A DNA stretch of 64,000 nucleotides from Argopecten irradians (taxonomy: Eukaryota; Mollusca; Bivalvia; Pectinida; Pectinidae), in contig NC_091142.1 of the NCBI RefSeq assembly GCF_041381155.1, positions 28,657,963-28,721,962 of the forward strand. Reading direction: 5' to 3'. Below, piece by piece: positions 1 to 64,000 of the stretch (position 1 is its first letter; each line of letters begins with the position of its first letter). Made by a program: the position numbers and the translations under genes. A model generated the notes under the pieces. That model did no database searches. It was not told the origin of the DNA and was given only the letters and a program-made list of their open reading frames with translations.

Positions 1-462
1 TTACATATTTTTTATTAAAGTACCCATATTTTTACTCTCCCGTCATCGTCAACTAATTCGATTGAACAACTGATTGGAATCGAGTCATTCATATGTTCCC
101 ACCAAAAGTGAGGTTATGAATCGCCGCACTCGTTGTACTATCATTATACACTGATACTGATAATACTAGAAAGCATGGTTATTGAGTCCATGTCAGTGCA
201 AACTGTAAATATTTATATATATATGATACTATAATACATATATACAAATACTGTTGGTTAGAAATTCGTGTCATGTCCCTGTGATTTGGACTACAAACGC
301 GAAAATTGAATTTTATTGGTTTTAAAATTCTCCGATCTGGACATTAGTGTATCTATTATTCATCCATTTCTCAATTTTCGCGTGTCAAATTTTCTTTGTT
401 ATAGCAATATCTCGTGATACTGCGAAAATATCGACTGCGCGAAATTAAAAGGCTACACAATC

Positions 463-573
463 AATCTAATTAAAATTAGACACGAATTTCCGCTCCACTA
501 CGATACTCTACGTTACGTTCCATGCTTGTAATGGAGCGGAATTACATGTCTAGTTTTAATTAGATATATTGTA
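463..573. repeat. Short palindromic MITE-like element
   Basis: Inverted arms of about 35 bp: the left arm begins AATCTAATTAAAATTAGACA and runs into TTCCGCTCCA near 497. The right arm mirrors it from TGGAGCGGAA at 532 to TTAATTAGAT near 565. There is no coding capacity. Target-site duplications are not clear. Confidence 0.6.
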
Positions 574-979
574 TACTTACATTTGTACGAGGAGGTGCAT
601 ACAAATGTAGTAAGTTGTCAGAGATAAAAAAAAACCTACGATAATATTTGGTGCTAAAACAAATCTTTCTGATTAAAATAATATTATGGGCTATCTTATA
701 AACTACTTACATCGCTAGCAATTGTTTCCATCAAAGGCATGGTATCGTCCCCTTGTATAGATATAATTGTATTTGACAACAGTCTTTTTATTGTCGCATG
801 TTCATGCTAGCTTAGATCTCGTGTTATACTTTTCTATTCAGGGAGTGACATATGAACATGGTTAAAGTCAAATGTATTAAAATCCATGGTTATACTTGTT
901 ACACCTCTGATTCATCGATAGACAGACAAGAAGTATTCTACTTTTATGATGTAAAACATTGTAAAAGAAAACTTTTCAA

Positions 980-1070
980 TATTCAACCTTATACTTATTA
1001 AGCCTTATCAGTATTCAACCTTATACTTATTAAGCCTTATCAGTATTCAACCTTATACTTATTAAGTCTT
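980..1070. repeat. 32-bp tandem repeat, three units
   Basis: Three consecutive units of 32 bp start TATTCAACCTTATACTTATT, the last one slightly diverged. It is a minisatellite with no visible gene context. Confidence 0.85.
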
Positions 1071-1267
1071 ATTTACAAGTATATCATTTAACCAAACAAT
1101 TTCTTTTTCAGCAAATTGAATGCGGGAGCGTGGTGTGCAAGCGTTATTTTGAGCGGGTTACCGCGTGAGGTGACCTTGCTATGGGAGAATCTACGCATAA
1201 TAAATTAGGTGTCATGCACGTTGTGTAAAAATCTAACATAAGATGATGACATAATGTGATAAGCATT

Positions 1268-1453
1268 ATTCCGTCTTTCCATGTTGCAGAGTTAGCTCCC
1301 TTGCGGGTAGGTATATATCGTTACGTCATTATTCTGTGGGCACTATTCACGTCGTTTTCTCCGAAAAGTATGACGTTACACTCGCAAACACATGACGTCA
1401 CAATAAATACCCATCCCAAGGGCTGATAAATCTGCAATTTGCAAATACAGAAT
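1268..1453. mobile_element. Foldback MITE with TGACGTCA core, copy a
   Basis: The ends are inverted copies of each other: the left end begins ATTCCGTCTTTCC and runs through CTCCCTTGCGGGTAGGTAT; the right end is its mirror, ending in GCAAATACAGAAT. The internal side of each arm carries an ACGTCA motif (perfect TGACGTCA at 1393-1400). A related, inverted copy lies at 4026-4163. It is non-autonomous and non-coding. Confidence 0.65.
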
Positions 1454-1917
1454 ACTGAATAAGTGTAATGAAGCTATATTATAGCAGCTTTGGTTTTTTG
1501 GGTCCATTGTAGGTAGTTGCTCAATTTTCTTTATTTAACAGATCACCTTATAAGATTTCTTCTTTATTCAAACATTTGTAAAGAATCTGTAAATGTCATC
1601 ATTTAGAAATGACTCGGTATTCTATGGTTTTATAAAAAAAACTTTGCTATCGAATTGATGACAAACATAATAAAATAGATAAAGCCCATTCTTCGTCACA
1701 AAGATATTTAAATATTTGTTACAATATTGCAGGTTTTTGCTCAAAATGGATTCATTAATTTTTACGTACTTTTTAGATATTTCCTGATTACCAAATAAAG
1801 TGTTGTTATCTCTGAAAATGATGAATGTCATTAATTATCACTGAAATGTATGACGTAATTAAGATCAATACCACAAAATTAGCAAACGTTGTTGAAGCCG
1901 AAGACTCCGGGTGCAAT

Positions 1918-2042
1918 GCAATCTGATTAAAATCAGCTGTTTGATACTCCGCTAACTTGCTTCGGAGCACGAAGTTAGCGGAGTATCAAACAGCTGATAG
2001 CAAGTTAGCGGAGTATCAAACAGCTGATTTTAATCAGATTGG
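1918..2042. repeat. Palindrome with internal duplication
   Basis: The outer arms CAATCTGATTAAAATCAGCT and their mirror at 2023-2042 enclose GCTAACTT / AAGTTAGC arms. The right arm segment (AGTTAGCGGAGTATCAAACA) is present twice in tandem, so the element looks like a hairpin MITE with one partly duplicated arm. Confidence 0.7.
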
Positions 2043-2089
2043 GTGCGATGTATCAATTATCACTATGACAATTGAAAGATGTGAAGCAA

Positions 2090-2275
2090 ATGTAAGTTTT
2101 GTTAGATTAAAAATGTACACAATGTAACGCAATGCAAGTTGTGTTGGTTAAAAATGTACACAGTAAGTTTTGTTAGGTTTAGAATGTACACAATGCAAGT
2201 TTTGATAGGTTGAAAATGTATACAATGAAAGTTTTGTTAAATTAAAAATGTATATAATGTATGTTTTGCAATCAT
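2090..2275. repeat. Degenerate ~35-bp tandem repeat
   Basis: About five imperfect units of the form AAGTTTTGTTAGRTTAAAAA followed by TGTACACAATG. The region is non-coding on the + strand; the minus-strand open frame across it (2148-2360) is repetitive and not credible as a gene. Confidence 0.65.
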
Positions 2276-4025
2276 TTACAACATCATTTGTTATTTGATT
2301 CAGGACTGATTGTATGCTACTGAATATGTAGATAAGAGTTCTGCTGAAAAATGCACACAATGTTAGTTTTAAAGTGATCGCAATAATTTGTCATTGATTA
2401 ATAAATGTATTTTGTTACTCTAGTCCTATGTTGAAACAGACGTTTTCGTTGGCTTAAAAATAACGAAAAGTGACGTTGCCGTTTGTAACGTCATTTCTGA
2501 TTGGCTGAAATAACGATGTAATGATTCCGTAGGTGGAAGGGAGAGTCACTCGGTGAATTTGGACTTTCGAAAAGTATACATAGTGTACTTGTTTGTAAAA
2601 ATTAATTTGAATAGGACGTTTTTTTAATGTTATGGAGATGTATCACAAAAATCTGGGTGTACTTTTAAAGTACACTAAAATTTTGGTGTTAAATCTCTAT
2701 AACATAAAAATCTACCACATGTAAGTATAAGCTAGGGGAGTATATGTTGATATTTACAATCAAGAGTGCTAGAAACTAAATGATACATTGACTAAATGTT
2801 TTCATTTTGCGTCTGTGCAGCAATAAACTAATATCTTAAGAGACGTGCCTCAATTAAATTTTATTCGTCTTCATGTACTTGGTATACGTTTTTACAGGTA
2901 TATTTACTGTGTTGATAAAAATATATTGTATGTTTATCTTATCTACAAAATATGTAACATAAATTAGTATTTAATTGTTGTGCATTGCATTCATTTAAAT
3001 ATTTTTTAAAAAAATCTATAAGCAGAAAAAAACAACTATTAATTTCACTAGCCATAACTTCTAAGTTGATATCAAGAATATTAAAGAAGTTGATTGCGCT
3101 TTACAAATTTTGTTGTATAAATCATTTCATTACTTACGTACTATTAGTGTAGTTCTCTTGGTCCATACGGTGTCTATCCATCCATCGGACTGAATGGGAA
3201 TGACTTTTAGTTTCAAACATGCGCATCGGCACATATTAAACATTATGTCTAGTTCATTGACAATTTACATTATAATTAAATTGGTGAAAATACAGACTGA
3301 TAAAACAAGTGAAAATTGTCGTTGTTTTTTTTCTTCTCAAACTTGTGGATTTTGTGATAAAACATGTGAAATCTTCTATTCCTTTTTCCCTCTTTCTTCT
3401 TCAATTTTAAGAAAAGAAACAGCACTTTTAAAACACTCCTCCTGAAAACATGTTGCAGAACTTGTTTCGTTATATAGGAAAAAGGATATAGGATATAAGA
3501 ATATCGAATTCAGTGTCTTACATCACTGTTCTCCGTTTCAAGTACTTTCAACGCCGACAAAAAGTATATATCTTTATCTTTTAGAAGCAAAAAGGCAAAC
3601 TTATGTTCTTTTTTACTTTCAAAAAATACATACTTGCATACATTTAACACCCTTACAATTCAAATTCTTCTTTTTTAAATTGGAAAAAAATGTGTAGCCT
3701 TAAAAATTGTGTGTGTGTGTGTGTACTGATTGCGAGTGTCAAAATCAAACATACTTTGCCATCACTTTTTATGTAAAGGTTATAGTTTCACATATATTTA
3801 TGCAAATTTCAAGTAAGCTATGGATTATGCCTGAAGTTGGTGTACTATTTTTAATCAATACCTGTGTATCAATGATTTTATTTTCTATATTTTATGATAC
3901 GTTTGACTGTATTCTAGTTGACTCCACGAATGATCCTCACCATCCTCAACATTCCAGGGATTACTATCATTTCCTTATTCTGCATTTGCAATTTACAGAG
4001 TTATCTGTACTTGCGGCTATGTATT

Positions 4026-4163
4026 GATTGTAACGTCATGTGTTTGCGAGCGTAACGTCATAATTTTCGGAGAAAACGACGTGATTTGCGCTCCCAAAAT
4101 AATGACATCACAATGGACACCTACCCGCAAGGGAGGTAACTCTGTAATATGCAAAGACGGAAT
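4026..4163. mobile_element. MITE related to 1268-1453, inverted, copy b
   Basis: The reverse complement of this stretch matches the first ~135 bp of the element at 1268 with few changes (shared CTCCCTTGCGGGTAGGT, CACGTCGTTTTCTCCGAAAA, CTCGCAAACACATGACGT). Only one end is obvious. Together the two copies form an inverted pair 2.6 kb apart. Confidence 0.65.
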
Positions 4164-5189
4164 ATCTACATCATATCTATCGATTTTGTCATTTTGATTG
4201 TGAAACTGGAGGCATTTTAGTAGAAAACAAATCTGACCAATACCATGCATATAAAAACTTCCTTTCTTTTGGTGATAACGGATAGGGACGCCCATCTTCA
4301 AAATCATGTCGTACAATCTACCGATATTCGATCCCTTTGATGTAGATCAAAGGACCAATCTACCTGTCTCATTGTTGTTACGCACAGCGCCTTCAAACAT
4401 ACTGTGGCATAATCCAGTGGTGGACATTATGACACTGATAGCAGCCTCTTACATATGGAGGATGAACCCTTATATACAGTTTGTCTTCAATATTTACCGT
4501 CTAAAATTAAAAGTTGTTAGAGAACTACTAAGGAAGTTAGAAAATTCGTAAGTTCGATTTGTTTCGAGGAATTGCAACATGCATCACTCATTCCACGGCC
4601 TAGGTGGCAAAATCACGCTGTTATTATACCGTAATAATTTTACATATGTTTGATATTTGACAGCTTCAACAGCAAATCAGCACTATGTGCTTCTCGTGAA
4701 TCTGTCTAAATCTAATAAAATCTGGATCGTTTACGAGCTTTATCTTTTCAACGAATCGTTTTCAGAAATCTTGCCCCACAGCACCTCCCACTCATACTAC
4801 ATGTACATTGGATTGAGTCCAGGTATTGATTGAACCCATATTTTGATGAATGTTTTAATCTGTGTTATTGTCAACGAAACTAATTTTAATGCCACGCAAG
4901 ATTTCTTTTTAAAATCGGGGATAGAGCCTTTCGAGTAGAATCCGTATTTTAAATGTTTAAATCTGTGTTATTATAGGCTTTGGAAAGACTAATGATATGC
5001 TAATAAATCAAATAAACCAACTGCTATCTAAAATGTTAGGGGATAACACATGTAATTTGCTTATTTTTGTGCTTGAAGCCTATAAAGGTAAGTTATATTT
5101 TGTGATATAAGCAAGGGGTTTAATACATAAATGAAAACAATCTGAGAAATTATTATTGTATTGTGAAAACAAACTTTCTGAAAGATATC

Positions 5190-5860
5190 AAAGAGTTGCT
5201 ATTAACGGCACTTCTTCTGAGACACACAAGATAGTAAGGCTGGTGTACATTGTTCCTCAATTAATGTTCTATTTGAGGTCCTCTTAACTGATATTGTAAA
5301 AGATGTCAATTGTAAAATGAAATTGTTTGCTTATGACACCACGTACCTAGCTTGTGTATAACAGTTGATCATTCTACAGTTGCTGTTGATGAAAACGATG
5401 ACTTCCCAAAGATGCATGGGTAAATGAATAGTTAGTTTTAATCCTGAAATTAATAACTAGGAAACACACACATGGATACTATGACCCAATAACTATGAAC
5501 AATATTAATGTGTCGAGTGTAAAATCCCATAAACATTTAGGTGTTGTATCAAATGAGGATGGTACATGGACAAATCACATATACTATATTTTCGGGGGAA
5601 AGTACATGTATCTCCAATGAGAGCTGTATTAAGAATTTTAAAATATACTCTAGGTAGGAACTCTCTACAAACAATCTTTTTTTTTCATTTATAAGGCCAA
5701 TTCTAGAATATTCTTTATTTGGCTGGGACAGTTTGCTGTAAATTATATATATACACATGAATGTCAAAATTTAGAAAATATATAATTGGATGCAGCTAAA
5801 ATAGTAACAGATACTCCAAAATGGTCAAGTATTAATTGGTATATTGTATGAAGATTTAGG
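5190..5860 (+). mobile_element. Decayed LINE (non-LTR) reverse transcriptase fragment
   Basis: Translated in pieces on the + strand this resembles the second half of a non-LTR reverse transcriptase. Near 5280-5335 it reads DIVKDVNCKMKLF followed by AYDTT (a changed form of the catalytic FADDT box). Near 5620-5730 it reads RAVLRILKYTL, then RPILEYS and GWDSL, which match the C-terminal part of jockey/CR1-type enzymes. Many stops and frame changes interrupt it, so it is an old dead copy. Its ends cannot be set; related sequence may reach 6050. Confidence 0.6.
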
Positions 5861-6102
5861 TCGGGTAAAAATATCCAAAAGTAGAGAAAATCGTTGTGGT
5901 TCCACAAATTGTATCGTAAGAAAACTCCAAATTATCTATCCCTGTCTAATTCCATTTATAAGGTATCAGAATGTCCTATTTATCATTATACTAAAATTTA
6001 TATGTACACAATTCTATAAAGATTCGTTTTAAAATTTTCCAAAAAGTTATGGAATTCAGTACAAGTAAATATTTGTAAAAATCTGTCTATTGATATAATT
6101 TT

Positions 6103-6138
6103 TGGTTTGTTTTTGTTTGTTTGTTTGTTTGTTTTTTT
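6103..6138. repeat. (GTTT)n microsatellite
   Basis: A run of GTTT units interrupted once and ending in a T tract. It could be the tail of a retroposed element, but no body is recognisable upstream. Confidence 0.8.
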
Positions 6139-6638
6139 TAAACAGAAAGTAGCTATATATAGATGCAGAAATATATATAATATGTATATATGTTTCTGAT
6201 AGATGTCATCAAATTGTACATGTATACCCGCCATCTTATACTTACTCATATACATTTTATATAAAAATATAGAAGATAGTGCACTTTGTACTTATTGGTC
6301 AGTCAAACTAATCATCAATTTTACCTTAAATGTACTAATTAAATCTCTGATTTTACTATCATGTCATTTCTGTAATCATACAAAATACACATTAGATCAG
6401 ATTGTTCTTACCGGATAAAAAGTGTTGATATGATAGGTAGTAATTCAATTTAGAAAAAAAAAACCCGAATAAATCTTTCAAGAAGTTCATACATAGACGA
6501 TATTGCATGAAATCCGGATATTTGTAACCTTTCAGTTCTCGTCGTTAGTTTTAGCCTCGTTTTCATATTGCCCACGCTTCGCGTTAGTCGGCTTTTGTTT
6601 AGCATACAGCTCCAAGTAAAACGACAAATTTAGCAAAC

Positions 6639-8340
6639 ATGTCGTACAAAGATGCAAGAATTTACGTCGGAAACCTGCCACCAGACATAAGGGAACGCGA
6701 CATCGAAGATCTATTTACAAAATTTGGAAGAATCATCTACGTCGACCTTAAGAACCGAAGAGGACCACCGTTTGCTTTCGTTGAATTTTCCGATCCAAGG
6801 TTGAGCATTGAAATTGATTGAATTTCATTCGAATTATGATATCATAATATTTGAGATCGTTCTATATTTAAAGATCGATATAAATATTGTATTTTCAAAT
6901 TCATTGTGACCTGTTTAACTTTTCTATTTTGGATGTTCGTGCAAAATTATTTTGTAAAACCAGGAAAGGGGGGGGGGGGCTGGTTGTCCACAGAAAGAAT
7001 AGATGTAGTACGTATTTTATTAACTTGGTAAAAGATATGCCATCTGTCTAACTTGGTGAATTGCATGCCATATGTCTGGGCAACGAATCATAGGCGTTAT
7101 TGAATCTGAAAAGTATTTTTGAGTATCTATGAAGTGAACAACTGGACTGCATGCATTGATATAGACATCTGTTATTATCTTGTGATATAAACAATATTAC
7201 CTATACTTACAGAGATGCTGAGGATGCAGTGCACGCACGAAATGGGTATGGTTATGATGGCTACAATCTCAGAGTAGAGTTTCCCAGAGGAAGTGGAGGA
7301 TACCGAATGGGAGGTGGTGGTGGTGGTGGTGGTGGTCGATCTGGCGGTATGGGAGGAGGCAGAGGAAACTTTGGACAGAGCCGGTTTTCTGCTTCACGGA
7401 GATCAGAATACAGAGTGTTAGTTTCAGGTAAATAGCTTCAAAAGGAGTGTTGACTTTTAAATGAAATCCTGCATTTTACCCAGACAAATTATTGTCAAGA
7501 TTATTATTTTATGTTTGCTATTTAAGGGTAAACTATTTTGTCTTTTCAAACAGGATTACCACCAACAGGAAGCTGGCAAGATTTGAAGGACCACATGCGT
7601 GAAGCTGGGGACGTTTGTTATGCTGATGTTTACAAGGATGGTACAGGAGTAGTGGAGTATCTACGCCATGATGATATGAAATATGCTGTCAGGAAACTGG
7701 ATGACACCAAATTTAGATCACATGAGGTTAACAGTCCTTTAAACACAGTTTCAGATTTTTTAAACAGCTGATCTTGTCTGGTCAGATGAAAATTCAGCCT
7801 CATGTTAATTACCAGATATGATGAGCCCTCTTGTTTAGTTATTTAAGGAAGATAGATCCCTTGTTTCATTTTAATTAGTATAAACTGATATTTGCCGTTA
7901 TGGATAAGACATTTTAAGTTGACTTGGTGTCTGTACATTTCAATTTAATGCAAGAATCTCTTTACCTCTGAATACAAACTTATATGATATTATGAAAGTT
8001 GCTTATGATGAAAGGTTATGTTCATTTGCTCAATATTCTCATTATGTTGGACAACTAAAATTTATTGTCCGAGAGTCACTAAAGGAAATTATCATTTGGC
8101 ATTTTATCTAAGGGATACTTCACTCAGCAGCTTGTAGACTCTTGTTGCTTAAGATTAGAAATGTATAAATTATTTTGACACTATATGCTGCAAAGATCAA
8201 GATCATTCCATGATCTGCTTTTAACATTTCAGGGAGAAACATCGTATGTACGTGTCAAGGAAGACAAAGGAGGTCGATCTCGTAGTCGAAGCCCAAGAGG
8301 ATCTTCTCCACGCTATGATCGTTCACGATCACGGTCATAG
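6639..8340 (+). CDS. SRSF1: SR splicing factor, SRSF1/SRSF9 family (gene A)
   Basis: Four exons: 6639-6799, 7213-7427, 7554-7726 and 8233-8340, all with GT/AG borders; together 657 nt, 218 aa. Residues 6-80 are RRM1, with RNP2 IYVGNL (8-13) and RNP1 [10 protein letters not shown] (41-50). Residues 81-112 are a glycine-rich linker. RRM2 follows with the invariant SWQDLKD heptapeptide (132-138) that marks the pseudo-RRM of SRSF1-like proteins and binds GGA in RNA. The tail is a short RS domain (about 197-218). SR proteins of this family act in the nucleus on exon definition and splice-site choice, and shuttle with mRNA. The short RS tail and total length are closer to vertebrate SRSF9 (221 aa) than SRSF1 (248 aa). 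The start ATG sits at the RRM1 N-terminus, as in the family. Exons 2 and 3 have the same length and phase as in gene B, showing common descent. The duplication breakpoint at 8027 lies in intron 3, and intron 1 holds a 12-G run. SRSF1 versus SRSF9 orthology is not settled here. Confidence 0.93.
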
Positions 8341-11104
8341 GTGTCCAACAATGTTCAGCGAAGTAGGAAATATTTCTTTCCAGAACAAAAATTAAATGGT
8401 TTCTGACATTGTATATTTATTTATATAGTCTAACAAAACTATTCTAAGAATGAAAACAAAATCATTATATGTTGCCTTTCAAGAGAGATACAATTTTGCA
8501 ACGTTTTTTTGTTCTTGAGAAGTGACTGTCACTCTTAATATTACCTTAATACAGCTGTTTGTGTTGCTGTTCAACTGCCGTCGTCATCAGCCTGGGCCAT
8601 CCATCTGCGAGGGTTTCAACCCTTATCCGGGAACTTTCTCCGGATGTTGGGTCAGTAGGCCTAGGGGTGATCAGTCCCTACTCTTCGACGGTTGGCTCCC
8701 AGCTACTGTCGCCTCTGCGTATCCACAACCAGCAGGATGCTCTCTCTGCTTCCTTTCCCAACTCTTTAATGGCAGTCTTCCTTTTAAAAATTTTAAAATT
8801 CTTACACCTGAGTATTAAAAAATACGCTTGTAGTGCATTAAAATGGAATATACTAGAACCAGTTTAATTCCATATCATGCACATACTTTTTAGAGAAATT
8901 CTATCCAAAATGGTTTGGAAGTACAAAAGTTTACAAAACTGGTGAAATGTATAACTCATTTCATTTCTTATGTTTCAGGAGCTGGTATTTGATTGGATTC
9001 CATTGGTGCGAAACCAGGAAAAATGTGTGAAGTATGTGACACTCTAAACAAAAAGCAGCTCCTGGTGTTTCTTCATGAGGGAAGTGAATTTCGCTCATTG
9101 CCATGATGGACATAACACACTTTTCACTTTCTTACTTATGGAGGGCTTCAGATTATGGTATGAACTTAGACCAAGAATGAACTATTTAAGTACTACAATC
9201 TTATAATTTTCTGTTAAAAGGATTCCTGGAACTAAAGCATGCATCTTGGTTTATTTTAAAGCATACAAATTAGCTATGTTGATAACAAATATTGCTAGGG
9301 TAATATGATTTTATGGCAGCTTCTAGCTGGTTTCTGGAGGAATATTCTTTTTTCTGAAATTTGATTTTCATTTAATTTTTAAATTTTGTCATCGATTTTT
9401 GCATCTAAGGTTAGTTATCAAGGACTAAATGAGTATATGTGTCACTTTGTTGTTAATTCATCCAATGTCAATTTTAACACTTTCAACCCCGAAACTTATA
9501 AAGGACTGGTCTAGTCTTTGATTTAGAAGAGTCTAAATGTGTCTACAGGGATGAATGTGTAAAAGTAAAAAAAGTTGACTTATATCTTTGCATTGCTGAT
9601 GGGTAGAGAAATAACAGAAAATCATAAAGCATTTTGGAAACTTTTCCCCCTAGTAATGTATTTGTAATTTTTGATGTAAACAATAATTGTTGGGCTAGAT
9701 GAATGCATTGAATGAATTGTAATGGTTGAAGATAGGAAATTTTGTGCTATACATACAAAAGTGTATATGGTTCAACTCCTCCACCCCTCTTCAGGGGTTA
9801 CTGAATTAATTCCAACCCTGACTTGTATCCCGATAATGTTTCACTTTAAAAACAGAAGTAACACAAGTTAGAATAATCATTATGATTATGAACATGTTTG
9901 TATATATTGCGCAAATATCCATGGACACAAGAAATTAAAGTGATGACTTTTATTTTAATCAAATTGCTATTTGAAAAAAGGTTTTTTAAAGATTATTTCC
10001 CTTGTAATGTTTCATATTTGAACAAATAAGGAAGGGTGGGGGTGTCATGCATTTTCTGTTTGAATAAATCTTTGTGTATCTTAATCTGGTATAATATGTG
10101 TAGTAACTATATAACCAAGTGTAGCATAATCTAATGTGATTTTGCTTTTGTACTTTTGTGTTATTTAGACTGATTGAAATGTCTAATGTTGTGAATAATG
10201 TATTCTAAAGAATCATGTATAATCTTTTCCATTATTTTCAACCATACTTTCGAAAAATATGGAATCCTTTCGTAGGAGTTAATAGACTTTTAAGTTGTTT
10301 ATTAAAACACTTTACTAATACTGGTTTCACTTACATTTGATTGTAGATAAAAAGTGTTTTGAGAATGTTTCAAGTCCAAATTAATTCAAAATTAATTTAC
10401 CTCTGGCACACATACCTAGAAACTTGGCATCATCTTTCATTTCATTGTATGATGTGGCAACTGCCAAGTAATATTGATTGTATATGTTAGACTTTAGTAC
10501 TATTTAAAAAAAAAAGTGTTTTGGTTTATCATTTTAGTTTGTAAACTTCAAGAATGTAGACCTACTTGTTTTTAAGAAATAGATTATATATACCAATTAA
10601 TGTTACACAAAAGAGAATAAGGGATATTTTGAAGAATGTAATAATTGAGTAAATAATGGGGTATGTTATTACATTTCTTCAAGAATTCTTAATTTTACAT
10701 CTGATCATTTTCATTTCAATTTATTCAATTTTTTCTTCATTGAAAATGAATGTAGTTCCATTTCGCAAATATGTATAAAAATTCAATTAATTTTAGCAAA
10801 AAGCTTTTCCAGTAAAATATTCATCCAAGAAGCGTTCTCCCTAATTTACTCAATAGTAACGACTAGTATGTGGAGTTTCTTTTGTTGAACTTTCCTCTAG
10901 TATGATAGATTATTTTCCCTCTTGTTGGATATATTTTACTGGAATAGCTGTAATGTATATGCATGATGATAATGGTTCAAACATCATTCATTTCATGCTC
11001 ATAAATGTATATACTATTAAAAGGATTAATGTCTTATTTCTTTTTCTTTGTTTGATTCAAAGGTCTAAGCTTGTAATACTCGGGAAGGAGTGAGTTCGCT
11101 CAGA
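8341..11104 (+). other. Downstream region / probable 3' UTR of gene A
   Basis: No credible CDS. The sequence continues from the gene A stop without a close AATAAA; the first clear one is at 10063-10068, so a long 3' UTR is possible. A strong acceptor-like site (TTATGTTTCAG at about 8980) could allow splicing within the UTR, as happens in other SR genes. At 8520-8780 there is a markedly GC-richer patch that is open in two frames (98 and 102 codons) without recognisable domains; it is unassigned. The whole stretch recurs at 33733-36532. Confidence 0.4.
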
Positions 11105-12330
11105 GGGAGCATTATCTGATAATGGTATTGGATTCAATCTTTGGAAAACTACCCTCCCCATTTTCCACTTGGATAGAATCTTTCGGAACCTCTCCTTGGG
11201 ATTGCGGGGTAGAGCTTTGTTGGATCAACATAGCGGAAATATGTCCTATAAGGATAAAATCTTTTGGATCATCTGTAGGATTCTGTCTTGGATATACCAC
11301 TTTTCGGAAAAAAATATCAATTTTCTTTGGAAAAGAGGGAAAATCACTTATCTTTGGAAAAGAGGGAAATTTTCAGGATTCAACTCTTGTCAAAATTTGA
11401 GAAAAGGGAGAGCTCTAGGGAACTAGGAGAGGGAAAGATGAAAACCAGGAAACAGGAGAAAATCATATTTTTCTTTACGATTTCTGTCTTCTCTTTGCTT
11501 TACACATGTCAAAGAAAATTTGAAAAAAAAATGGAATTTGTAAGAAGTTAAATATTGCAAAATCAATTAAAAAATATTTTGAAATATTTTAAAGTTATAT
11601 TTTGGAATAACAACTTTTGATAGGTAGCATTTGAATACTGGGTAAAAAGTAATATTTTAAGATGGCAAAGGAAAATATGACTGCTTCTGGACCCTTCTGA
11701 GTTCGGAAAACCACCCCATGGAAAACTGAATCCAATATCAAATAATAGGATCTTGAGGAATTTGGATGATAGGATTGCTATAGGATCAGGCTGTGTACCG
11801 GCGGGGACTACTCGAGTACACAGTAGGATTGCTATAGGATTAGAGATGGAGGAAAGGATCTGGGGACCCTTTTCTCTTGGATCACAACGGGATCTTATTG
11901 GATCACTGATGGATCTTTGGATATGTCTTAGAGAATTGCTAGGATCATCAATACTTTGGGATTTGTGATCAAAACATCTAGGATAGAATAGCTATGATCT
12001 TCTAAAATCTTTCTGTAAAGAAAAAAACCGTCTTGTTGGATCGAGGACGGATCTTTAGGATTTCTCTCAAGAATTACTAGGATCAGAAATAGCTATCATC
12101 ACTTTTTGGATTCCATTATATCTTGGGAAAATCTAGCTTAAATTTGTAAGGATTTTTTGAGAAATCTTGCTCTAGAAATGCCTTTCAGGTCTCCGAATGC
12201 TACCCACTTTTGAATTTCATGTAGGATTTTGCTTGGATCTCTGGAAGCATTTATTTTGGAGATTCTGGAAAAGCTTTTCAATCCTGCTTAGGTCTTCAGA
12301 TGTCTTTGAAAGTGAGCTTCTTAGGAACAT
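11105..12330 (+). other. GGA-rich tract downstream of gene A (block 1)
   Basis: By hand count about 64 GGA trinucleotides occur on the + strand in ~1.2 kb, many inside TAGGAT, TTGGATC or TTTGGAAAA contexts, against fewer than ten TCC. The strand is the sense strand of gene A. There is no exact period, so it is not a simple satellite. The open frames across it (92, 85 and 71 aa) are by-products of the biased composition. See the related tract on the minus strand at 17861-18490. Confidence 0.55.
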
Positions 12331-12506
12331 CAACAGATTTTGATTGATTGACCTCCTAGTAAATGAAATGCTTTAATTTCCTTCTTGGCCATAAAGGATT
12401 ACTTTAGAAGACATGAGGATCTTCAAAACATTTCATTCAGGACCAGGTACACGAATCTTGAAATTATGATCTGATGCATCAGCTGGTGATAACTTAAATA
12501 ATGCTA

Positions 12507-12724
12507 AATATATAAAAGAGCGAGTCCAACACAGTAGTTCCTTCCAGTAAGCTGATTTTTTAATCAGATAGTTGTTGACATGTTTCGACTCTAGGCGAGT
12601 CGTCCCCAAAACCCCTGTTTTGAGGACGACTCGCCTAGAGTCAAAACATGTCAACAACTATCTGATTAAGAAATCAGCTTACTGGAAGGAACTACCGTGT
12701 TAGACTTGCTCTTTTATATATTTA
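12507..12724. mobile_element. Hairpin MITE, ~95-bp arms (block 1)
   Basis: Near-perfect inverted repeat: left arm ATATATAAAAGAGCGAGTCC... to ...AGGCGAGTCGTCC; the right arm mirrors it (GGACGACTCGCCT...). The centre is at about 12610. Arms are ~95-100 bp, giving a stem of about 200 nt. Flanking TA-rich bases make the duplication ambiguous. The same element is at 37937-38154, so it predates the block duplication. Confidence 0.8.
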
Positions 12725-14550
12725 CCTGGATTACAAGTGAGGCCTCTGTATTCTTTTGAATCCACGGCCGGTTCCATCAAGAATTTCTACATTTTCCATA
12801 ACCCAGGAAGTTGCGCCTCCACCCCCCTGTAGTGATTAAATAATGCTAGTGTTAATGGATTTACTGCAAGGTTATTGAGCTTCATGGTTTATAATATCTC
12901 TAGTCTAACTTGCTTAATCGAGGCACCTTAGAAACAATACCGAGTAATTATTGTATTCTTTCGATAGCAAACAATTAGAAATTAGATAATTGGCTCTTTT
13001 GTCAACCTGGCATAAGATTAGCAATCGTTTCTGCATGGTTTGGATAGTGTTATATTATTGAATCATTTAAATCAGTGAAGAATTATTTTCTAACATATCG
13101 AAAAGAGTCTTAATATGTTAGACCAGGGCATATGTAAACTCTAAGAATTGCACATGATACTTCAAATTTCGAATTTCTATAATTTTATGTGCAAAAATAG
13201 TTTCAAAATATTTAATTTTTCTTAGGTCATGTATTCCAAGTTAAAACCTTTTTCACAGCTAGACCCTAGATAATGATAAAAATTACATTCCAATGTCTGT
13301 AAAGACAAGCATTTTATCAATTGCATCGTATATGAAAATAAAAGACTGATACCAAAAGAAGTTGACTGTTCTTGATGATGTTAAACAAAATATATAGTAA
13401 ATTAAATCCCTATTATTGCTCTCTCTTATAAATACTAAAAGAATCGTTTGAAATCAAATTAAAATGTTCCCCTTCAGGGTTAGCCTCCAGTTGCATTGTT
13501 CCATATGCATTTTCTAACTGATCAGTATCACGAACATAAGATTCTCCATAGGAAATGTTGAAATTAAGAAAAAAACTAACTTCCCTCAACTTCTGTAATG
13601 CTTTTCTAAAGTTAAGGAATTTCCTTAAGCTATGGAATGTTTGTGAAACTGGCCTCTGATGTATCTTAAGACATTAACAATTTAAAAGTTTGTTATAAAT
13701 TCCCCTTGGTTCATAGTTGTGCTGATTGCATATAAGGGCAAGTTAAAGGGCTGCCCGGTATACAGTCATCTTGAATTTCAATTGGGGTGATAGCTTTCAT
13801 ATAGTTTCCCTGTAAGTGGCAAACCTAGTTACTGGTACATTGTATTGCTCAAAGCGACAACTTTTGTTAGCTTACCTGACCAAAAGGCCAAGTACTTGTA
13901 TCCTGTAAGCTTATGGCACGGTGCAGAAATTATTTCTCAATACTAAGAAGCCCAGAGACATTCTACACCTATTGGGTACATGTTGGGAGGGCATCTAATT
14001 TTATTCAAATGAATTACCTTGACCTTTTATAGGGATATTATATTATAAATAAAAAAAAGTGAACACCTTTGACCAAGAACCGATATTTGGCTTGTGATAT
14101 GCCAGGCTTCCAAGTTGGTTTAAATGAATGAGTTTGACTGTCTTTTATAGTAAAATCTCCTTATTACTATAGTAAAACTATAATCAGGTAGCAAGCGAGC
14201 AATTTGGACCCTTGTTCAATAATCATGAACTTTTCTGTATCAAGAATTTGTCCAAGGGTTTCTGACATCACTTGGTCCAGTGACCTTGTTATTGGATGCA
14301 ATAATCAGAGGAAGAGAGATTATAAATTAGGCCTGAAGGATATGCTTTCCTTCCGTCTTCATTCAAAATTAAAGCAAGTTGGAGATTTATGAGATGAAAT
14401 AAATGACATTGAGTTTATGCCTTCGTTTGGTATTGTATTAAATCTCCTCTTTGGCCATCAATATAACTTTTCCCAAGTTAATATTGGTTTTAAGTTTGTT
14501 TTGGAAAGGTAGTGGACCTTTAAATATTTCCAATATAGTAAGCAGTTTTA
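12725..14550. other. Non-coding stretch between genes A and B (block 1)
   Basis: AT-rich, no splice-linked frames and no recognisable protein. Small open frames such as 14204-14392 recur in block 2 simply because the DNA is duplicated. Block 2 (38155-39970) differs by a few substitutions and short indels. I see no repeat family of note. Confidence 0.5.
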
Positions 14551-15001
14551 GGTCATTTGACCTATATAATCATGTTTGCCTGTCGTGCATAAACTTTCCA
14601 CATTTTGAGCTTAAGTTCCTCCTACCAGTGCAATTTGGCTAAAACTTGCCTGAAATGATCCTGACATGGTACCAAGTGTTATTTTTTGGGTCGATTCGAA
14701 ATCCAGGATGGCCTCCACAGCTGGCATCTGGAAAACATATTTTGAACTTCTGAAGTTCTACTAGTGCGATTTGATCCTGACATGGTCCCGACAAAGTGTT
14801 ATTTTTCGGGTTGATATACGAAATCCAAGATGGCCTCCACAGCTGCCATCTTGAAAACACATTTTGAACTTCTTCTCAAGTTCTACCAGTGCGATTAGAT
14901 CCTGACATGGTCCCGACAAAGTGTTATTTTTATTTTGAAATCCAAGATGGCCTCCATGACACCATATCTTACTTTTCTATGACTGTTGCCATGGCCTCTT
15001 G
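14551..15001 (+). mobile_element. Helentron-like (pearl/HINE-type) element, short copy, block 1
   Basis: It starts after TA with GGTCATTTGACC, matching the start of the intact element at 48710 (GGTCATCTGACC), and shares its next stretch (ATCATGTTT..CGTCGTGC). The body has about three units of ~120 bp around CCTGACATGGT and AAATCCAAGATGGCCTCCAC. It ends ..CCTCTTG, like the other two family members, but the subterminal repeat and hairpin are deleted here and kept in block 2 (40298-40330). It is non-coding. Confidence 0.6.
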
Positions 15002-15127
15002 TTTCTACCATTTGTTATGGCCTTTAAAACCCACAATGGTTGGTTGATTTTGCTTCGGGCTCCCTTGTATTTTGTGTGCATGGTGAAGGAAACCAAAATG
15101 TTCCTTTTTCGTCATGGCCTATTTTTA

Positions 15128-16767
15128 GCCCACCATCATTAGATGGTGGGCTATTCAAATCGCTTTTTGTCCGTGGTCCGTGGTCCGTCCGTTCCGTCCG
15201 TCCGTCCTTCCGTCCGTTAACATTTCTTGTTACCGCTATTTCTCGGAAAGGGCTGAAGGGATCTTTCTCAAATTTCATATGTAGGTTCCCCTAGGGCCCT
15301 AGTTGTGCATATTGCATTTTAGGACCGATCGGTTAACAAGATGGCCGCCAGGCCGCCATCTTGGATTTTGATAGTTAAAGTTTGTTACCGCTATTTCTCA
15401 GAAAGTGCTGAAGGGATCTCTCTCAAATTTCACATGTAGGTTCCCCTAGGGCCCTAGTAGTGCATATTGCATTTTGGAACGGATCGGTTAACAAGATGGC
15501 CGCCAGGCCGCCATCTTGGATTTTGGTAGTTAAAGTTTGTTACCGCTATTTCTCAGAAAGTACTGAAGGGATCTCTCTCAAATTTCACATGTAGGTTGCC
15601 CTAGGACCCTAGTTGTGCATATTGCATTTTGGGACGGATCGGTTAACAAGATGGCCGCCAGGCCGCCATCTTGGATTTTGGTAGTTAAAGTTTGTTACCG
15701 CTATTTCTCAGAAAGTACTGAAGGGATCTCTCTCAAATTTCACATGTAGGTTGCCCTAGGGCCCTAGGTGTGCATATTGCATTTTGGGACGGATCGGTTA
15801 ACAAGATGGCCGCCAGGCCGCCATCTTGGATTTTGGTAGTTAAAGTGTGTTACCGCTATTTCTCAGAAAGTACTGAAGGGATCTCTCTCAAATTTCACAT
15901 GTAGGTTGCCCTAGGGCCCTTGTTGTGCATATTTTATTTTGGGACCAATCGGTCAACAAGATGGCCACCAGGCCGCCATCTTTGATTTTGATAGTTAAAA
16001 GTTGTTACTGCTATTTCTCAGAAAGTACTGAAGGGATCTCTCTCAAAAAATTTCACATGTAGGTTTCCCTAGGGCCCTAGTTGTGCATATTGCATTTTGG
16101 GACCGAACGATCAACAAGATGGCCGCCAGGCAGCCATCTTGGATTTTGATATTTAAAGTTTGTTACCGCTATTTCTCAGAAAGTACTGAAGTTATCTCTC
16201 TCAAATTTCACATGTAGATTCCCCTAGGGCCCTAGTTGTGCATATTGCATTTTGGGACGGATCGGTCAACAAGATGGCCACCAGGCCGCCATCTTGGATT
16301 TTGATAGTGTAAGTTTGTTACCGCTATTTCTCAGAAAATACTGAAGGGATATGTTTCAAATTTCATGTGCTGGTTCCCTTTGGTCCCTAGTTATGCATGA
16401 TACATTTTGGGACCGATCGGTCAACAAGATGGCCGACAGGCCACCATTTTGAATTTTGATAATTGAAGTTTGTTAACGCTATTTCTCAGAAAGTACTAAA
16501 GTGATCTGTCTCAAATTTTATATGTAGGTTTTCCTAGGATCTGCATATTGCATTTTGGGACCGTTCGGTCAACAAGATGGCCAACAGGTTTTTGACAATT
16601 GAAGTTTGTTAGTGTTATATATCTCAGAAAGTACTGAAAAGATCTTTCTCAAATGTCATATATAGTAATATGTAGTAAAAATTTGAAAGCAGAGAAAAGA
16701 TCCCTCTTTCTATTGTCAGACGTAGATCATTCTTTGGTGGGCGCCAAGATCCCTCTGGGATCTCTTG
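15128..16767 (+). mobile_element. Helentron-like element with ~155-bp satellite core
   Basis: Present only in block 1; block 2 has an empty site (GGCCTATTTTATAGTGC). It is flanked by TA on both sides. It starts with a hairpin (GCCCACCATCA / TGATGGTGGGC type, 15128-15151). An inverted copy of the first 8 bases (TGGTGGGC, 16735-16742) lies just inside a 3'-terminal hairpin (AGATCCC..GGGATCT, 16747-16763), and the element ends CTTG. Between lie about ten tandem units of 155 bp (starts near 15231, 15386, 15541, 15696, 15851) containing TACCGCTATTTCTC and AAGATGGCCGCCAGGCCGCC. Asymmetric terminal repeats, a 3' hairpin and core satellites are the hallmarks of non-autonomous Helentrons such as mollusc pearl elements. 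Confidence 0.75.
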
Positions 16768-17860
16768 TATAGTGCTACAGTGTATCTGGCTGAAACATAC
16801 CCCTTCTGGTCTAATGCTGACAATAAGCCACATCAAGGCCTCCTAAATACAACAAAAACAGAAACTCCCACAAAATATTTATTCTTTACAACTGCAAAGC
16901 TAATGATAAAACAATGAAGTTCATGATTGATGCAAATGGACATTGTTAAACAATCAATTTAAAAGATGCATGAAAAATGCTTTGACATTGAAAATGTTTT
17001 ACATTAATTGTATGATGAATTTCACAAACCATGCATTGTTAAAAACTAAAATTTAAAACAAAAACAAGGAAAATTGGGATTAAAATATTGCATGAAATGT
17101 TTTCCAGTGGAATTCATAGATTATTCTCCACAGTTTCTCACCAAATCCTTCCTTCCATCCATCCACAAATCCTTATCTTCTTATGCTGATGTAGTGTACC
17201 GGTACATGTATGTACATCTCACATCTGTGTCCAAACTTTGCTACTCGATAGCTCTTGGTCATTGTAAAAGATATGCTATAAGTATCTCTATAATATGAAC
17301 ATTAAAACAAAATAAAAACTGTTAGTATCAACTTTAAAGCTCGGACAAAACTGAAATAACAAATAATCAAAGCAATGCTGTTCGACACCAATGTATGCAA
17401 ATAAAACTTTTTTTATTATCCTAAAATACCTTCCATTCTACTGTATTGAAAACAAAACAATTTGTATGGAAAAAAAAACAGACTAAGGGGCGATAACTCG
17501 CTACAGGTTGCCATTAATACTGCTGTACAATTTTTTTCTGCCAATATAAGTCAGATTGGATGAAAGAAAAAGTTTTCTTCAAAATTTTCTAAGAGTAAAG
17601 CATTTGACATTTGAATTCTAAAAAAAAATTACTATAGCACAAAACCCCCAATTATACAAATTGCCTTCCTTCCTAAAACCAAATTGTAGACAAGTTTTCT
17701 ATTGAGGGTATTCCCATTAAAAAATACAAGCATTTCTAATGACCATCCCTTTGTTATACAACTTATTTCATGGGGACATTACATAACCATCAAGGACTCC
17801 CTCCTATCTTCTACCTTTACTTTTACATCCTATAAATCAACAAAAGGTCAAAATAATTTG
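16768..17860. other. Non-coding stretch
   Basis: AT-rich DNA shared with 40450-41546. The 74-aa frame at 17074-17298 is unlike any family I know and lacks splice context. No structured element seen. Confidence 0.5.
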
Positions 17861-18490
17861 TAGAATTGTCCAACTCCATTCGGTCCATGCATATATCCAT
17901 GATTATCCATTAACCTTTGAAAAAACATTTCCTCCAAACTCCATTCGGTCCGAATCTGTACACATTTCCAATTTTTTGGAACATCAACGTTTTTTTTTAA
18001 AACAAAATCCTCCAAACTCCATTCGGTCCTGTCCCTCCCATATCCATTAACCGGTTATTTCAAACTCTATCAATTTGGTACAAAACAAAATAATAATTTC
18101 TCAAAAGGGCAGTCCAAATTCCAAATTTTCCAATATTTAAAGTAATCCTACATCATTCCTCCAATCTCCATTCGGTCCTATTATATCCATTTCTTTCCAA
18201 ATAAGGGAGAAAAATCCTTATATTTTCCTCCATCGTCATTCGGTCCTAATTCCAAAACAATTCCAAAATATTTCCATCCTTATTTTATTTTTCCATTATC
18301 TCCATTCGGTCCTAAGGTTATATCCATTACATTTCCAATTTTCCATACTTTTCCAAACTACTTCCAATTTTTAAGGCAAAAATCTTAAAACTTTAATATC
18401 CTCCCATCTCCATTCGGTCCAAAATCCATCTTTTATCCAACTTTCCTATCATAAATCCATCCAATCCAATAAATATCCCATTCCTTCCAA
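17861..18490 (-). other. GGA-rich tract with repeated GGACCGAATGGA motif, downstream of gene B (block 1)
   Basis: On the minus strand (sense for gene B) I count about 55 GGA in ~630 nt against two TCC, where chance at this base composition would give about five. Within it seven copies of a 12-mer, plus-strand TCCATTCGGTCC, lie at 17875, 17940, 18018, 18167, 18236 (one base shorter), 18301 and 18409, spaced 65-150 bp with unrelated sequence between. It starts about 1.7 kb past the gene B stop. It is conserved in block 2 at 41547-42176. Confidence 0.7.
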
Positions 18491-20161
18491 CTTCAAAACC
18501 TTAATTGTTGAAAAATACAAAGAGATACATTTTAATAAGTGAAACAAAATAATGACAAAGCGATTGTTGAAGTAATATGCACAAATAATTACATTACAAA
18601 TTTCATCAATCTATCTTTTATCTTTAATATTATTAATATGTATCATTTTGTCACCTTTCCATCTTGATAAAATAGCAAATTAATTCCGTCTCATTTTAGG
18701 ATGTTCAATGTTTTTATTTTATAGTACTGAACACATATATATATATATAGCTGAATTTTCGTTGATATCATAATTTCTTCCTATTATAAACAGCAGCGAT
18801 ATAAAATGACATTAGATTCTTATCTCCCTTGATTAGGAAAGATAATCAAATAATTGATGTAATTTCAAGCAAATCAAACCTTAATTACATACATTGTCAT
18901 TCATATCCAGCATTTCTGTTCAACAAGCTTTGACTTAATTGACAATCACCAGATCATTCCCCAACAATTACCAACATTTAACTCCCGACACTTTACAAAA
19001 GTAACAAATGAAAACTTCTGTTTTTAATAAAACCTGAATGGGTTGATTTACTTTGAAAGAAAACTACTATTAATCCTTTATGTCCAGATTTCTTTTCATA
19101 AATGATAATAATCAATAATAATGTTTATTTCAAAATTTGTTACTTTCAGAAATGAGTTTCAAATACATTCTCACTCATAAAGGATACCTCATCCCTGAAA
19201 TCCTGAAAATAACTTTTGAAATTGCTATAAACCCGATGACACATCAGTGAAATTAAAATTACATAAAGGAAATAACTTGTCTGAACACAACAAAAAAATC
19301 AAACTAATGATACATGAAATAATTTTGCATACTAAAATCACCTCCAATGTAATGGATGTCTGGAGTAAAATGTCACTGCCTGCCTCCATCTTATCCCATT
19401 GGAAGCGACTGACTCCAGGATCCCTAACCACAATGGACGACCTTTGGCCATGTGATCGACAGCTGGACTGTTAACTCATGACTGTATAAGAAATATTAAT
19501 AGTGAAATATCGTACAAATTCTTTTTGTATTAAATTAGGAATTTCATAAGGCACTCCTCCCAGGCAAATATTTTCTGAACAATGGCTTTGTTTTTAATGA
19601 AGTTGAAAATTTTATCTAGAAATACAATTACTCTAAGGATAAACATTTAGGAAAAGTCGAAGAATTTTGTGTTTCCCCTTGTGACAGCATGCAGAACAGA
19701 GCACTTTATATGATAAATTTGATATTATTGTTATCAATAAAGCCTTGCATATCAATAACATAAGCTTAAATATATTCCGTCAATGGCTTTCAAAATAAAC
19801 AGAAACTTCTTCCCATATTTGATTTTTTATGAGCCAAATGTATATGAATGTAAGTTGGATGGGGTGTCTACAGAAAGACTTTTGAAATATAGGCCAATTG
19901 TATTGATTGCATCATTATAAGACATTTAGCAAGAGACTACACTTTTTGGATATGAATGGTGGTGATGAAATCTTCATTGACATTCAAGAAATGAGTATAT
20001 ACAAACTTAATTAAAATCAACAAAAAATTGATAGTCTTTATGAATTACAACAGTATTTCGATACAATGATTCTGTTTTATTACCGACAAAAAAATGGTTT
20101 TCATGACGTTACAAAATAACCACACCAACTTAATGTGGAAATGATACAGATGACAGACCAT
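18491..20161. other. Downstream region / possible 3' UTR of gene B
   Basis: No protein-coding signal. A minus-strand AATAAA lies at 20076-20081, about 80 nt past the gene B stop, so a short 3' UTR is possible; a longer transcript would be needed to include the GGA tract. The 94-aa minus frame in block 2 (42833-43117) is shorter in block 1 because of an indel, which argues against its being a gene. Confidence 0.45.
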
Positions 20162-23100
20162 TCAGGAACGTGACCGTGATCGTCTCCTTCGCTGTTGTAC
20201 AGAGGAATAATCTGGTGATCCTCTGCTCGGTGATGACCTCCTTCTGCGAGGACTGCGGCTTAAACTGCGACTGCGGCTTCGTGAATATCGATTGCGACTG
20301 CTGCTGCCACCGCTACTGTAATTCTCTTTCACACGAATGTAGGACACTTCACCCTGAAACATCAGAACACAAAACATCCTAAAAATTAAAAAAAAAGTCA
20401 ATGTTTTGTTCTCTCAAAGTACTTTTCGCAGCAGAAATAAAGTTAAACAAATAGAAAATCTTTCAATATACTGTAATTGATGAGGAAAATTACGGAAATT
20501 AGATAAGTTCAATAATTTGATATCTCTTGAATCTTTAGGTGAGTGGCGTATCAAATTATTTAACATGTACATAAATAATAAATTTCATATTACATAGCAA
20601 TGAGTGTAAGGTTTTATTTTGCATTGCATATCTTTAGTATTTATGGAAATGAAGACAAAATTTCGTTTTTTATTAACTTTTGTACAGCTTGAATATTATA
20701 TGATATTACATTCAGTAACTATTCATTATAAAAGAATGATAAAAATATTGTTCCATCTTGCATGACAATTGTGCAACATCATATATGTGATGTCACAAGT
20801 GTTATTACATGTGAACATGTATGGCTTATAGTATTTATGACAATAATATTTTTGACAATCACATGGCTGTCAGAAAGGCCAATTATGTTGATAACAAAAA
20901 GTGTTTCAACAGTCTTTGAGTGTGGAGCATGTTAACAGAATTTAAATATCTCTGGTTTTATTTTTACCTCATGAGACCTAAACTTTGAGTCATCAAGGTT
21001 TTGTACAGCATACTGCATATCTTCCTTGCGTAGGAACTCAACCACACCAGTACCATCCTTGTATGTGTCTGCATAACACACATCTCCTGCTTCACGCATA
21101 TGGTCCTTCAAATCCTGCCAGCTGCCAGAGCCAGGAAGTCCTGAAAATATTGAATCAAAATGTCAATATCAAAGCTCCGCACTGCTATATAGATATCATA
21201 ACAAAATTTAAATGGTCCTTTCCATTGCATGATGGGAAATAATTGATTAGTGCATATGACCCAAAATTAATCATCTCAAGGCTGATATTTGCGTATCAAA
21301 AATTTACCATAGCACTTTTTAATAATTGACACATATTTTTTTTTTTAAATACCATGCTCAACAATTTTTGTAAGATTTTTTAAGGTGACTGAGTCCAGAA
21401 CACTAATTTTCAACTTTTGATGAGCATGTGTACAAAAAATATAAAGGGTTCTCAAAATTTTGATGAATCTAGGACTCATCTAGACAAGTTCCGTAAATCA
21501 TTGGATCACGATGCTCTAATACCTGAAACAAGGACTCTATACTCTGATCTTCTGGAGGGTGGGCCTCGACCACCACCACCCCCACCACCACCACCACCTC
21601 CACCATACATTCCTCTTCCACCACCACCTCCTCCTCCATAACTTGGGGGACCCCTTGCTCCTCGCGGGAACTCCACTCTTAGAGTATATCCATCGTAATT
21701 GTAGCCATCCCTTTTTCTTACAGCATCTTCGGCATCTCTGTTGGATAATCAAATTTGTTGAATTATGAACAAGTGACTTCTTAAAAGCATTTAAATTTTG
21801 TTTGTCAATCATGTCTATCCTCTTTCTTTATATATATATATTAAGTCTCATTTGCAAGTGATTGAACTCTGTGAGTAATATAAACTGCACGATGTGGCAT
21901 TTTACCTGGGGTTTTTTTTTATATGAAAATATAACTGAAACAAAAATGTAACCATCATGCGGAGGGGCATTGCCATTAACCAAGGTCGGGGGAAAGCACT
22001 AACTTGCATATTATAGGCAAACTATACTCCCATAACATTAGAGTCGACTGGTCAGCCGTTTTTTTTATCGGACGTTACTTTGCTGACTGATGACTCTCAT
22101 TTCCGAAGGCCTATTTCTTTGATGCAGCTTCCGTCGTCGAATGAAGTCAGAAGGAATATATTTATAGCTCGAACATAGATAACATTGATGTGTACTTACT
22201 ACAGTTTAGGTATTAATTATAAAATCCTTATTATCAAGTAAAAACCATAACTTGGGGCCTCATAAAATAGTATTTTAGCGGATTGGATATGATGGAATCC
22301 TTTCCGTAACATTTTGACCTGGTTTTAAATATGGCGGCTGGTTACTACAAAAAAACCGAAATGTGAATTAAGCGGGCAGAATACAAGTAAAAGTAAAGGC
22401 AGATCAGGCGTTTTGGGGACTATGCAATTCGTTTTTTTCTATTTACTGGCCGGATTGCTATTAACATGAAGTTTTGTCTGGGTCATGGAAGTTTACGTTA
22501 GAAGATGTAAATATTTGTTTTAGATGGATTTTACGGCTTATTTTGTCAAAGTACTTGTTAATCTATGAAAAAGAGGTAGGTATTTGACATTGATGACGAT
22601 TTAAATATGATTTAAACGTTTTTTATTGTCACAATCCAAACTTTGAAAATGTTACCCTCAGCATCGGGTAAATGGCCTATCGGAAGTTAGAGGTTAGACA
22701 CGACGTAATGTTCCAAAAGTGTCTCGTCGTGCTATACCTCTAACATTGTTGGAGTAAGGATAACCAAACAAAGGGTACTAGAGAAAGTACTCCAACAATG
22801 TTAGAGGTATAGCACGACGAGATAAAAACAATAAAAAAACGTTTAAATCATATTTAAATCGTTATCAATGTCAAATACCTACCTCTTTTTCATAAATCAA
22901 CAAGGTTTTTGACAAAATCAGCCGTAAAATCCATCAAAAACAAATATTTACATCTCCTAACGTAACCTTTCATGACCCAGACAAAACTTCATGATGAAAG
23001 CGATCCGGCCGGTAAATAGAAAAAACGAATTGCAAAGTCCCCAAAACGCTTAATTTGCCTTTACTTTTACTTGCATTCTGCCCGCTTGAATTCACATTCC

Positions 23101-24376
23101 GTTTTTTGTAGTAACCAGTCGCCATATTTAAAACTAGGTCAAAATGTTACGGAAGGGATTCATCAATTCTAATCCGCTATAATACTATTTTATGAGGCCT
23201 CAAGTTATGGTTTTCCTATATAAATGGGATAATTAATACCTAAACTGTAAGTACACGTCAATGTAATCACTGTTAGAGCTATAAATATTGATATTATTGC
23301 ACTTTTCATTCCGCCTTCATTTGACGTCGGAAGCTGCATCAAAGAAATAGGCCTTCGGAAATGAGAGTCGACAGTCAGCAAAATAATGTCTGATAAAAAA
23401 AACGGCTGACCAGTCGACTCTCATGTTATGGGAGTAGGTTATCCTCTACCAGAATAATCCTAGCTTTTAAATATGATTGAACGTTTTATATCAATTAATT
23501 GTCACAATCCAAACTTTGAAAATGTTAACCTCAGCATCGGATAAATGTCACTAAATAATATATGTGCGTATGGAGAGAAAAATATCTCCACTAGCGATGT
23601 GTGCCAGTATAGTAAACACTGCAGTTGGATTATTTCTGGAATAGATCCTTACAAGAGGTAGGTCAACCTGACTTGATTTTCGAGAATAAAGTTTAGAAGG
23701 CTCGAGTAGGGATTCTGACGAGAGACATCTATCAAACGTCCGACTATAAAAGAGTCTCGAGACGGAATCTCAATAGAGATTAATTAGAGTATTGTATTGT
23801 ATCATCTCCACATTAAATACTTTCTAACGTGCAAATGAATCTCATTTTTATATATTGTGTACTGTTTCATAGTAAATAAATGCTACTCGAGAAAAAAATT
23901 TGTGAAAAGTTCATAATGAATCATCTTTATCGATTTTTAGTAACAAATCCATACTCCAATAGGGGTAAAATACTCCAGTTTGCGTAAAATAGATTAATAC
24001 GTAAGTTAGTGTTACCCGACCTGTAACAATCCACCTAGTAACATTTTACATTAAATCAATATCGTTAATGAATACTAGACTACTGGGTCAGCGTCTAACG
24101 AAGTACGCTCACTAGTCGTGCGTTTCTTTGAATGCAGAATGACATAAACCACTTATTATGCCTATCGAAGAAAAAAAATCGATCACAGATACAACACGTG
24201 CGTACCTCGGGTCTTCAAAACTCTACAAAGGCAAATGGCGGTCCACGTCTATTTTTCAACTCAATATAACGAATATTTCCATATTTTGTAAATAAATCTT
24301 CTATATCTCTTTGTCTAACATCGGGTGGTAGATTTCCTACATATATTCTTGAATCAGAACTGCTTCTATAAGACAT
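20162..24376 (-). pseudogene. SRSF1: SRSF1-type SR protein gene B, block 1 copy with frameshift
   Basis: Four exons on the minus strand: 24206-24376, 21523-21737, 20968-21140 and 20162-20353. They carry the same RRM1, glycine linker, SWQDLKD RRM2 and RS tail as the intact block 2 copy. Exon 1 has one extra A in a run at 24217-24220 (four A on the plus strand against three in block 2). This turns the codons after VEF into TGA, ending the protein after about 53 residues, inside RNP1's strand. It also has Ser instead of Ala at residue 9 ([11 protein letters not shown]). Exons 2-4 remain open with intact splice sites. Either this copy is recently dead, or the extra base is a homopolymer sequencing error and the gene is functional. 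Intron 1 holds a 1.4-kb foldback element. It is transcribed head to head with the dynein light chain gene. Confidence 0.85.
22025..23436. mobile_element. Large foldback element, ~650-730-bp arms
   Basis: The ends are inverted copies starting TACTCCCATAACAT and continuing AGAGTCGACTGGTCAGCCGT; the arms run to a centre near 22757-22786 (GTACTCCAACAATGTTAGAG and its mirror). The left arm carries ~80 bp (around 22640-22720) missing from the right arm. A segment of the left arm (AAACTTTGAAAATGTTA, CAGCATCGG) is repeated in direct orientation just outside the right arm at 23470-23550. It sits in gene B intron 1, with no coding capacity. Block 2 retains only the left arm. Confidence 0.8.
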
Positions 24377-24606
24377 TTTGAGTGCAAAACTGATATGGTT
24401 TCCTGGATTCTGAAGTCAATGGCTGCTTGGGTCTGTGAAAAGCTTGATTTGTAGGACACGAAACCAAGCGTATGAACGAATTTTCCGACGAGGTGACTTC
24501 TGGGATGATATACGCTGCTAAAGATTTAACAGTATTTTAGCCAATAAACGAAAAGCAAGCAACCAATGAAATATCGTGGTTCAGCGTCCTTGTGGATACG
24601 TTGCTA
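24377..24606. promoter_or_regulatory. Shared divergent promoter, gene B (-) and DYNLL (+), block 1
   Basis: This ~230-bp interval separates the gene B start codon from the candidate first exon of the dynein light chain gene. Two CCAAT boxes lie at 24541-24545 and 24563-24567 on the plus strand; there is no TATA box at a convincing distance. The interval is almost unchanged in block 2 (47736-47965). The divergent arrangement matches what I recall for human SRSF9/DYNLL1. Transcription starts are not visible from sequence. Confidence 0.55.
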
Positions 24607-24714
24607 ATGTCAGCACCATCGGAAAGCATCATTCGCAGAACCGAAGCCCGCGAAGCACCTGGAGTCGTCAACATCACACGGAGACGAAGTTCACTAAAGA
24701 AATATCATAGAAAG
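24607..24714 (+). other. Candidate 5' UTR exon of the dynein light chain gene (block 1)
   Basis: It ends in a strong donor, ATAGAAAG|GTATGT at 24714/24715. The dynein light chain ATG at 27176 follows a strong acceptor (CCCCTTTATTTTCCAG|CACA, exon from 27172), so a 2.46-kb 5' UTR intron is the simplest reading. The first base of this exon is unknown. If transcription starts at or before 24607, an ATG there opens a 36-codon frame that is out of frame with the DYNLL start after splicing, a possible upstream ORF. Confidence 0.4.
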
Positions 24715-24984
24715 GTATGTTTAAATGTTAATGTGAAATTTACAATAGTTTGCCTTTTCAAAAAGATGCTAAAGAACCCTAAATCTAGGAATAATCTGCC
24801 GAAGTCCTCATGAGAGTGAAAATATGACGTGAAGCATAAGGACTTGTTTTAAAATCATTTGTAATTATAATATGTAGACTTTCATTTTAATATCCACATG
24901 TTTAACTGATTTAAGCGCCAACTCGACCAAACTTCAGCGCCTGAGCGCCTTGCAAAAAAGTCAGTCCCCACTGGCACGGAACAT

Positions 24985-26280
24985 TTTCTTTACATTTTTT
25001 CTTTGAATTTTCCTGATCTCATCTAGGTATATAGGGGAAAGTAGTCAAATTTCGGACACCTTAATAGTAAAACCTTTGTATGCTTGAAACCTATCCACAT
25101 ACCCCCATAACTGACGTATGAGCAGAAAGAGAATTTTCTTTTCTTGCATTTATCACTTGAAACTTGACACAAATACTAAATTTGTTTTATACCAGGCCAA
25201 AGTAATCAGCAATGTATAGCTGTTCGAATTTCAGACAGGGGTGTTCATAATTCGGACATAGGGTGTTCAAATTTCGGACAGCAATTAAAAACCAATTAAA
25301 TTAGGATGATTTTCATATAAAACATGTATATTGTTACATAATCATGAATTTCATGTTAGCAAATGTATGTGCATTGAAATAAAAAGTTTGTTGAGTTTGT
25401 TTAGTTAATGTAATATATATTTTTTGTAACTTTCATCATATTTACCCAGATTTTGGGCTCAATGTGTAAGTACCCTTAAAGGCTTTAGCTGATAAACATG
25501 TTCCCTTGTTTACTTGCACTTTTATTTCTAGGATATAACTGGTTACCCTAGTTACTACTTCTACTTTTTTATTAATTTTATAACTAAGGAAAGCTCTGAA
25601 TTACTAAAATCCATTCAGAACTTTACAAATGTTACGAAAATCGAACAATATTTAAGTATTTATCGATTATTTTGGACTGTTCCAAATAAGGAAATTTTCA
25701 TATTAGTAATGGGTGTTCAAATTTCGGACACCAAACTTTATATAGGTAAAGTGATGGTTAATTCCCACTGTATTGTTTATTTTTTACTCAAAACAATAAA
25801 AGGATGTGTTTAAACAAACAAAAATTTAAAAAGTTTAATGAACACACTGAATAAGACATGTTTGACATGGAGTTCCATATTGCGTCATTTGACCAGTTCA
25901 TTTTTGTATATTCAACCGCAGGAAAGGTCGCAGTCACATATTCATATTCAAACTTACCATACAAAATATAATGCTCACACATCTGTTCTTCAATCTAGTT
26001 AATTTCCAATTTGAAAGTAAAGCATAGGTCAGTTTCAATGACTTTTTATCAAATATCTGGACTATTTTATGAGTTTTAAAGTATTTTCTAATTACTGTCC
26101 GAAATTTGAATCCGTCCGAAATTTGACTACTTTCCCCTAGTATATTTATGTCGATATGCCGATAACAAAACAGAATTGTCTGCGCTTTCAGCTCATTATA
26201 TTTGCCTAATATTGTCCAATATTTCATTTTCAAATGTTTTTACCGCCGAAACTTTGTGACGTCATTTCCCCTTTTCCCAG
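24985..26280. mobile_element. Older MITE split by a TA-flanked MITE (block 1)
   Basis: The left piece (ACATTTTTTCTTTGAATTTT, CTGATCTCATCTA) and right piece (CTTTCAGCTCATTATATTTG, TTTGTGACGTCATTT) match the arm of the long-TIR element at 26415-26911. The inserted element at 25034-26137 separates them. The uninterrupted version is at about 48340-48530 in block 2. Confidence 0.55.
25034..26137. mobile_element. TA-flanked MITE with 24-bp terminal inverted repeats
   Basis: Perfect 24-bp terminal inverted repeats (25034-25057 and 26114-26137), starting GGGGAAAGTAGTCAAATTTC. Both sides are flanked by TA, as expected for Tc1/mariner-type target sites. The 1,104 bp contain no transposase frame. Internal copies of TTCAAATTTCGGACA near 25269 and 25717 repeat part of the terminal repeat, suggesting several transposase-binding sites. 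Absent from block 2. Confidence 0.8.
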
Positions 26281-26414
26281 TAGACTCTATTTTGTCGCCG
26301 ACATGATGATAGAATAAATTTGCCTGGTTTCCTAAAAAGGATAGGTCTTCCTGAATATCCGATAGCCGTGATAGTTTAAAATAAGTTAGATTTAGATTAT
26401 TTTCCGTAATGGAC

Positions 26415-26911
26415 ATGTACAGTAACGTGCCAAAAGTCTTCGTAATTTTTATTTTTCCCTATATATTCTTTGTAATTTTACATTTTTTCTTTGATTTTTT
26501 TCTGATCTCATCTATTGGCAGATTTTAACCAATTTTGGCATACTTGTAGAAAATTATCTACACTTTCAGCTCATAATATTTGTACAATTTTCCGATGTTT
26601 TGTTTTCAAAATATATATATTTTTTTGTGCACCACATCAACTTTTGACGTCATTTTCTTCTTTATTCATACCAAAATGGCAACGATAAAGTTTTGCGTGG
26701 TTATGAAATACGGTTTTCTCAAAAAGTGCATACAGGAAAATTATGTTAATATTATGAGCTGAAAGTGTAGATATTTTTCTACAAGTATGCCAAATTTGAT
26801 TAAAATCCGCGGCTAGATGAGATCAGGAAAAATCTAAGAAAAAATGTAAAAATACATAGAATATATAGGGAAAAATAAAAATTACGAAGATTTTGGCACA
26901 CGGCTGTACAT
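26415..26911. mobile_element. Long-TIR element (~165-bp arms) in DYNLL 5' intron, block 1
   Basis: Arms start ATGTACAG and include TGCCAAAA, CTTCGTAATTTTTATTTTTC, CTGATCTCATCTA and CTACACTTTCAGCTCATAAT, mirrored at 26740-26911. The centre contains TGACGTCA at 26645. The 60-aa frame at 26580-26762 is a product of the element. In block 2 the left arm is broken by a Helentron-like insertion. Confidence 0.75.
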
Positions 26912-27142
26912 TGGTCGCTGACCAGTACTGACAGACGACCAGTTCTCTCCGACTACCAATTCTCGCCATCGCATATATGTATCTGTAGTATTCTGTACTA
27001 TGATTTCCACAAAAATATAGTCAATAAAGCCTTCTTCTGACAGAAGACACTACAATGCTGATTTCCACAAAAAAAATTCTCAAAATTCCTCGGTGATCAA
27101 TGCGGTGGCGAGAACTGGTTGCTAGGCAGTAGATCTATCTAA

Positions 27143-27445
<303 letters not shown>

Positions 27446-27659
27446 AGATATTTTATACAGAAATTTGTTGACTTTGTGCATTTGCCATCTCGAGACGAGT
27501 TGTGCTTGATTCCTCCTTAGGGCCAAACGTGACATTGTGTGATATCATCTTTACTGTTCAGTGGTCGTACAGATCAAACTTTTTCACTGACAATGATATC
27601 ATGATTTCATATAGAAGTTTGAATCTTTTAAACTCCAATAAATCAGTTGACCAAAATTA

Positions 27660-29395
27660 AAAAATATTACATTAAATCTAACAAATGTGCACGTTCAGTT
27701 TTATGTTTCCCCGCTTAGGAACTTTTATTTAGAGGTTGGAATGGGCGCTAGATTATAAGCGATTGGTATGCATGTGTCCATCTTTGATATTTCAGAGGCT
27801 GCAGACTACTACATGGTCTCGGGAGTATCTGGTACGGTCCTACAGTACATTACTACAAGTTTTGATAAGAAATGTTACATGGAAGATTAGCATGAAAGTT
27901 TGCCAAGTATTGAATGCAAGGAATATGATTGTATTTGTTTATAAATGCGATTGTATTTGCTTATAAATGCGAGTTATCTGACAGTTTGACCAATGCAGCA
28001 TCAAATGCAAAGTGTAGTTTGTTTGAATTGTATAATTGTGCCAATTCTAGTTTTAAAGTTTTGTTCCCCATCGAATTCCATTTTGTGTTGATGTCCATTT
28101 ATTTTATTCAATGTTATCATAATATTGTTTTATTTTGGTGCTTCAATATTGAGTGTACTACCAAGTCTATCAAATACAAATTTGTTGCCATACAGATGTT
28201 TTGTTGAAGTTTTTTTTTCCCTCTATTTAAACCAATGAACCTTGGCTACATTACAGTCTGGTTCAAATATAAGTTATAACCTCACGACTGATGAAGACGC
28301 CTTGATAGCGTTTATACATTATCCAGGAGTTCACTTATTTTCATAACAAACTTACGAAAAAATTCGTAGAAATAATCGAAATGATACAGTAGAAATTAGC
28401 CTGTGATAATAAATAAATATGTGACAGCACACAGGAATAGTAAAGATATTCATTGAGAATTAACTGAAACAAATAAATAACATATTTTGCAAAACAAGAT
28501 TGTGTATACTTCGGATTACATTATGCCGGTAATTACAAACCATAGACAGCATAAAACTAAGTGTGAAAACATGATAATTACAAGAATATAATGTCAAGCA
28601 TTTTAAGTTATGGAAACGTATAATAGTTAAAGTCTTAGTTTGTACATAAAATAGATGAAGTGCAGTAAAAGTGACGACTGTAGTGCAAAAATAGACAAAA
28701 TAAGGAATACAGTATGTACCATATAGAAACATACTGTATAAGTAACAAATCTCTTCTATAGATGTTGATGCATGTTAAATAATATGCAGATGGGGGCCAT
28801 TCCAGTTATGGACTAACTTCAGTCATCTCGTTTAATTCGGAATGGAAACTCCAGGAATTAATAAAGCATTGATTTTGAATTATTTTGTAGTATCACCTTT
28901 GAATCCGAAACATACCGTTGATTTCTTTTTTGACATATCTTTTTTAAGTCATATCAATCGCAAACTGGCCACTTTACCATTTTGTGATCCGGCTTTTCTA
29001 CACAGGCTTGTGTACTACTATATCAACACTTCGAATCGTTATTGTCCACTTCATTCTTTATTACATAACATTTTTTTTTTTCTTTGTGTCTTGGTAAAGG
29101 GACAGACAATCTTTAAAATTCGACCTATTTTTGTCAACAAAGCTGGGCTTAATTCCTTGCCGCTACATCTTTTCATCATGATGATATTTATATGTTTTTA
29201 AGTATTTTTCTTTATTTCCATAACTTTATATTGGTGTGGTCTCCTCATTGTCATTCACCCTGTGACATTCATACTAAATTCGACTTTCTGATTGACGGAT
29301 TGTTCTTCATATCTCTATATTTACCTTCTGCGTGTTTCGTCACTATATATAAACATCTCCTGAAGAACAGCGGCAGCTGGGAAAAGGTTAGAGAT
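27660..29395. other. Non-coding stretch downstream of DYNLL (block 1)
   Basis: AT-rich. Frames of 76-119 aa (for example 28842-29201) have hydrophobic, low-complexity composition and no recognisable domain. They are not preserved in length in block 2, where the longest is 84 aa, which argues against coding. Confidence 0.5.
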
Positions 29396-30044
29396 TTTCA
29401 TTTCAAAATATTTTATTAACAAATACAAGATATACATGAATCATAGAGAAAGATAATATATTAATGTAATGCCAAATGGATTGGACAACAGGCAAAGCCT
29501 ATATAGGTCCTCTCCAGAAATCCGGTTTATTTAACTAATAAATAGATATAAATAGTGTTGTATCAGTAGAAATGAAAAGAAAAAAGAATATTAGGAGCAT
29601 ACCCAAGCGGGCCATAGAAAAGAAAATAAATATTTACAACAGATAGACAAATAAGTAAATATATTTTAAAATGAATAAGTAATAAATAGGCAATATTATT
29701 TATAGAAAACAAATTAATTAATTTATACATATCACATCCACACACACATATACACACCCTCTCATAATGGCCTTCAATATATCAATACATGCATATATTT
29801 TAATATTTCTATAAAATCTATTTGTACAATTGAAATCTCTTAGTTTTTTTTATATAATTACTTGTATGAAGTAGTATCATTTCATTAATATCATTAGAAA
29901 AATCAATAGACCCATACAACAGAATTTCAATATTAACAAAACCCAAAAGATTAGAAATAGAGATTATGTGATGTCTAAAATCAGAAAAATGAGTACAATA
30001 AAAAAAATAATGTTCAGAATTTTCAGTTGGAGCACCACTTAAGC

Positions 30045-30190
30045 ATTGATGTCACTATTTTTTAATTTTATCGGGGTATGAAAAAAAAATTGTTTGCAAA
30101 CTGTGTGAATCCGCGTAGCGGATTCTCACATAAGTTTGCAAACAATTTTTTTTTCATAACCCGATAAAATTAAAAAATAGTGACATCAAT
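30045..30190. mobile_element. Hairpin MITE nested in the LINE
   Basis: Near-perfect inverted repeat: ATTGATGTCACTATTTTTTA..TTGTTTGCAAAC, a ~30-base loop holding GAATCCGCGTAGCGGATTC (itself palindromic), then the mirror arm. It interrupts the 3' half of the LINE coding sequence. Confidence 0.8.
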
Positions 30191-30239
30191 ACTTATAATT
30201 AATTTTATACTCTATTTGATAAAATGAAGTATGTTTAAA

Positions 30240-30440
30240 TGTAACATTATAGTGTTTTTTCAAGGGATTCTTTTTTCCGAATCAATACGCAACGTCAATG
30301 TCTCTATTGTGACGTCACGATAACGTCGGGGTTTCGCGCCATTCTCGGATTTTTTTTTCATAGTGGTATGCAAAAAAAATATTGGCCAATCAGAAAGCCA
30401 GATTTGGTATGAAAACAAAGAAAAATTAATTATATAAGCA
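30240..30440. mobile_element. MITE related to the block 2 insertion at 52495
   Basis: It contains GTGACGTCAC (30309-30318) and, towards its right side, CCAATCAGAAAGCC and GGTATGAAAAC. In reverse complement these match GTTTTCATAC and CTTTCTGATTGGC of the element at 52495-52732. The ends are not sharp. Confidence 0.5.
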
Positions 30441-31260
30441 TGAACCATCATCTGTCAAATGATCGGAGAATTTGTCATAATTTAAGTCACTGGCATTATT
30501 GCGCAATTGGCATAAAAGGATATTTAAATTTCTTGGTTTACAATTCATAAATATGTTTGGAGATTATAGATGGAAAAGTTGTTTTTAATTTTAATTTAAA
30601 AGAGGAAATAGAAGAAGATTCTCTGATAGAGTGATCTAGTGAGTTCCAAAGTTTCATAGAAGATGGGAAAAAACTATTATTATAGTTGTTAGTCCTTGAT
30701 TGTGGTAAGTTAAAGAACCTTTCATTTCTAAATGCATAATTATTATTAGTATTTATGAAGGGATGTATATTGTCATATAGATAAGTAGGAGTATGGTTAT
30801 TTAGGATTTTATATAGTAATGTTAGTTTGTGTTGATGTCGTCTATTCTGCAATGTTTCAAGTTGTGTTTCAGAGTAAAGAACATGATGAGAAGTGCCTCT
30901 TCTTAAACCAGTAATAATTTTCATAGCTTCTATTTGAATAGATTCTAAAAGATCAGACTCATTTTTTGTACAATTATCCCAAACAATATCAGCATATTCT
31001 AAAATTGGCCTAATATAAGATATATATAGTGTTTTTAAAGAGTTTCTATCAAGTTTATGTTTAAGAGTTCTTAATATATTGAGTGTGGATGATGCTTTTT
31101 CATAGATATTTGATATGTGTTCTGACCATGTTCCTTTTCTATTAAATGTTAGCCCTAAGTGTTTGTGAAAGTCATGCTGAGATACGGGTTGGTTATTAAA
31201 AATAAGAGTGGGATGTAGGTCTGCTTGTTTCCGTGAGAAGGTAATACTAAGGTTAGAGAT

Positions 31261-33418
31261 CGATCGCAGATTTGTTTTTGGGTTTTTTTTAAAATTTAAA
31301 TCACAACTTGAGGATATTCAACATTTATTTATTATATATATATATATGAGTCAACCAACTGGAGAAAACAAACAGTTGCCTTTGAAAACACTATGAATAC
31401 ACTAACGATTCTCGTGCATCGATCAGCTGCTTTCAAACATCACTCCATTTTCATACCAATAAAAAAAATAGTGCCCGCAATATTTTAATTTATATTTCTT
31501 GATATAGAATCAACCAAGGTTTACTGTACATAATTAGGAGGGTCACCTCGCCATTGTGTTCGTGGTTGCAAAATTCTCTTACAGTCAATTTCATCAATAT
31601 GATTGGCTTAGAAATTGCTCGCAGATACTAGCGCTCCTAGCGGCAGTGTATTCAACAACTTTGATTTTACCGGGAATTTTAAATAGCAAATTTTGAATAT
31701 GAAAGTTACTGAAATAAGCGTATCTGTAACGTTGAAATAGGAATAGTATATTACGGCTTTCATATCCTTACTATATACACTATCCAAAAGATCTTCTGTT
31801 TGAAAATTTTCACCTGATTGTTTACAAAGTATCTAGACTTTTCGTCCCCAAAATGGTGTTTACAATGAATGAAGACGTTTCGTCCCAAAAATGCTTCGCT
31901 CCGAAGCTGGTTCCCCCCAGACGTTTACTCCCTATTAGAGACGGTTATTCTGCTACGGGAAAAAATGAAATCAATATTTCACCTCGAACATCAAAATTGA
32001 TACCATAATGAATTTTGTAATTTGAATCAAAATTGTCTCGGAGCAAATACATTCCATGGCGAAATGGAGATGCATTTATACCGGCTGTGTTATGGCACAT
32101 TGCCTTACTACAACGGAAGAAAGATAACTCTAACAAAATTTTGGACAAACCTGATCTACTGATAAAATAGCACGTGACAGACGGTGAACATTTTGTAAAT
32201 GTCCAAAGTGGCGTAATCTTAAAACTAACGGCAGTTAATAAGGTATGAATATTTACCACATCCATAATTATCGATAATTTCATAAGCACATGTAAAAGCA
32301 CGTTCAGAGATTACCACTAAACCATACTTTTAAAACATTTTAGTTATTTTCACCACAGGAGCTTGACGTTCTGATTATATACATACAGCATATTCATTAA
32401 ACTAGGTAATACGAAGTAAATTTTTTGGCCGAATGACATAAATCATATATGGAATGTTCATATAACTCGAAGTGATATTTTTTTGAACTACTAGATCGAC
32501 GAAAATGTCGATTTCTTTTTCATAATTCTTCCGTAAAGGCACTTAAAAAGCTGTTTCAATTTGTAAAAATGTAGAGAAAACTGTTAATTGTTTAGCAATT
32601 ATCCTGAGTTATATTTTACCAACAAGCATCAGAGATTAGCAATTAAAACTTACATAAACATATTCCCGACTCTCACTTGCATTGTGTGATCACTCGAGCG
32701 GAACTAATCTCTACCACCTGGCACAGTCTTACAAATGCAATCGTACAAAAGCCCACATGATCACTGTTTTTAGTGCGATTACATCTTAGGGTGTGAACAA
32801 TGTCATTTCAGTAATTACTCTGTTAATACATTTATTGTTTCCTTATGTTTTACAGAATGTCAGCATGCATGTATCATTTCAACTGGAAACAGTCTAGGAG
32901 AAGAACTGTGTGAACAAAAAGAAGTAATTTTCAACTGTGGAAGCTTAATATTGTAATCATTTTCAATCCGAAAATAATTACTATCATCATCTTCAAATTC
33001 CTTATTGTGAATTTAACTGTAATATGATTTAAGCATATACCTGATATTTGTTTATATTCTTTGACATGTACATGCTTGAAATGAAATGAATAAATAAAAG
33101 AGTATTTAAATTTAAAACACAATATGACATTAGCTGTTTATATTTTTTGTCAAAAACATATTAAGTACTTAATTATCGTCATAACACACTAATCATCACC
33201 TTCGAGACAATTTAATTAAACATTAATTTGTATAACACAGGAATGTTTTCCCCGCCTTTTATGTTCCCTGATCTGAAAGTAATACCTTTGTTTTTTCGGT
33301 CACCACATGAACTGCCTTTACATCAATTACATTTACTACATTCATTATAACACTAGTAAGGCAATTTGCTTATGAGCGAAAATTGGATTTACCTTATGTT
33401 ACATGCAGAGTATGGTAC
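31261..33418. other. Non-coding stretch, end of block 1
   Basis: The only sizeable frame is 31945-32301 (-), 118 aa, ending in PVAE; its block 2 counterpart (54318-54695) has 125 aa with a different end and several amino-acid changes. The composition (FKITPLWTFTKCSPSVTCYF, NASPFRHGMYLL) is not absurd for a protein, but I recognise no family and no splice partners, so I do not call it a gene. The last 180 bp are deletion-rich relative to block 2. Confidence 0.45.
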
Positions 33419-33624
33419 TGCTCAATATTCTCATTATGTTGGACAACTAAAATTTATTGTCCGAGAGTCACTAAAGGAAATTATCATTTGGCATTTTATC
33501 TAAGGGATACTTCACTCAGCAGCTTGTAGACTCTTGTTGCTTAAGATTAGAAATGTATAAATTATTTTGACACTATATGCTGCAAAGATCAAGATCATTC
33601 CATGATCTGCTTTTAACATTTCAG

Positions 33625-33732
33625 GGAGAAACATCGTATGTACGTGTCAAGGAAGACAAAGGAGGTCGATCTCGTAGTCGAAGCCCAAGAGGATCTTCTC
33701 CACGCTATGATCGTTCACGATCACGGTCATAG
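33625..33732 (+). pseudogene. Orphan exon 4 of gene A (RS tail only)
   Basis: Exact copy of gene A exon 4 with its acceptor (AACATTTCAG|GGAGAAACA) and stop. It encodes [12 protein letters not shown] followed by the short RS tail. Exons 1-3 are absent because the block starts inside intron 3, so there is no promoter or start. It could only be used by splicing from an upstream donor, for instance by long read-through from gene A. The downstream region (33733-36532) is likewise copied. Confidence 0.9.
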
Positions 33733-36532
33733 GTGTCCAACAATGTTCAGCGAAGTAGGAAATATTTCTTTCCAGAACAAAAATTAAATGGTTTCTGACA
33801 TTGTATATTTATTTATATAGTCTAACAAAACTATTCTAAGAATGAAAACAAAATCATTATATGTTGCCTTTCAAGAGAGATACAATTTTGCAACGTTTTT
33901 TTGTTCTTGAGAAGTGACTGTCACTCTTAATATTACCTTAATACAGCTGTTTGTGTTGCTGTTCAACTGCCGTCGTCATCAGCCTGGGCCATCCATCTGC
34001 GAGGGTTTCAACCCTTATCCGGGAACTTTCTCCGGATGTTGGGTCAGTAGGCCTAGGGGTGATCAGTCCCTACTCTTCGACGGTTGGCTCCCAGCTACTG
34101 TCGCCTCTGCGTATCCACAACCAGCAGGATGCTCTCTCTGCTTCCTTTCCCAACTCTTTAATGGCAGTCTTCCTTTTAAAAATTTTAAAATTCTTACACC
34201 TGAGTATTAAAAAATACGCTTGTAGTGCATTAAAATGGAATATACTAGAACCAGTTTAATTCCATATCATGCACATACTTTTTAGAGAAATTCTATCCAA
34301 AATGGTTTGGAAGTACAAAAGTTTACAAAACTGGTGAAATGTATAACTCATTTCATTTCTTATGTTTCAGGAGCTGGTATTTGATTGGATTCCATTGGTG
34401 CGAAACCAGGAAAAATGTGTGAAGTATGTGACACTCTAAACAAAAAGCAGCTCCTGGTGTTTCTTCATGAGGGAAGTGAATTTCGCTCATTGCCATGATG
34501 GACATAACACACTTTTCACTTTCTTACTTATGGAGGGCTTCAGATTATGGTATGAACTTAGACCAAGAATGAACTATTTAAGTACTACAATCTTATAATT
34601 TTCTGTTAAAAGGATTCCTGGAACTAAAGCATGCATCTTGGTTTATTTTAAAGCATACAAATTAGCTATGTTGATAACAAATATTGCTAGGGTAATATGA
34701 TTTTATGGCAGCTTCTAGCTGGTTTCTGGAGGAATATTCTTTTTTCTGAAATTTGATTTTCATTTAATTTTTAAATTTTGTCATCGATTTTTGCATCTAA
34801 GGTTAGTTATCAAGGACTAAATGAGTATATGTGTCACTTTGTTGTTAATTCATCCAATGTCAATTTTAACACTTTCAACCCCGAAACTTATAAAGGACTG
34901 GTCTAGTCTTTGATTTAGAAGAGTCTAAATGTGTCTACAGGGATGAATGTGTAAAAGTAAAAAAAGTTGACTTATATCTTTGCATTGCTGATGGGTAGAG
35001 AAATAACAGAATATCTTTGCATTGCTGATGGGTAGAGAAATAACAGAAAATCATAAAGCATTTTGGAAACTTTTCCCCCTAGTAATGTATTTGTAATTTT
35101 TGATGTAAACAATAATTGTTGGGCTAGATGAATGCATTGAATGAATTGTAATGGTTGAAGATAGGAAATTTTGTGCTATACATACAAAAGTGTATATGGT
35201 TCAACTCCTCCACCCCTCTTCAGGGGTTACTGAATTAATTCCAACCCTGACTTGTATCCCGATAATGTTTCACTTTCAAAACAGAAGTAACACAAGTTAG
35301 AATAATCATTATGATTATGAACATGTTTGTATATATTGCGCAAATATCCATGGACACAAGAAATTAAAGTGATGGCTTTTATTTTAATCAAATTGCTATT
35401 TGAAAAAAGGTTTTTAAAGATTATTTCCCTTGTAATGTTTCATATTTGAACAAATAAGGAAGGGTGGGGGTGTCATGCATTTTCTGTTTGAATAAATCTT
35501 TGTGTATCTTAATCTGGTATAATATGTGTAGTAACTATATAACCAAGTGTAGCATAATCTAATGTGATTTTGCTTTTGTACTTTTGTGTTATTTAGACTG
35601 ATTGAAATGTCTAATGTTGTGAATAATGTATTCTAAAGAATCATGTATAATCTTTTCCATTATTTTCAACCATACTTTCGAAAAATATGGAATCCTTTCG
35701 TAGGAGTTAATAGACTTTTAAGTTGTTTATTAAAACACTTTACTAATACTGGTTTCACTTACATTTGATTGTAGATAAAAAGTGTTTTGAGAATGTTTCA
35801 AGTCCAAATTAATTCAAAATTAATTTACCTCTGGCACACATACCTAGAAACTTGGCATCATCTTTCATTTCATTGTATGATGTGGCAACTGCCAAGTAAT
35901 ATTGATTGTATATGTTAGACTTTAGTACTATTTAAAAAAAAAAGTGTTTTGGTTTATCATTTTAGTTTGTAAACTTCAAGAATGTAGACCTACTTGTTTT
36001 TAAGAAATAGATTATATATACCAATTAATGTTACACAAAAGAGAATAAGGGATATTTTGAAGAATGTAATAATTGAGTAAATAATGGGGTATGTTATTAC
36101 ATTTCTTCAAGAATTCTTAATTTTACATCTGATCATTTTCATTTCAATTTATTCAATTTTTTCTTCATTGAAAATGAATGTAGTTCCATTTCGCAAATAT
36201 GTATAAAAATTCAATTAATTTTAGCAAAAAGCTTTTCCAGTAAAATATTCATCCAAGAAGCGTTCTCCCTAATTTACTCAATAGTAACGACTAGTATGTG
36301 GAGTTTCTTTTGTTGAACTTTCCTCTAGTATGATAGATTATTTTCCCTCTTGTTGGATATATTTTACTGGAATAGCTGTAATGTATATGCATGATGATAA
36401 TGGTTCAAACATCATTCATTTCATGCTCATAAATGTATATACTATTAAAAGGATTAATGTCTTATTTCTTTTTCTTTGTTTGATTCAAAGGTCTAAGCTT
36501 GTAATACTCGGGAAGGAGTGAGTTCGCTCAGA
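33733..36532 (+). other. Copied downstream region of gene A (block 2)
   Basis: Duplicate of 8341-11104, including the GC-richer patch at 33912-34170 and the acceptor-like site near 34370. It differs by a tandem 37-bp duplication and few substitutions. No gene. Confidence 0.6.
34974..35047. repeat. 37-bp tandem duplication, block 2 only
   Basis: The unit ATATCTTTGCATTGCTGATG.. occurs twice back to back (34974-35010, 35011-35047); block 1 has it once near 9580. It is a simple slippage or assembly duplication. Confidence 0.9.
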
Positions 36533-37758
36533 GGGAGCATTATCTGATAATGGTATTGGATTCAATCTTTGGAAAACTACCCTCCCCATTTTCCACTTGG
36601 ATAGAATCTTTCGGAACCTCTCCTTGGGATTGCGGGGTAGAGCTTTGTTGGATCAACATAGCGGAAATATGTCCTATAAGGATAAAATCTTTTGGATCAT
36701 CTGTAGGATTCTGTCTTGGATATACCACTTTTCGGAAAAAAATATCAATTTTCTTTGGAAAAGAGGGAAAATCACTTATCTTTGGAAAAGAGGGAAATTT
36801 TCAGGATTCAACTCTTGTCAAAATTTGAGAAAAGGGAGAGCTCTAGGGAACTAGGAGAGGGAAAGATGAAAACCAGGAAACAGGAGAAAATCATATTTTT
36901 CTTTACGATTTCTGTCTTCTCTTTGCTTTACACATGTCAAAGAAAATTTGAAAAAAAAAAATGGAATTTGTAAGAAGTTAAATATTGCAAAATCAATTAA
37001 AAAATATTTTGAAATATTTTAAAGTTATATTTTGGAATAACAACTTTTGATAGGTAGCATTTGAATACTGGGTAAAAAGTAATATTTTAAGATGGCAAAG
37101 GAAAATATGACTGCTTCTGGACCCTTCTGAGTTCGGAAAACCACCCCATGGAAAACTGAATCCAATATCAAATAATAGGATCTTGAGGAATTTGGATGAT
37201 AGGATTGCTATAGGATCAGGCTGTGTACCGGCGGGGACTACTCGAGTACACAGTAGGATTGCTATAGGATTAGAGATGGAGGAAAGGATCTGGGGACCCT
37301 TTTCTCTTGGATCACAACGGGATCTTATTGGATCACTGATGGATCTTTGGATATGTCTTAGAGAATTGCTAGGATCATCAATACTTTGGGATTTGTGATC
37401 AAAACATCTAGGATAGAATAGCTATGATCTTCTAAAATCTTTCTGTAAAGAAAAAAACCGTCTTGTTGGATCGAGGACGGATCTTTAGGATTTCTCTCAA
37501 GAATTACTAGGATCAGAAATAGCTATCATCACTTTTTGGATTCCATTATATCTTGGGAAAATCTAGCTTAAATTTGTAAGGATTTTTTGAGAAATCTTGC
37601 TCTAGAAATGCCTTTCAGGTCTCCGAATGCTACCCACTTTTGAATTTCATGTAGGATTTTGCTTGGATCTCTGGAAGCATTTATTTTGGAGATTCTGGAA
37701 AAGCTTTTCAATCCTGCTTAGGTCTTCAGATGTCTTTGAAAGTGAGCTTCTTAGGAAC
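36533..37758 (+). other. GGA-rich tract downstream of orphan exon 4 (block 2)
   Basis: Copy of 11105-12330 with the same strand bias. It is almost unchanged in sequence, apart from length change in an A run near 36950. Confidence 0.55.
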
Positions 37759-37936
37759 ATCAACAGATTTTGATTGATTGACCTCCTAGTAAATGAAATG
37801 CTTTAATTTCCTTCTTGGCCATAAAGGATTACTTTAGAAGACATGAGGATCTTCAAAACATTTCATTCAGGACCAGGTACACGAATCTTGAAATTATGAT
37901 CTGATGCATCAGCTGGTGATAACTTAAATAATGCTA

Positions 37937-38154
37937 AATATATAAAAGAGCGAGTCCAACACAGTAGTTCCTTCCAGTAAGCTGATTTTTTAATCAGATA
38001 GTTGTTGACATGTTTCGACTCTAGGCGAGTCGTCCCCAAAACCCCTGTTTTGAGGACGACTCGCCTAGAGTCAAAACATGTCAACAACTATCTGATTAAG
38101 AAATCAGCTTACTGGAAGGAACTACCGTGTTAGACTTGCTCTTTTATATATTTA
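37937..38154. mobile_element. Hairpin MITE, block 2 copy
   Basis: Same ~95-bp-arm palindrome as at 12507-12724, with the arms unchanged. Confidence 0.8.
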
Positions 38155-39970
38155 CCTGGATTACAAGTGAGGCCTCTGTATTCTTTTGAATCCACGGCCG
38201 GTTCCATCAAGAATTTCTACATTTTCCATAACCCAGGACGTTGCGCCTCCACCCCCCGTAGTGATTAAATAACGATAGTGTTAAGGGATTTACTGCAAGG
38301 TTATTGAGCTTCATGGTTTATAATATCTTTAGTCTAACTTGCTTAATCGAGGCACCTTGGAAACAATACCGAGTAATTATTGTATTCTTTCGATAGCAAA
38401 CAATTAGAAATTAGATAATTGGCTCTTTTGTCAACCTGGCATAAGATTAGCAATCGTTTCTGCATGGTTTGGATAGTGTTATATTATTGAATCATTTAAA
38501 TCAGTGAAGAATTATTTTCTAACATATCGAAAAGAGTCTTAATATGTTAGACCAGGGCATATGTAAACTCTAAGAATTGCACATGATACTTCAAATTTCG
38601 AATTTCTATAATTTTATGTGCAAAAATAGTTTCAAAATATTTAATTTTTCTTAGGTCATGTATTCCAAGTTAAAACCTTTTTCACAGCTAGACCCTAGAT
38701 AATGATAAAAATTACATTCCAATGTCTGTAAAGACAAGCATTTTATCAATTGCATCGTATATGAAAATAAAAGACTGATACCAAAAGAAGTTGACTGTTC
38801 TTGATGATGTTAAACAAAATATATAGTAAATTAAATCCCTATTATTGCTCTCTCTTATAAATACTAAAAGAATTGTTTGAAATCAAATTAAAATGTTCCC
38901 CTTCAGGGTTAGCCTCCAGTTGCATTGTTCCATATGCATTTTCTAACTGATCAGTATCACGAACATAAGATTCTCCATAGGAAATGTTGAAATTAAGAAA
39001 AAACTAACTTCCCTCAACTTCTGTAATGCTTTTCTAAAGTTAAGGAATTTCCTTAAGCTATGGAATGTTTGTGAAACTGGCCTCTGATGTATCTTAAGAC
39101 ATTAACAATTTAAAAGTTTGTTATAAATTCCCCTTGGTTCATAGTTGTGCTGATTGCACAAGTTAAAGGGCTGCCCGGTATACAGTCATCTTGAATTTCA
39201 ATTGGGGTGATAGCTTTCATATAGTTTCCCTGTAAGTGGCAAACCTAGTTACTGGTACATTGTATTGCTCAAAGCGACAACTTTTGTTAGCTTACCTGAC
39301 CAAAAGGCCAAGTACTTGTATCCTGTAAGCTTATGGCACGGTGCAGAAATTATTTCTCAATACTAAGAAGCCCAGAGACATTCTACACCTATTGGGTACA
39401 TGTTGGGAGGGCATCTAATTTTATTCAAATGAATTACCTTGACCTTTTATAGGGATATTATATTATAAATTAAAAAAAAGTGAACACCTTTGACCAAGAA
39501 CCGATATTGGGCTTGTGATACGCCAGGCTTCCAAGTTGGTTCAAATGAATGAGTTTGACTGTCTTTTATAGTAAAATCTCCTAATTACTACAGTAAAACT
39601 ATAATCAGGTAGCAAGCGAGCAATTTGGACCCTTGTTCAATAATCATGAACTTTTCTGTATCAAGAATTTGTCCAAGGGTTTCTGACATCACTTGGTCCA
39701 GTGACCTTGTTATTGGATGCAATAATCAGAGGAAGAGAGATTATAAATTAGGCCTGAAGGATATGCTTTCCTTCCGTCTTCATTCAAAATTAAAGCAAGT
39801 TGGAGATTTATGAGATGAAATAAATGACACGAGTTTATGCCTTCGTTTGGTATTGTATTAAATCTCCTCTTTGGCCATCAATATAACTTTTCCTAAGTTA
39901 ATATTGGTTTTAAGTTTGTTTTGGAAAGGTAGTGGACCTTTAAATATTTCCAATATAGTAAGCAGTTTTA
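38155..39970. other. Non-coding stretch (block 2)
   Basis: Counterpart of 12725-14550 with scattered substitutions and a deletion of ~9 bp near 39157. No gene seen. Confidence 0.5.
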
Positions 39971-40330
39971 GGCCATTTGACCTATATAATCATGTTTGCC
40001 TGTCGTGCATAAACTTTCCACATTTTGAGCTTAAGTTCCTCCTACCAGTGCAATTTGGCTAAAACTTGCCTGAAATGATCCTGACATGGTACCAAGTGTT
40101 ATTTTTTGGGTCGATTCGAAATCCAAGATGGCCTCCACAGCTGCCATCTTGATAACACATTTTGAACTTCTTCTCAAGTTCTACCAGTGCGATTAGATCC
40201 TGACATGGTCCCGACAAAGTGTTGTTATTTTTATTTTGAAATCCAAGATGGCCTCCATGACACCATATCTTACTTTTCTATGACTGTTGCCATGGTAGTC
40301 AGATGACCGTTTAGGCCCTTGGGCCTCTTG
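39971..40330 (+). mobile_element. Helentron-like element, short copy, block 2
   Basis: Starts after TA with GGCCATTTGACC and holds two ~120-bp units (three in block 1). It keeps the diagnostic 3' end: inverted subterminal repeat GTCAGATGACC (40298-40308), hairpin AGGCCCTTGGGCCT, and terminal CTCTTG. This end allowed the block 1 copy to be recognised. Confidence 0.7.
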
Positions 40331-41546
40331 TTTCTACCATTTGTTATGGCCCTTAAAACCCACAATGGTTGGTTGATTTTGCTTCGGGCTCCCTTGTATT
40401 TTGTGTGCATGGCGAAGGAAACCAAAATGTTCCTTTTTCGTCACGGCCTATTTTATAGTGCTACAGTGTATCTGGCTGAAGCATACCCCTTCTGGTCTAA
40501 TGCTGACAATAAGCCACATCAAGGCCTCCTAAATACAACAAAAACAGAAACTCCCACAAAATATTTATTCTTTACAACTGCAAAGCTAATGATAAAACAA
40601 TGAAGTTCATGATTGATGCAAATGGACATTGTTAAACAATCAATTTAAAAGATGCATGAAAAATGCTTTGACATTGAAAATGTTTTACATTAATTGTATG
40701 ATGAATTTCACAAACCATGCATTGTTAAAAACTAAAATTTAAAACAAAAACAAGGAAAATTGGGATTAAAATATTGCATGAAATGTTTTCCAGTGGAATT
40801 CATAGATTATTCTCCACAGTTTCTCACCAAATCCTTCCTTCCATCCATCCACAAATCCTTATCTTCTTATGCTGATGTAGTGTACCGGTACATGTATGTA
40901 CATCTCACATCTGTGTCCAAACTTTGCTACTCGATAGCTCTTGGTCATTGTAAAAGATATGCTATAAGTATCTCTATAATATGAACATTAAAACAAAATA
41001 AAAACTGTTAGTATCAACTTTAAAGCTCGGACAAAACTGAAATAACAAATAATCAAAGCAATGCTGTTCGACACCAATGTATGCAAATAAAACTTTTTTT
41101 ATTATCCTAAAATACCTTCCATTCTACTGTATTGAAAACAAAACAATTTGTATGGAAAAAAAAACAGACTAAGGGGCGATAACTCGCTACAGGTTGCCAT
41201 TAATACTGCTGTACAATTTTTTTCTGCCAATATAAGTCAGATTGGATGAAAGAAAAAGTTTTCTTCAAAATTTTCTAAGAGTAAAGCATTTGACATTTGA
41301 ATTCTAAAAAAAAATTACTATAGCACAAAACCCCCAATTATACAAATTGCCTTCCTTCCTAAAACCAAATTGTAGACAAGTTTTCTATTGAGGGTATTCC
41401 CATTAAAAAATACAAGCATTTCTAATGACCATCCCTTTGTTATACAACTTATTTCATGGGGACATTACATAACCATCAAGGACTCCCTCCTATCTTCTAC
41501 CTTTACTTTTACATCCTATAAATCAACAAAAGGTCAAAATAATTTG
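40331..41546. other. Non-coding stretch with empty Helentron site
   Basis: Counterpart of 15002-17860 without the 15128-16767 insertion; the empty target TTTTATAGTGC is at about 40451-40461. No gene. Confidence 0.6.
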
Positions 41547-42176
41547 TAGAATTGTCCAACTCCATTCGGTCCATGCATATATCCATGATTATCCATTAAC
41601 CTTTGAAAAAACATTTCCTCCAAACTCCATTCGGTCCGAATCTGTATATATTTCCAATTTTTTGGAACATCAACGTTTTTTTTTTAAACAAAATCCTCCA
41701 AACTCCATTCGGTCCTGTCCCTCCCATATCCATTAACCGGTTATTTCAAACTCTATCAATTTGGTACAAAACAAAATAATAATTTCTCAAAAGGGCAGTC
41801 CAAATTCCAAATTTTCCAATATTTAAAGTAATCCTACATCATTCCTCCAATCTCCATTCGGTCCTATAATATCCATTTCTTTCCAAATAAGGGAGAAAAA
41901 TCCTTATATTTTCCTCCATCGTCATTCGGTCCTAATTCCAAAACAATTCCAAAATATTTCCATCCTTATTTATCTTTCCATTATCTCCATTCGGTCCTAA
42001 GGTTATATCCATTACATTTCCAATTTTCCATACTTTTCCAAACTACTTCCAATTTTTAAGGCAAAAATCTTAAAACTTTAATATCCTCCCATCTCCATTC
42101 GGTCCAAAATCCATCTTTTATCCAACTTTCCTATCATAAATCCATCCAATCCAATAAATATCCCATTCCTTCCAAC
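41547..42176 (-). other. GGA-rich tract with GGACCGAATGGA motifs, downstream of gene B (block 2)
   Basis: Counterpart of 17861-18490. The repeated plus-strand TCCATTCGGTCC motifs, including the shorter variant, are all retained, while bases between them show small changes (for example ACACA to ATATA after the second motif). Confidence 0.7.
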
Positions 42177-43847
42177 TTCAAAACCTTAATTGTTGAAAAA
42201 TACAAAGAGATACATTTTAATAAGTGAAACAAAATAATGACAAAGCGATTGTTGAAGTAATATGCACAAATAATTACATTACAAATTTCATCAATCTATC
42301 TTTTATCTTTAATATTATTAATATGTATCATTATGTCACATTTCCATCTTGATAAAATAGCAAATTAATTCCGTCTCATTTTAGGATGTTCAATGTTTTT
42401 ATTTTATAGTACTGAACATATATATATATATATATAGCTGAATTTTCGTTGATATCATAATTTCTTCATATTATAAACAGCAGCGATATAAAATAACATT
42501 AGATTCTTATATCCCTTGATTAGGAAAGATAATCAAATAATTGATGTAATTTCAAGCAAATCAAACCTTAATTACATACATTGTCATTCATATCCAGCAT
42601 TTCTGTTCAACAAGCTTTGACTTAATTGACAATCACCAGATCATTCCCCAACAATTACCAACATTTAACTCCCGACACTTTGCAAAAGTAACAAATGAAA
42701 ACTTCCGTTTTTAATAAAACCTGAATGGGTTGATTTACTTTGAAAGAAAACTACTATTAATCCTTTATGTCCAGATTTCTTTTCATAAATAATAATAATC
42801 AATAATAATGTTTATTTCAAAATTTGTTAATTTCAGAAATGAGTTTCAAATATATTCTCACTCATAAAGGATACCTCATCCCTGAAATCCTGAAAATAAC
42901 TTTTGAAATTGCTATAAACCCGATGACACATCAGTGAAATTAAAATTACATAAAGGAAATAACTTGTCTGAACACAACAAAAAATCAAACTAATGATACA
43001 TGAAATAATTTTGCATACTAAAATCACCTCCAATGTAATGGATGTCTGGAGTAAAATGTCACTGCCTGCCTCCATCTTATCCCATTGGAAGCGACTGACT
43101 CCAGGATCCCTAACCACAATGGACGACCTTTGGCCATGTGATCGACAGCTGGACTGTTAACTCATGACTGTATAAGAAATATTAATAGTGAAATATCGTA
43201 CAAATTCTTTTTGTATTAAATTAGGAATTTCATAAGGCACTCTTCCCAGGCAAATATTTTCTGAACAATGGCTTTGTTTTTAATGAAGTTGAAAATTTTA
43301 TCTAGAAATACAATTACTCTAAAGATAAACATTTAGGAAAAGTCAAAGAATTTTGTGTTTCCCCTTGTGACAGCATGCAGAACAGAGCACTTTATATGAT
43401 AAATTTGATATTATTAATATCAATAAAGCCTTGCATATCAATAACATAAGCTTAAATATATTCCGTCAATGGCTTTCAAAATAAACAGAAACTTCTTCCC
43501 ATATTTGCTTTTTTATGAGCCAAATGTATATGAATGTAAGTTGGATGGGGTGTCTACAGAAAGACTTTTGAAATATAGGCCAATTGTATTGATTACATCT
43601 TTATAAGACATTTAGCAAGAGACTACACTTTTTGGATATGAATGGTGGTGATGAAATCTTCATTGACATTCAAGAAATGAGTATATACAAACTTAATTAA
43701 AATCAACAAAAAATTGATAGTCTTTATGAATTACAACAGTATTTCGATACAATGATTCTGTTTTATTACCGACTAAAATATGGTTTTCATGACGTTACAA
43801 AATAACCACACCAACTAAATGTGGAAATGATACAGATGACAGACCAT
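42177..43847. other. Downstream region of gene B (block 2)
   Basis: Counterpart of 18491-20161. A minus-strand AATAAA about 80 nt past the stop is retained (plus-strand TTTATT near 43763). No other gene signal. Confidence 0.45.
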
Positions 43848-46800
43848 TCAGGAACGTGACCGTGATCGTCTCCTTCGCTGTTGTACAGAGGAATAATCTG
43901 GTGATCCTCTGCTCGGTGATGACCTCCTTCTGCGAGGACTGCGGCTTAAACTGCGACTGCGGCTTCGTGAATATCGATTGCGACTGCTGCTGCCACCGCT
44001 ACTGTAATTCTCTTTCACACGAATGTAGGACACTTCACCCTGAAACATCAGAACACAAAACATCCTAAAAATTAAAAAAAAAAAGTCAATGTTTTGTTTT
44101 CTCAAAGTTTGTTTGTTTGTTTGTTTGTTTAATTAACGTCCTATTAACAGCTATGGTCATGTAAGGACAGCCTCCCATGTATGCGGTGCATTGCATGTAT
44201 GTTGTGCGGGGTGCGTGTTTTTTGGAGACTGCGGTATATTCATGTTGTGTCTTCTTGTATAGTGGAACTGTTGCCCTTTTATAGTGCTATATCATTGAAG
44301 CATGCCGCCGAAGACACCAAGCAACACACTCCACCCGGTCACATTATACTGACAACGGACAAACCAGTCGTCCCACTCCCTGTATGCTGAACGCCAAGCA
44401 GGAGCAGAAACTACCACTTTTATAGACTTTGGTGTGTCTCGGCCAGGGGACAGAACCCAGAGCCTTCCTCACAGGGGCGAACGCTCAACTCAAGGCCAAA
44501 AGTGAGGCGGTGCCAAGGGAGGCATTAGGAAAGATAAAGTCAGTTAGGAAGATGAGAAAACATAAGATCCTAAATTTAGTCGCCTTTTACAATCATGCAA
44601 TAGGGGCAGCAGGTACAATTCTAACGCCCTACCTGCAGGGTATCTCTCAAAGTACTTTTCGCAGCAGAAATAAAGTTAAACAAATAGAAGATCTTTCAAT
44701 ATACTGTAATTGATGAGGAAAATTACGGAAATTAGATAAGTTCAATAATTTGATATCTCTTGAATCTTTAGGTGAGTGGCGTATCAAATTATTTAACATG
44801 TTCATAAATAATAAATTTCATATTACATAGCAATGAGTGTAAGGTTTTATTTTGCATTGCATATCTTTAGTATTTATGGAAATAAAGACAAAATTTCGTT
44901 TTTTATTAACTTTTGTACAGCTTGAATATTATATGATATTACATTCAGTAACTATTCATTATAAAAGAATGATAAAAATATTGTTCCATCTAGCATGACA
45001 ATTGTGCAACATCATATATGTGATGTCACAAGTGTTATTACATGTGAACATGTATGGCTTATAATATTTATGACAATAATATTTTTGACAATCACATGGC
45101 TGTCAGAAAGGCCAATTATGTTGATAACAAAAAGTGTTTCAACAGTCTTTGAGTGTGGAGCATGTTAACAGAATTTAAATATCTCTGGTTTTATTTTTAC
45201 CTCATGAGACCTAAACTTTGAGTCATCAAGGTTTTGTACAGCATACTGCATATCTTCCTTGCGTAGGAACTCAACCACACCAGTACCATCCTTGTATGTG
45301 TCTGCATAACACACATCTCCTGCTTCACGCATATGGTCCTTCAAATCCTGCCAGCTGCCAGAGCCAGGAAGTCCTGAAAATATTGAATCAAAATGTCAAT
45401 ATCAAAGCTCCGCACTGCTATATAGATATCATAACAAAATTTAAATGGTACTTTCCATTGCATGATGGGAAATAACTGATTAGTGCATATGACCCAAAAT
45501 TAATCATCTCAAGGCTAATATTTGCATATCAAAAATTTACCATAGCACTTTTTAATAATTGACACATATTTTATTTTAAATATCATGCTCAACAATTTTT
45601 GTAAGATTTTTTAAGGTGACTGAGTCCAGAACACTAATTTTCAACTTTTGATGAGCATGTGTACAAAAAATATAAAGGGTTCTCAAAATTTTGATGAATC
45701 TAGGACTCATTTAGTCAAGTTCCGTAAATCATTGGATCACGATGCTCTAATACCTGAAACAAGGACTCTATACTCTGATCTTCTGGAGGGTGGGCCTCGA
45801 CCACCACCCCCACCCCCACCACCACCACCTCCACCATACATTCCTCTTCCACCACCACCTCCTCCTCCATAACTTGGGGGACCCCTTGCTCCTCGCGGGA
45901 ACTCCACTCTTAGAGTATATCCATCGTAATTGTAGCCATCCCTTTTTCTTACAGCATCTTCAGCATCTCTGTTGGATAATCAAATTTGTTGAATTATGAA
46001 CAAGTGACTTCTTAAAAGCATTTAAATTTTGTTTGTCAATCATGTCTATCTTCTTTCTTTATATATACATTAAGTCTCAATTGCAAGTGATTGAACTCTG
46101 TGAGTAATATAAACTGCACGATGTGGCATTTTACCTACTGTTTTTTTTATATGAAAATATAACTGAAACAAAAATGTAACCATCATGCGGAGGGGCATTG
46201 CCATTAACCAAGGTCGGGGGAAACCACTAACTTGCATATTATAGGCAAACTATATAACATTAGAGTCGACTGGTCAGCCGTTTTTTTTTATCGGACGTTA
46301 CTTTGCTGACTGATGACTCTCATTTCCGAAGGCCTATTTCTTTGATGCAGCTTCCGTCGTCGAATGAAGTCAGAAGGAAAATATTTATAGCTCGAACATA
46401 GATAACATTGATGTGTACTTACTGTAATACAGTTTAGGTATTAATTATAAAATCCTTATTATCATGTAAAACCATAACTTGGGGCCTCATAAAATAGTAT
46501 TTAAGCGGATTGGATATGATGGAATCCTTTCCGTAACATTTTGACCTGGTTTTAAATATGGCGGCTGGTTACTACAAAAAAAACGAAATGTGAATTCAAG
46601 CGGGCAGAATACAAGTAAAAGTAAAGGCAGATCAGGCGTATTGGGGACTATGCAATTCGTTTTTTCTATTTACCGGCCGGATTGCTATTAACATGAAGTT
46701 TTGTCTGGGTCATGGAAGTTTACGTTAGAAGATGTAAATTTTTGTTTTAGATGGATTTTACAGCGTATTTTGTCAAAGTACTTGTTAATCTATGAAAAAG

Positions 46801-47735
46801 AGGTAGGTATTTGACACTGATGACTATTTAAATATGATTGAACGTTTTATATCAATTAATTGTCACAATCCAAACTTTGAAAATGTTAACCTCAGCATCG
46901 GATAAATGTCACTAAATAATATATGTGCGTATGGAGAGAAAAATATCTCCACTAGCGATGTGTGCCAGTATAGTAAACACTGCAGTTGGATTATTTCTGG
47001 AATAGATCCTTACAAGAGGTAGGTCAACCTGACTTGATTTTCGAGAATAAAGTTTAGAAGGCTCGAGTAGGGATTCTGACGAGAGACATCTATCAAACGT
47101 CCGACTATAAAAGAGTCTCGAGACGGAATCTCAATAGAGATTAATTAGAGTATTGTATTGTATCATCTCCACATTAAATACTTTCTAACGTGCAAATGAA
47201 TCTCATTTTTATATATTGTGTACTGTTTCATAGTAAATAAATGCTACTCGAGAAAAAATTTGTGAAAAGTTCATAATGAATCATCTTTATCGATTTTTAG
47301 TAACAAATCCATACTCCAATAGGGGTAAAATACTCCAGTTTGCGTAAAATAGATTAATACGTAAGTTAGTGTTACCCGACCTGTAACAATCCACCTAGTA
47401 ACATTTTACATTAAATCAATATCGTTAATGAATACTAGACTACTGGGTCAGCGTCTAACGAAGTACGCTCACTAGTCGTGCGCTTCTTTGAATGCAGAAT
47501 GACATAAACCACTTATTATGCCTATCGAAGAAAAAAAATCGATCACAGATACAACACGTGCGTACCTCGGGTCTTCAAACTCTACAAAGGCAAATGGCGG
47601 TCCACGTCTATTTTTCAACTCAATATAGCGAATATTTCCATATTTTGTAAATAAATCTTCTATATCTCTTTGTCTAACATCGGGTGGTAGATTTCCTACA
47701 TATATTCTTGCATCAGAACTGCTTCTATAAGACAT
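43848..47735 (-). CDS. SRSF1: SR splicing factor SRSF1 (gene B, intact copy, block 2)
   Basis: Four exons on the minus strand: 47566-47735, 45754-45968, 45201-45373 and 43848-44039; 750 nt, 249 aa, the length of vertebrate SRSF1 (248). RRM1 (about 10-83) has RNP2 IYVGNL and RNP1 [10 protein letters not shown]. The linker has two long glycine runs. RRM2 carries SWQDLKD (135-141), followed by [12 protein letters not shown]. The RS tail is in the last ~45 residues ([18 protein letters not shown].. RSRSRS). SRSF1 recruits U1 snRNP and U2AF to exonic enhancers, shifts alternative splicing and follows mRNA to the cytoplasm; SR-protein kinases phosphorylate the RS tail. Exons 2 and 3 have the same lengths (215, 173) and phases as in gene A. 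Intron 3 holds a 0.5-kb inserted repeat and intron 1 a foldback arm. The start is fixed by the conserved [16 protein letters not shown]-terminus. It shares a divergent promoter with DYNLL. Confidence 0.96.
44109..44645 (+). mobile_element. Interspersed element in gene B intron 3 (block 2 only)
   Basis: It is flanked by an 8-9-bp direct repeat (CTCAAAGT at 44101-44108 and 44646-44653) that is single in block 1 (near 20414). It begins with a (TTTG)n run and TTAATTAACGTCCTATTAAC, and ends TCTAACGCCCTACCTGCAGG. The frames across it (69 and 94 aa) have no recognisable domain. The sequence style is that of a short non-autonomous repeat common in bivalve genomes. Class is uncertain: SINE-like or a short DNA element. 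Confidence 0.65.
46254..46830. mobile_element. Remnant left arm of the foldback element (block 2)
   Basis: Matches 22025-22605, then jumps to sequence equivalent to 23473 of block 1 (ATTTAAATATGATTGAACG). The right arm and centre are missing. The breakpoint falls in the direct repeat that flanks the missing segment in block 1. Confidence 0.75.
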
Positions 47736-47965
47736 TTTGAGTGCAAAACTGATATGGTTTCCTGGATTCTGAAGTCAATGGCTGCTTGGGTCTGTGAAAA
47801 GCTTGATTTGTAGGACACGAAACCAAGCGTATGAACGAATTTTCCGACGAGGTGCCTTCTGGGATGATATACGCTGCTAAAGATTTAACAGTATTTTAGC
47901 CAATAAACGAAAAGCAAGCAACCAATGAAATATCGTGGTTCAGCGTCCTTGTGGATACGTTGCTA
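47736..47965. promoter_or_regulatory. Shared divergent promoter, SRSF1 (-) and DYNLL (+), block 2
   Basis: CCAAT boxes at 47900-47904 and 47922-47926 are conserved with block 1; a single A/C change lies near 47855. Same layout as 24377-24606. Confidence 0.55.
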
Positions 47966-48073
47966 ATGTCAGCACCATCGGAAAGCATCATTCGCAGAAC
48001 CGAAGCCCGCGAAGCACCTGGAGTCGTCAACATCACACGGAGACGAAGTTCACTAAAGAAATATCATAGAAAG
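47966..48073 (+). other. Candidate 5' UTR exon of DYNLL (block 2)
   Basis: Same sequence and donor (ATAGAAAG|GTATGT) as the block 1 candidate. The implied intron is 48074-51196, enlarged by the Helentron-like insertion. Confidence 0.4.
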
Positions 48074-48672
48074 GTATGTTTAAATGTTAATGTGAAATTT
48101 ACAATAGTTTGCCTTTTCAAAAAGATGCTAAAGAACCCTAAATCTAGGAATAATCTGCCGAAGTCCTCATGAGAGTGAAAATATGACGTGAAGCATAAGG
48201 ACTTGTTTTAAAATCATTTGTAATTATAATATGTAGACTGTCATTTTAATATCCACATGTATAACTGATTTAAGCGCCAACTCGATCAAACTTCAGCGCC
48301 TGAGCGCCTTGCAAAAAAGTCAGTCCCCACTGGCACGGAACATTTTCTTTACATTTTTTCTTTGAATTTTCCTGATCTCATCTAGGTATATAACGAATTT
48401 TAACACAATTTGGCATAATAAAACAGAATTGTCTGCGCTTTCAGCTCATTATATTTGCCTAATATTGTCCAATATTTCATTTTCAAATGTTTTTACCGCC
48501 GAAACTTTGTGACGTCATTTCCCCTTTTCCCAGTAGACTCTATTTTGTCGCCGACATGATATCATGATAGAATAAATTTGCCTGGTTTCCTAAAAAGGAT
48601 AGGTCTTCCTGAATATCCGATAGCCGTGATAGTTTAAAATAAGTTAGATTTAGATTATTTTCCGTAATGGAC

Positions 48673-50936
48673 ATGTACAGTAACGTGCCAAAAGTCTTCG
48701 TAATTTTTAGGTCATCTGACCGAAGGTCAGGATGACCTATTGTCATCATGTTTCGTCCGTCGTCGTGCGCCGTCCGCCGTGCGTCGTGATTAAGACTATT
48801 TATACAAAAGCCTACTCCTCCTTAACCCTTGAGCGGATTACATCCATATTTGGTGTGAAACATCATTGGGGAAGGCCAATTATATTTTATATAAATGAGC
48901 CTGGTACGACCCCTAGGGGCTGAGGGGTGGGGCCCCAAAAGGGCAAATTTTCTTAACTTAAGCTTTAAAATCCTGCTCCTCTTTCATCCTTGGATGGATT
49001 TCATCCATATTTGGTGTGAAACATCATTGGGGAAGGACAATCATATTTTATATAAATGAGCCTGGTCCGACCCCTAGGGGCTGAGGGATGGGGCCCCAAA
49101 AGGGCAAATTTTCTTAATTTAAGCTTTTAAATCCTACTCCTCATTCATCCTTGTACATATTACATCCATATTTGGTGTGAAACATCATTGGGGAAGGACA
49201 ATCATATTTTATATAAATGAGTCTGGTCCGACCCCTAGGGGCTGTGGGGTGGGGCTCCAAAAGGCAAATTTTCTTAATTTTAGCTTTAAAATCATAATCC
49301 TCTTTCATCCTTGGATGGATTTCATCCATATTGGGTACAAAATATCATTTGGGAAGGACAATCATATTTTATATAAATGAGCCTGGTCCGACCTCTAGGG
49401 GCTGAGGGGTGGGGCCCCAAATGGGGAAATTTTCTTAATTTCAGCTTTAAAATCCTACTCTTCCTTCATCCTTTTATGGATTTCATCCATATTTGGTGTG
49501 AAACATCATTGGGGATGGACAATCATATTTTATATAAATGAGTCTGGTCCGACCCTAGGGGCTGAGGGGTGGGGATGGGGCCCCAAAAGGCAAATTTTCT
49601 TAATTTTAGCTTTAAAATCATAATCCTCCTTCATCCTTGAATGGATTTCATCTATATTTGGTGTAAAATATCATTGGGGAAGGGCAATCATATTTTATAT
49701 CAATGAGATAGGTCTGACCCCTAGAGACAGAGGGGCTTGGCCCCAAAAAGGGAAATATTCTTAATTTAAGCTTTTAAATCCTACTCCTCCTTCATCCTTG
49801 GATGGATTTCATCCATATTTGGTGTGAAACATCATTGGGGAAGGACAATCATATTTTATATAAATGAGTCTGGTCCGACCCCTAGGGGCTGAGGGGTGGG
49901 GCCCCAAAAGGGCAAATTTTCTTAATTTTAGCTGGCCCACTTCCTGTTTTCAGGTTTCGGTCTCTGTTCTCAATGAAAATTGGTCTACAGGGGTTTAAAT
50001 TGATGCCGAACAACATGCAAACATTTTCGTAAAGATTTTGGTATTCCAAGATGGCCGCTGGCCCACTTCCTGTTTTCAGGTTTCAGTCTCCGATCTCAAG
50101 GAAAAATGGTCTACAGGGGTTTTAATTGATTCAGAAGGGGGAACTTTAGGTGAGGACAATCATATTTTATAAAGGACCGAGCTAAGACCCATGGGGATAG
50201 TACGGCGGATGTCCAAAATGGAAGCTTTGCTGAAATTTGGCTTTAAAATCTGACTCCTCTTTATATTAATCCATGAATGGGTTACAACCATATATGGATG
50301 AAGGGCTACCAAGTTTGTTCAACAAATGACATTTACCTATTTCAGAAACTTACATATTCAACAAAGGAGTTCCTCGTATTGTTTATATTAATCGTTAACC
50401 AATGCTTTATACTGTCACTTTGTTGTTTTGTGCAATGAGTCAGATGACCGTTAAGGCCCATGGGCCTCTTGTTATTTTTCCCTATATATTCTATGTAATT
50501 TTACATTTTTTCTTTGATTTTTTTCTGATCTCATCTATTGGCAGATTTTAACCAATTTTGGCATACTTGTAGAAAATTATCTACGCTTTCAGCTCATAAT
50601 ATTTGTATAATTTTCCGATGTTTTGTTTTCAAAATATTTTTTTTATTTTGTGCACCACATCAACTTTTGACGTCATTTTCTTCTTTATTCATACCAAAAT
50701 GGCAACGATAAAGTTTTGCGTGGTTATGAAATACGGTTTTCTCAAAAAGTGCATACAGGAAAATTATGTAAATATTATGAGCTGAAAGTGTAGATAATTT
50801 TCTACAAGTATATGCCAAATTTGATTAAAATCTGCGCCTAGATGAGATCAGGAAAAATCTAAGAAAAAATGTAAAAATACATAGAATATATAGGGAAAAA
50901 TAAAAATTACGAAGATTTTGGCACACGGCTGTACAT
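48673..50936. mobile_element. Long-TIR element in DYNLL intron, split by Helentron-like insertion (block 2)
   Basis: Same element as 26415-26911. Its left arm (48673-48709) continues at 50472 after the inserted 1.76 kb. The remaining arms match block 1 with small changes (TA additions near 50816). Confidence 0.75.
48710..50471 (+). mobile_element. Helentron-like element with 161-bp satellite core
   Basis: Present only in block 2, flanked by TA. The start GGTCATCTGACC can fold with the following GGTCAGGATGACC. The inverted copy GTCAGATGACC (50439-50449) lies inside the 3' end, followed by a perfect 12-bp palindrome GGCCCATGGGCC (50455-50466) and terminal TCTTG. The core has seven tandem units of 161 bp (starts near 48842, 49003, 49164, 49324, 49485, 49650, 49811) with CATATTTGGTGTGAAACATC and GACCCCTAGGGGCTGAGGGG. 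After the array come two partial copies of CTGGCCCACTTCCTGTTTTC. There is no Rep/helicase frame: non-autonomous. The architecture equals that at 15128-16767, although the sequence is different. Confidence 0.78.
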
Positions 50937-51167
50937 TGGTCGCTGACCAGTACTGACAGACGACCAGTTCTCTCCGACTACCAATTCTCGCCATCGCATA
51001 TATGTATCTGTAGTATTCTGTACTATGATTTCCACAAAAATATAGTCAATAAAGCCTTCTTCTGACAGAAGACACTACAATGCTGATTTCCACAAAAAAA
51101 ATTCTCAAAATTCCTCGGTGATCAATGCGGTGGCGAGAACTGGTTGCTAGGCAGTAGATCTATCTAA

Positions 51168-51470
<303 letters not shown>

Positions 51471-51679
51471 AGATATTTTATACAGAAATTTGTTGACTTT
51501 GTGCATTTGCCATCTCGAGACGAGTTGTGCTTGATTCCTCCTTAGGGCCAAACGTGACATTGTGTGATATCATCTTTACTGTTCAGTGGTCGTACAGATC
51601 AAACTTTTTCACTGACAATGATATCATGATTTCATATAGAAGTTTGAATCTTTTAAACTCCAATAAATCAGTTGACCAA

Positions 51680-54600
51680 AATTAAAAAATATTACATTAA
51701 ATCTAACAAATGTTCACGTTCAGTTTTATGTTTCCCCGCTTAGGAACTTTTATTTAGAGGTTGGAATGGGCGCTAGATTATAAGCGATTGGTATGCATGT
51801 GTCCATCTTTGATATTTCAGAGGCTGCAGACTACTACATGGTCTCGGGAGTATCTGGTACGGTCCTACAGTACATTACTACAAGTTTTGATAAGAAATGT
51901 TACATGGAAGATTAGCATGAAAGTTTGCCAAGTATTGAATGCAAGGAATATGATTGTATTTGTTTATAAATGCGATTGTATTTGCTTATAAATGCGAGTT
52001 ATCTGACAGTTTGACCAATGCAGCATCAAATGCAAAGTGTAGTTTGTTTGAATTGTATAATTGTGCCAATTCTAGTTTTAAAGTTTTGTTCCCCATCGAA
52101 TTCCATTTTGTGTTGATGTCCATTTATTTTATTCAATGTTATCATAATATTGTTTTATTTTGGTGCTTCAATATTGAGTGTACTACCAAGTCTATCAAAT
52201 ACAAATTTGTTGCCATACAGATGTTTTGTTGAAGTTTTTTTTCCCTTTATTTAAACCAATGAACCTTGGCTACATTACAGTCCGGTTCAAATATAAGTTA
52301 TAACCTCACGACTGATGAAGACGCCTTGATAGCGTTTATACATTATCCAGGAGTTCACTTATTTTCATAACAAACTTACGAAAAAATTCGTAGAAATAAT
52401 CGAAATGATACAGTAGAAATTAGCCTGTGATAATAAATAAATATGTGACAGCACGCAGGAATAGTAAAGATATTCATTGAGAATTAACTGAAACAATCAA
52501 TTTTTTATCTGTTTTCATACTGAATCGGACTTTCTGATTGGCAGACTCTTTCTTCATACTAGAACTAGGCCTTCTACGAAGAAAAAATCAGAGAATTGAG
52601 CGAAAACTCGACGTCATGATGACGTCACATTAGAACCGTCTACGTTGCGTAACAATTGATTAAGATAAAGTAATCCTTTGGAAAATCAATGGAATCTTGC
52701 GTTGATTTTCCAAAGGATTACTTTGGATAACAGTAAATAACATATTTTGCAAAACAAGATTGTGTATACTTCGGATTACATTATGCCGGTAATTACAAAC
52801 CATAGACAGCATAAAACTAAGTGTGAAAACATGATAATTACAAGTATATAATGTCAAGCATTTTTAAGTTATGGAAACGTATAATAGTTAAAGTCTTAGT
52901 TTGTACATAAAATAGATGAAGTGCAGTAAAAGTGACGACTGTAGTGCAAAAATAGACAAAATAAGGAATACAGTATGTACCATATAGAAACATACTGTAT
53001 AAGTAACAAATCTCTTCTATAGATGTTGATGCATGTTAAATAATATGCAGATGGGGGCCATTCCAGTTATGGACTAACTTCAGTCATCTCGTTTAATTCG
53101 GAATGGAAACTCCAGGAATTAATAAAGCATTGATTTTGAATTATTTTGTAGTATCACCTTTGAATCCGAAACATACCGTTGATTTCTTTTTTGACAAATC
53201 TTTTTTAAGTCATATCAATCGCAAACTGGCCACTTTACCATTTTGTGATCCGGCTTTTCTACACAGGCTTGTGTACTACTGTATCAACACTTCGAATCGT
53301 TATTGTCCACTTCATTCTTTATTACATAACATTTTTTTTTTCTTTGTGTCTTGGTAAAGGGACAGACTATCTTTAAAATTCGACCTATTTTTGTCAACAA
53401 AGCTGGGCTTAATTCCTTGCCGCTACATCTTTTCATCATGATGATATTTATATGTTTTTAAGTATTTTTCTTTATTTCCATAACTTTATATTGGTGTGGT
53501 CTCCTCATTGTCATTCACCCTGTGACATTCATACTAAATCCGACTTTCTGATTGACGGATTGTTCTTCATATCTCTATATTTACCTTCTGCGTGTTTCGT
53601 CACTATATATAAACATCTCCTGAAGAACAGCGGCAGCTGGGAAAAGGTTAGAGATCGATCGCAGATTTGTTTTTGGGTTTTTTTTAAAATTTAAATCACA
53701 ACTTGAGGATATTCAACATTTATTTATTATATATATATATGAGTCAACCAACTGGAGAAAACAAACAGTTGCCTTTGAAAACACTATGAATACACTAACG
53801 ATTCTCGTGCATCGATCAGCTGCTTTCAAACATCACTCCATTTTCATACCAATAAAAAAAATAGTGCCCGCAATATTTTAATTTATATTTCTTGATATAG
53901 AATCAACCAAGGTTTACTGTACATAATTAGGAGGGTCACCTCGCCAATGTGATCGTGGTTGCAAAATTCTCTTACAGTCAATTTCATCAATATGATTGGC
54001 TTAGAAATTGCTCGCAGATACTAGCGCTCCTAGCGGCAGTGTATTCAACAACTTTGATTTTACCGGGAATTTTAAATAGCAAATTTTGAATATGAAAGTT
54101 ACTGAAATAAGCGTATCTGTAACGTTGAAATAGTAATAGTATATTACGGCTTTCATATCCTTACTATATACACTATCCAAAAGATCTTCTGTTTGAAAAT
54201 TTTCACCTGATTGTTTACAAAGTATCTAGACTTTTCGTCCCCAAAATGGTGTTTACAATGAATGAAGACGTTTCGTCCCAAAAATGCTTCGCTCCGAAGC
54301 TGGTTCCCCCCAGACGTTTACTCCCTATTAGAGACGGTTATTCTGCTACGGAAAAAAAATGAAATCAATATTTCACCTCGAACATCAAAATTGATACCAT
54401 AATGAATTTTGTAATTTGAATCAAATTTGTCTCGGAGCAAATACATTCCATGGCGAAATGGAGATGCATTTATCACGGCTGTGTTATGGCACATGGCCTT
54501 ACTACAACGGAAGAAAGATAACTCTAACAAAATTTTGGACAAACCTGATCTACTGATAAAATAGCACGTGACAGACGGTGAACATTTTGTAAATGTCCAA

Positions 54601-55863
54601 AGTGGCGTAATCTTAAAACTAACGGCAGTTAATAAGGTATGAATATTTACCACATCCATAATTATCGATAATTTCATAAGCACATGTAAAAGCACGTTCA
54701 GAGATTACCACTAAACCATACTTTTAAAACATTTTAGTTATTTTCACCACAGGAGCTTGACGTTCTGATTATATACATACAGCATATTCATTAAACTAGG
54801 TAATACGAAGTAAATTTTTGGCCGAATGACATAAATCATATATGGAATGTTCATATAACTCGAAGTGATATTTTTTGAACTACTAGATCGACGAAAATGT
54901 CGATTTCTTTTTCATAATTCTTCCGTAAAGGCACTTAAAAAGCTGTTTCAATTTGTAAAAATGTAGAGAAAACTGTTAATTGTTTAGCAATTATCCTGAG
55001 TTATATTTTACCAACAAGCATCAGAGATTAGCAATTAAAACTTACATAAACATATTCCCGACTCTCACTTGCATTGTGTGATCACTCGAGCGGAACTAAT
55101 CTCTACCACCTGGCACAGTCTTACAAATGCAATCGTACAAAAGCCCACATGATCACTGTTTTTAGTGCGATTACATCTTAGGGTGTGAACAATGTCATTT
55201 CAGTAATTACTCTGTTAATACATTTATTGTTTCCTTATGTTTTACAGAATGTCAGCATGCATGTATCATTTCAACTGGAAACAGTCTAGGAGAAGAATTG
55301 TGTGAACAAAAAGAAGTAATTTTCAACTGTGGAAGCTTAATATTGTAATCATTTTCAATCCGAAAATAATTACTATCATCATCTTCAAATTCCTTATTGT
55401 GAATTTAACTGTAATATGATTTAAGCATATACCTGATATTTGTTTATATTCTTTGACATGTACATGCTTGAAATGAAATGAATAAATAAAAGATTATTTA
55501 AATTTAAAACACAATATGACATTAGCTGTTTATATTTTTTGTCAAAAACATATTAAGCTTAATTATCGTTCATAACACACTAATCATCACCTTCGAGACA
55601 ATTTAATGAAAATCAATTAAACATTAATTTGTATAACGCAGGTCGTCTTATGTTTTCCCCGCCTTGACTATCAATGTTCCCTGATCACTCTGAAAGTATT
55701 GATTTTACCTTTGTTTTTTCGCTCACCACATGAACTGCCTTTACATCAATCACACCAATGAGACATACATTTACTACATTCATTATAACACTAGTAAGGC
55801 AATTCTGCAAGATCAGCGAACATTGTTGATTTACCTTGAATATCTACATGCAGAGTATGGTAC
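51680..55863. other. Non-coding remainder of block 2
   Basis: Counterpart of 27660-33418 without the LINE; the empty LINE target GGTTAGAGATCGATCG is at about 53647-53662. The minus frame 54318-54695 (125 aa) is noted under the block 1 counterpart and not called. No other gene. Confidence 0.5.
52495..52732. mobile_element. MITE with internal hairpin (block 2 only)
   Basis: About 238 bp absent from block 1, where the sequence reads GAAACAAATAAATAAC. It contains TGACGTCA (52620-52627) and a hairpin at about 52668-52726 (AGTAATCCTTTGGAAAATCA and mirror). It shares GTTTTCATAC and CTTTCTGATTGGC with the element at 30240-30440 in opposite orientation. Confidence 0.65.
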
Positions 55864-55867
55864 CATA

Positions 55868-56116
55868 TGTAACGGGAGGAGAAAATGTAGCGACAAGACC
55901 GGGATTCGATCCCGAACACTAGCTGAGTGCTCTACCTACTGAACTACCTGGTCATCGATAATCGACCCAGTCCAGTCCCGCTACACTCCTCCCTCCTTTT
56001 TTGAATACATACGAGACCCTTTCAAACACCACAACCGTTGGTAGGAGAGAAGAAAATGTAGCTCTTCCGACTGAGCTACCTGATCACCGATAATCAACCC
56101 AGTCTGATCCCGCTAC
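55868..56116 (-). repeat. tRNA-derived SINE heads, two partial copies
   Basis: On the minus strand a tRNA-like sequence starts near 55953 (GACCAGGTAGTTCAGTAGGT, an A-box) and continues to a B-box-like GGATCGAATCCC (55900-55912). A second, shorter copy at 56060-56116 has TAGCTCAGTCGGAAGAGC (A-box) and the same leader (GTAGCGGGATCAGACTGGG). Not a functional tRNA: the acceptor stem does not pair. Pol III-type promoter boxes are typical of SINEs. Confidence 0.65.
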
Positions 56117-56584
56117 AAATATTTATCTGGTTATTTTATCTCCCTTCCTATTTTCAATCTACCTTTATGACTTAGAATCTTACCTGGTGGAAAAGAATAT
56201 TTTGTCTTACAAATCTTGACAAATTATGCACACTGTGCAAGCTAAACTACGTATCCGCTAGCTGATTGCTGTTGATTGTTAATGATCTCAAACACACTAA
56301 TTACTTATTGTGCCAATTTAAGTAAATATATTCTACTCTTTTCAAATATTCCTGATTACTATTCATGTGTAATATCTTAAAACATTGACATGTGCACGGA
56401 GTACGGCGCACCAGACCGCCGATGTTTTGGACATCTGCTAGATATTTCAGTTTCAGGTTACGGTGGCCAATAAAAGAAAACAAACAAAAGTACCTGCGCA
56501 AATTATACCAGTTTTTACGGTATATGATATTGGAATATATCCCAAACTTTTTATCATATTATTTGCCAATAACACTGTTATGAT

Positions 56585-57140
56585 ATCAGAAATATCTGAT
56601 GGTCTACAACAAATGTTACATGAATTTTAACAATATTGCATAACATGGAAATTAGAACTTAATATCAGAAAGAAAAAAATTGTGATATTCTCAAGACGTA
56701 AATCGGTACAACAACACCAGTTGATGTTATGGAATACAGAATTAGATTTATAAGAATTGTTTACATATCTAGGTACAGAAAATAATGTTAATGGTAGCGT
56801 TTTTAAAGAAAGGGAAAAAACCTGCTGAACAAACAATTAAATCGGTGTTTGCTATTTATAAGAAATAAAGGAATGTATCTCTTCCTGTTCATCTTAAACT
56901 GAAAATATTTGATTCACTTGTAATGACAGTTTTATTATACTCATCAGAGGTATGGGGATTTGAAAATAAAAAAATGTAGAAAAATTCATTTGTAATTTTG
57001 TAAAACAATCCTGAAGTTAAGAAAGTGTACAAACAATTTCATGGTCTATGGTGAGCTAACAAGTTATCCGGTTTGAATTGAAGTTCGGATACAATGTATA
57101 TCAATCAACTTGCTGTTTTACAAAAGAATAATTACAAAAC
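56585..57140 (+). mobile_element. Decayed LINE-like reverse transcriptase fragment
   Basis: Broken frames on the + strand read like the part of a non-LTR reverse transcriptase after the catalytic box: TWKLELNIRKKKIVIFSRR, FTYLGTENNVNGS, SVFAIYKK, HLKLKIFDSLVMTVLLYSSE, VWGFENK. Several stops and frame changes show it is dead. Family not resolved; the motifs differ from the LINEs at 5190 and 29396. Confidence 0.6.
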
Positions 57141-57648
57141 TTGTTAAGAGTAGACCAATTGACCAATTTATTCAAAAATCACATGGTGATATTGATAAGT
57201 CTTCAAGAGGACAGACATATTCTATATTTAAGACATTTTGACATAGAAAAGTTTGCCTCGTCTTTCTCTGCTGCAAAACAATACTTGTTAACTGATACTG
57301 TGGTCCCAGGAACTTGATGACAATAGTCATTAAGAATGGATATTTTCATTAACATCAAATTAACAAGGAAAATGCTAAAGGTGTTATACAATCATTTGAC
57401 ATATAACATCATAGGAAATATTAGAATGGGCTTTCAAAATTTTAGTATGTGTCTCTTGTTTTACATCTTGGTGTCCAAGGAATCCTCAAAAGTCCAAACT
57501 GGAAGGAACACCAGCCAAATTTATTTCTTATTGTACAAAACTACAGTAGTATTGACCTTAGAAATATATTCCTCCTATCCTCGAGACCGAGCCATTTAGT
57601 ACTTTCAGTACTTTGATTTTATCCTGCAACTGCCCAACATACTTAAGG

Positions 57649-60144
57649 AGTAAGTGACACCCTTATATCCCTACGGCCCAATAGTCCGAAGGCCCGTTAG
57701 TCCGAAAATTAGTAAATATTACAAGTTATAGAGTTGTTATAATTAACGTATTTTGACGAAAACATTTTTCGGCACTGCTGATCTGACAATTTCTATGGAC
57801 AGCAAGTTGTCATTTCTTCATGGAGCAATGCCAGTTCAAAATTACATCAAAATAAAAAAAAAAATAATAATAATAAAAATGACATCTTACATTTTATAGG
57901 ATATCTCACAAGCATACAATCTGTGGATTATCTTACAAACATGCAAGCTTTAAAATGTCCGATTGTTAGCCTTTTGTACACTATATTGCATTAGGATTAA
58001 CATTGCTCCTTGGATAAATGATGTATATAATCAAATCCTACCGAAAAATGACTTTTATTATACCAGTAAACTTCGTTATATTGTACAATATATATGGTCA
58101 AGGGTACATGTATTTAACGACTTTTTTTTGCTTCCCCATTCTTTGAATTGTTTATTCTACCCATAATGATGGAAATGGTCCGCATAATGATATTTTTTGG
58201 GTGAAATATTAAACAGGATTGCATTGTACATATTAAAAATAGTACTCTTTAATATCAGAATCGTTTATGTATTTCAAGATTATGCTCTTTTTGAAAATAC
58301 GATACATTTCGTTGTTTCATATCATTTTCCGTATCAATTCTATAGTCACATACATGTAAGTATACCTTAGCAAGTTTACAACAAATCTTTTGCATCGAAA
58401 ACTGTAATAAACCTTTGTTTCATTCAAGTACTGTTCGCATATAAATCCCAATTATATTAACTGTTTTCGGACTATCGGGCCTTCGGACTATATGGCATTC
58501 GGACCAACGGGCCTTAGGACTAATAGACATTTCCACGAACTGAGCGGATGTGAGAATGAGCTGTGAATGTGAACTCTGACGGGGATCATCTCAAAATGTT
58601 ATTTGTTATTCTTATGCTTTTGAAACTATATTATGTAATGTTGTTGTCAGCTTTTAAAAGCGCGCTTAGCTCAGTCGGTTAGCCAGCCGTTCAGTGACAC
58701 GAGGGTCCCTAGTTCAAAGCACATCTGTTGGGGACGAAATATATTATTTTTTATATAATGCATTTTAACAAAATGAATATAAAACAGATAACCGATTTAT
58801 TTTATCACGGACAATGCACAATTTGGACTTGTCACACCACAATATACATATAAATTATGAGTACAGTTGATAATACCAGTATGATCACACTCTTTGGGGT
58901 GACACAGGAAAATGTAATCCGGGGGAGGGGGGGGGGGTAAGATAATCGTAAGTTGTCAAACACGAGGCTGTACACTGAGTGCTTTGCAGAGTTGAGGTTT
59001 CCTGTCGTAGGCCTACACAAAAGAGGGTGAACGATACTTTTTCTTTTACCTTGTGCGCCTTGTGCGCTACGTCGTTGTCTCTAATAGGAACGGGTCAGCA
59101 ATGCAAGCAATGATGTCATAACGTGACCTGAATAAATCGTCGTCGTCATTGTGACGTCATTGAATTTGTGTCGAGACGTAATGCAACTGTTACCGCTACG
59201 TTGGGATAGTTGTGTCGCGACGTCATAATTTTTTTTTTATCCCAGGGCGAGATAGAAAAATAGATAAAATTGATATCATATTAATAAAAAAAGAAAATCC
59301 AGTCGAGGCATTAGCTGATCACTTATAGGCAACAGATTTTATTAATCTTTCCTTTAGCAACCATGGAATACCCTTGAATGATTTAATTTCATTTGTTACG
59401 CTCATTTCTATTGCTTAGATCTTTGAGGTTATTTTTCCATAGCCCGAGAGAACTGTATGTCAATTATAACGTCAGGTATACAAAATGGTTTCGCGGGGAA
59501 TTTTAAAAGCGGCAGTCATTGGCCAAATTGAATTATTGGATAAGATATCACTGCGCCACATCTCAATTTGTTTATCGTAAAAGTAAGTAAATTCACAGAA
59601 TTTATGCCTAACTGAGATATCCCCCATTGTTGAGATATGTGTTGCTCCTGCTGTACGGCGACAACTTCTCTTCAATTTATTGACATAGAAGTAAAATAAA
59701 AGTAGAAGTAAGATTGATTTTTGGTTTGTCACGTTAGTTACGTATCCGTGTAAATGTGTGTGTATGTTTTTTTCTTAAATTTAATTTGTATTACATCTTC
59801 TGACTACCGTAGATTGATTCATAAATTGTGTAAGTAAACGGACAAATAAACTGACGTGGCCCTATTATATTATTACACTATAACGTATAAATTTACATTG
59901 ATGATTTGTCAATACATGTGAAACGTATCAGTTTTAACAATTGAAACGAGGTTGGGATAGCACACATACAGACATCTATCAAACTTTATATCACACGATT
60001 AACTTTTGAGACGACCCCCGTCAGAGTTCAAATTCACAGCTCATTCTCACATCCGCTCAGTTGGTGGAAATGTCTAATAGGCCTTCGAACTAACGGGCCG
60101 TTGGACTATTGGGCCGTAGAGATATAAGGCGGTCACCGTAACCT
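57649..60144. mobile_element. 2.5-kb inverted-repeat element (CGGCCCAATAGTCC ends)
   Basis: The left end (CCTTATATCCCTACGGCCCA, ATAGTCCGAAGGCCCGTTAG) is mirrored at 60080-60140. A further inner inverted pair is 58500-58600 and 59995-60085 (ACTGAGCGGATGTGAGAATG, AGCTGTGAAT, AACTCTGACGGGG). Unpaired DNA of ~750 bp (57715-58470) lies between the two parts of the left arm and may be a later insertion. No transposase frame, so non-autonomous or decayed. Confidence 0.6.
58664..58725 (+). repeat. tRNA-like SINE head, degenerate
   Basis: TTAGCTCAGTCGGTTAG (58667-58683) is a good A-box, and TAGTTCAAAGC (58710-58720) is a weakened B-box at tRNA spacing. The flanks do not form an acceptor stem, so it is more likely a SINE remnant than a tRNA gene. 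Confidence 0.5.
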
Positions 60145-60531
60145 CTTACTTTGCTTAGTTTATGAGATGACAAACCTAAGGGAGCACGAGGTAAATTGGT
60201 AAACGCGTCAATAATACATTTAAAAAATAAATGTGTTTTATTGTGTGTCTCCGATTGTCTCGTACATGTGTTATTTGTAAACATTGACACTTGATTTGTG
60301 GAATGTAAAAGGAAGTCCGTCAATGTTTACATGTATCCATACGCACGTTCTGCACTCGAGTTCAATTGGGAAATAAACAGATCTGCTCCAACTTAGTTTA
60401 TCGATACAGAAACAGTGTCGATTGTCAATACGATCACGTGAATTTGTTCCACATCTGACGGAACATTTTCTTACTTGACTCCGAACTTTAACCTTACGGT
60501 GAATGAAACGTCATTCAGTCCCGCTAAAAAG

Positions 60532-60619
60532 TGACGTCACATTCACCGGAATGACGTCATTTTTACGATATCGAAAATCTCGTATGGCGGTGTCGTCTTT
60601 TTCTTGGCTCATGATAAAG
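60532..60619 (+). promoter_or_regulatory. CRE-bearing promoter and possible first coding exon
   Basis: Two perfect palindromic CRE/ATF sites TGACGTCA lie at 60532-60539 and 60552-60559, 20 bp apart (two helical turns). Twenty-four bases later an ATG (60584) opens 12 codons, MAVSSFSWLMIK, ending exactly at a strong donor AAAG|GTATGT (60619/60620), phase 0. No downstream exon can be linked within the window, and TGACGTCA is common in the local MITEs, so this may be a chance arrangement. Confidence 0.25.
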
Positions 60620-60695
60620 GTATGTACTGTAAAGTAACTCTTTGATGGGTAATTATGTTTTTTTCAGTATTTTTGCATTGTTTCGGGGATATTAC

Positions 60696-61010
60696 ATCCT
60701 CGATACTCCAGGGCTTCCGATCACTTACGATCTCTACACCCCTGGACTCTCTCATAGTGAAATTGAAGGCAGCTCAGCGGAAAACATTTGACCAATCACA
60801 GGCTAGCAAATATTTCATTTGAAGACTACAGAGAGAGCAACGCCTAACATCAAAGCCACAGAGTTAACCACAGTGTACCGTTATACGGCTCTTTTGATGT
60901 ACATCAAATGACAAAGTTACCTGTTCTATTCTGTTGCCTCCAGTTTTACTATGAGATAGTCCAGGGGTGTAGAGATCGTAAGTGATCGGAACCCCTGGAG
61001 TATCGAGGAT
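60696..61010. mobile_element. MITE with ~80-bp TIRs and 11-bp target duplication
   Basis: Terminal inverted repeats of about 80 bp start ATCCTCGATACTCCAGGG and include TTCCGATCACTTACGATCTC and ACACCCCTGGACT. It is flanked by a perfect 11-bp direct repeat GGGGATATTAC (60685-60695 and 61011-61021). Long TIRs with 9-11-bp duplications suggest a Mutator-like family. No coding capacity; the few differences between arms indicate a young copy. Confidence 0.85.
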
Positions 61011-61224
61011 GGGGATATTACACACTGAATAGAAATACTAGTACTGTTTGCGAATGCGCTTATATATTTTCCACGGCAGTAAAAAGGAGTATAGGTCCTA
61101 CTCTCATTCGGTTTAGTGAATGAATCTTTTCCTGTGCATCATAGAAGCGTCTCGCTTCGAGCGAAAAAAGTAAATAACTGGCAATTTGCTACGATGGCCG
61201 ACAGCGGCCGTCACCCCGTACACG

Positions 61225-61345
61225 CATATTAGAAAAATGTGTACCTGAAAAATGTGTACCATGACAACTCGTACACGTGAATTAGAAAAATGTGTACATG
61301 AAAAATGCGTACCGTGACAAATCATATGTAGATATCTACACATTT
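61225..61345. repeat. Short GAAAAATGTGTACC tandem/dispersed repeat
   Basis: GAAAAATGTGTAC or a close variant occurs four times in ~100 bp in two ordered pairs (61232-61320), and its mirror at 61336-61350. The minus-strand 76-aa frame over it is repeat-derived. Confidence 0.55.
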
Positions 61346-61349
61346 TTCT

Positions 61350-64000
61350 ATAACCTTATTTTATAAATATACATGATACAGCAATGGAGATATAATGTTA
61401 ATCTTTTGTAACTTTCACTAATAATTCAATTTTTGCTTGTAACAAGTATTTTCATTGGCTTAACAATTTACTTTATCAGCCCATAAAGGAAAAAATGGCG
61501 TCGCCGTTTGTAGCAACACTTCTGATTGAGACAATGACGTATTTATAGATTTATGGAGGCGTGTGTAATACACGCCTGCCATTATGGAATCACTTTGGTT
61601 TTCAATGGTCACCGGAACACTATACATATACCTTGGTAATCCTATCGACAGTTTCTGGAACTACGGGAGATAACTTTACACTGTGTATATTGCAACGTAG
61701 TATTGTACAGCAGTCTATACTAACTTTCAGAGGCTCTTCGTTTATCACATGTCACATTCATGTTTCAGTCACATTATAATTTCCCACTTAATTAATTCAG
61801 ACTTATTTCCAATGTTACAATAAGGCATTAATTATTCTCACCGAAAGTGTGTCTCAATATCGATACAGACTAACTTGCAAACCGCGAATCTAACAGTAAT
61901 TGCATATAAACTTGTTTGTAAGTAAAAATAATCCAACTGACAATAAATGCCTTTTCAATTACGGGTATTTGATCGATTTGATAAAAATGAACTAAATCCC
62001 CAAACGAACTAGAATTCCCCAAACTGACGAACATGTCAACAAGAACAGTCCGTACAAAGGGAGACAACTGTTATAAACTCTGCCGACGCTATACCATGCA
62101 TAGTGTTACTATATAAAACTTGGATTTAATTAACCGAGAAAATCACACACGTGTTCACTGCTTCACTCATGTTACCGGGGACGCCATCATGGCTTCTTAT
62201 ATTTGTAATTATAAGTGCGATGTCACGATATTTAAATATCACAGGCCTAAAAGGATATAATCTGACAATGATTTAGACGAAGTTTTATTCAATTTTACCG
62301 AACGAAAATCTGACGTTCATGAAGAAAGGCGACGTCCCGTACTATCGCTATTACCTGAACCTGACGCCGTGTTGGTCCTGGAATGGCTGGCGAGTTTACA
62401 GCCGTGAGTGTTGATAATTTTTGTTAAAATCTTGTTGTAAAAACTTCAATAAACTTTTAATATACTTCATTTAAAGTTGATAAGATTATTTTCGTGCATT
62501 TTTCAACGGCAAATAATGTACTAACATCCTACAATAAACACACTAAGTTGCTCGTGATCGGAACGATAGAAAGTGAAAGAAGCGGTGAACGGGCGTTGAA
62601 CCGGCACGGACAAAGCAAAAATAACAGTGTTTCACAGAGCAAATATATTGATGGAGCCACGATACAGACATTAATTAGTTTGTTTACGATATTTCATATT
62701 TTTTTTTTATTTTCAAAATTGATTTTATTCCCCAGCAAATTAGAGGGATGCCAGGGTTAACGTTGGGACCATGGGTTCATCCCTCTTACAACATATAGCC
62801 TCTTACAGGAGGTCTCTTTCACTCCTTTCATTTAATCACATTTGATTTGCTCCATTTATTCTCCAAACTCATTTATACAAATACAAATATAGAGCATTTT
62901 ACATTAATTGAAAGGGTTTCTCTTGTATTCATACATGTAATCATTTATATTATTGATGTTATGTCACCTATTTGTTAATTATGACATCATACTTTTTTTA
63001 AATCGTTGTGCATAAAATTGAGAACAAATATAGATCAACAAATTTAAAATAGGTCAGAGGGTTTCTCTTTTATTCATACATGTAATCATATATACATACA
63101 TATTATTGGGCAAACCAGTATGTGATTTAATAAAATATTGTTAATTAGTATGATCATTAGTTTCCAGTTGCAAAAAGGTGTTAACACAAACAAGTTGAAA
63201 TAACATAATAAACAATTAATGATTTCATAAGACAAGCAATGAAAAAAATAGTGATCATTGTGGGTATACCACTACAAGTTAATACAAATATTGGTGTATC
63301 TATATCAGCATTTCAAGGTTGGTCTGTAATATTATCCGAATTTCCAAAATCCAATGGTGCATATATTGTCACATCATTAAAACCATGACCGTATTTTGTC
63401 CATGTATTTTCCAAGTATATGACCAAAAATTATCGGAGCTGGTTCACTGTCGACTGATCATAGTGACCGCCATCTTGTTTACGATATTTCAGGTAATTTG
63501 TGCATATATTGTTTTTTAAGTTATAAAAAATCGGCATTTTTTTTAGTATTTCCGACAGAGAAAATCGCCCATTTTCTGACATGTAAACGTTTTTATTAAT
63601 TTTTGAAGTCCTCATGTCGAATTATATTTGGAAATGATAGCATCACTGTGTAGTTTGATTCATTCTGAAACAACATTATTAACAAAACATTGCTCAAAAG
63701 TGAACATAAAAGTAAATAAATGCAACTTTAAAAAAGTATTATCAATCCAGACTGAAAACTTCACAAAGTGCCATTGAGATGGTGCATACACTTGACAGAT
63801 GTTGCAACAATGTTCGTGTTGAACATTGTATACTTTCCTCATAGAAGATGATGAAGTCTACTAGTTTGCATGTGGTAAAGGGTTATCTGCTGATGTGTTC
63901 ACTTGAGAGTTGATGTAGATACATGGTATGCTTGAATGACATATGATTAGTTAAAAGCTTATCCGACTTGAGTCACTTTACCTGTAAATCTGTGAAGACA
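61350..64000. other. Gene-free right end of window
   Basis: AT-rich. 62258-62403 is open in one frame (EERRRPVLSLLPEPDAVLVLEWLASLQ) and is followed by a donor-like GTGAGT, but it has no ATG in that frame and a stop just upstream, so I do not call an exon. 62905-62955 and 63057-63105 are direct repeats containing GGGTTTCTCTT and TATTCATACATGTAATCAT. At 61440-61540 is a copy of the TTCTGATTG-type MITE also seen at 2440-2530. Nothing else recognised. Confidence 0.45.

Follow-up and report, generated by a model that had tools for sequence, protein, structure and literature searches.

Autoregulation of human SRSF1 through its 3′ UTR was reportedly first described by Sun et al. in 2010. It involves 3′-UTR introns leading to NMD, alternative polyadenylation, and translational control, according to PMC4529898 and PMC6884704, and a TDP-43 binding region (TDPBR) is located in the TARDBP 3′ UTR around the first poly(A) site, according to PMC3950720. 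The window (the whole 64,000-nt stretch of Argopecten irradians DNA analysed here) contained two SRSF1-type genes, A and B, each followed on its own strand by a GGA-dense tract.

SRSF1-type genes A and B and their direct duplication

Gene A (6639..8340, plus strand) had coding exons 6639–6799, 7213–7427, 7554–7726, and 8233–8340, with bounds assigned by hand from splice-site words; exon joining and translation gave a 218-aa product with two RRMs, a glycine linker, and a short RS tail, which contained Pfam RRM_1 and matched the human SRSF1 chain at E 5.3e-85. Gene B (20162..24376, minus strand) had exons 24376–24206, 21737–21523, 21140–20968, and 20353–20162; its exons 2–4 matched the human SRSF1 chain at E 2.2e-63, while exon 1, judged from its translation alone, was frameshifted in this copy and displayed an open frame (47735–47566) in the second gene B copy. 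The products of both genes shared two RRMs, a glycine-rich linker, an RS tail, and the unchanged pseudo-RRM helix SWQDLKD, the GGA-reading residues of human SRSF1 RRM2 as given in PMC7813835. A sequence-only reading of this DNA had called both genes SRSF1-type and presupposed a GGA-reading RRM2; the human SRSF1 matches and the intact SWQDLKD support it on both points. Further SRSF1-type genes were not found in the genome by protein search, and the WQDLKD DNA pattern had seven genomic matches: gene A, gene B, the copy of gene B, and four others, three of which were examined and were not RRMs, the fourth being located on contig C15. Genes A and B were convergent, with both tracts between them.

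Absent from that reading was a direct duplication of ~25 kb, in pieces (8027–33418 versus 33419–55863). Each tract occurred exactly twice in a genome search, once per duplication copy: (i) the second tract A (36533..37760, plus strand) followed an isolated (orphan) copy of the gene A last exon and (ii) the second tract B (41547..42175, minus strand) followed the duplicate of gene B. Because the duplication copied each tract, the four tracts represented two independent cases at most. Region 8027–12750, tract A included, differed from its duplicate by two substitutions and three gaps over the whole stretch, and thus the tract A duplicate was uninformative on constraint, the entire region being nearly identical. 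The two tract B copies had six differences (five substitutions and one deletion) that left the GGA and 13-mer counts unaffected.

Composition and rarity of the GGA tracts

Tract A (11105..12330, plus strand) started ~2.77 kb past the gene A stop (8340) and carried 64 GGA against 8 TCC, with recurring words TTGGATC, TAGGATY, and GGAAA and a GGA-poor stretch near 11461–11690; tract B (17861..18490, minus strand) started 1.67 kb past the gene B end (20162) and carried 56 GGA against 2 TCC in gene B sense. These recounts agreed with the earlier figures (about 64 against fewer than ten, and about 55 against two), and the earlier view that the tracts differ and are each oriented with their own gene also held: clear homology between them beyond GGA words was not found, and their strands followed the genes. 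The own-gene strand carried 120 of the 130 GGA-or-TCC words of both tracts, at a GGA density of about one per 11–19 nt, and GG was followed by A in 56/62 cases in tract B and 64/90 in tract A. Dinucleotide-preserving shuffles (2000 per tract) yielded 39.0 ± 3.8 GGA (maximum 51) for tract A and 30.0 ± 3.1 (maximum 40) for tract B. Each gene was therefore followed, downstream of its own stop, by a dense sense-strand cluster of its protein's core word, GGA being taken from human RRM2. Tract A additionally contained a diverged repeat pair (11893–11953 and 12031–12091, plus strand), 79% identical, with GGA words kept in both copies. Among 28 GGA-to-GGA distances tested per tract, those in excess over jittered positions were 11 nt in tract A and 7, 9–11, 16, and 19 nt in tract B, the 9-nt excess of tract B arising partly because the 13-mer described below itself contains it.

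The background comprised 20 random 10-kb loci from contigs C1–C12 (0.02% of the genome), giving 1920 windows of 500 bp at a step of 100, of which 1373 were left after removal of those with >100 tandem-repeat bases or any N. The larger of the GGA and TCC counts per retained window had a mean of 6.25, a 99th percentile of 13, and a maximum of 18; none of the 1373 reached 20, versus 46 in tract B and 30 in tract A. The tracts were thus GGA-density outliers outside tandem repeats in the sampled sequence, the question for which the sequence-only reading had proposed a sliding-window count, but this rarity did not extend to tandem arrays: a 56-bp-period satellite (L033) among the removed windows reached 54 GGA or TCC per 500 bp. 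Across 11 genome-search loci beyond the analysed stretch (376 windows) the maximum was 20. The best window of tract A (z 11.1) fell below the most extreme background trinucleotide window (GGG, z 13.3), and GGATC triplet clusters numbered 1167 genome-wide versus 1714 for a reversed control, hence no excess. Three other SR genes, which we take to be SRSF3-like (L016), SRSF7-like (L017), and SRSF2-like (L023), had maxima of 10–14 GGA or TCC per 500 bp within the ~1.5 kb covered on either side of the RRM match. A dispersed repeat was rejected, since a genome search that skipped very common words gave no match for either tract beyond the tract and its duplicated copy.

Tract B harbored seven copies of GGACCGAATGGAG within about 550 bp (17874..18420, minus strand: 18420–18408, 18312–18300, 18246–18234, 18178–18166, 18029–18017, 17951–17939, and 17886–17874), all on the gene's own strand, six exact and one with two changes. 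Genome-wide, 12 of the 14 exact matches were inside the two tract B copies. Changes across the copies amounted to 2/91 in the motif and to 45/91 and 31/91 in the flanks (Fisher 2e-14 upstream and 8e-9 downstream, with cells not fully independent and with copies picked by a 10-base core, which biases the comparison in the motif's favour). The exact 13-mer multiplicity was 6, versus a maximum of 4 in 1477 non-tandem 630-bp background windows. Tract B also displayed remnants of a ~65–78-nt repeat, several motifs being spaced 65–78 nt apart.

Past the gene A stop, two sequences resembled 3′ splice sites, with putative exon starts at 8979 and 9795 (plus strand), and outscored, with a generic matrix, all six acceptors of the gene models; by chance, scores of at least 13.5 are expected 0.09 times and of at least 11.5 1.7 times per 4.36 kb, and these sites are possibly acceptors of 3′-UTR introns in gene A. 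The nearest listed acceptor-like site before tract A was 11063 (score 6.4, the weaker gene-model acceptors scoring 4.2–9.8). The gene B 3′ region had no acceptor-like site above 7.2, the nearest listed before tract B being 18780 (5.1) and 18827 (6.0), ~300 bases away. Poly(A)-signal words flanked both tracts on either side at about the window's own density (2.5/kb/strand), numbering 16 in 6.36 kb for A and 11 in 3.46 kb for B; the nearer signals that the sequence-only reading had listed as a weakness are therefore neutral.

The bipartite site that SELEX gave for human SRSF1 (C at −4/+6 of GGA, or GGANGGA) was not found as a signature of the tracts: among the 120 GGA, C stood at −4 in 14 and at +6 in 15 (~14 expected from composition), with peaks at −5 (24) and +2 (27), and GGANGGA occurred once in tract A and four times in tract B. 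RNA folding was ordinary (z 0.81 for tract B and −0.61 for 11681–12330, the second half of tract A; 20 shuffles each), and the overlapping two-tier G4 starts (11 in B, 3 in A, and 0 on the opposite strand) were a by-product of dense GG. Coding exons were rejected for tract A, where four of five open frames were scanned without a Pfam match at E 0.001, and for tract B, which had no frame of at least 90 aa; known RNA families were also rejected, none being present at gathering score within 8000–25000.

A possible self-sensing RNA platform and its rivals

The best functional reading, held tentatively and about even with decay of minisatellites, is that SRSF1 regulates its own genes through the tracts, which would serve it as RNA platforms on the sense strand. 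We infer that transcription extends through the tracts, in which case the far 3′ part of each primary transcript would hold single-stranded GGA clusters. Abundant SRSF1 would place several molecules on one tract via its pseudo-RRM, and bound SRSF1 may then promote removal of a 3′-UTR intron, or use of the distal over the proximal poly(A) site, the resulting transcripts being degraded or kept in the nucleus. Human SRSF1, with its 3′-UTR introns, and TDP-43, with its TDPBR, are described as working on this principle. Such an RNA role is suited by the confinement of the 13-mers and nearly all GGA words to the gene's strand, and the platform is further favored by the outlier GGA density, the SWQDLKD helix and glycine linker of both proteins, the tract B motif kept while its flanks diverged, the resolution of most GG to GGA, the tract A repeat pair keeping GGA, and the strong acceptor-like site at 9795. 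It is disfavored by the missing bipartite signature, the ordinary folding, the weak acceptors near the tracts, the repeat remnants, the abundant minisatellites, the GGG window of z 13.3, the GGATC clusters below their reversed control, and the lack of clear A–B homology. A device different from the human one would not be odd here, since unproductive splicing events have been replaced among SR paralogs, according to PMC4379411.

The tracts may, with comparable plausibility, be decayed functionless minisatellites, produced by tandem duplication and slippage as one-strand GGA repeats that degenerated below detection, their adjacency to SRSF1-type genes being coincidental. Tandem repeats made up 23% of the 200 kb sampled, 2 of the 28 sampled arrays (≥300 bp) reached 25 GGA or TCC per 500 bp, GGATC clusters were common across the genome, direct duplication alone yields strand-skewed words, and the motif spacing in tract B is unit-like. 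Uniform decay, however, should not spare a 13-mer beside strongly diverged flanks (core-based picking favoring the motif), and the exact 13-mer multiplicity exceeded the background maximum. With two GGA-rich arrays in the 200 kb sampled, and half of such arrays taken to be in sense, a rough estimate puts the chance of finding one in the 4 kb that follow a gene at ~0.02 per gene and ~4e-4 for both if independent, uncorrected for the many other places that might have been inspected.

Two further explanations are improbable. Another GGA-reading protein might use the tracts as its RNA platform; the preferences of FMRP-like (WGGA), CNBP-like (UGGAG), and LIN28-like (GGAG) proteins include this word, AGGA plus TGGA made up 47/64 GGA words in tract A and 51/56 in tract B, and the C spacing of human SRSF1 was missing, but the place of both tracts behind SRSF1-type genes would be left unexplained. 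A homotypic cluster of DNA-binding-protein sites (enhancer, insulator, or terminator) would similarly fit the packing of seven 13-mers and the location between convergent genes; double-stranded binding sites, however, usually occur in both orientations, whereas in each tract nearly all GGA, and all seven 13-mers, were biased to one strand, the strands following the genes.

An extension of the SRSF1 platform, which we consider rather doubtful, is that the extended 3′ transcripts of both paralogs carry multivalent, rapidly evolving arrays in which the protein's own binding word recurs; their sequence would turn over while word density and strand are kept. Such arrays would form a self-sensor or sponge through which the number of bound copies sets the amount of SRSF1, and they would either date back to the ancestor of the inverted pair or have evolved twice.

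Comparison with known systems

A literature search at title and abstract-start level found no mention of arrays of GGA in the 3′ region of an SRSF1 gene. Human SRSF1 and the scallop genes share the protein family, an element (here proposed) past the stop codon, and an intact GGA-reading RRM2, but the present locus differs in its dense GGA arrays, which lie 2.8 kb (gene A) and 1.7 kb (gene B) beyond the stop codon. TDPBR likewise resembles the proposed cluster of a protein's own sites in its own 3′ region; the protein and the word are different, and the silent intron is here only suggested. The minisatellites of the same genome (such as L033 with its 56-bp unit) share one-strand repeated GGA-bearing units, and arrays of 125-bp and 155-bp units lay between the tracts (14656..16665). 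Unlike them, neither tract consisted of head-to-tail copies at ~70% identity or more (TRF saw no array over tract B and a single 2-copy 27-bp repeat in tract A), and the tract B motif was kept as flanks diverged.

Measuring how densely the 3′ region of an RNA-binding-protein gene carries the protein's own word offers a simple test for any genome. In vertebrates, the autoregulatory elements of SR genes are noted for their extreme conservation; the tracts, if they work, would represent the opposite style in another animal, in which feedback depends on word density, little of the sequence is conserved, and alignment-based searches would miss the elements.

The convergent SRSF1-type genes and a direct duplication

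Gene A (plus strand, 6639-8340; 218 aa) and gene B (minus strand, 24376-20162) were convergent and both of SRSF1 type, with human SRSF1 as the best solved relative (E 5.3e-85 for A and 2.2e-63 for B). The two proteins kept the long glycine linker and SWQDLKD, the helix of human RRM2 that reads GGA according to passages of PMC7813835. A protein search of the genome, with a query lacking linker and tail, returned no further SRSF1-type gene. The WQDLKD DNA pattern had seven genomic matches (three for the reversed control): gene A, gene B, the copy of gene B, and one on contig C5, two on C8 and one on C15; of the last four, the three inspected (C5 and both on C8) were not RRMs.

The sequence-only reading had overlooked a direct duplication of ~25 kb (8027-33418 versus 33419-55863), which matched in pieces with 96-99% identity in the main ones. 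Divergence was patchy: two substitutions over 8027-12750 and ~0.5-2% in the remaining aligned pieces. Gene B was thereby present twice, as were the final exon of gene A and both GGA-rich tracts, so the four tracts (tract A at 11105-12330 and 36533-37760, plus strand; tract B at 18490-17861 and 42175-41547, minus strand) count as two. Because the duplication begins inside the last intron of gene A, the second copy held the gene A end only, an orphan SRSF1 end (33419-36532) made up of last exon and 3' region. The first exon of gene B was frameshifted with a stop in frame in copy 1 (24206-24376) and had an open frame in copy 2 (47566-47735). The copies may reflect a genuine tandem duplication, or else two haplotypes may have been placed end to end in one scaffold; contig C4 has a comparable copy pair, ~9 kb apart and 98.9% identical over 1.88 kb, in a region unrelated to this one. 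The duplicated block also carried a dynein light chain gene (27143-27445; Pfam Dynein_light, E 1.1e-43), and self-complementary inverted repeats were located at 12505-12724 (220 bp, directly past tract A; 92.7%), 26415-26911 (77%) and 30040-30195 (90.6%).

GGA richness against the genome background

A recount bore out the reported strand bias: on the plus strand, tract A had 64 GGA and 8 TCC, and tract B had 2 GGA and 56 TCC, equal to 56 GGA on the strand of gene B. In 250-bp bins, GGA rose from 0-6 to 9-17 and fell back to 0-6 along the 3' region of gene A, and went from 0-5 to 11-23 and back to 0-6 along that of gene B. As background, randomly drawn loci of this genome totalling 200 kb were divided into 1920 windows of 500 bp; excluding those with N or rich in tandem repeats left 1373. 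The tracts, with 46 (B) and 30 (A) GGA or TCC per 500 bp, lay beyond all kept windows (maximum 18, none reaching 20) and beyond 376 extra windows from 11 search loci outside the window (maximum 20). TCC at 18001 in tract B (z 18.7) exceeded every trinucleotide of the background windows, AT-only ones excluded, while tract A (z 11.1; duplicate, 11.6) stayed below the most extreme of them, a GGG stretch with z 13.3. The tracts were outliers relative to the kept windows of this sample, but excluded windows contained real satellites with 54 and 32 GGA or TCC per 500 bp, so GGA richness by itself is not unique. A 56-bp satellite at L033:3540-9910, in a locus sampled from the genome, reached 54 GGA per 500 bp, confined to one strand, and is usable as a non-SRSF1 control.

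Anatomy of the two tracts

No clear homology between tracts A and B emerged on comparison. In tract A, GG was followed by A in 64 of 90 cases, the words were TTGGATC and TAGGATY, GGA-to-GGA distances peaked at 11 nt relative to jittered positions, and one diverged internal repeat pair retained its GGA words. Three-fold GGATC clusters numbered 1167 in the genome versus 1714 for the reversed pattern, so the word clusters of tract A are not special by this measure; many of the 100 cluster places listed, all on contigs C1 and C2, were regular arrays.

In tract B, A followed GG in 56 of 62 cases, and seven copies of GGACCGAATGGAG lay on a single strand 65-149 nt apart, often with WTTGGAGGA next. 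This exact 13-mer had 14 genomic matches, 12 within the two tract B copies and two on C4, in a duplicated pair with the look of a coding exon; a 22-base form, allowing up to three mismatches, gave eight matches inside the tract copies and two outside them (reversed control, 6). Changes from consensus amounted to 2/91 in the 13-mer, 45/91 in the preceding 13 bases and 31/91 in the following 13, a comparison tilted toward the motif by selection of the copies on a 10-base core; such a contrast would be expected if the motif were kept while spacers drifted. GGA-to-GGA distances peaked at 7, 9-11, 16 and 19 nt relative to jittered positions, and the repeated 13-mer accounts for only some of this pattern. 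On C4, L001 and L002 (~19.97 and ~19.98 Mb) harbored the two copies of a coding-looking stretch, kelch-like as judged by reading the sequence, followed by a short-unit array with GGAGGTAAGTAG.

Candidate roles of the tracts

The tracts may act as SRSF1-sensing RNA platforms, as proposed: the gene-following one-strand bias, the GGA word and the intact reader protein fit this reading. About equally likely, they are functionless decayed repeats, for tandem repeats made up 23% of sampled sequence, 2 of 28 sampled arrays of at least 300 bp reached 25 GGA or TCC per 500 bp, and both tracts contained repeated-unit remnants. At the sampled rate, the chance of a comparably rich sense array in the 4 kb downstream of any one gene was near 0.02, and that of both genes having one was ~4e-4 if independent or near 0.02 if one tract predated the gene duplication; these odds are not decisive, because many other coincidences could have struck the sequence-only reading. 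That the GGA words serve another GGA-binding protein is improbable, and a role as a DNA element is similarly unlikely.

Against SRSF1 RNA platforms, the tracts lacked the two-site signature of human SRSF1, predicted folding was ordinary for tract B and for 11681-12330 in tract A, and no strong acceptor immediately preceded either (11063, ahead of A, scored 6.4). The 3' region of gene A had acceptor-like sites at (i) 9795, which outscored the acceptors of the gene models (expected 0.09 per 4.36 kb), and (ii) 8979, of a score class expected ~1.7 times per 4.36 kb, both rates being inflated by satellites in the background; that of gene B had none of such strength (best, 7.2). The matrix was generic and author-written, so these sites are a hint only. 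In human, SRSF1 and SRSF2 apparently self-regulate via splicing of 3'UTR introns (portions of PMC4529898 and PMC6884704), and TDP-43 makes use of a binding region in its 3'UTR that extends across a silent intron, inside which the first poly(A) site lies (excerpts of PMC3950720). Since unproductive splicing events were repeatedly replaced among SR paralogs, as part of PMC4379411 indicates, an alternative mechanism serving that purpose here would be unsurprising.
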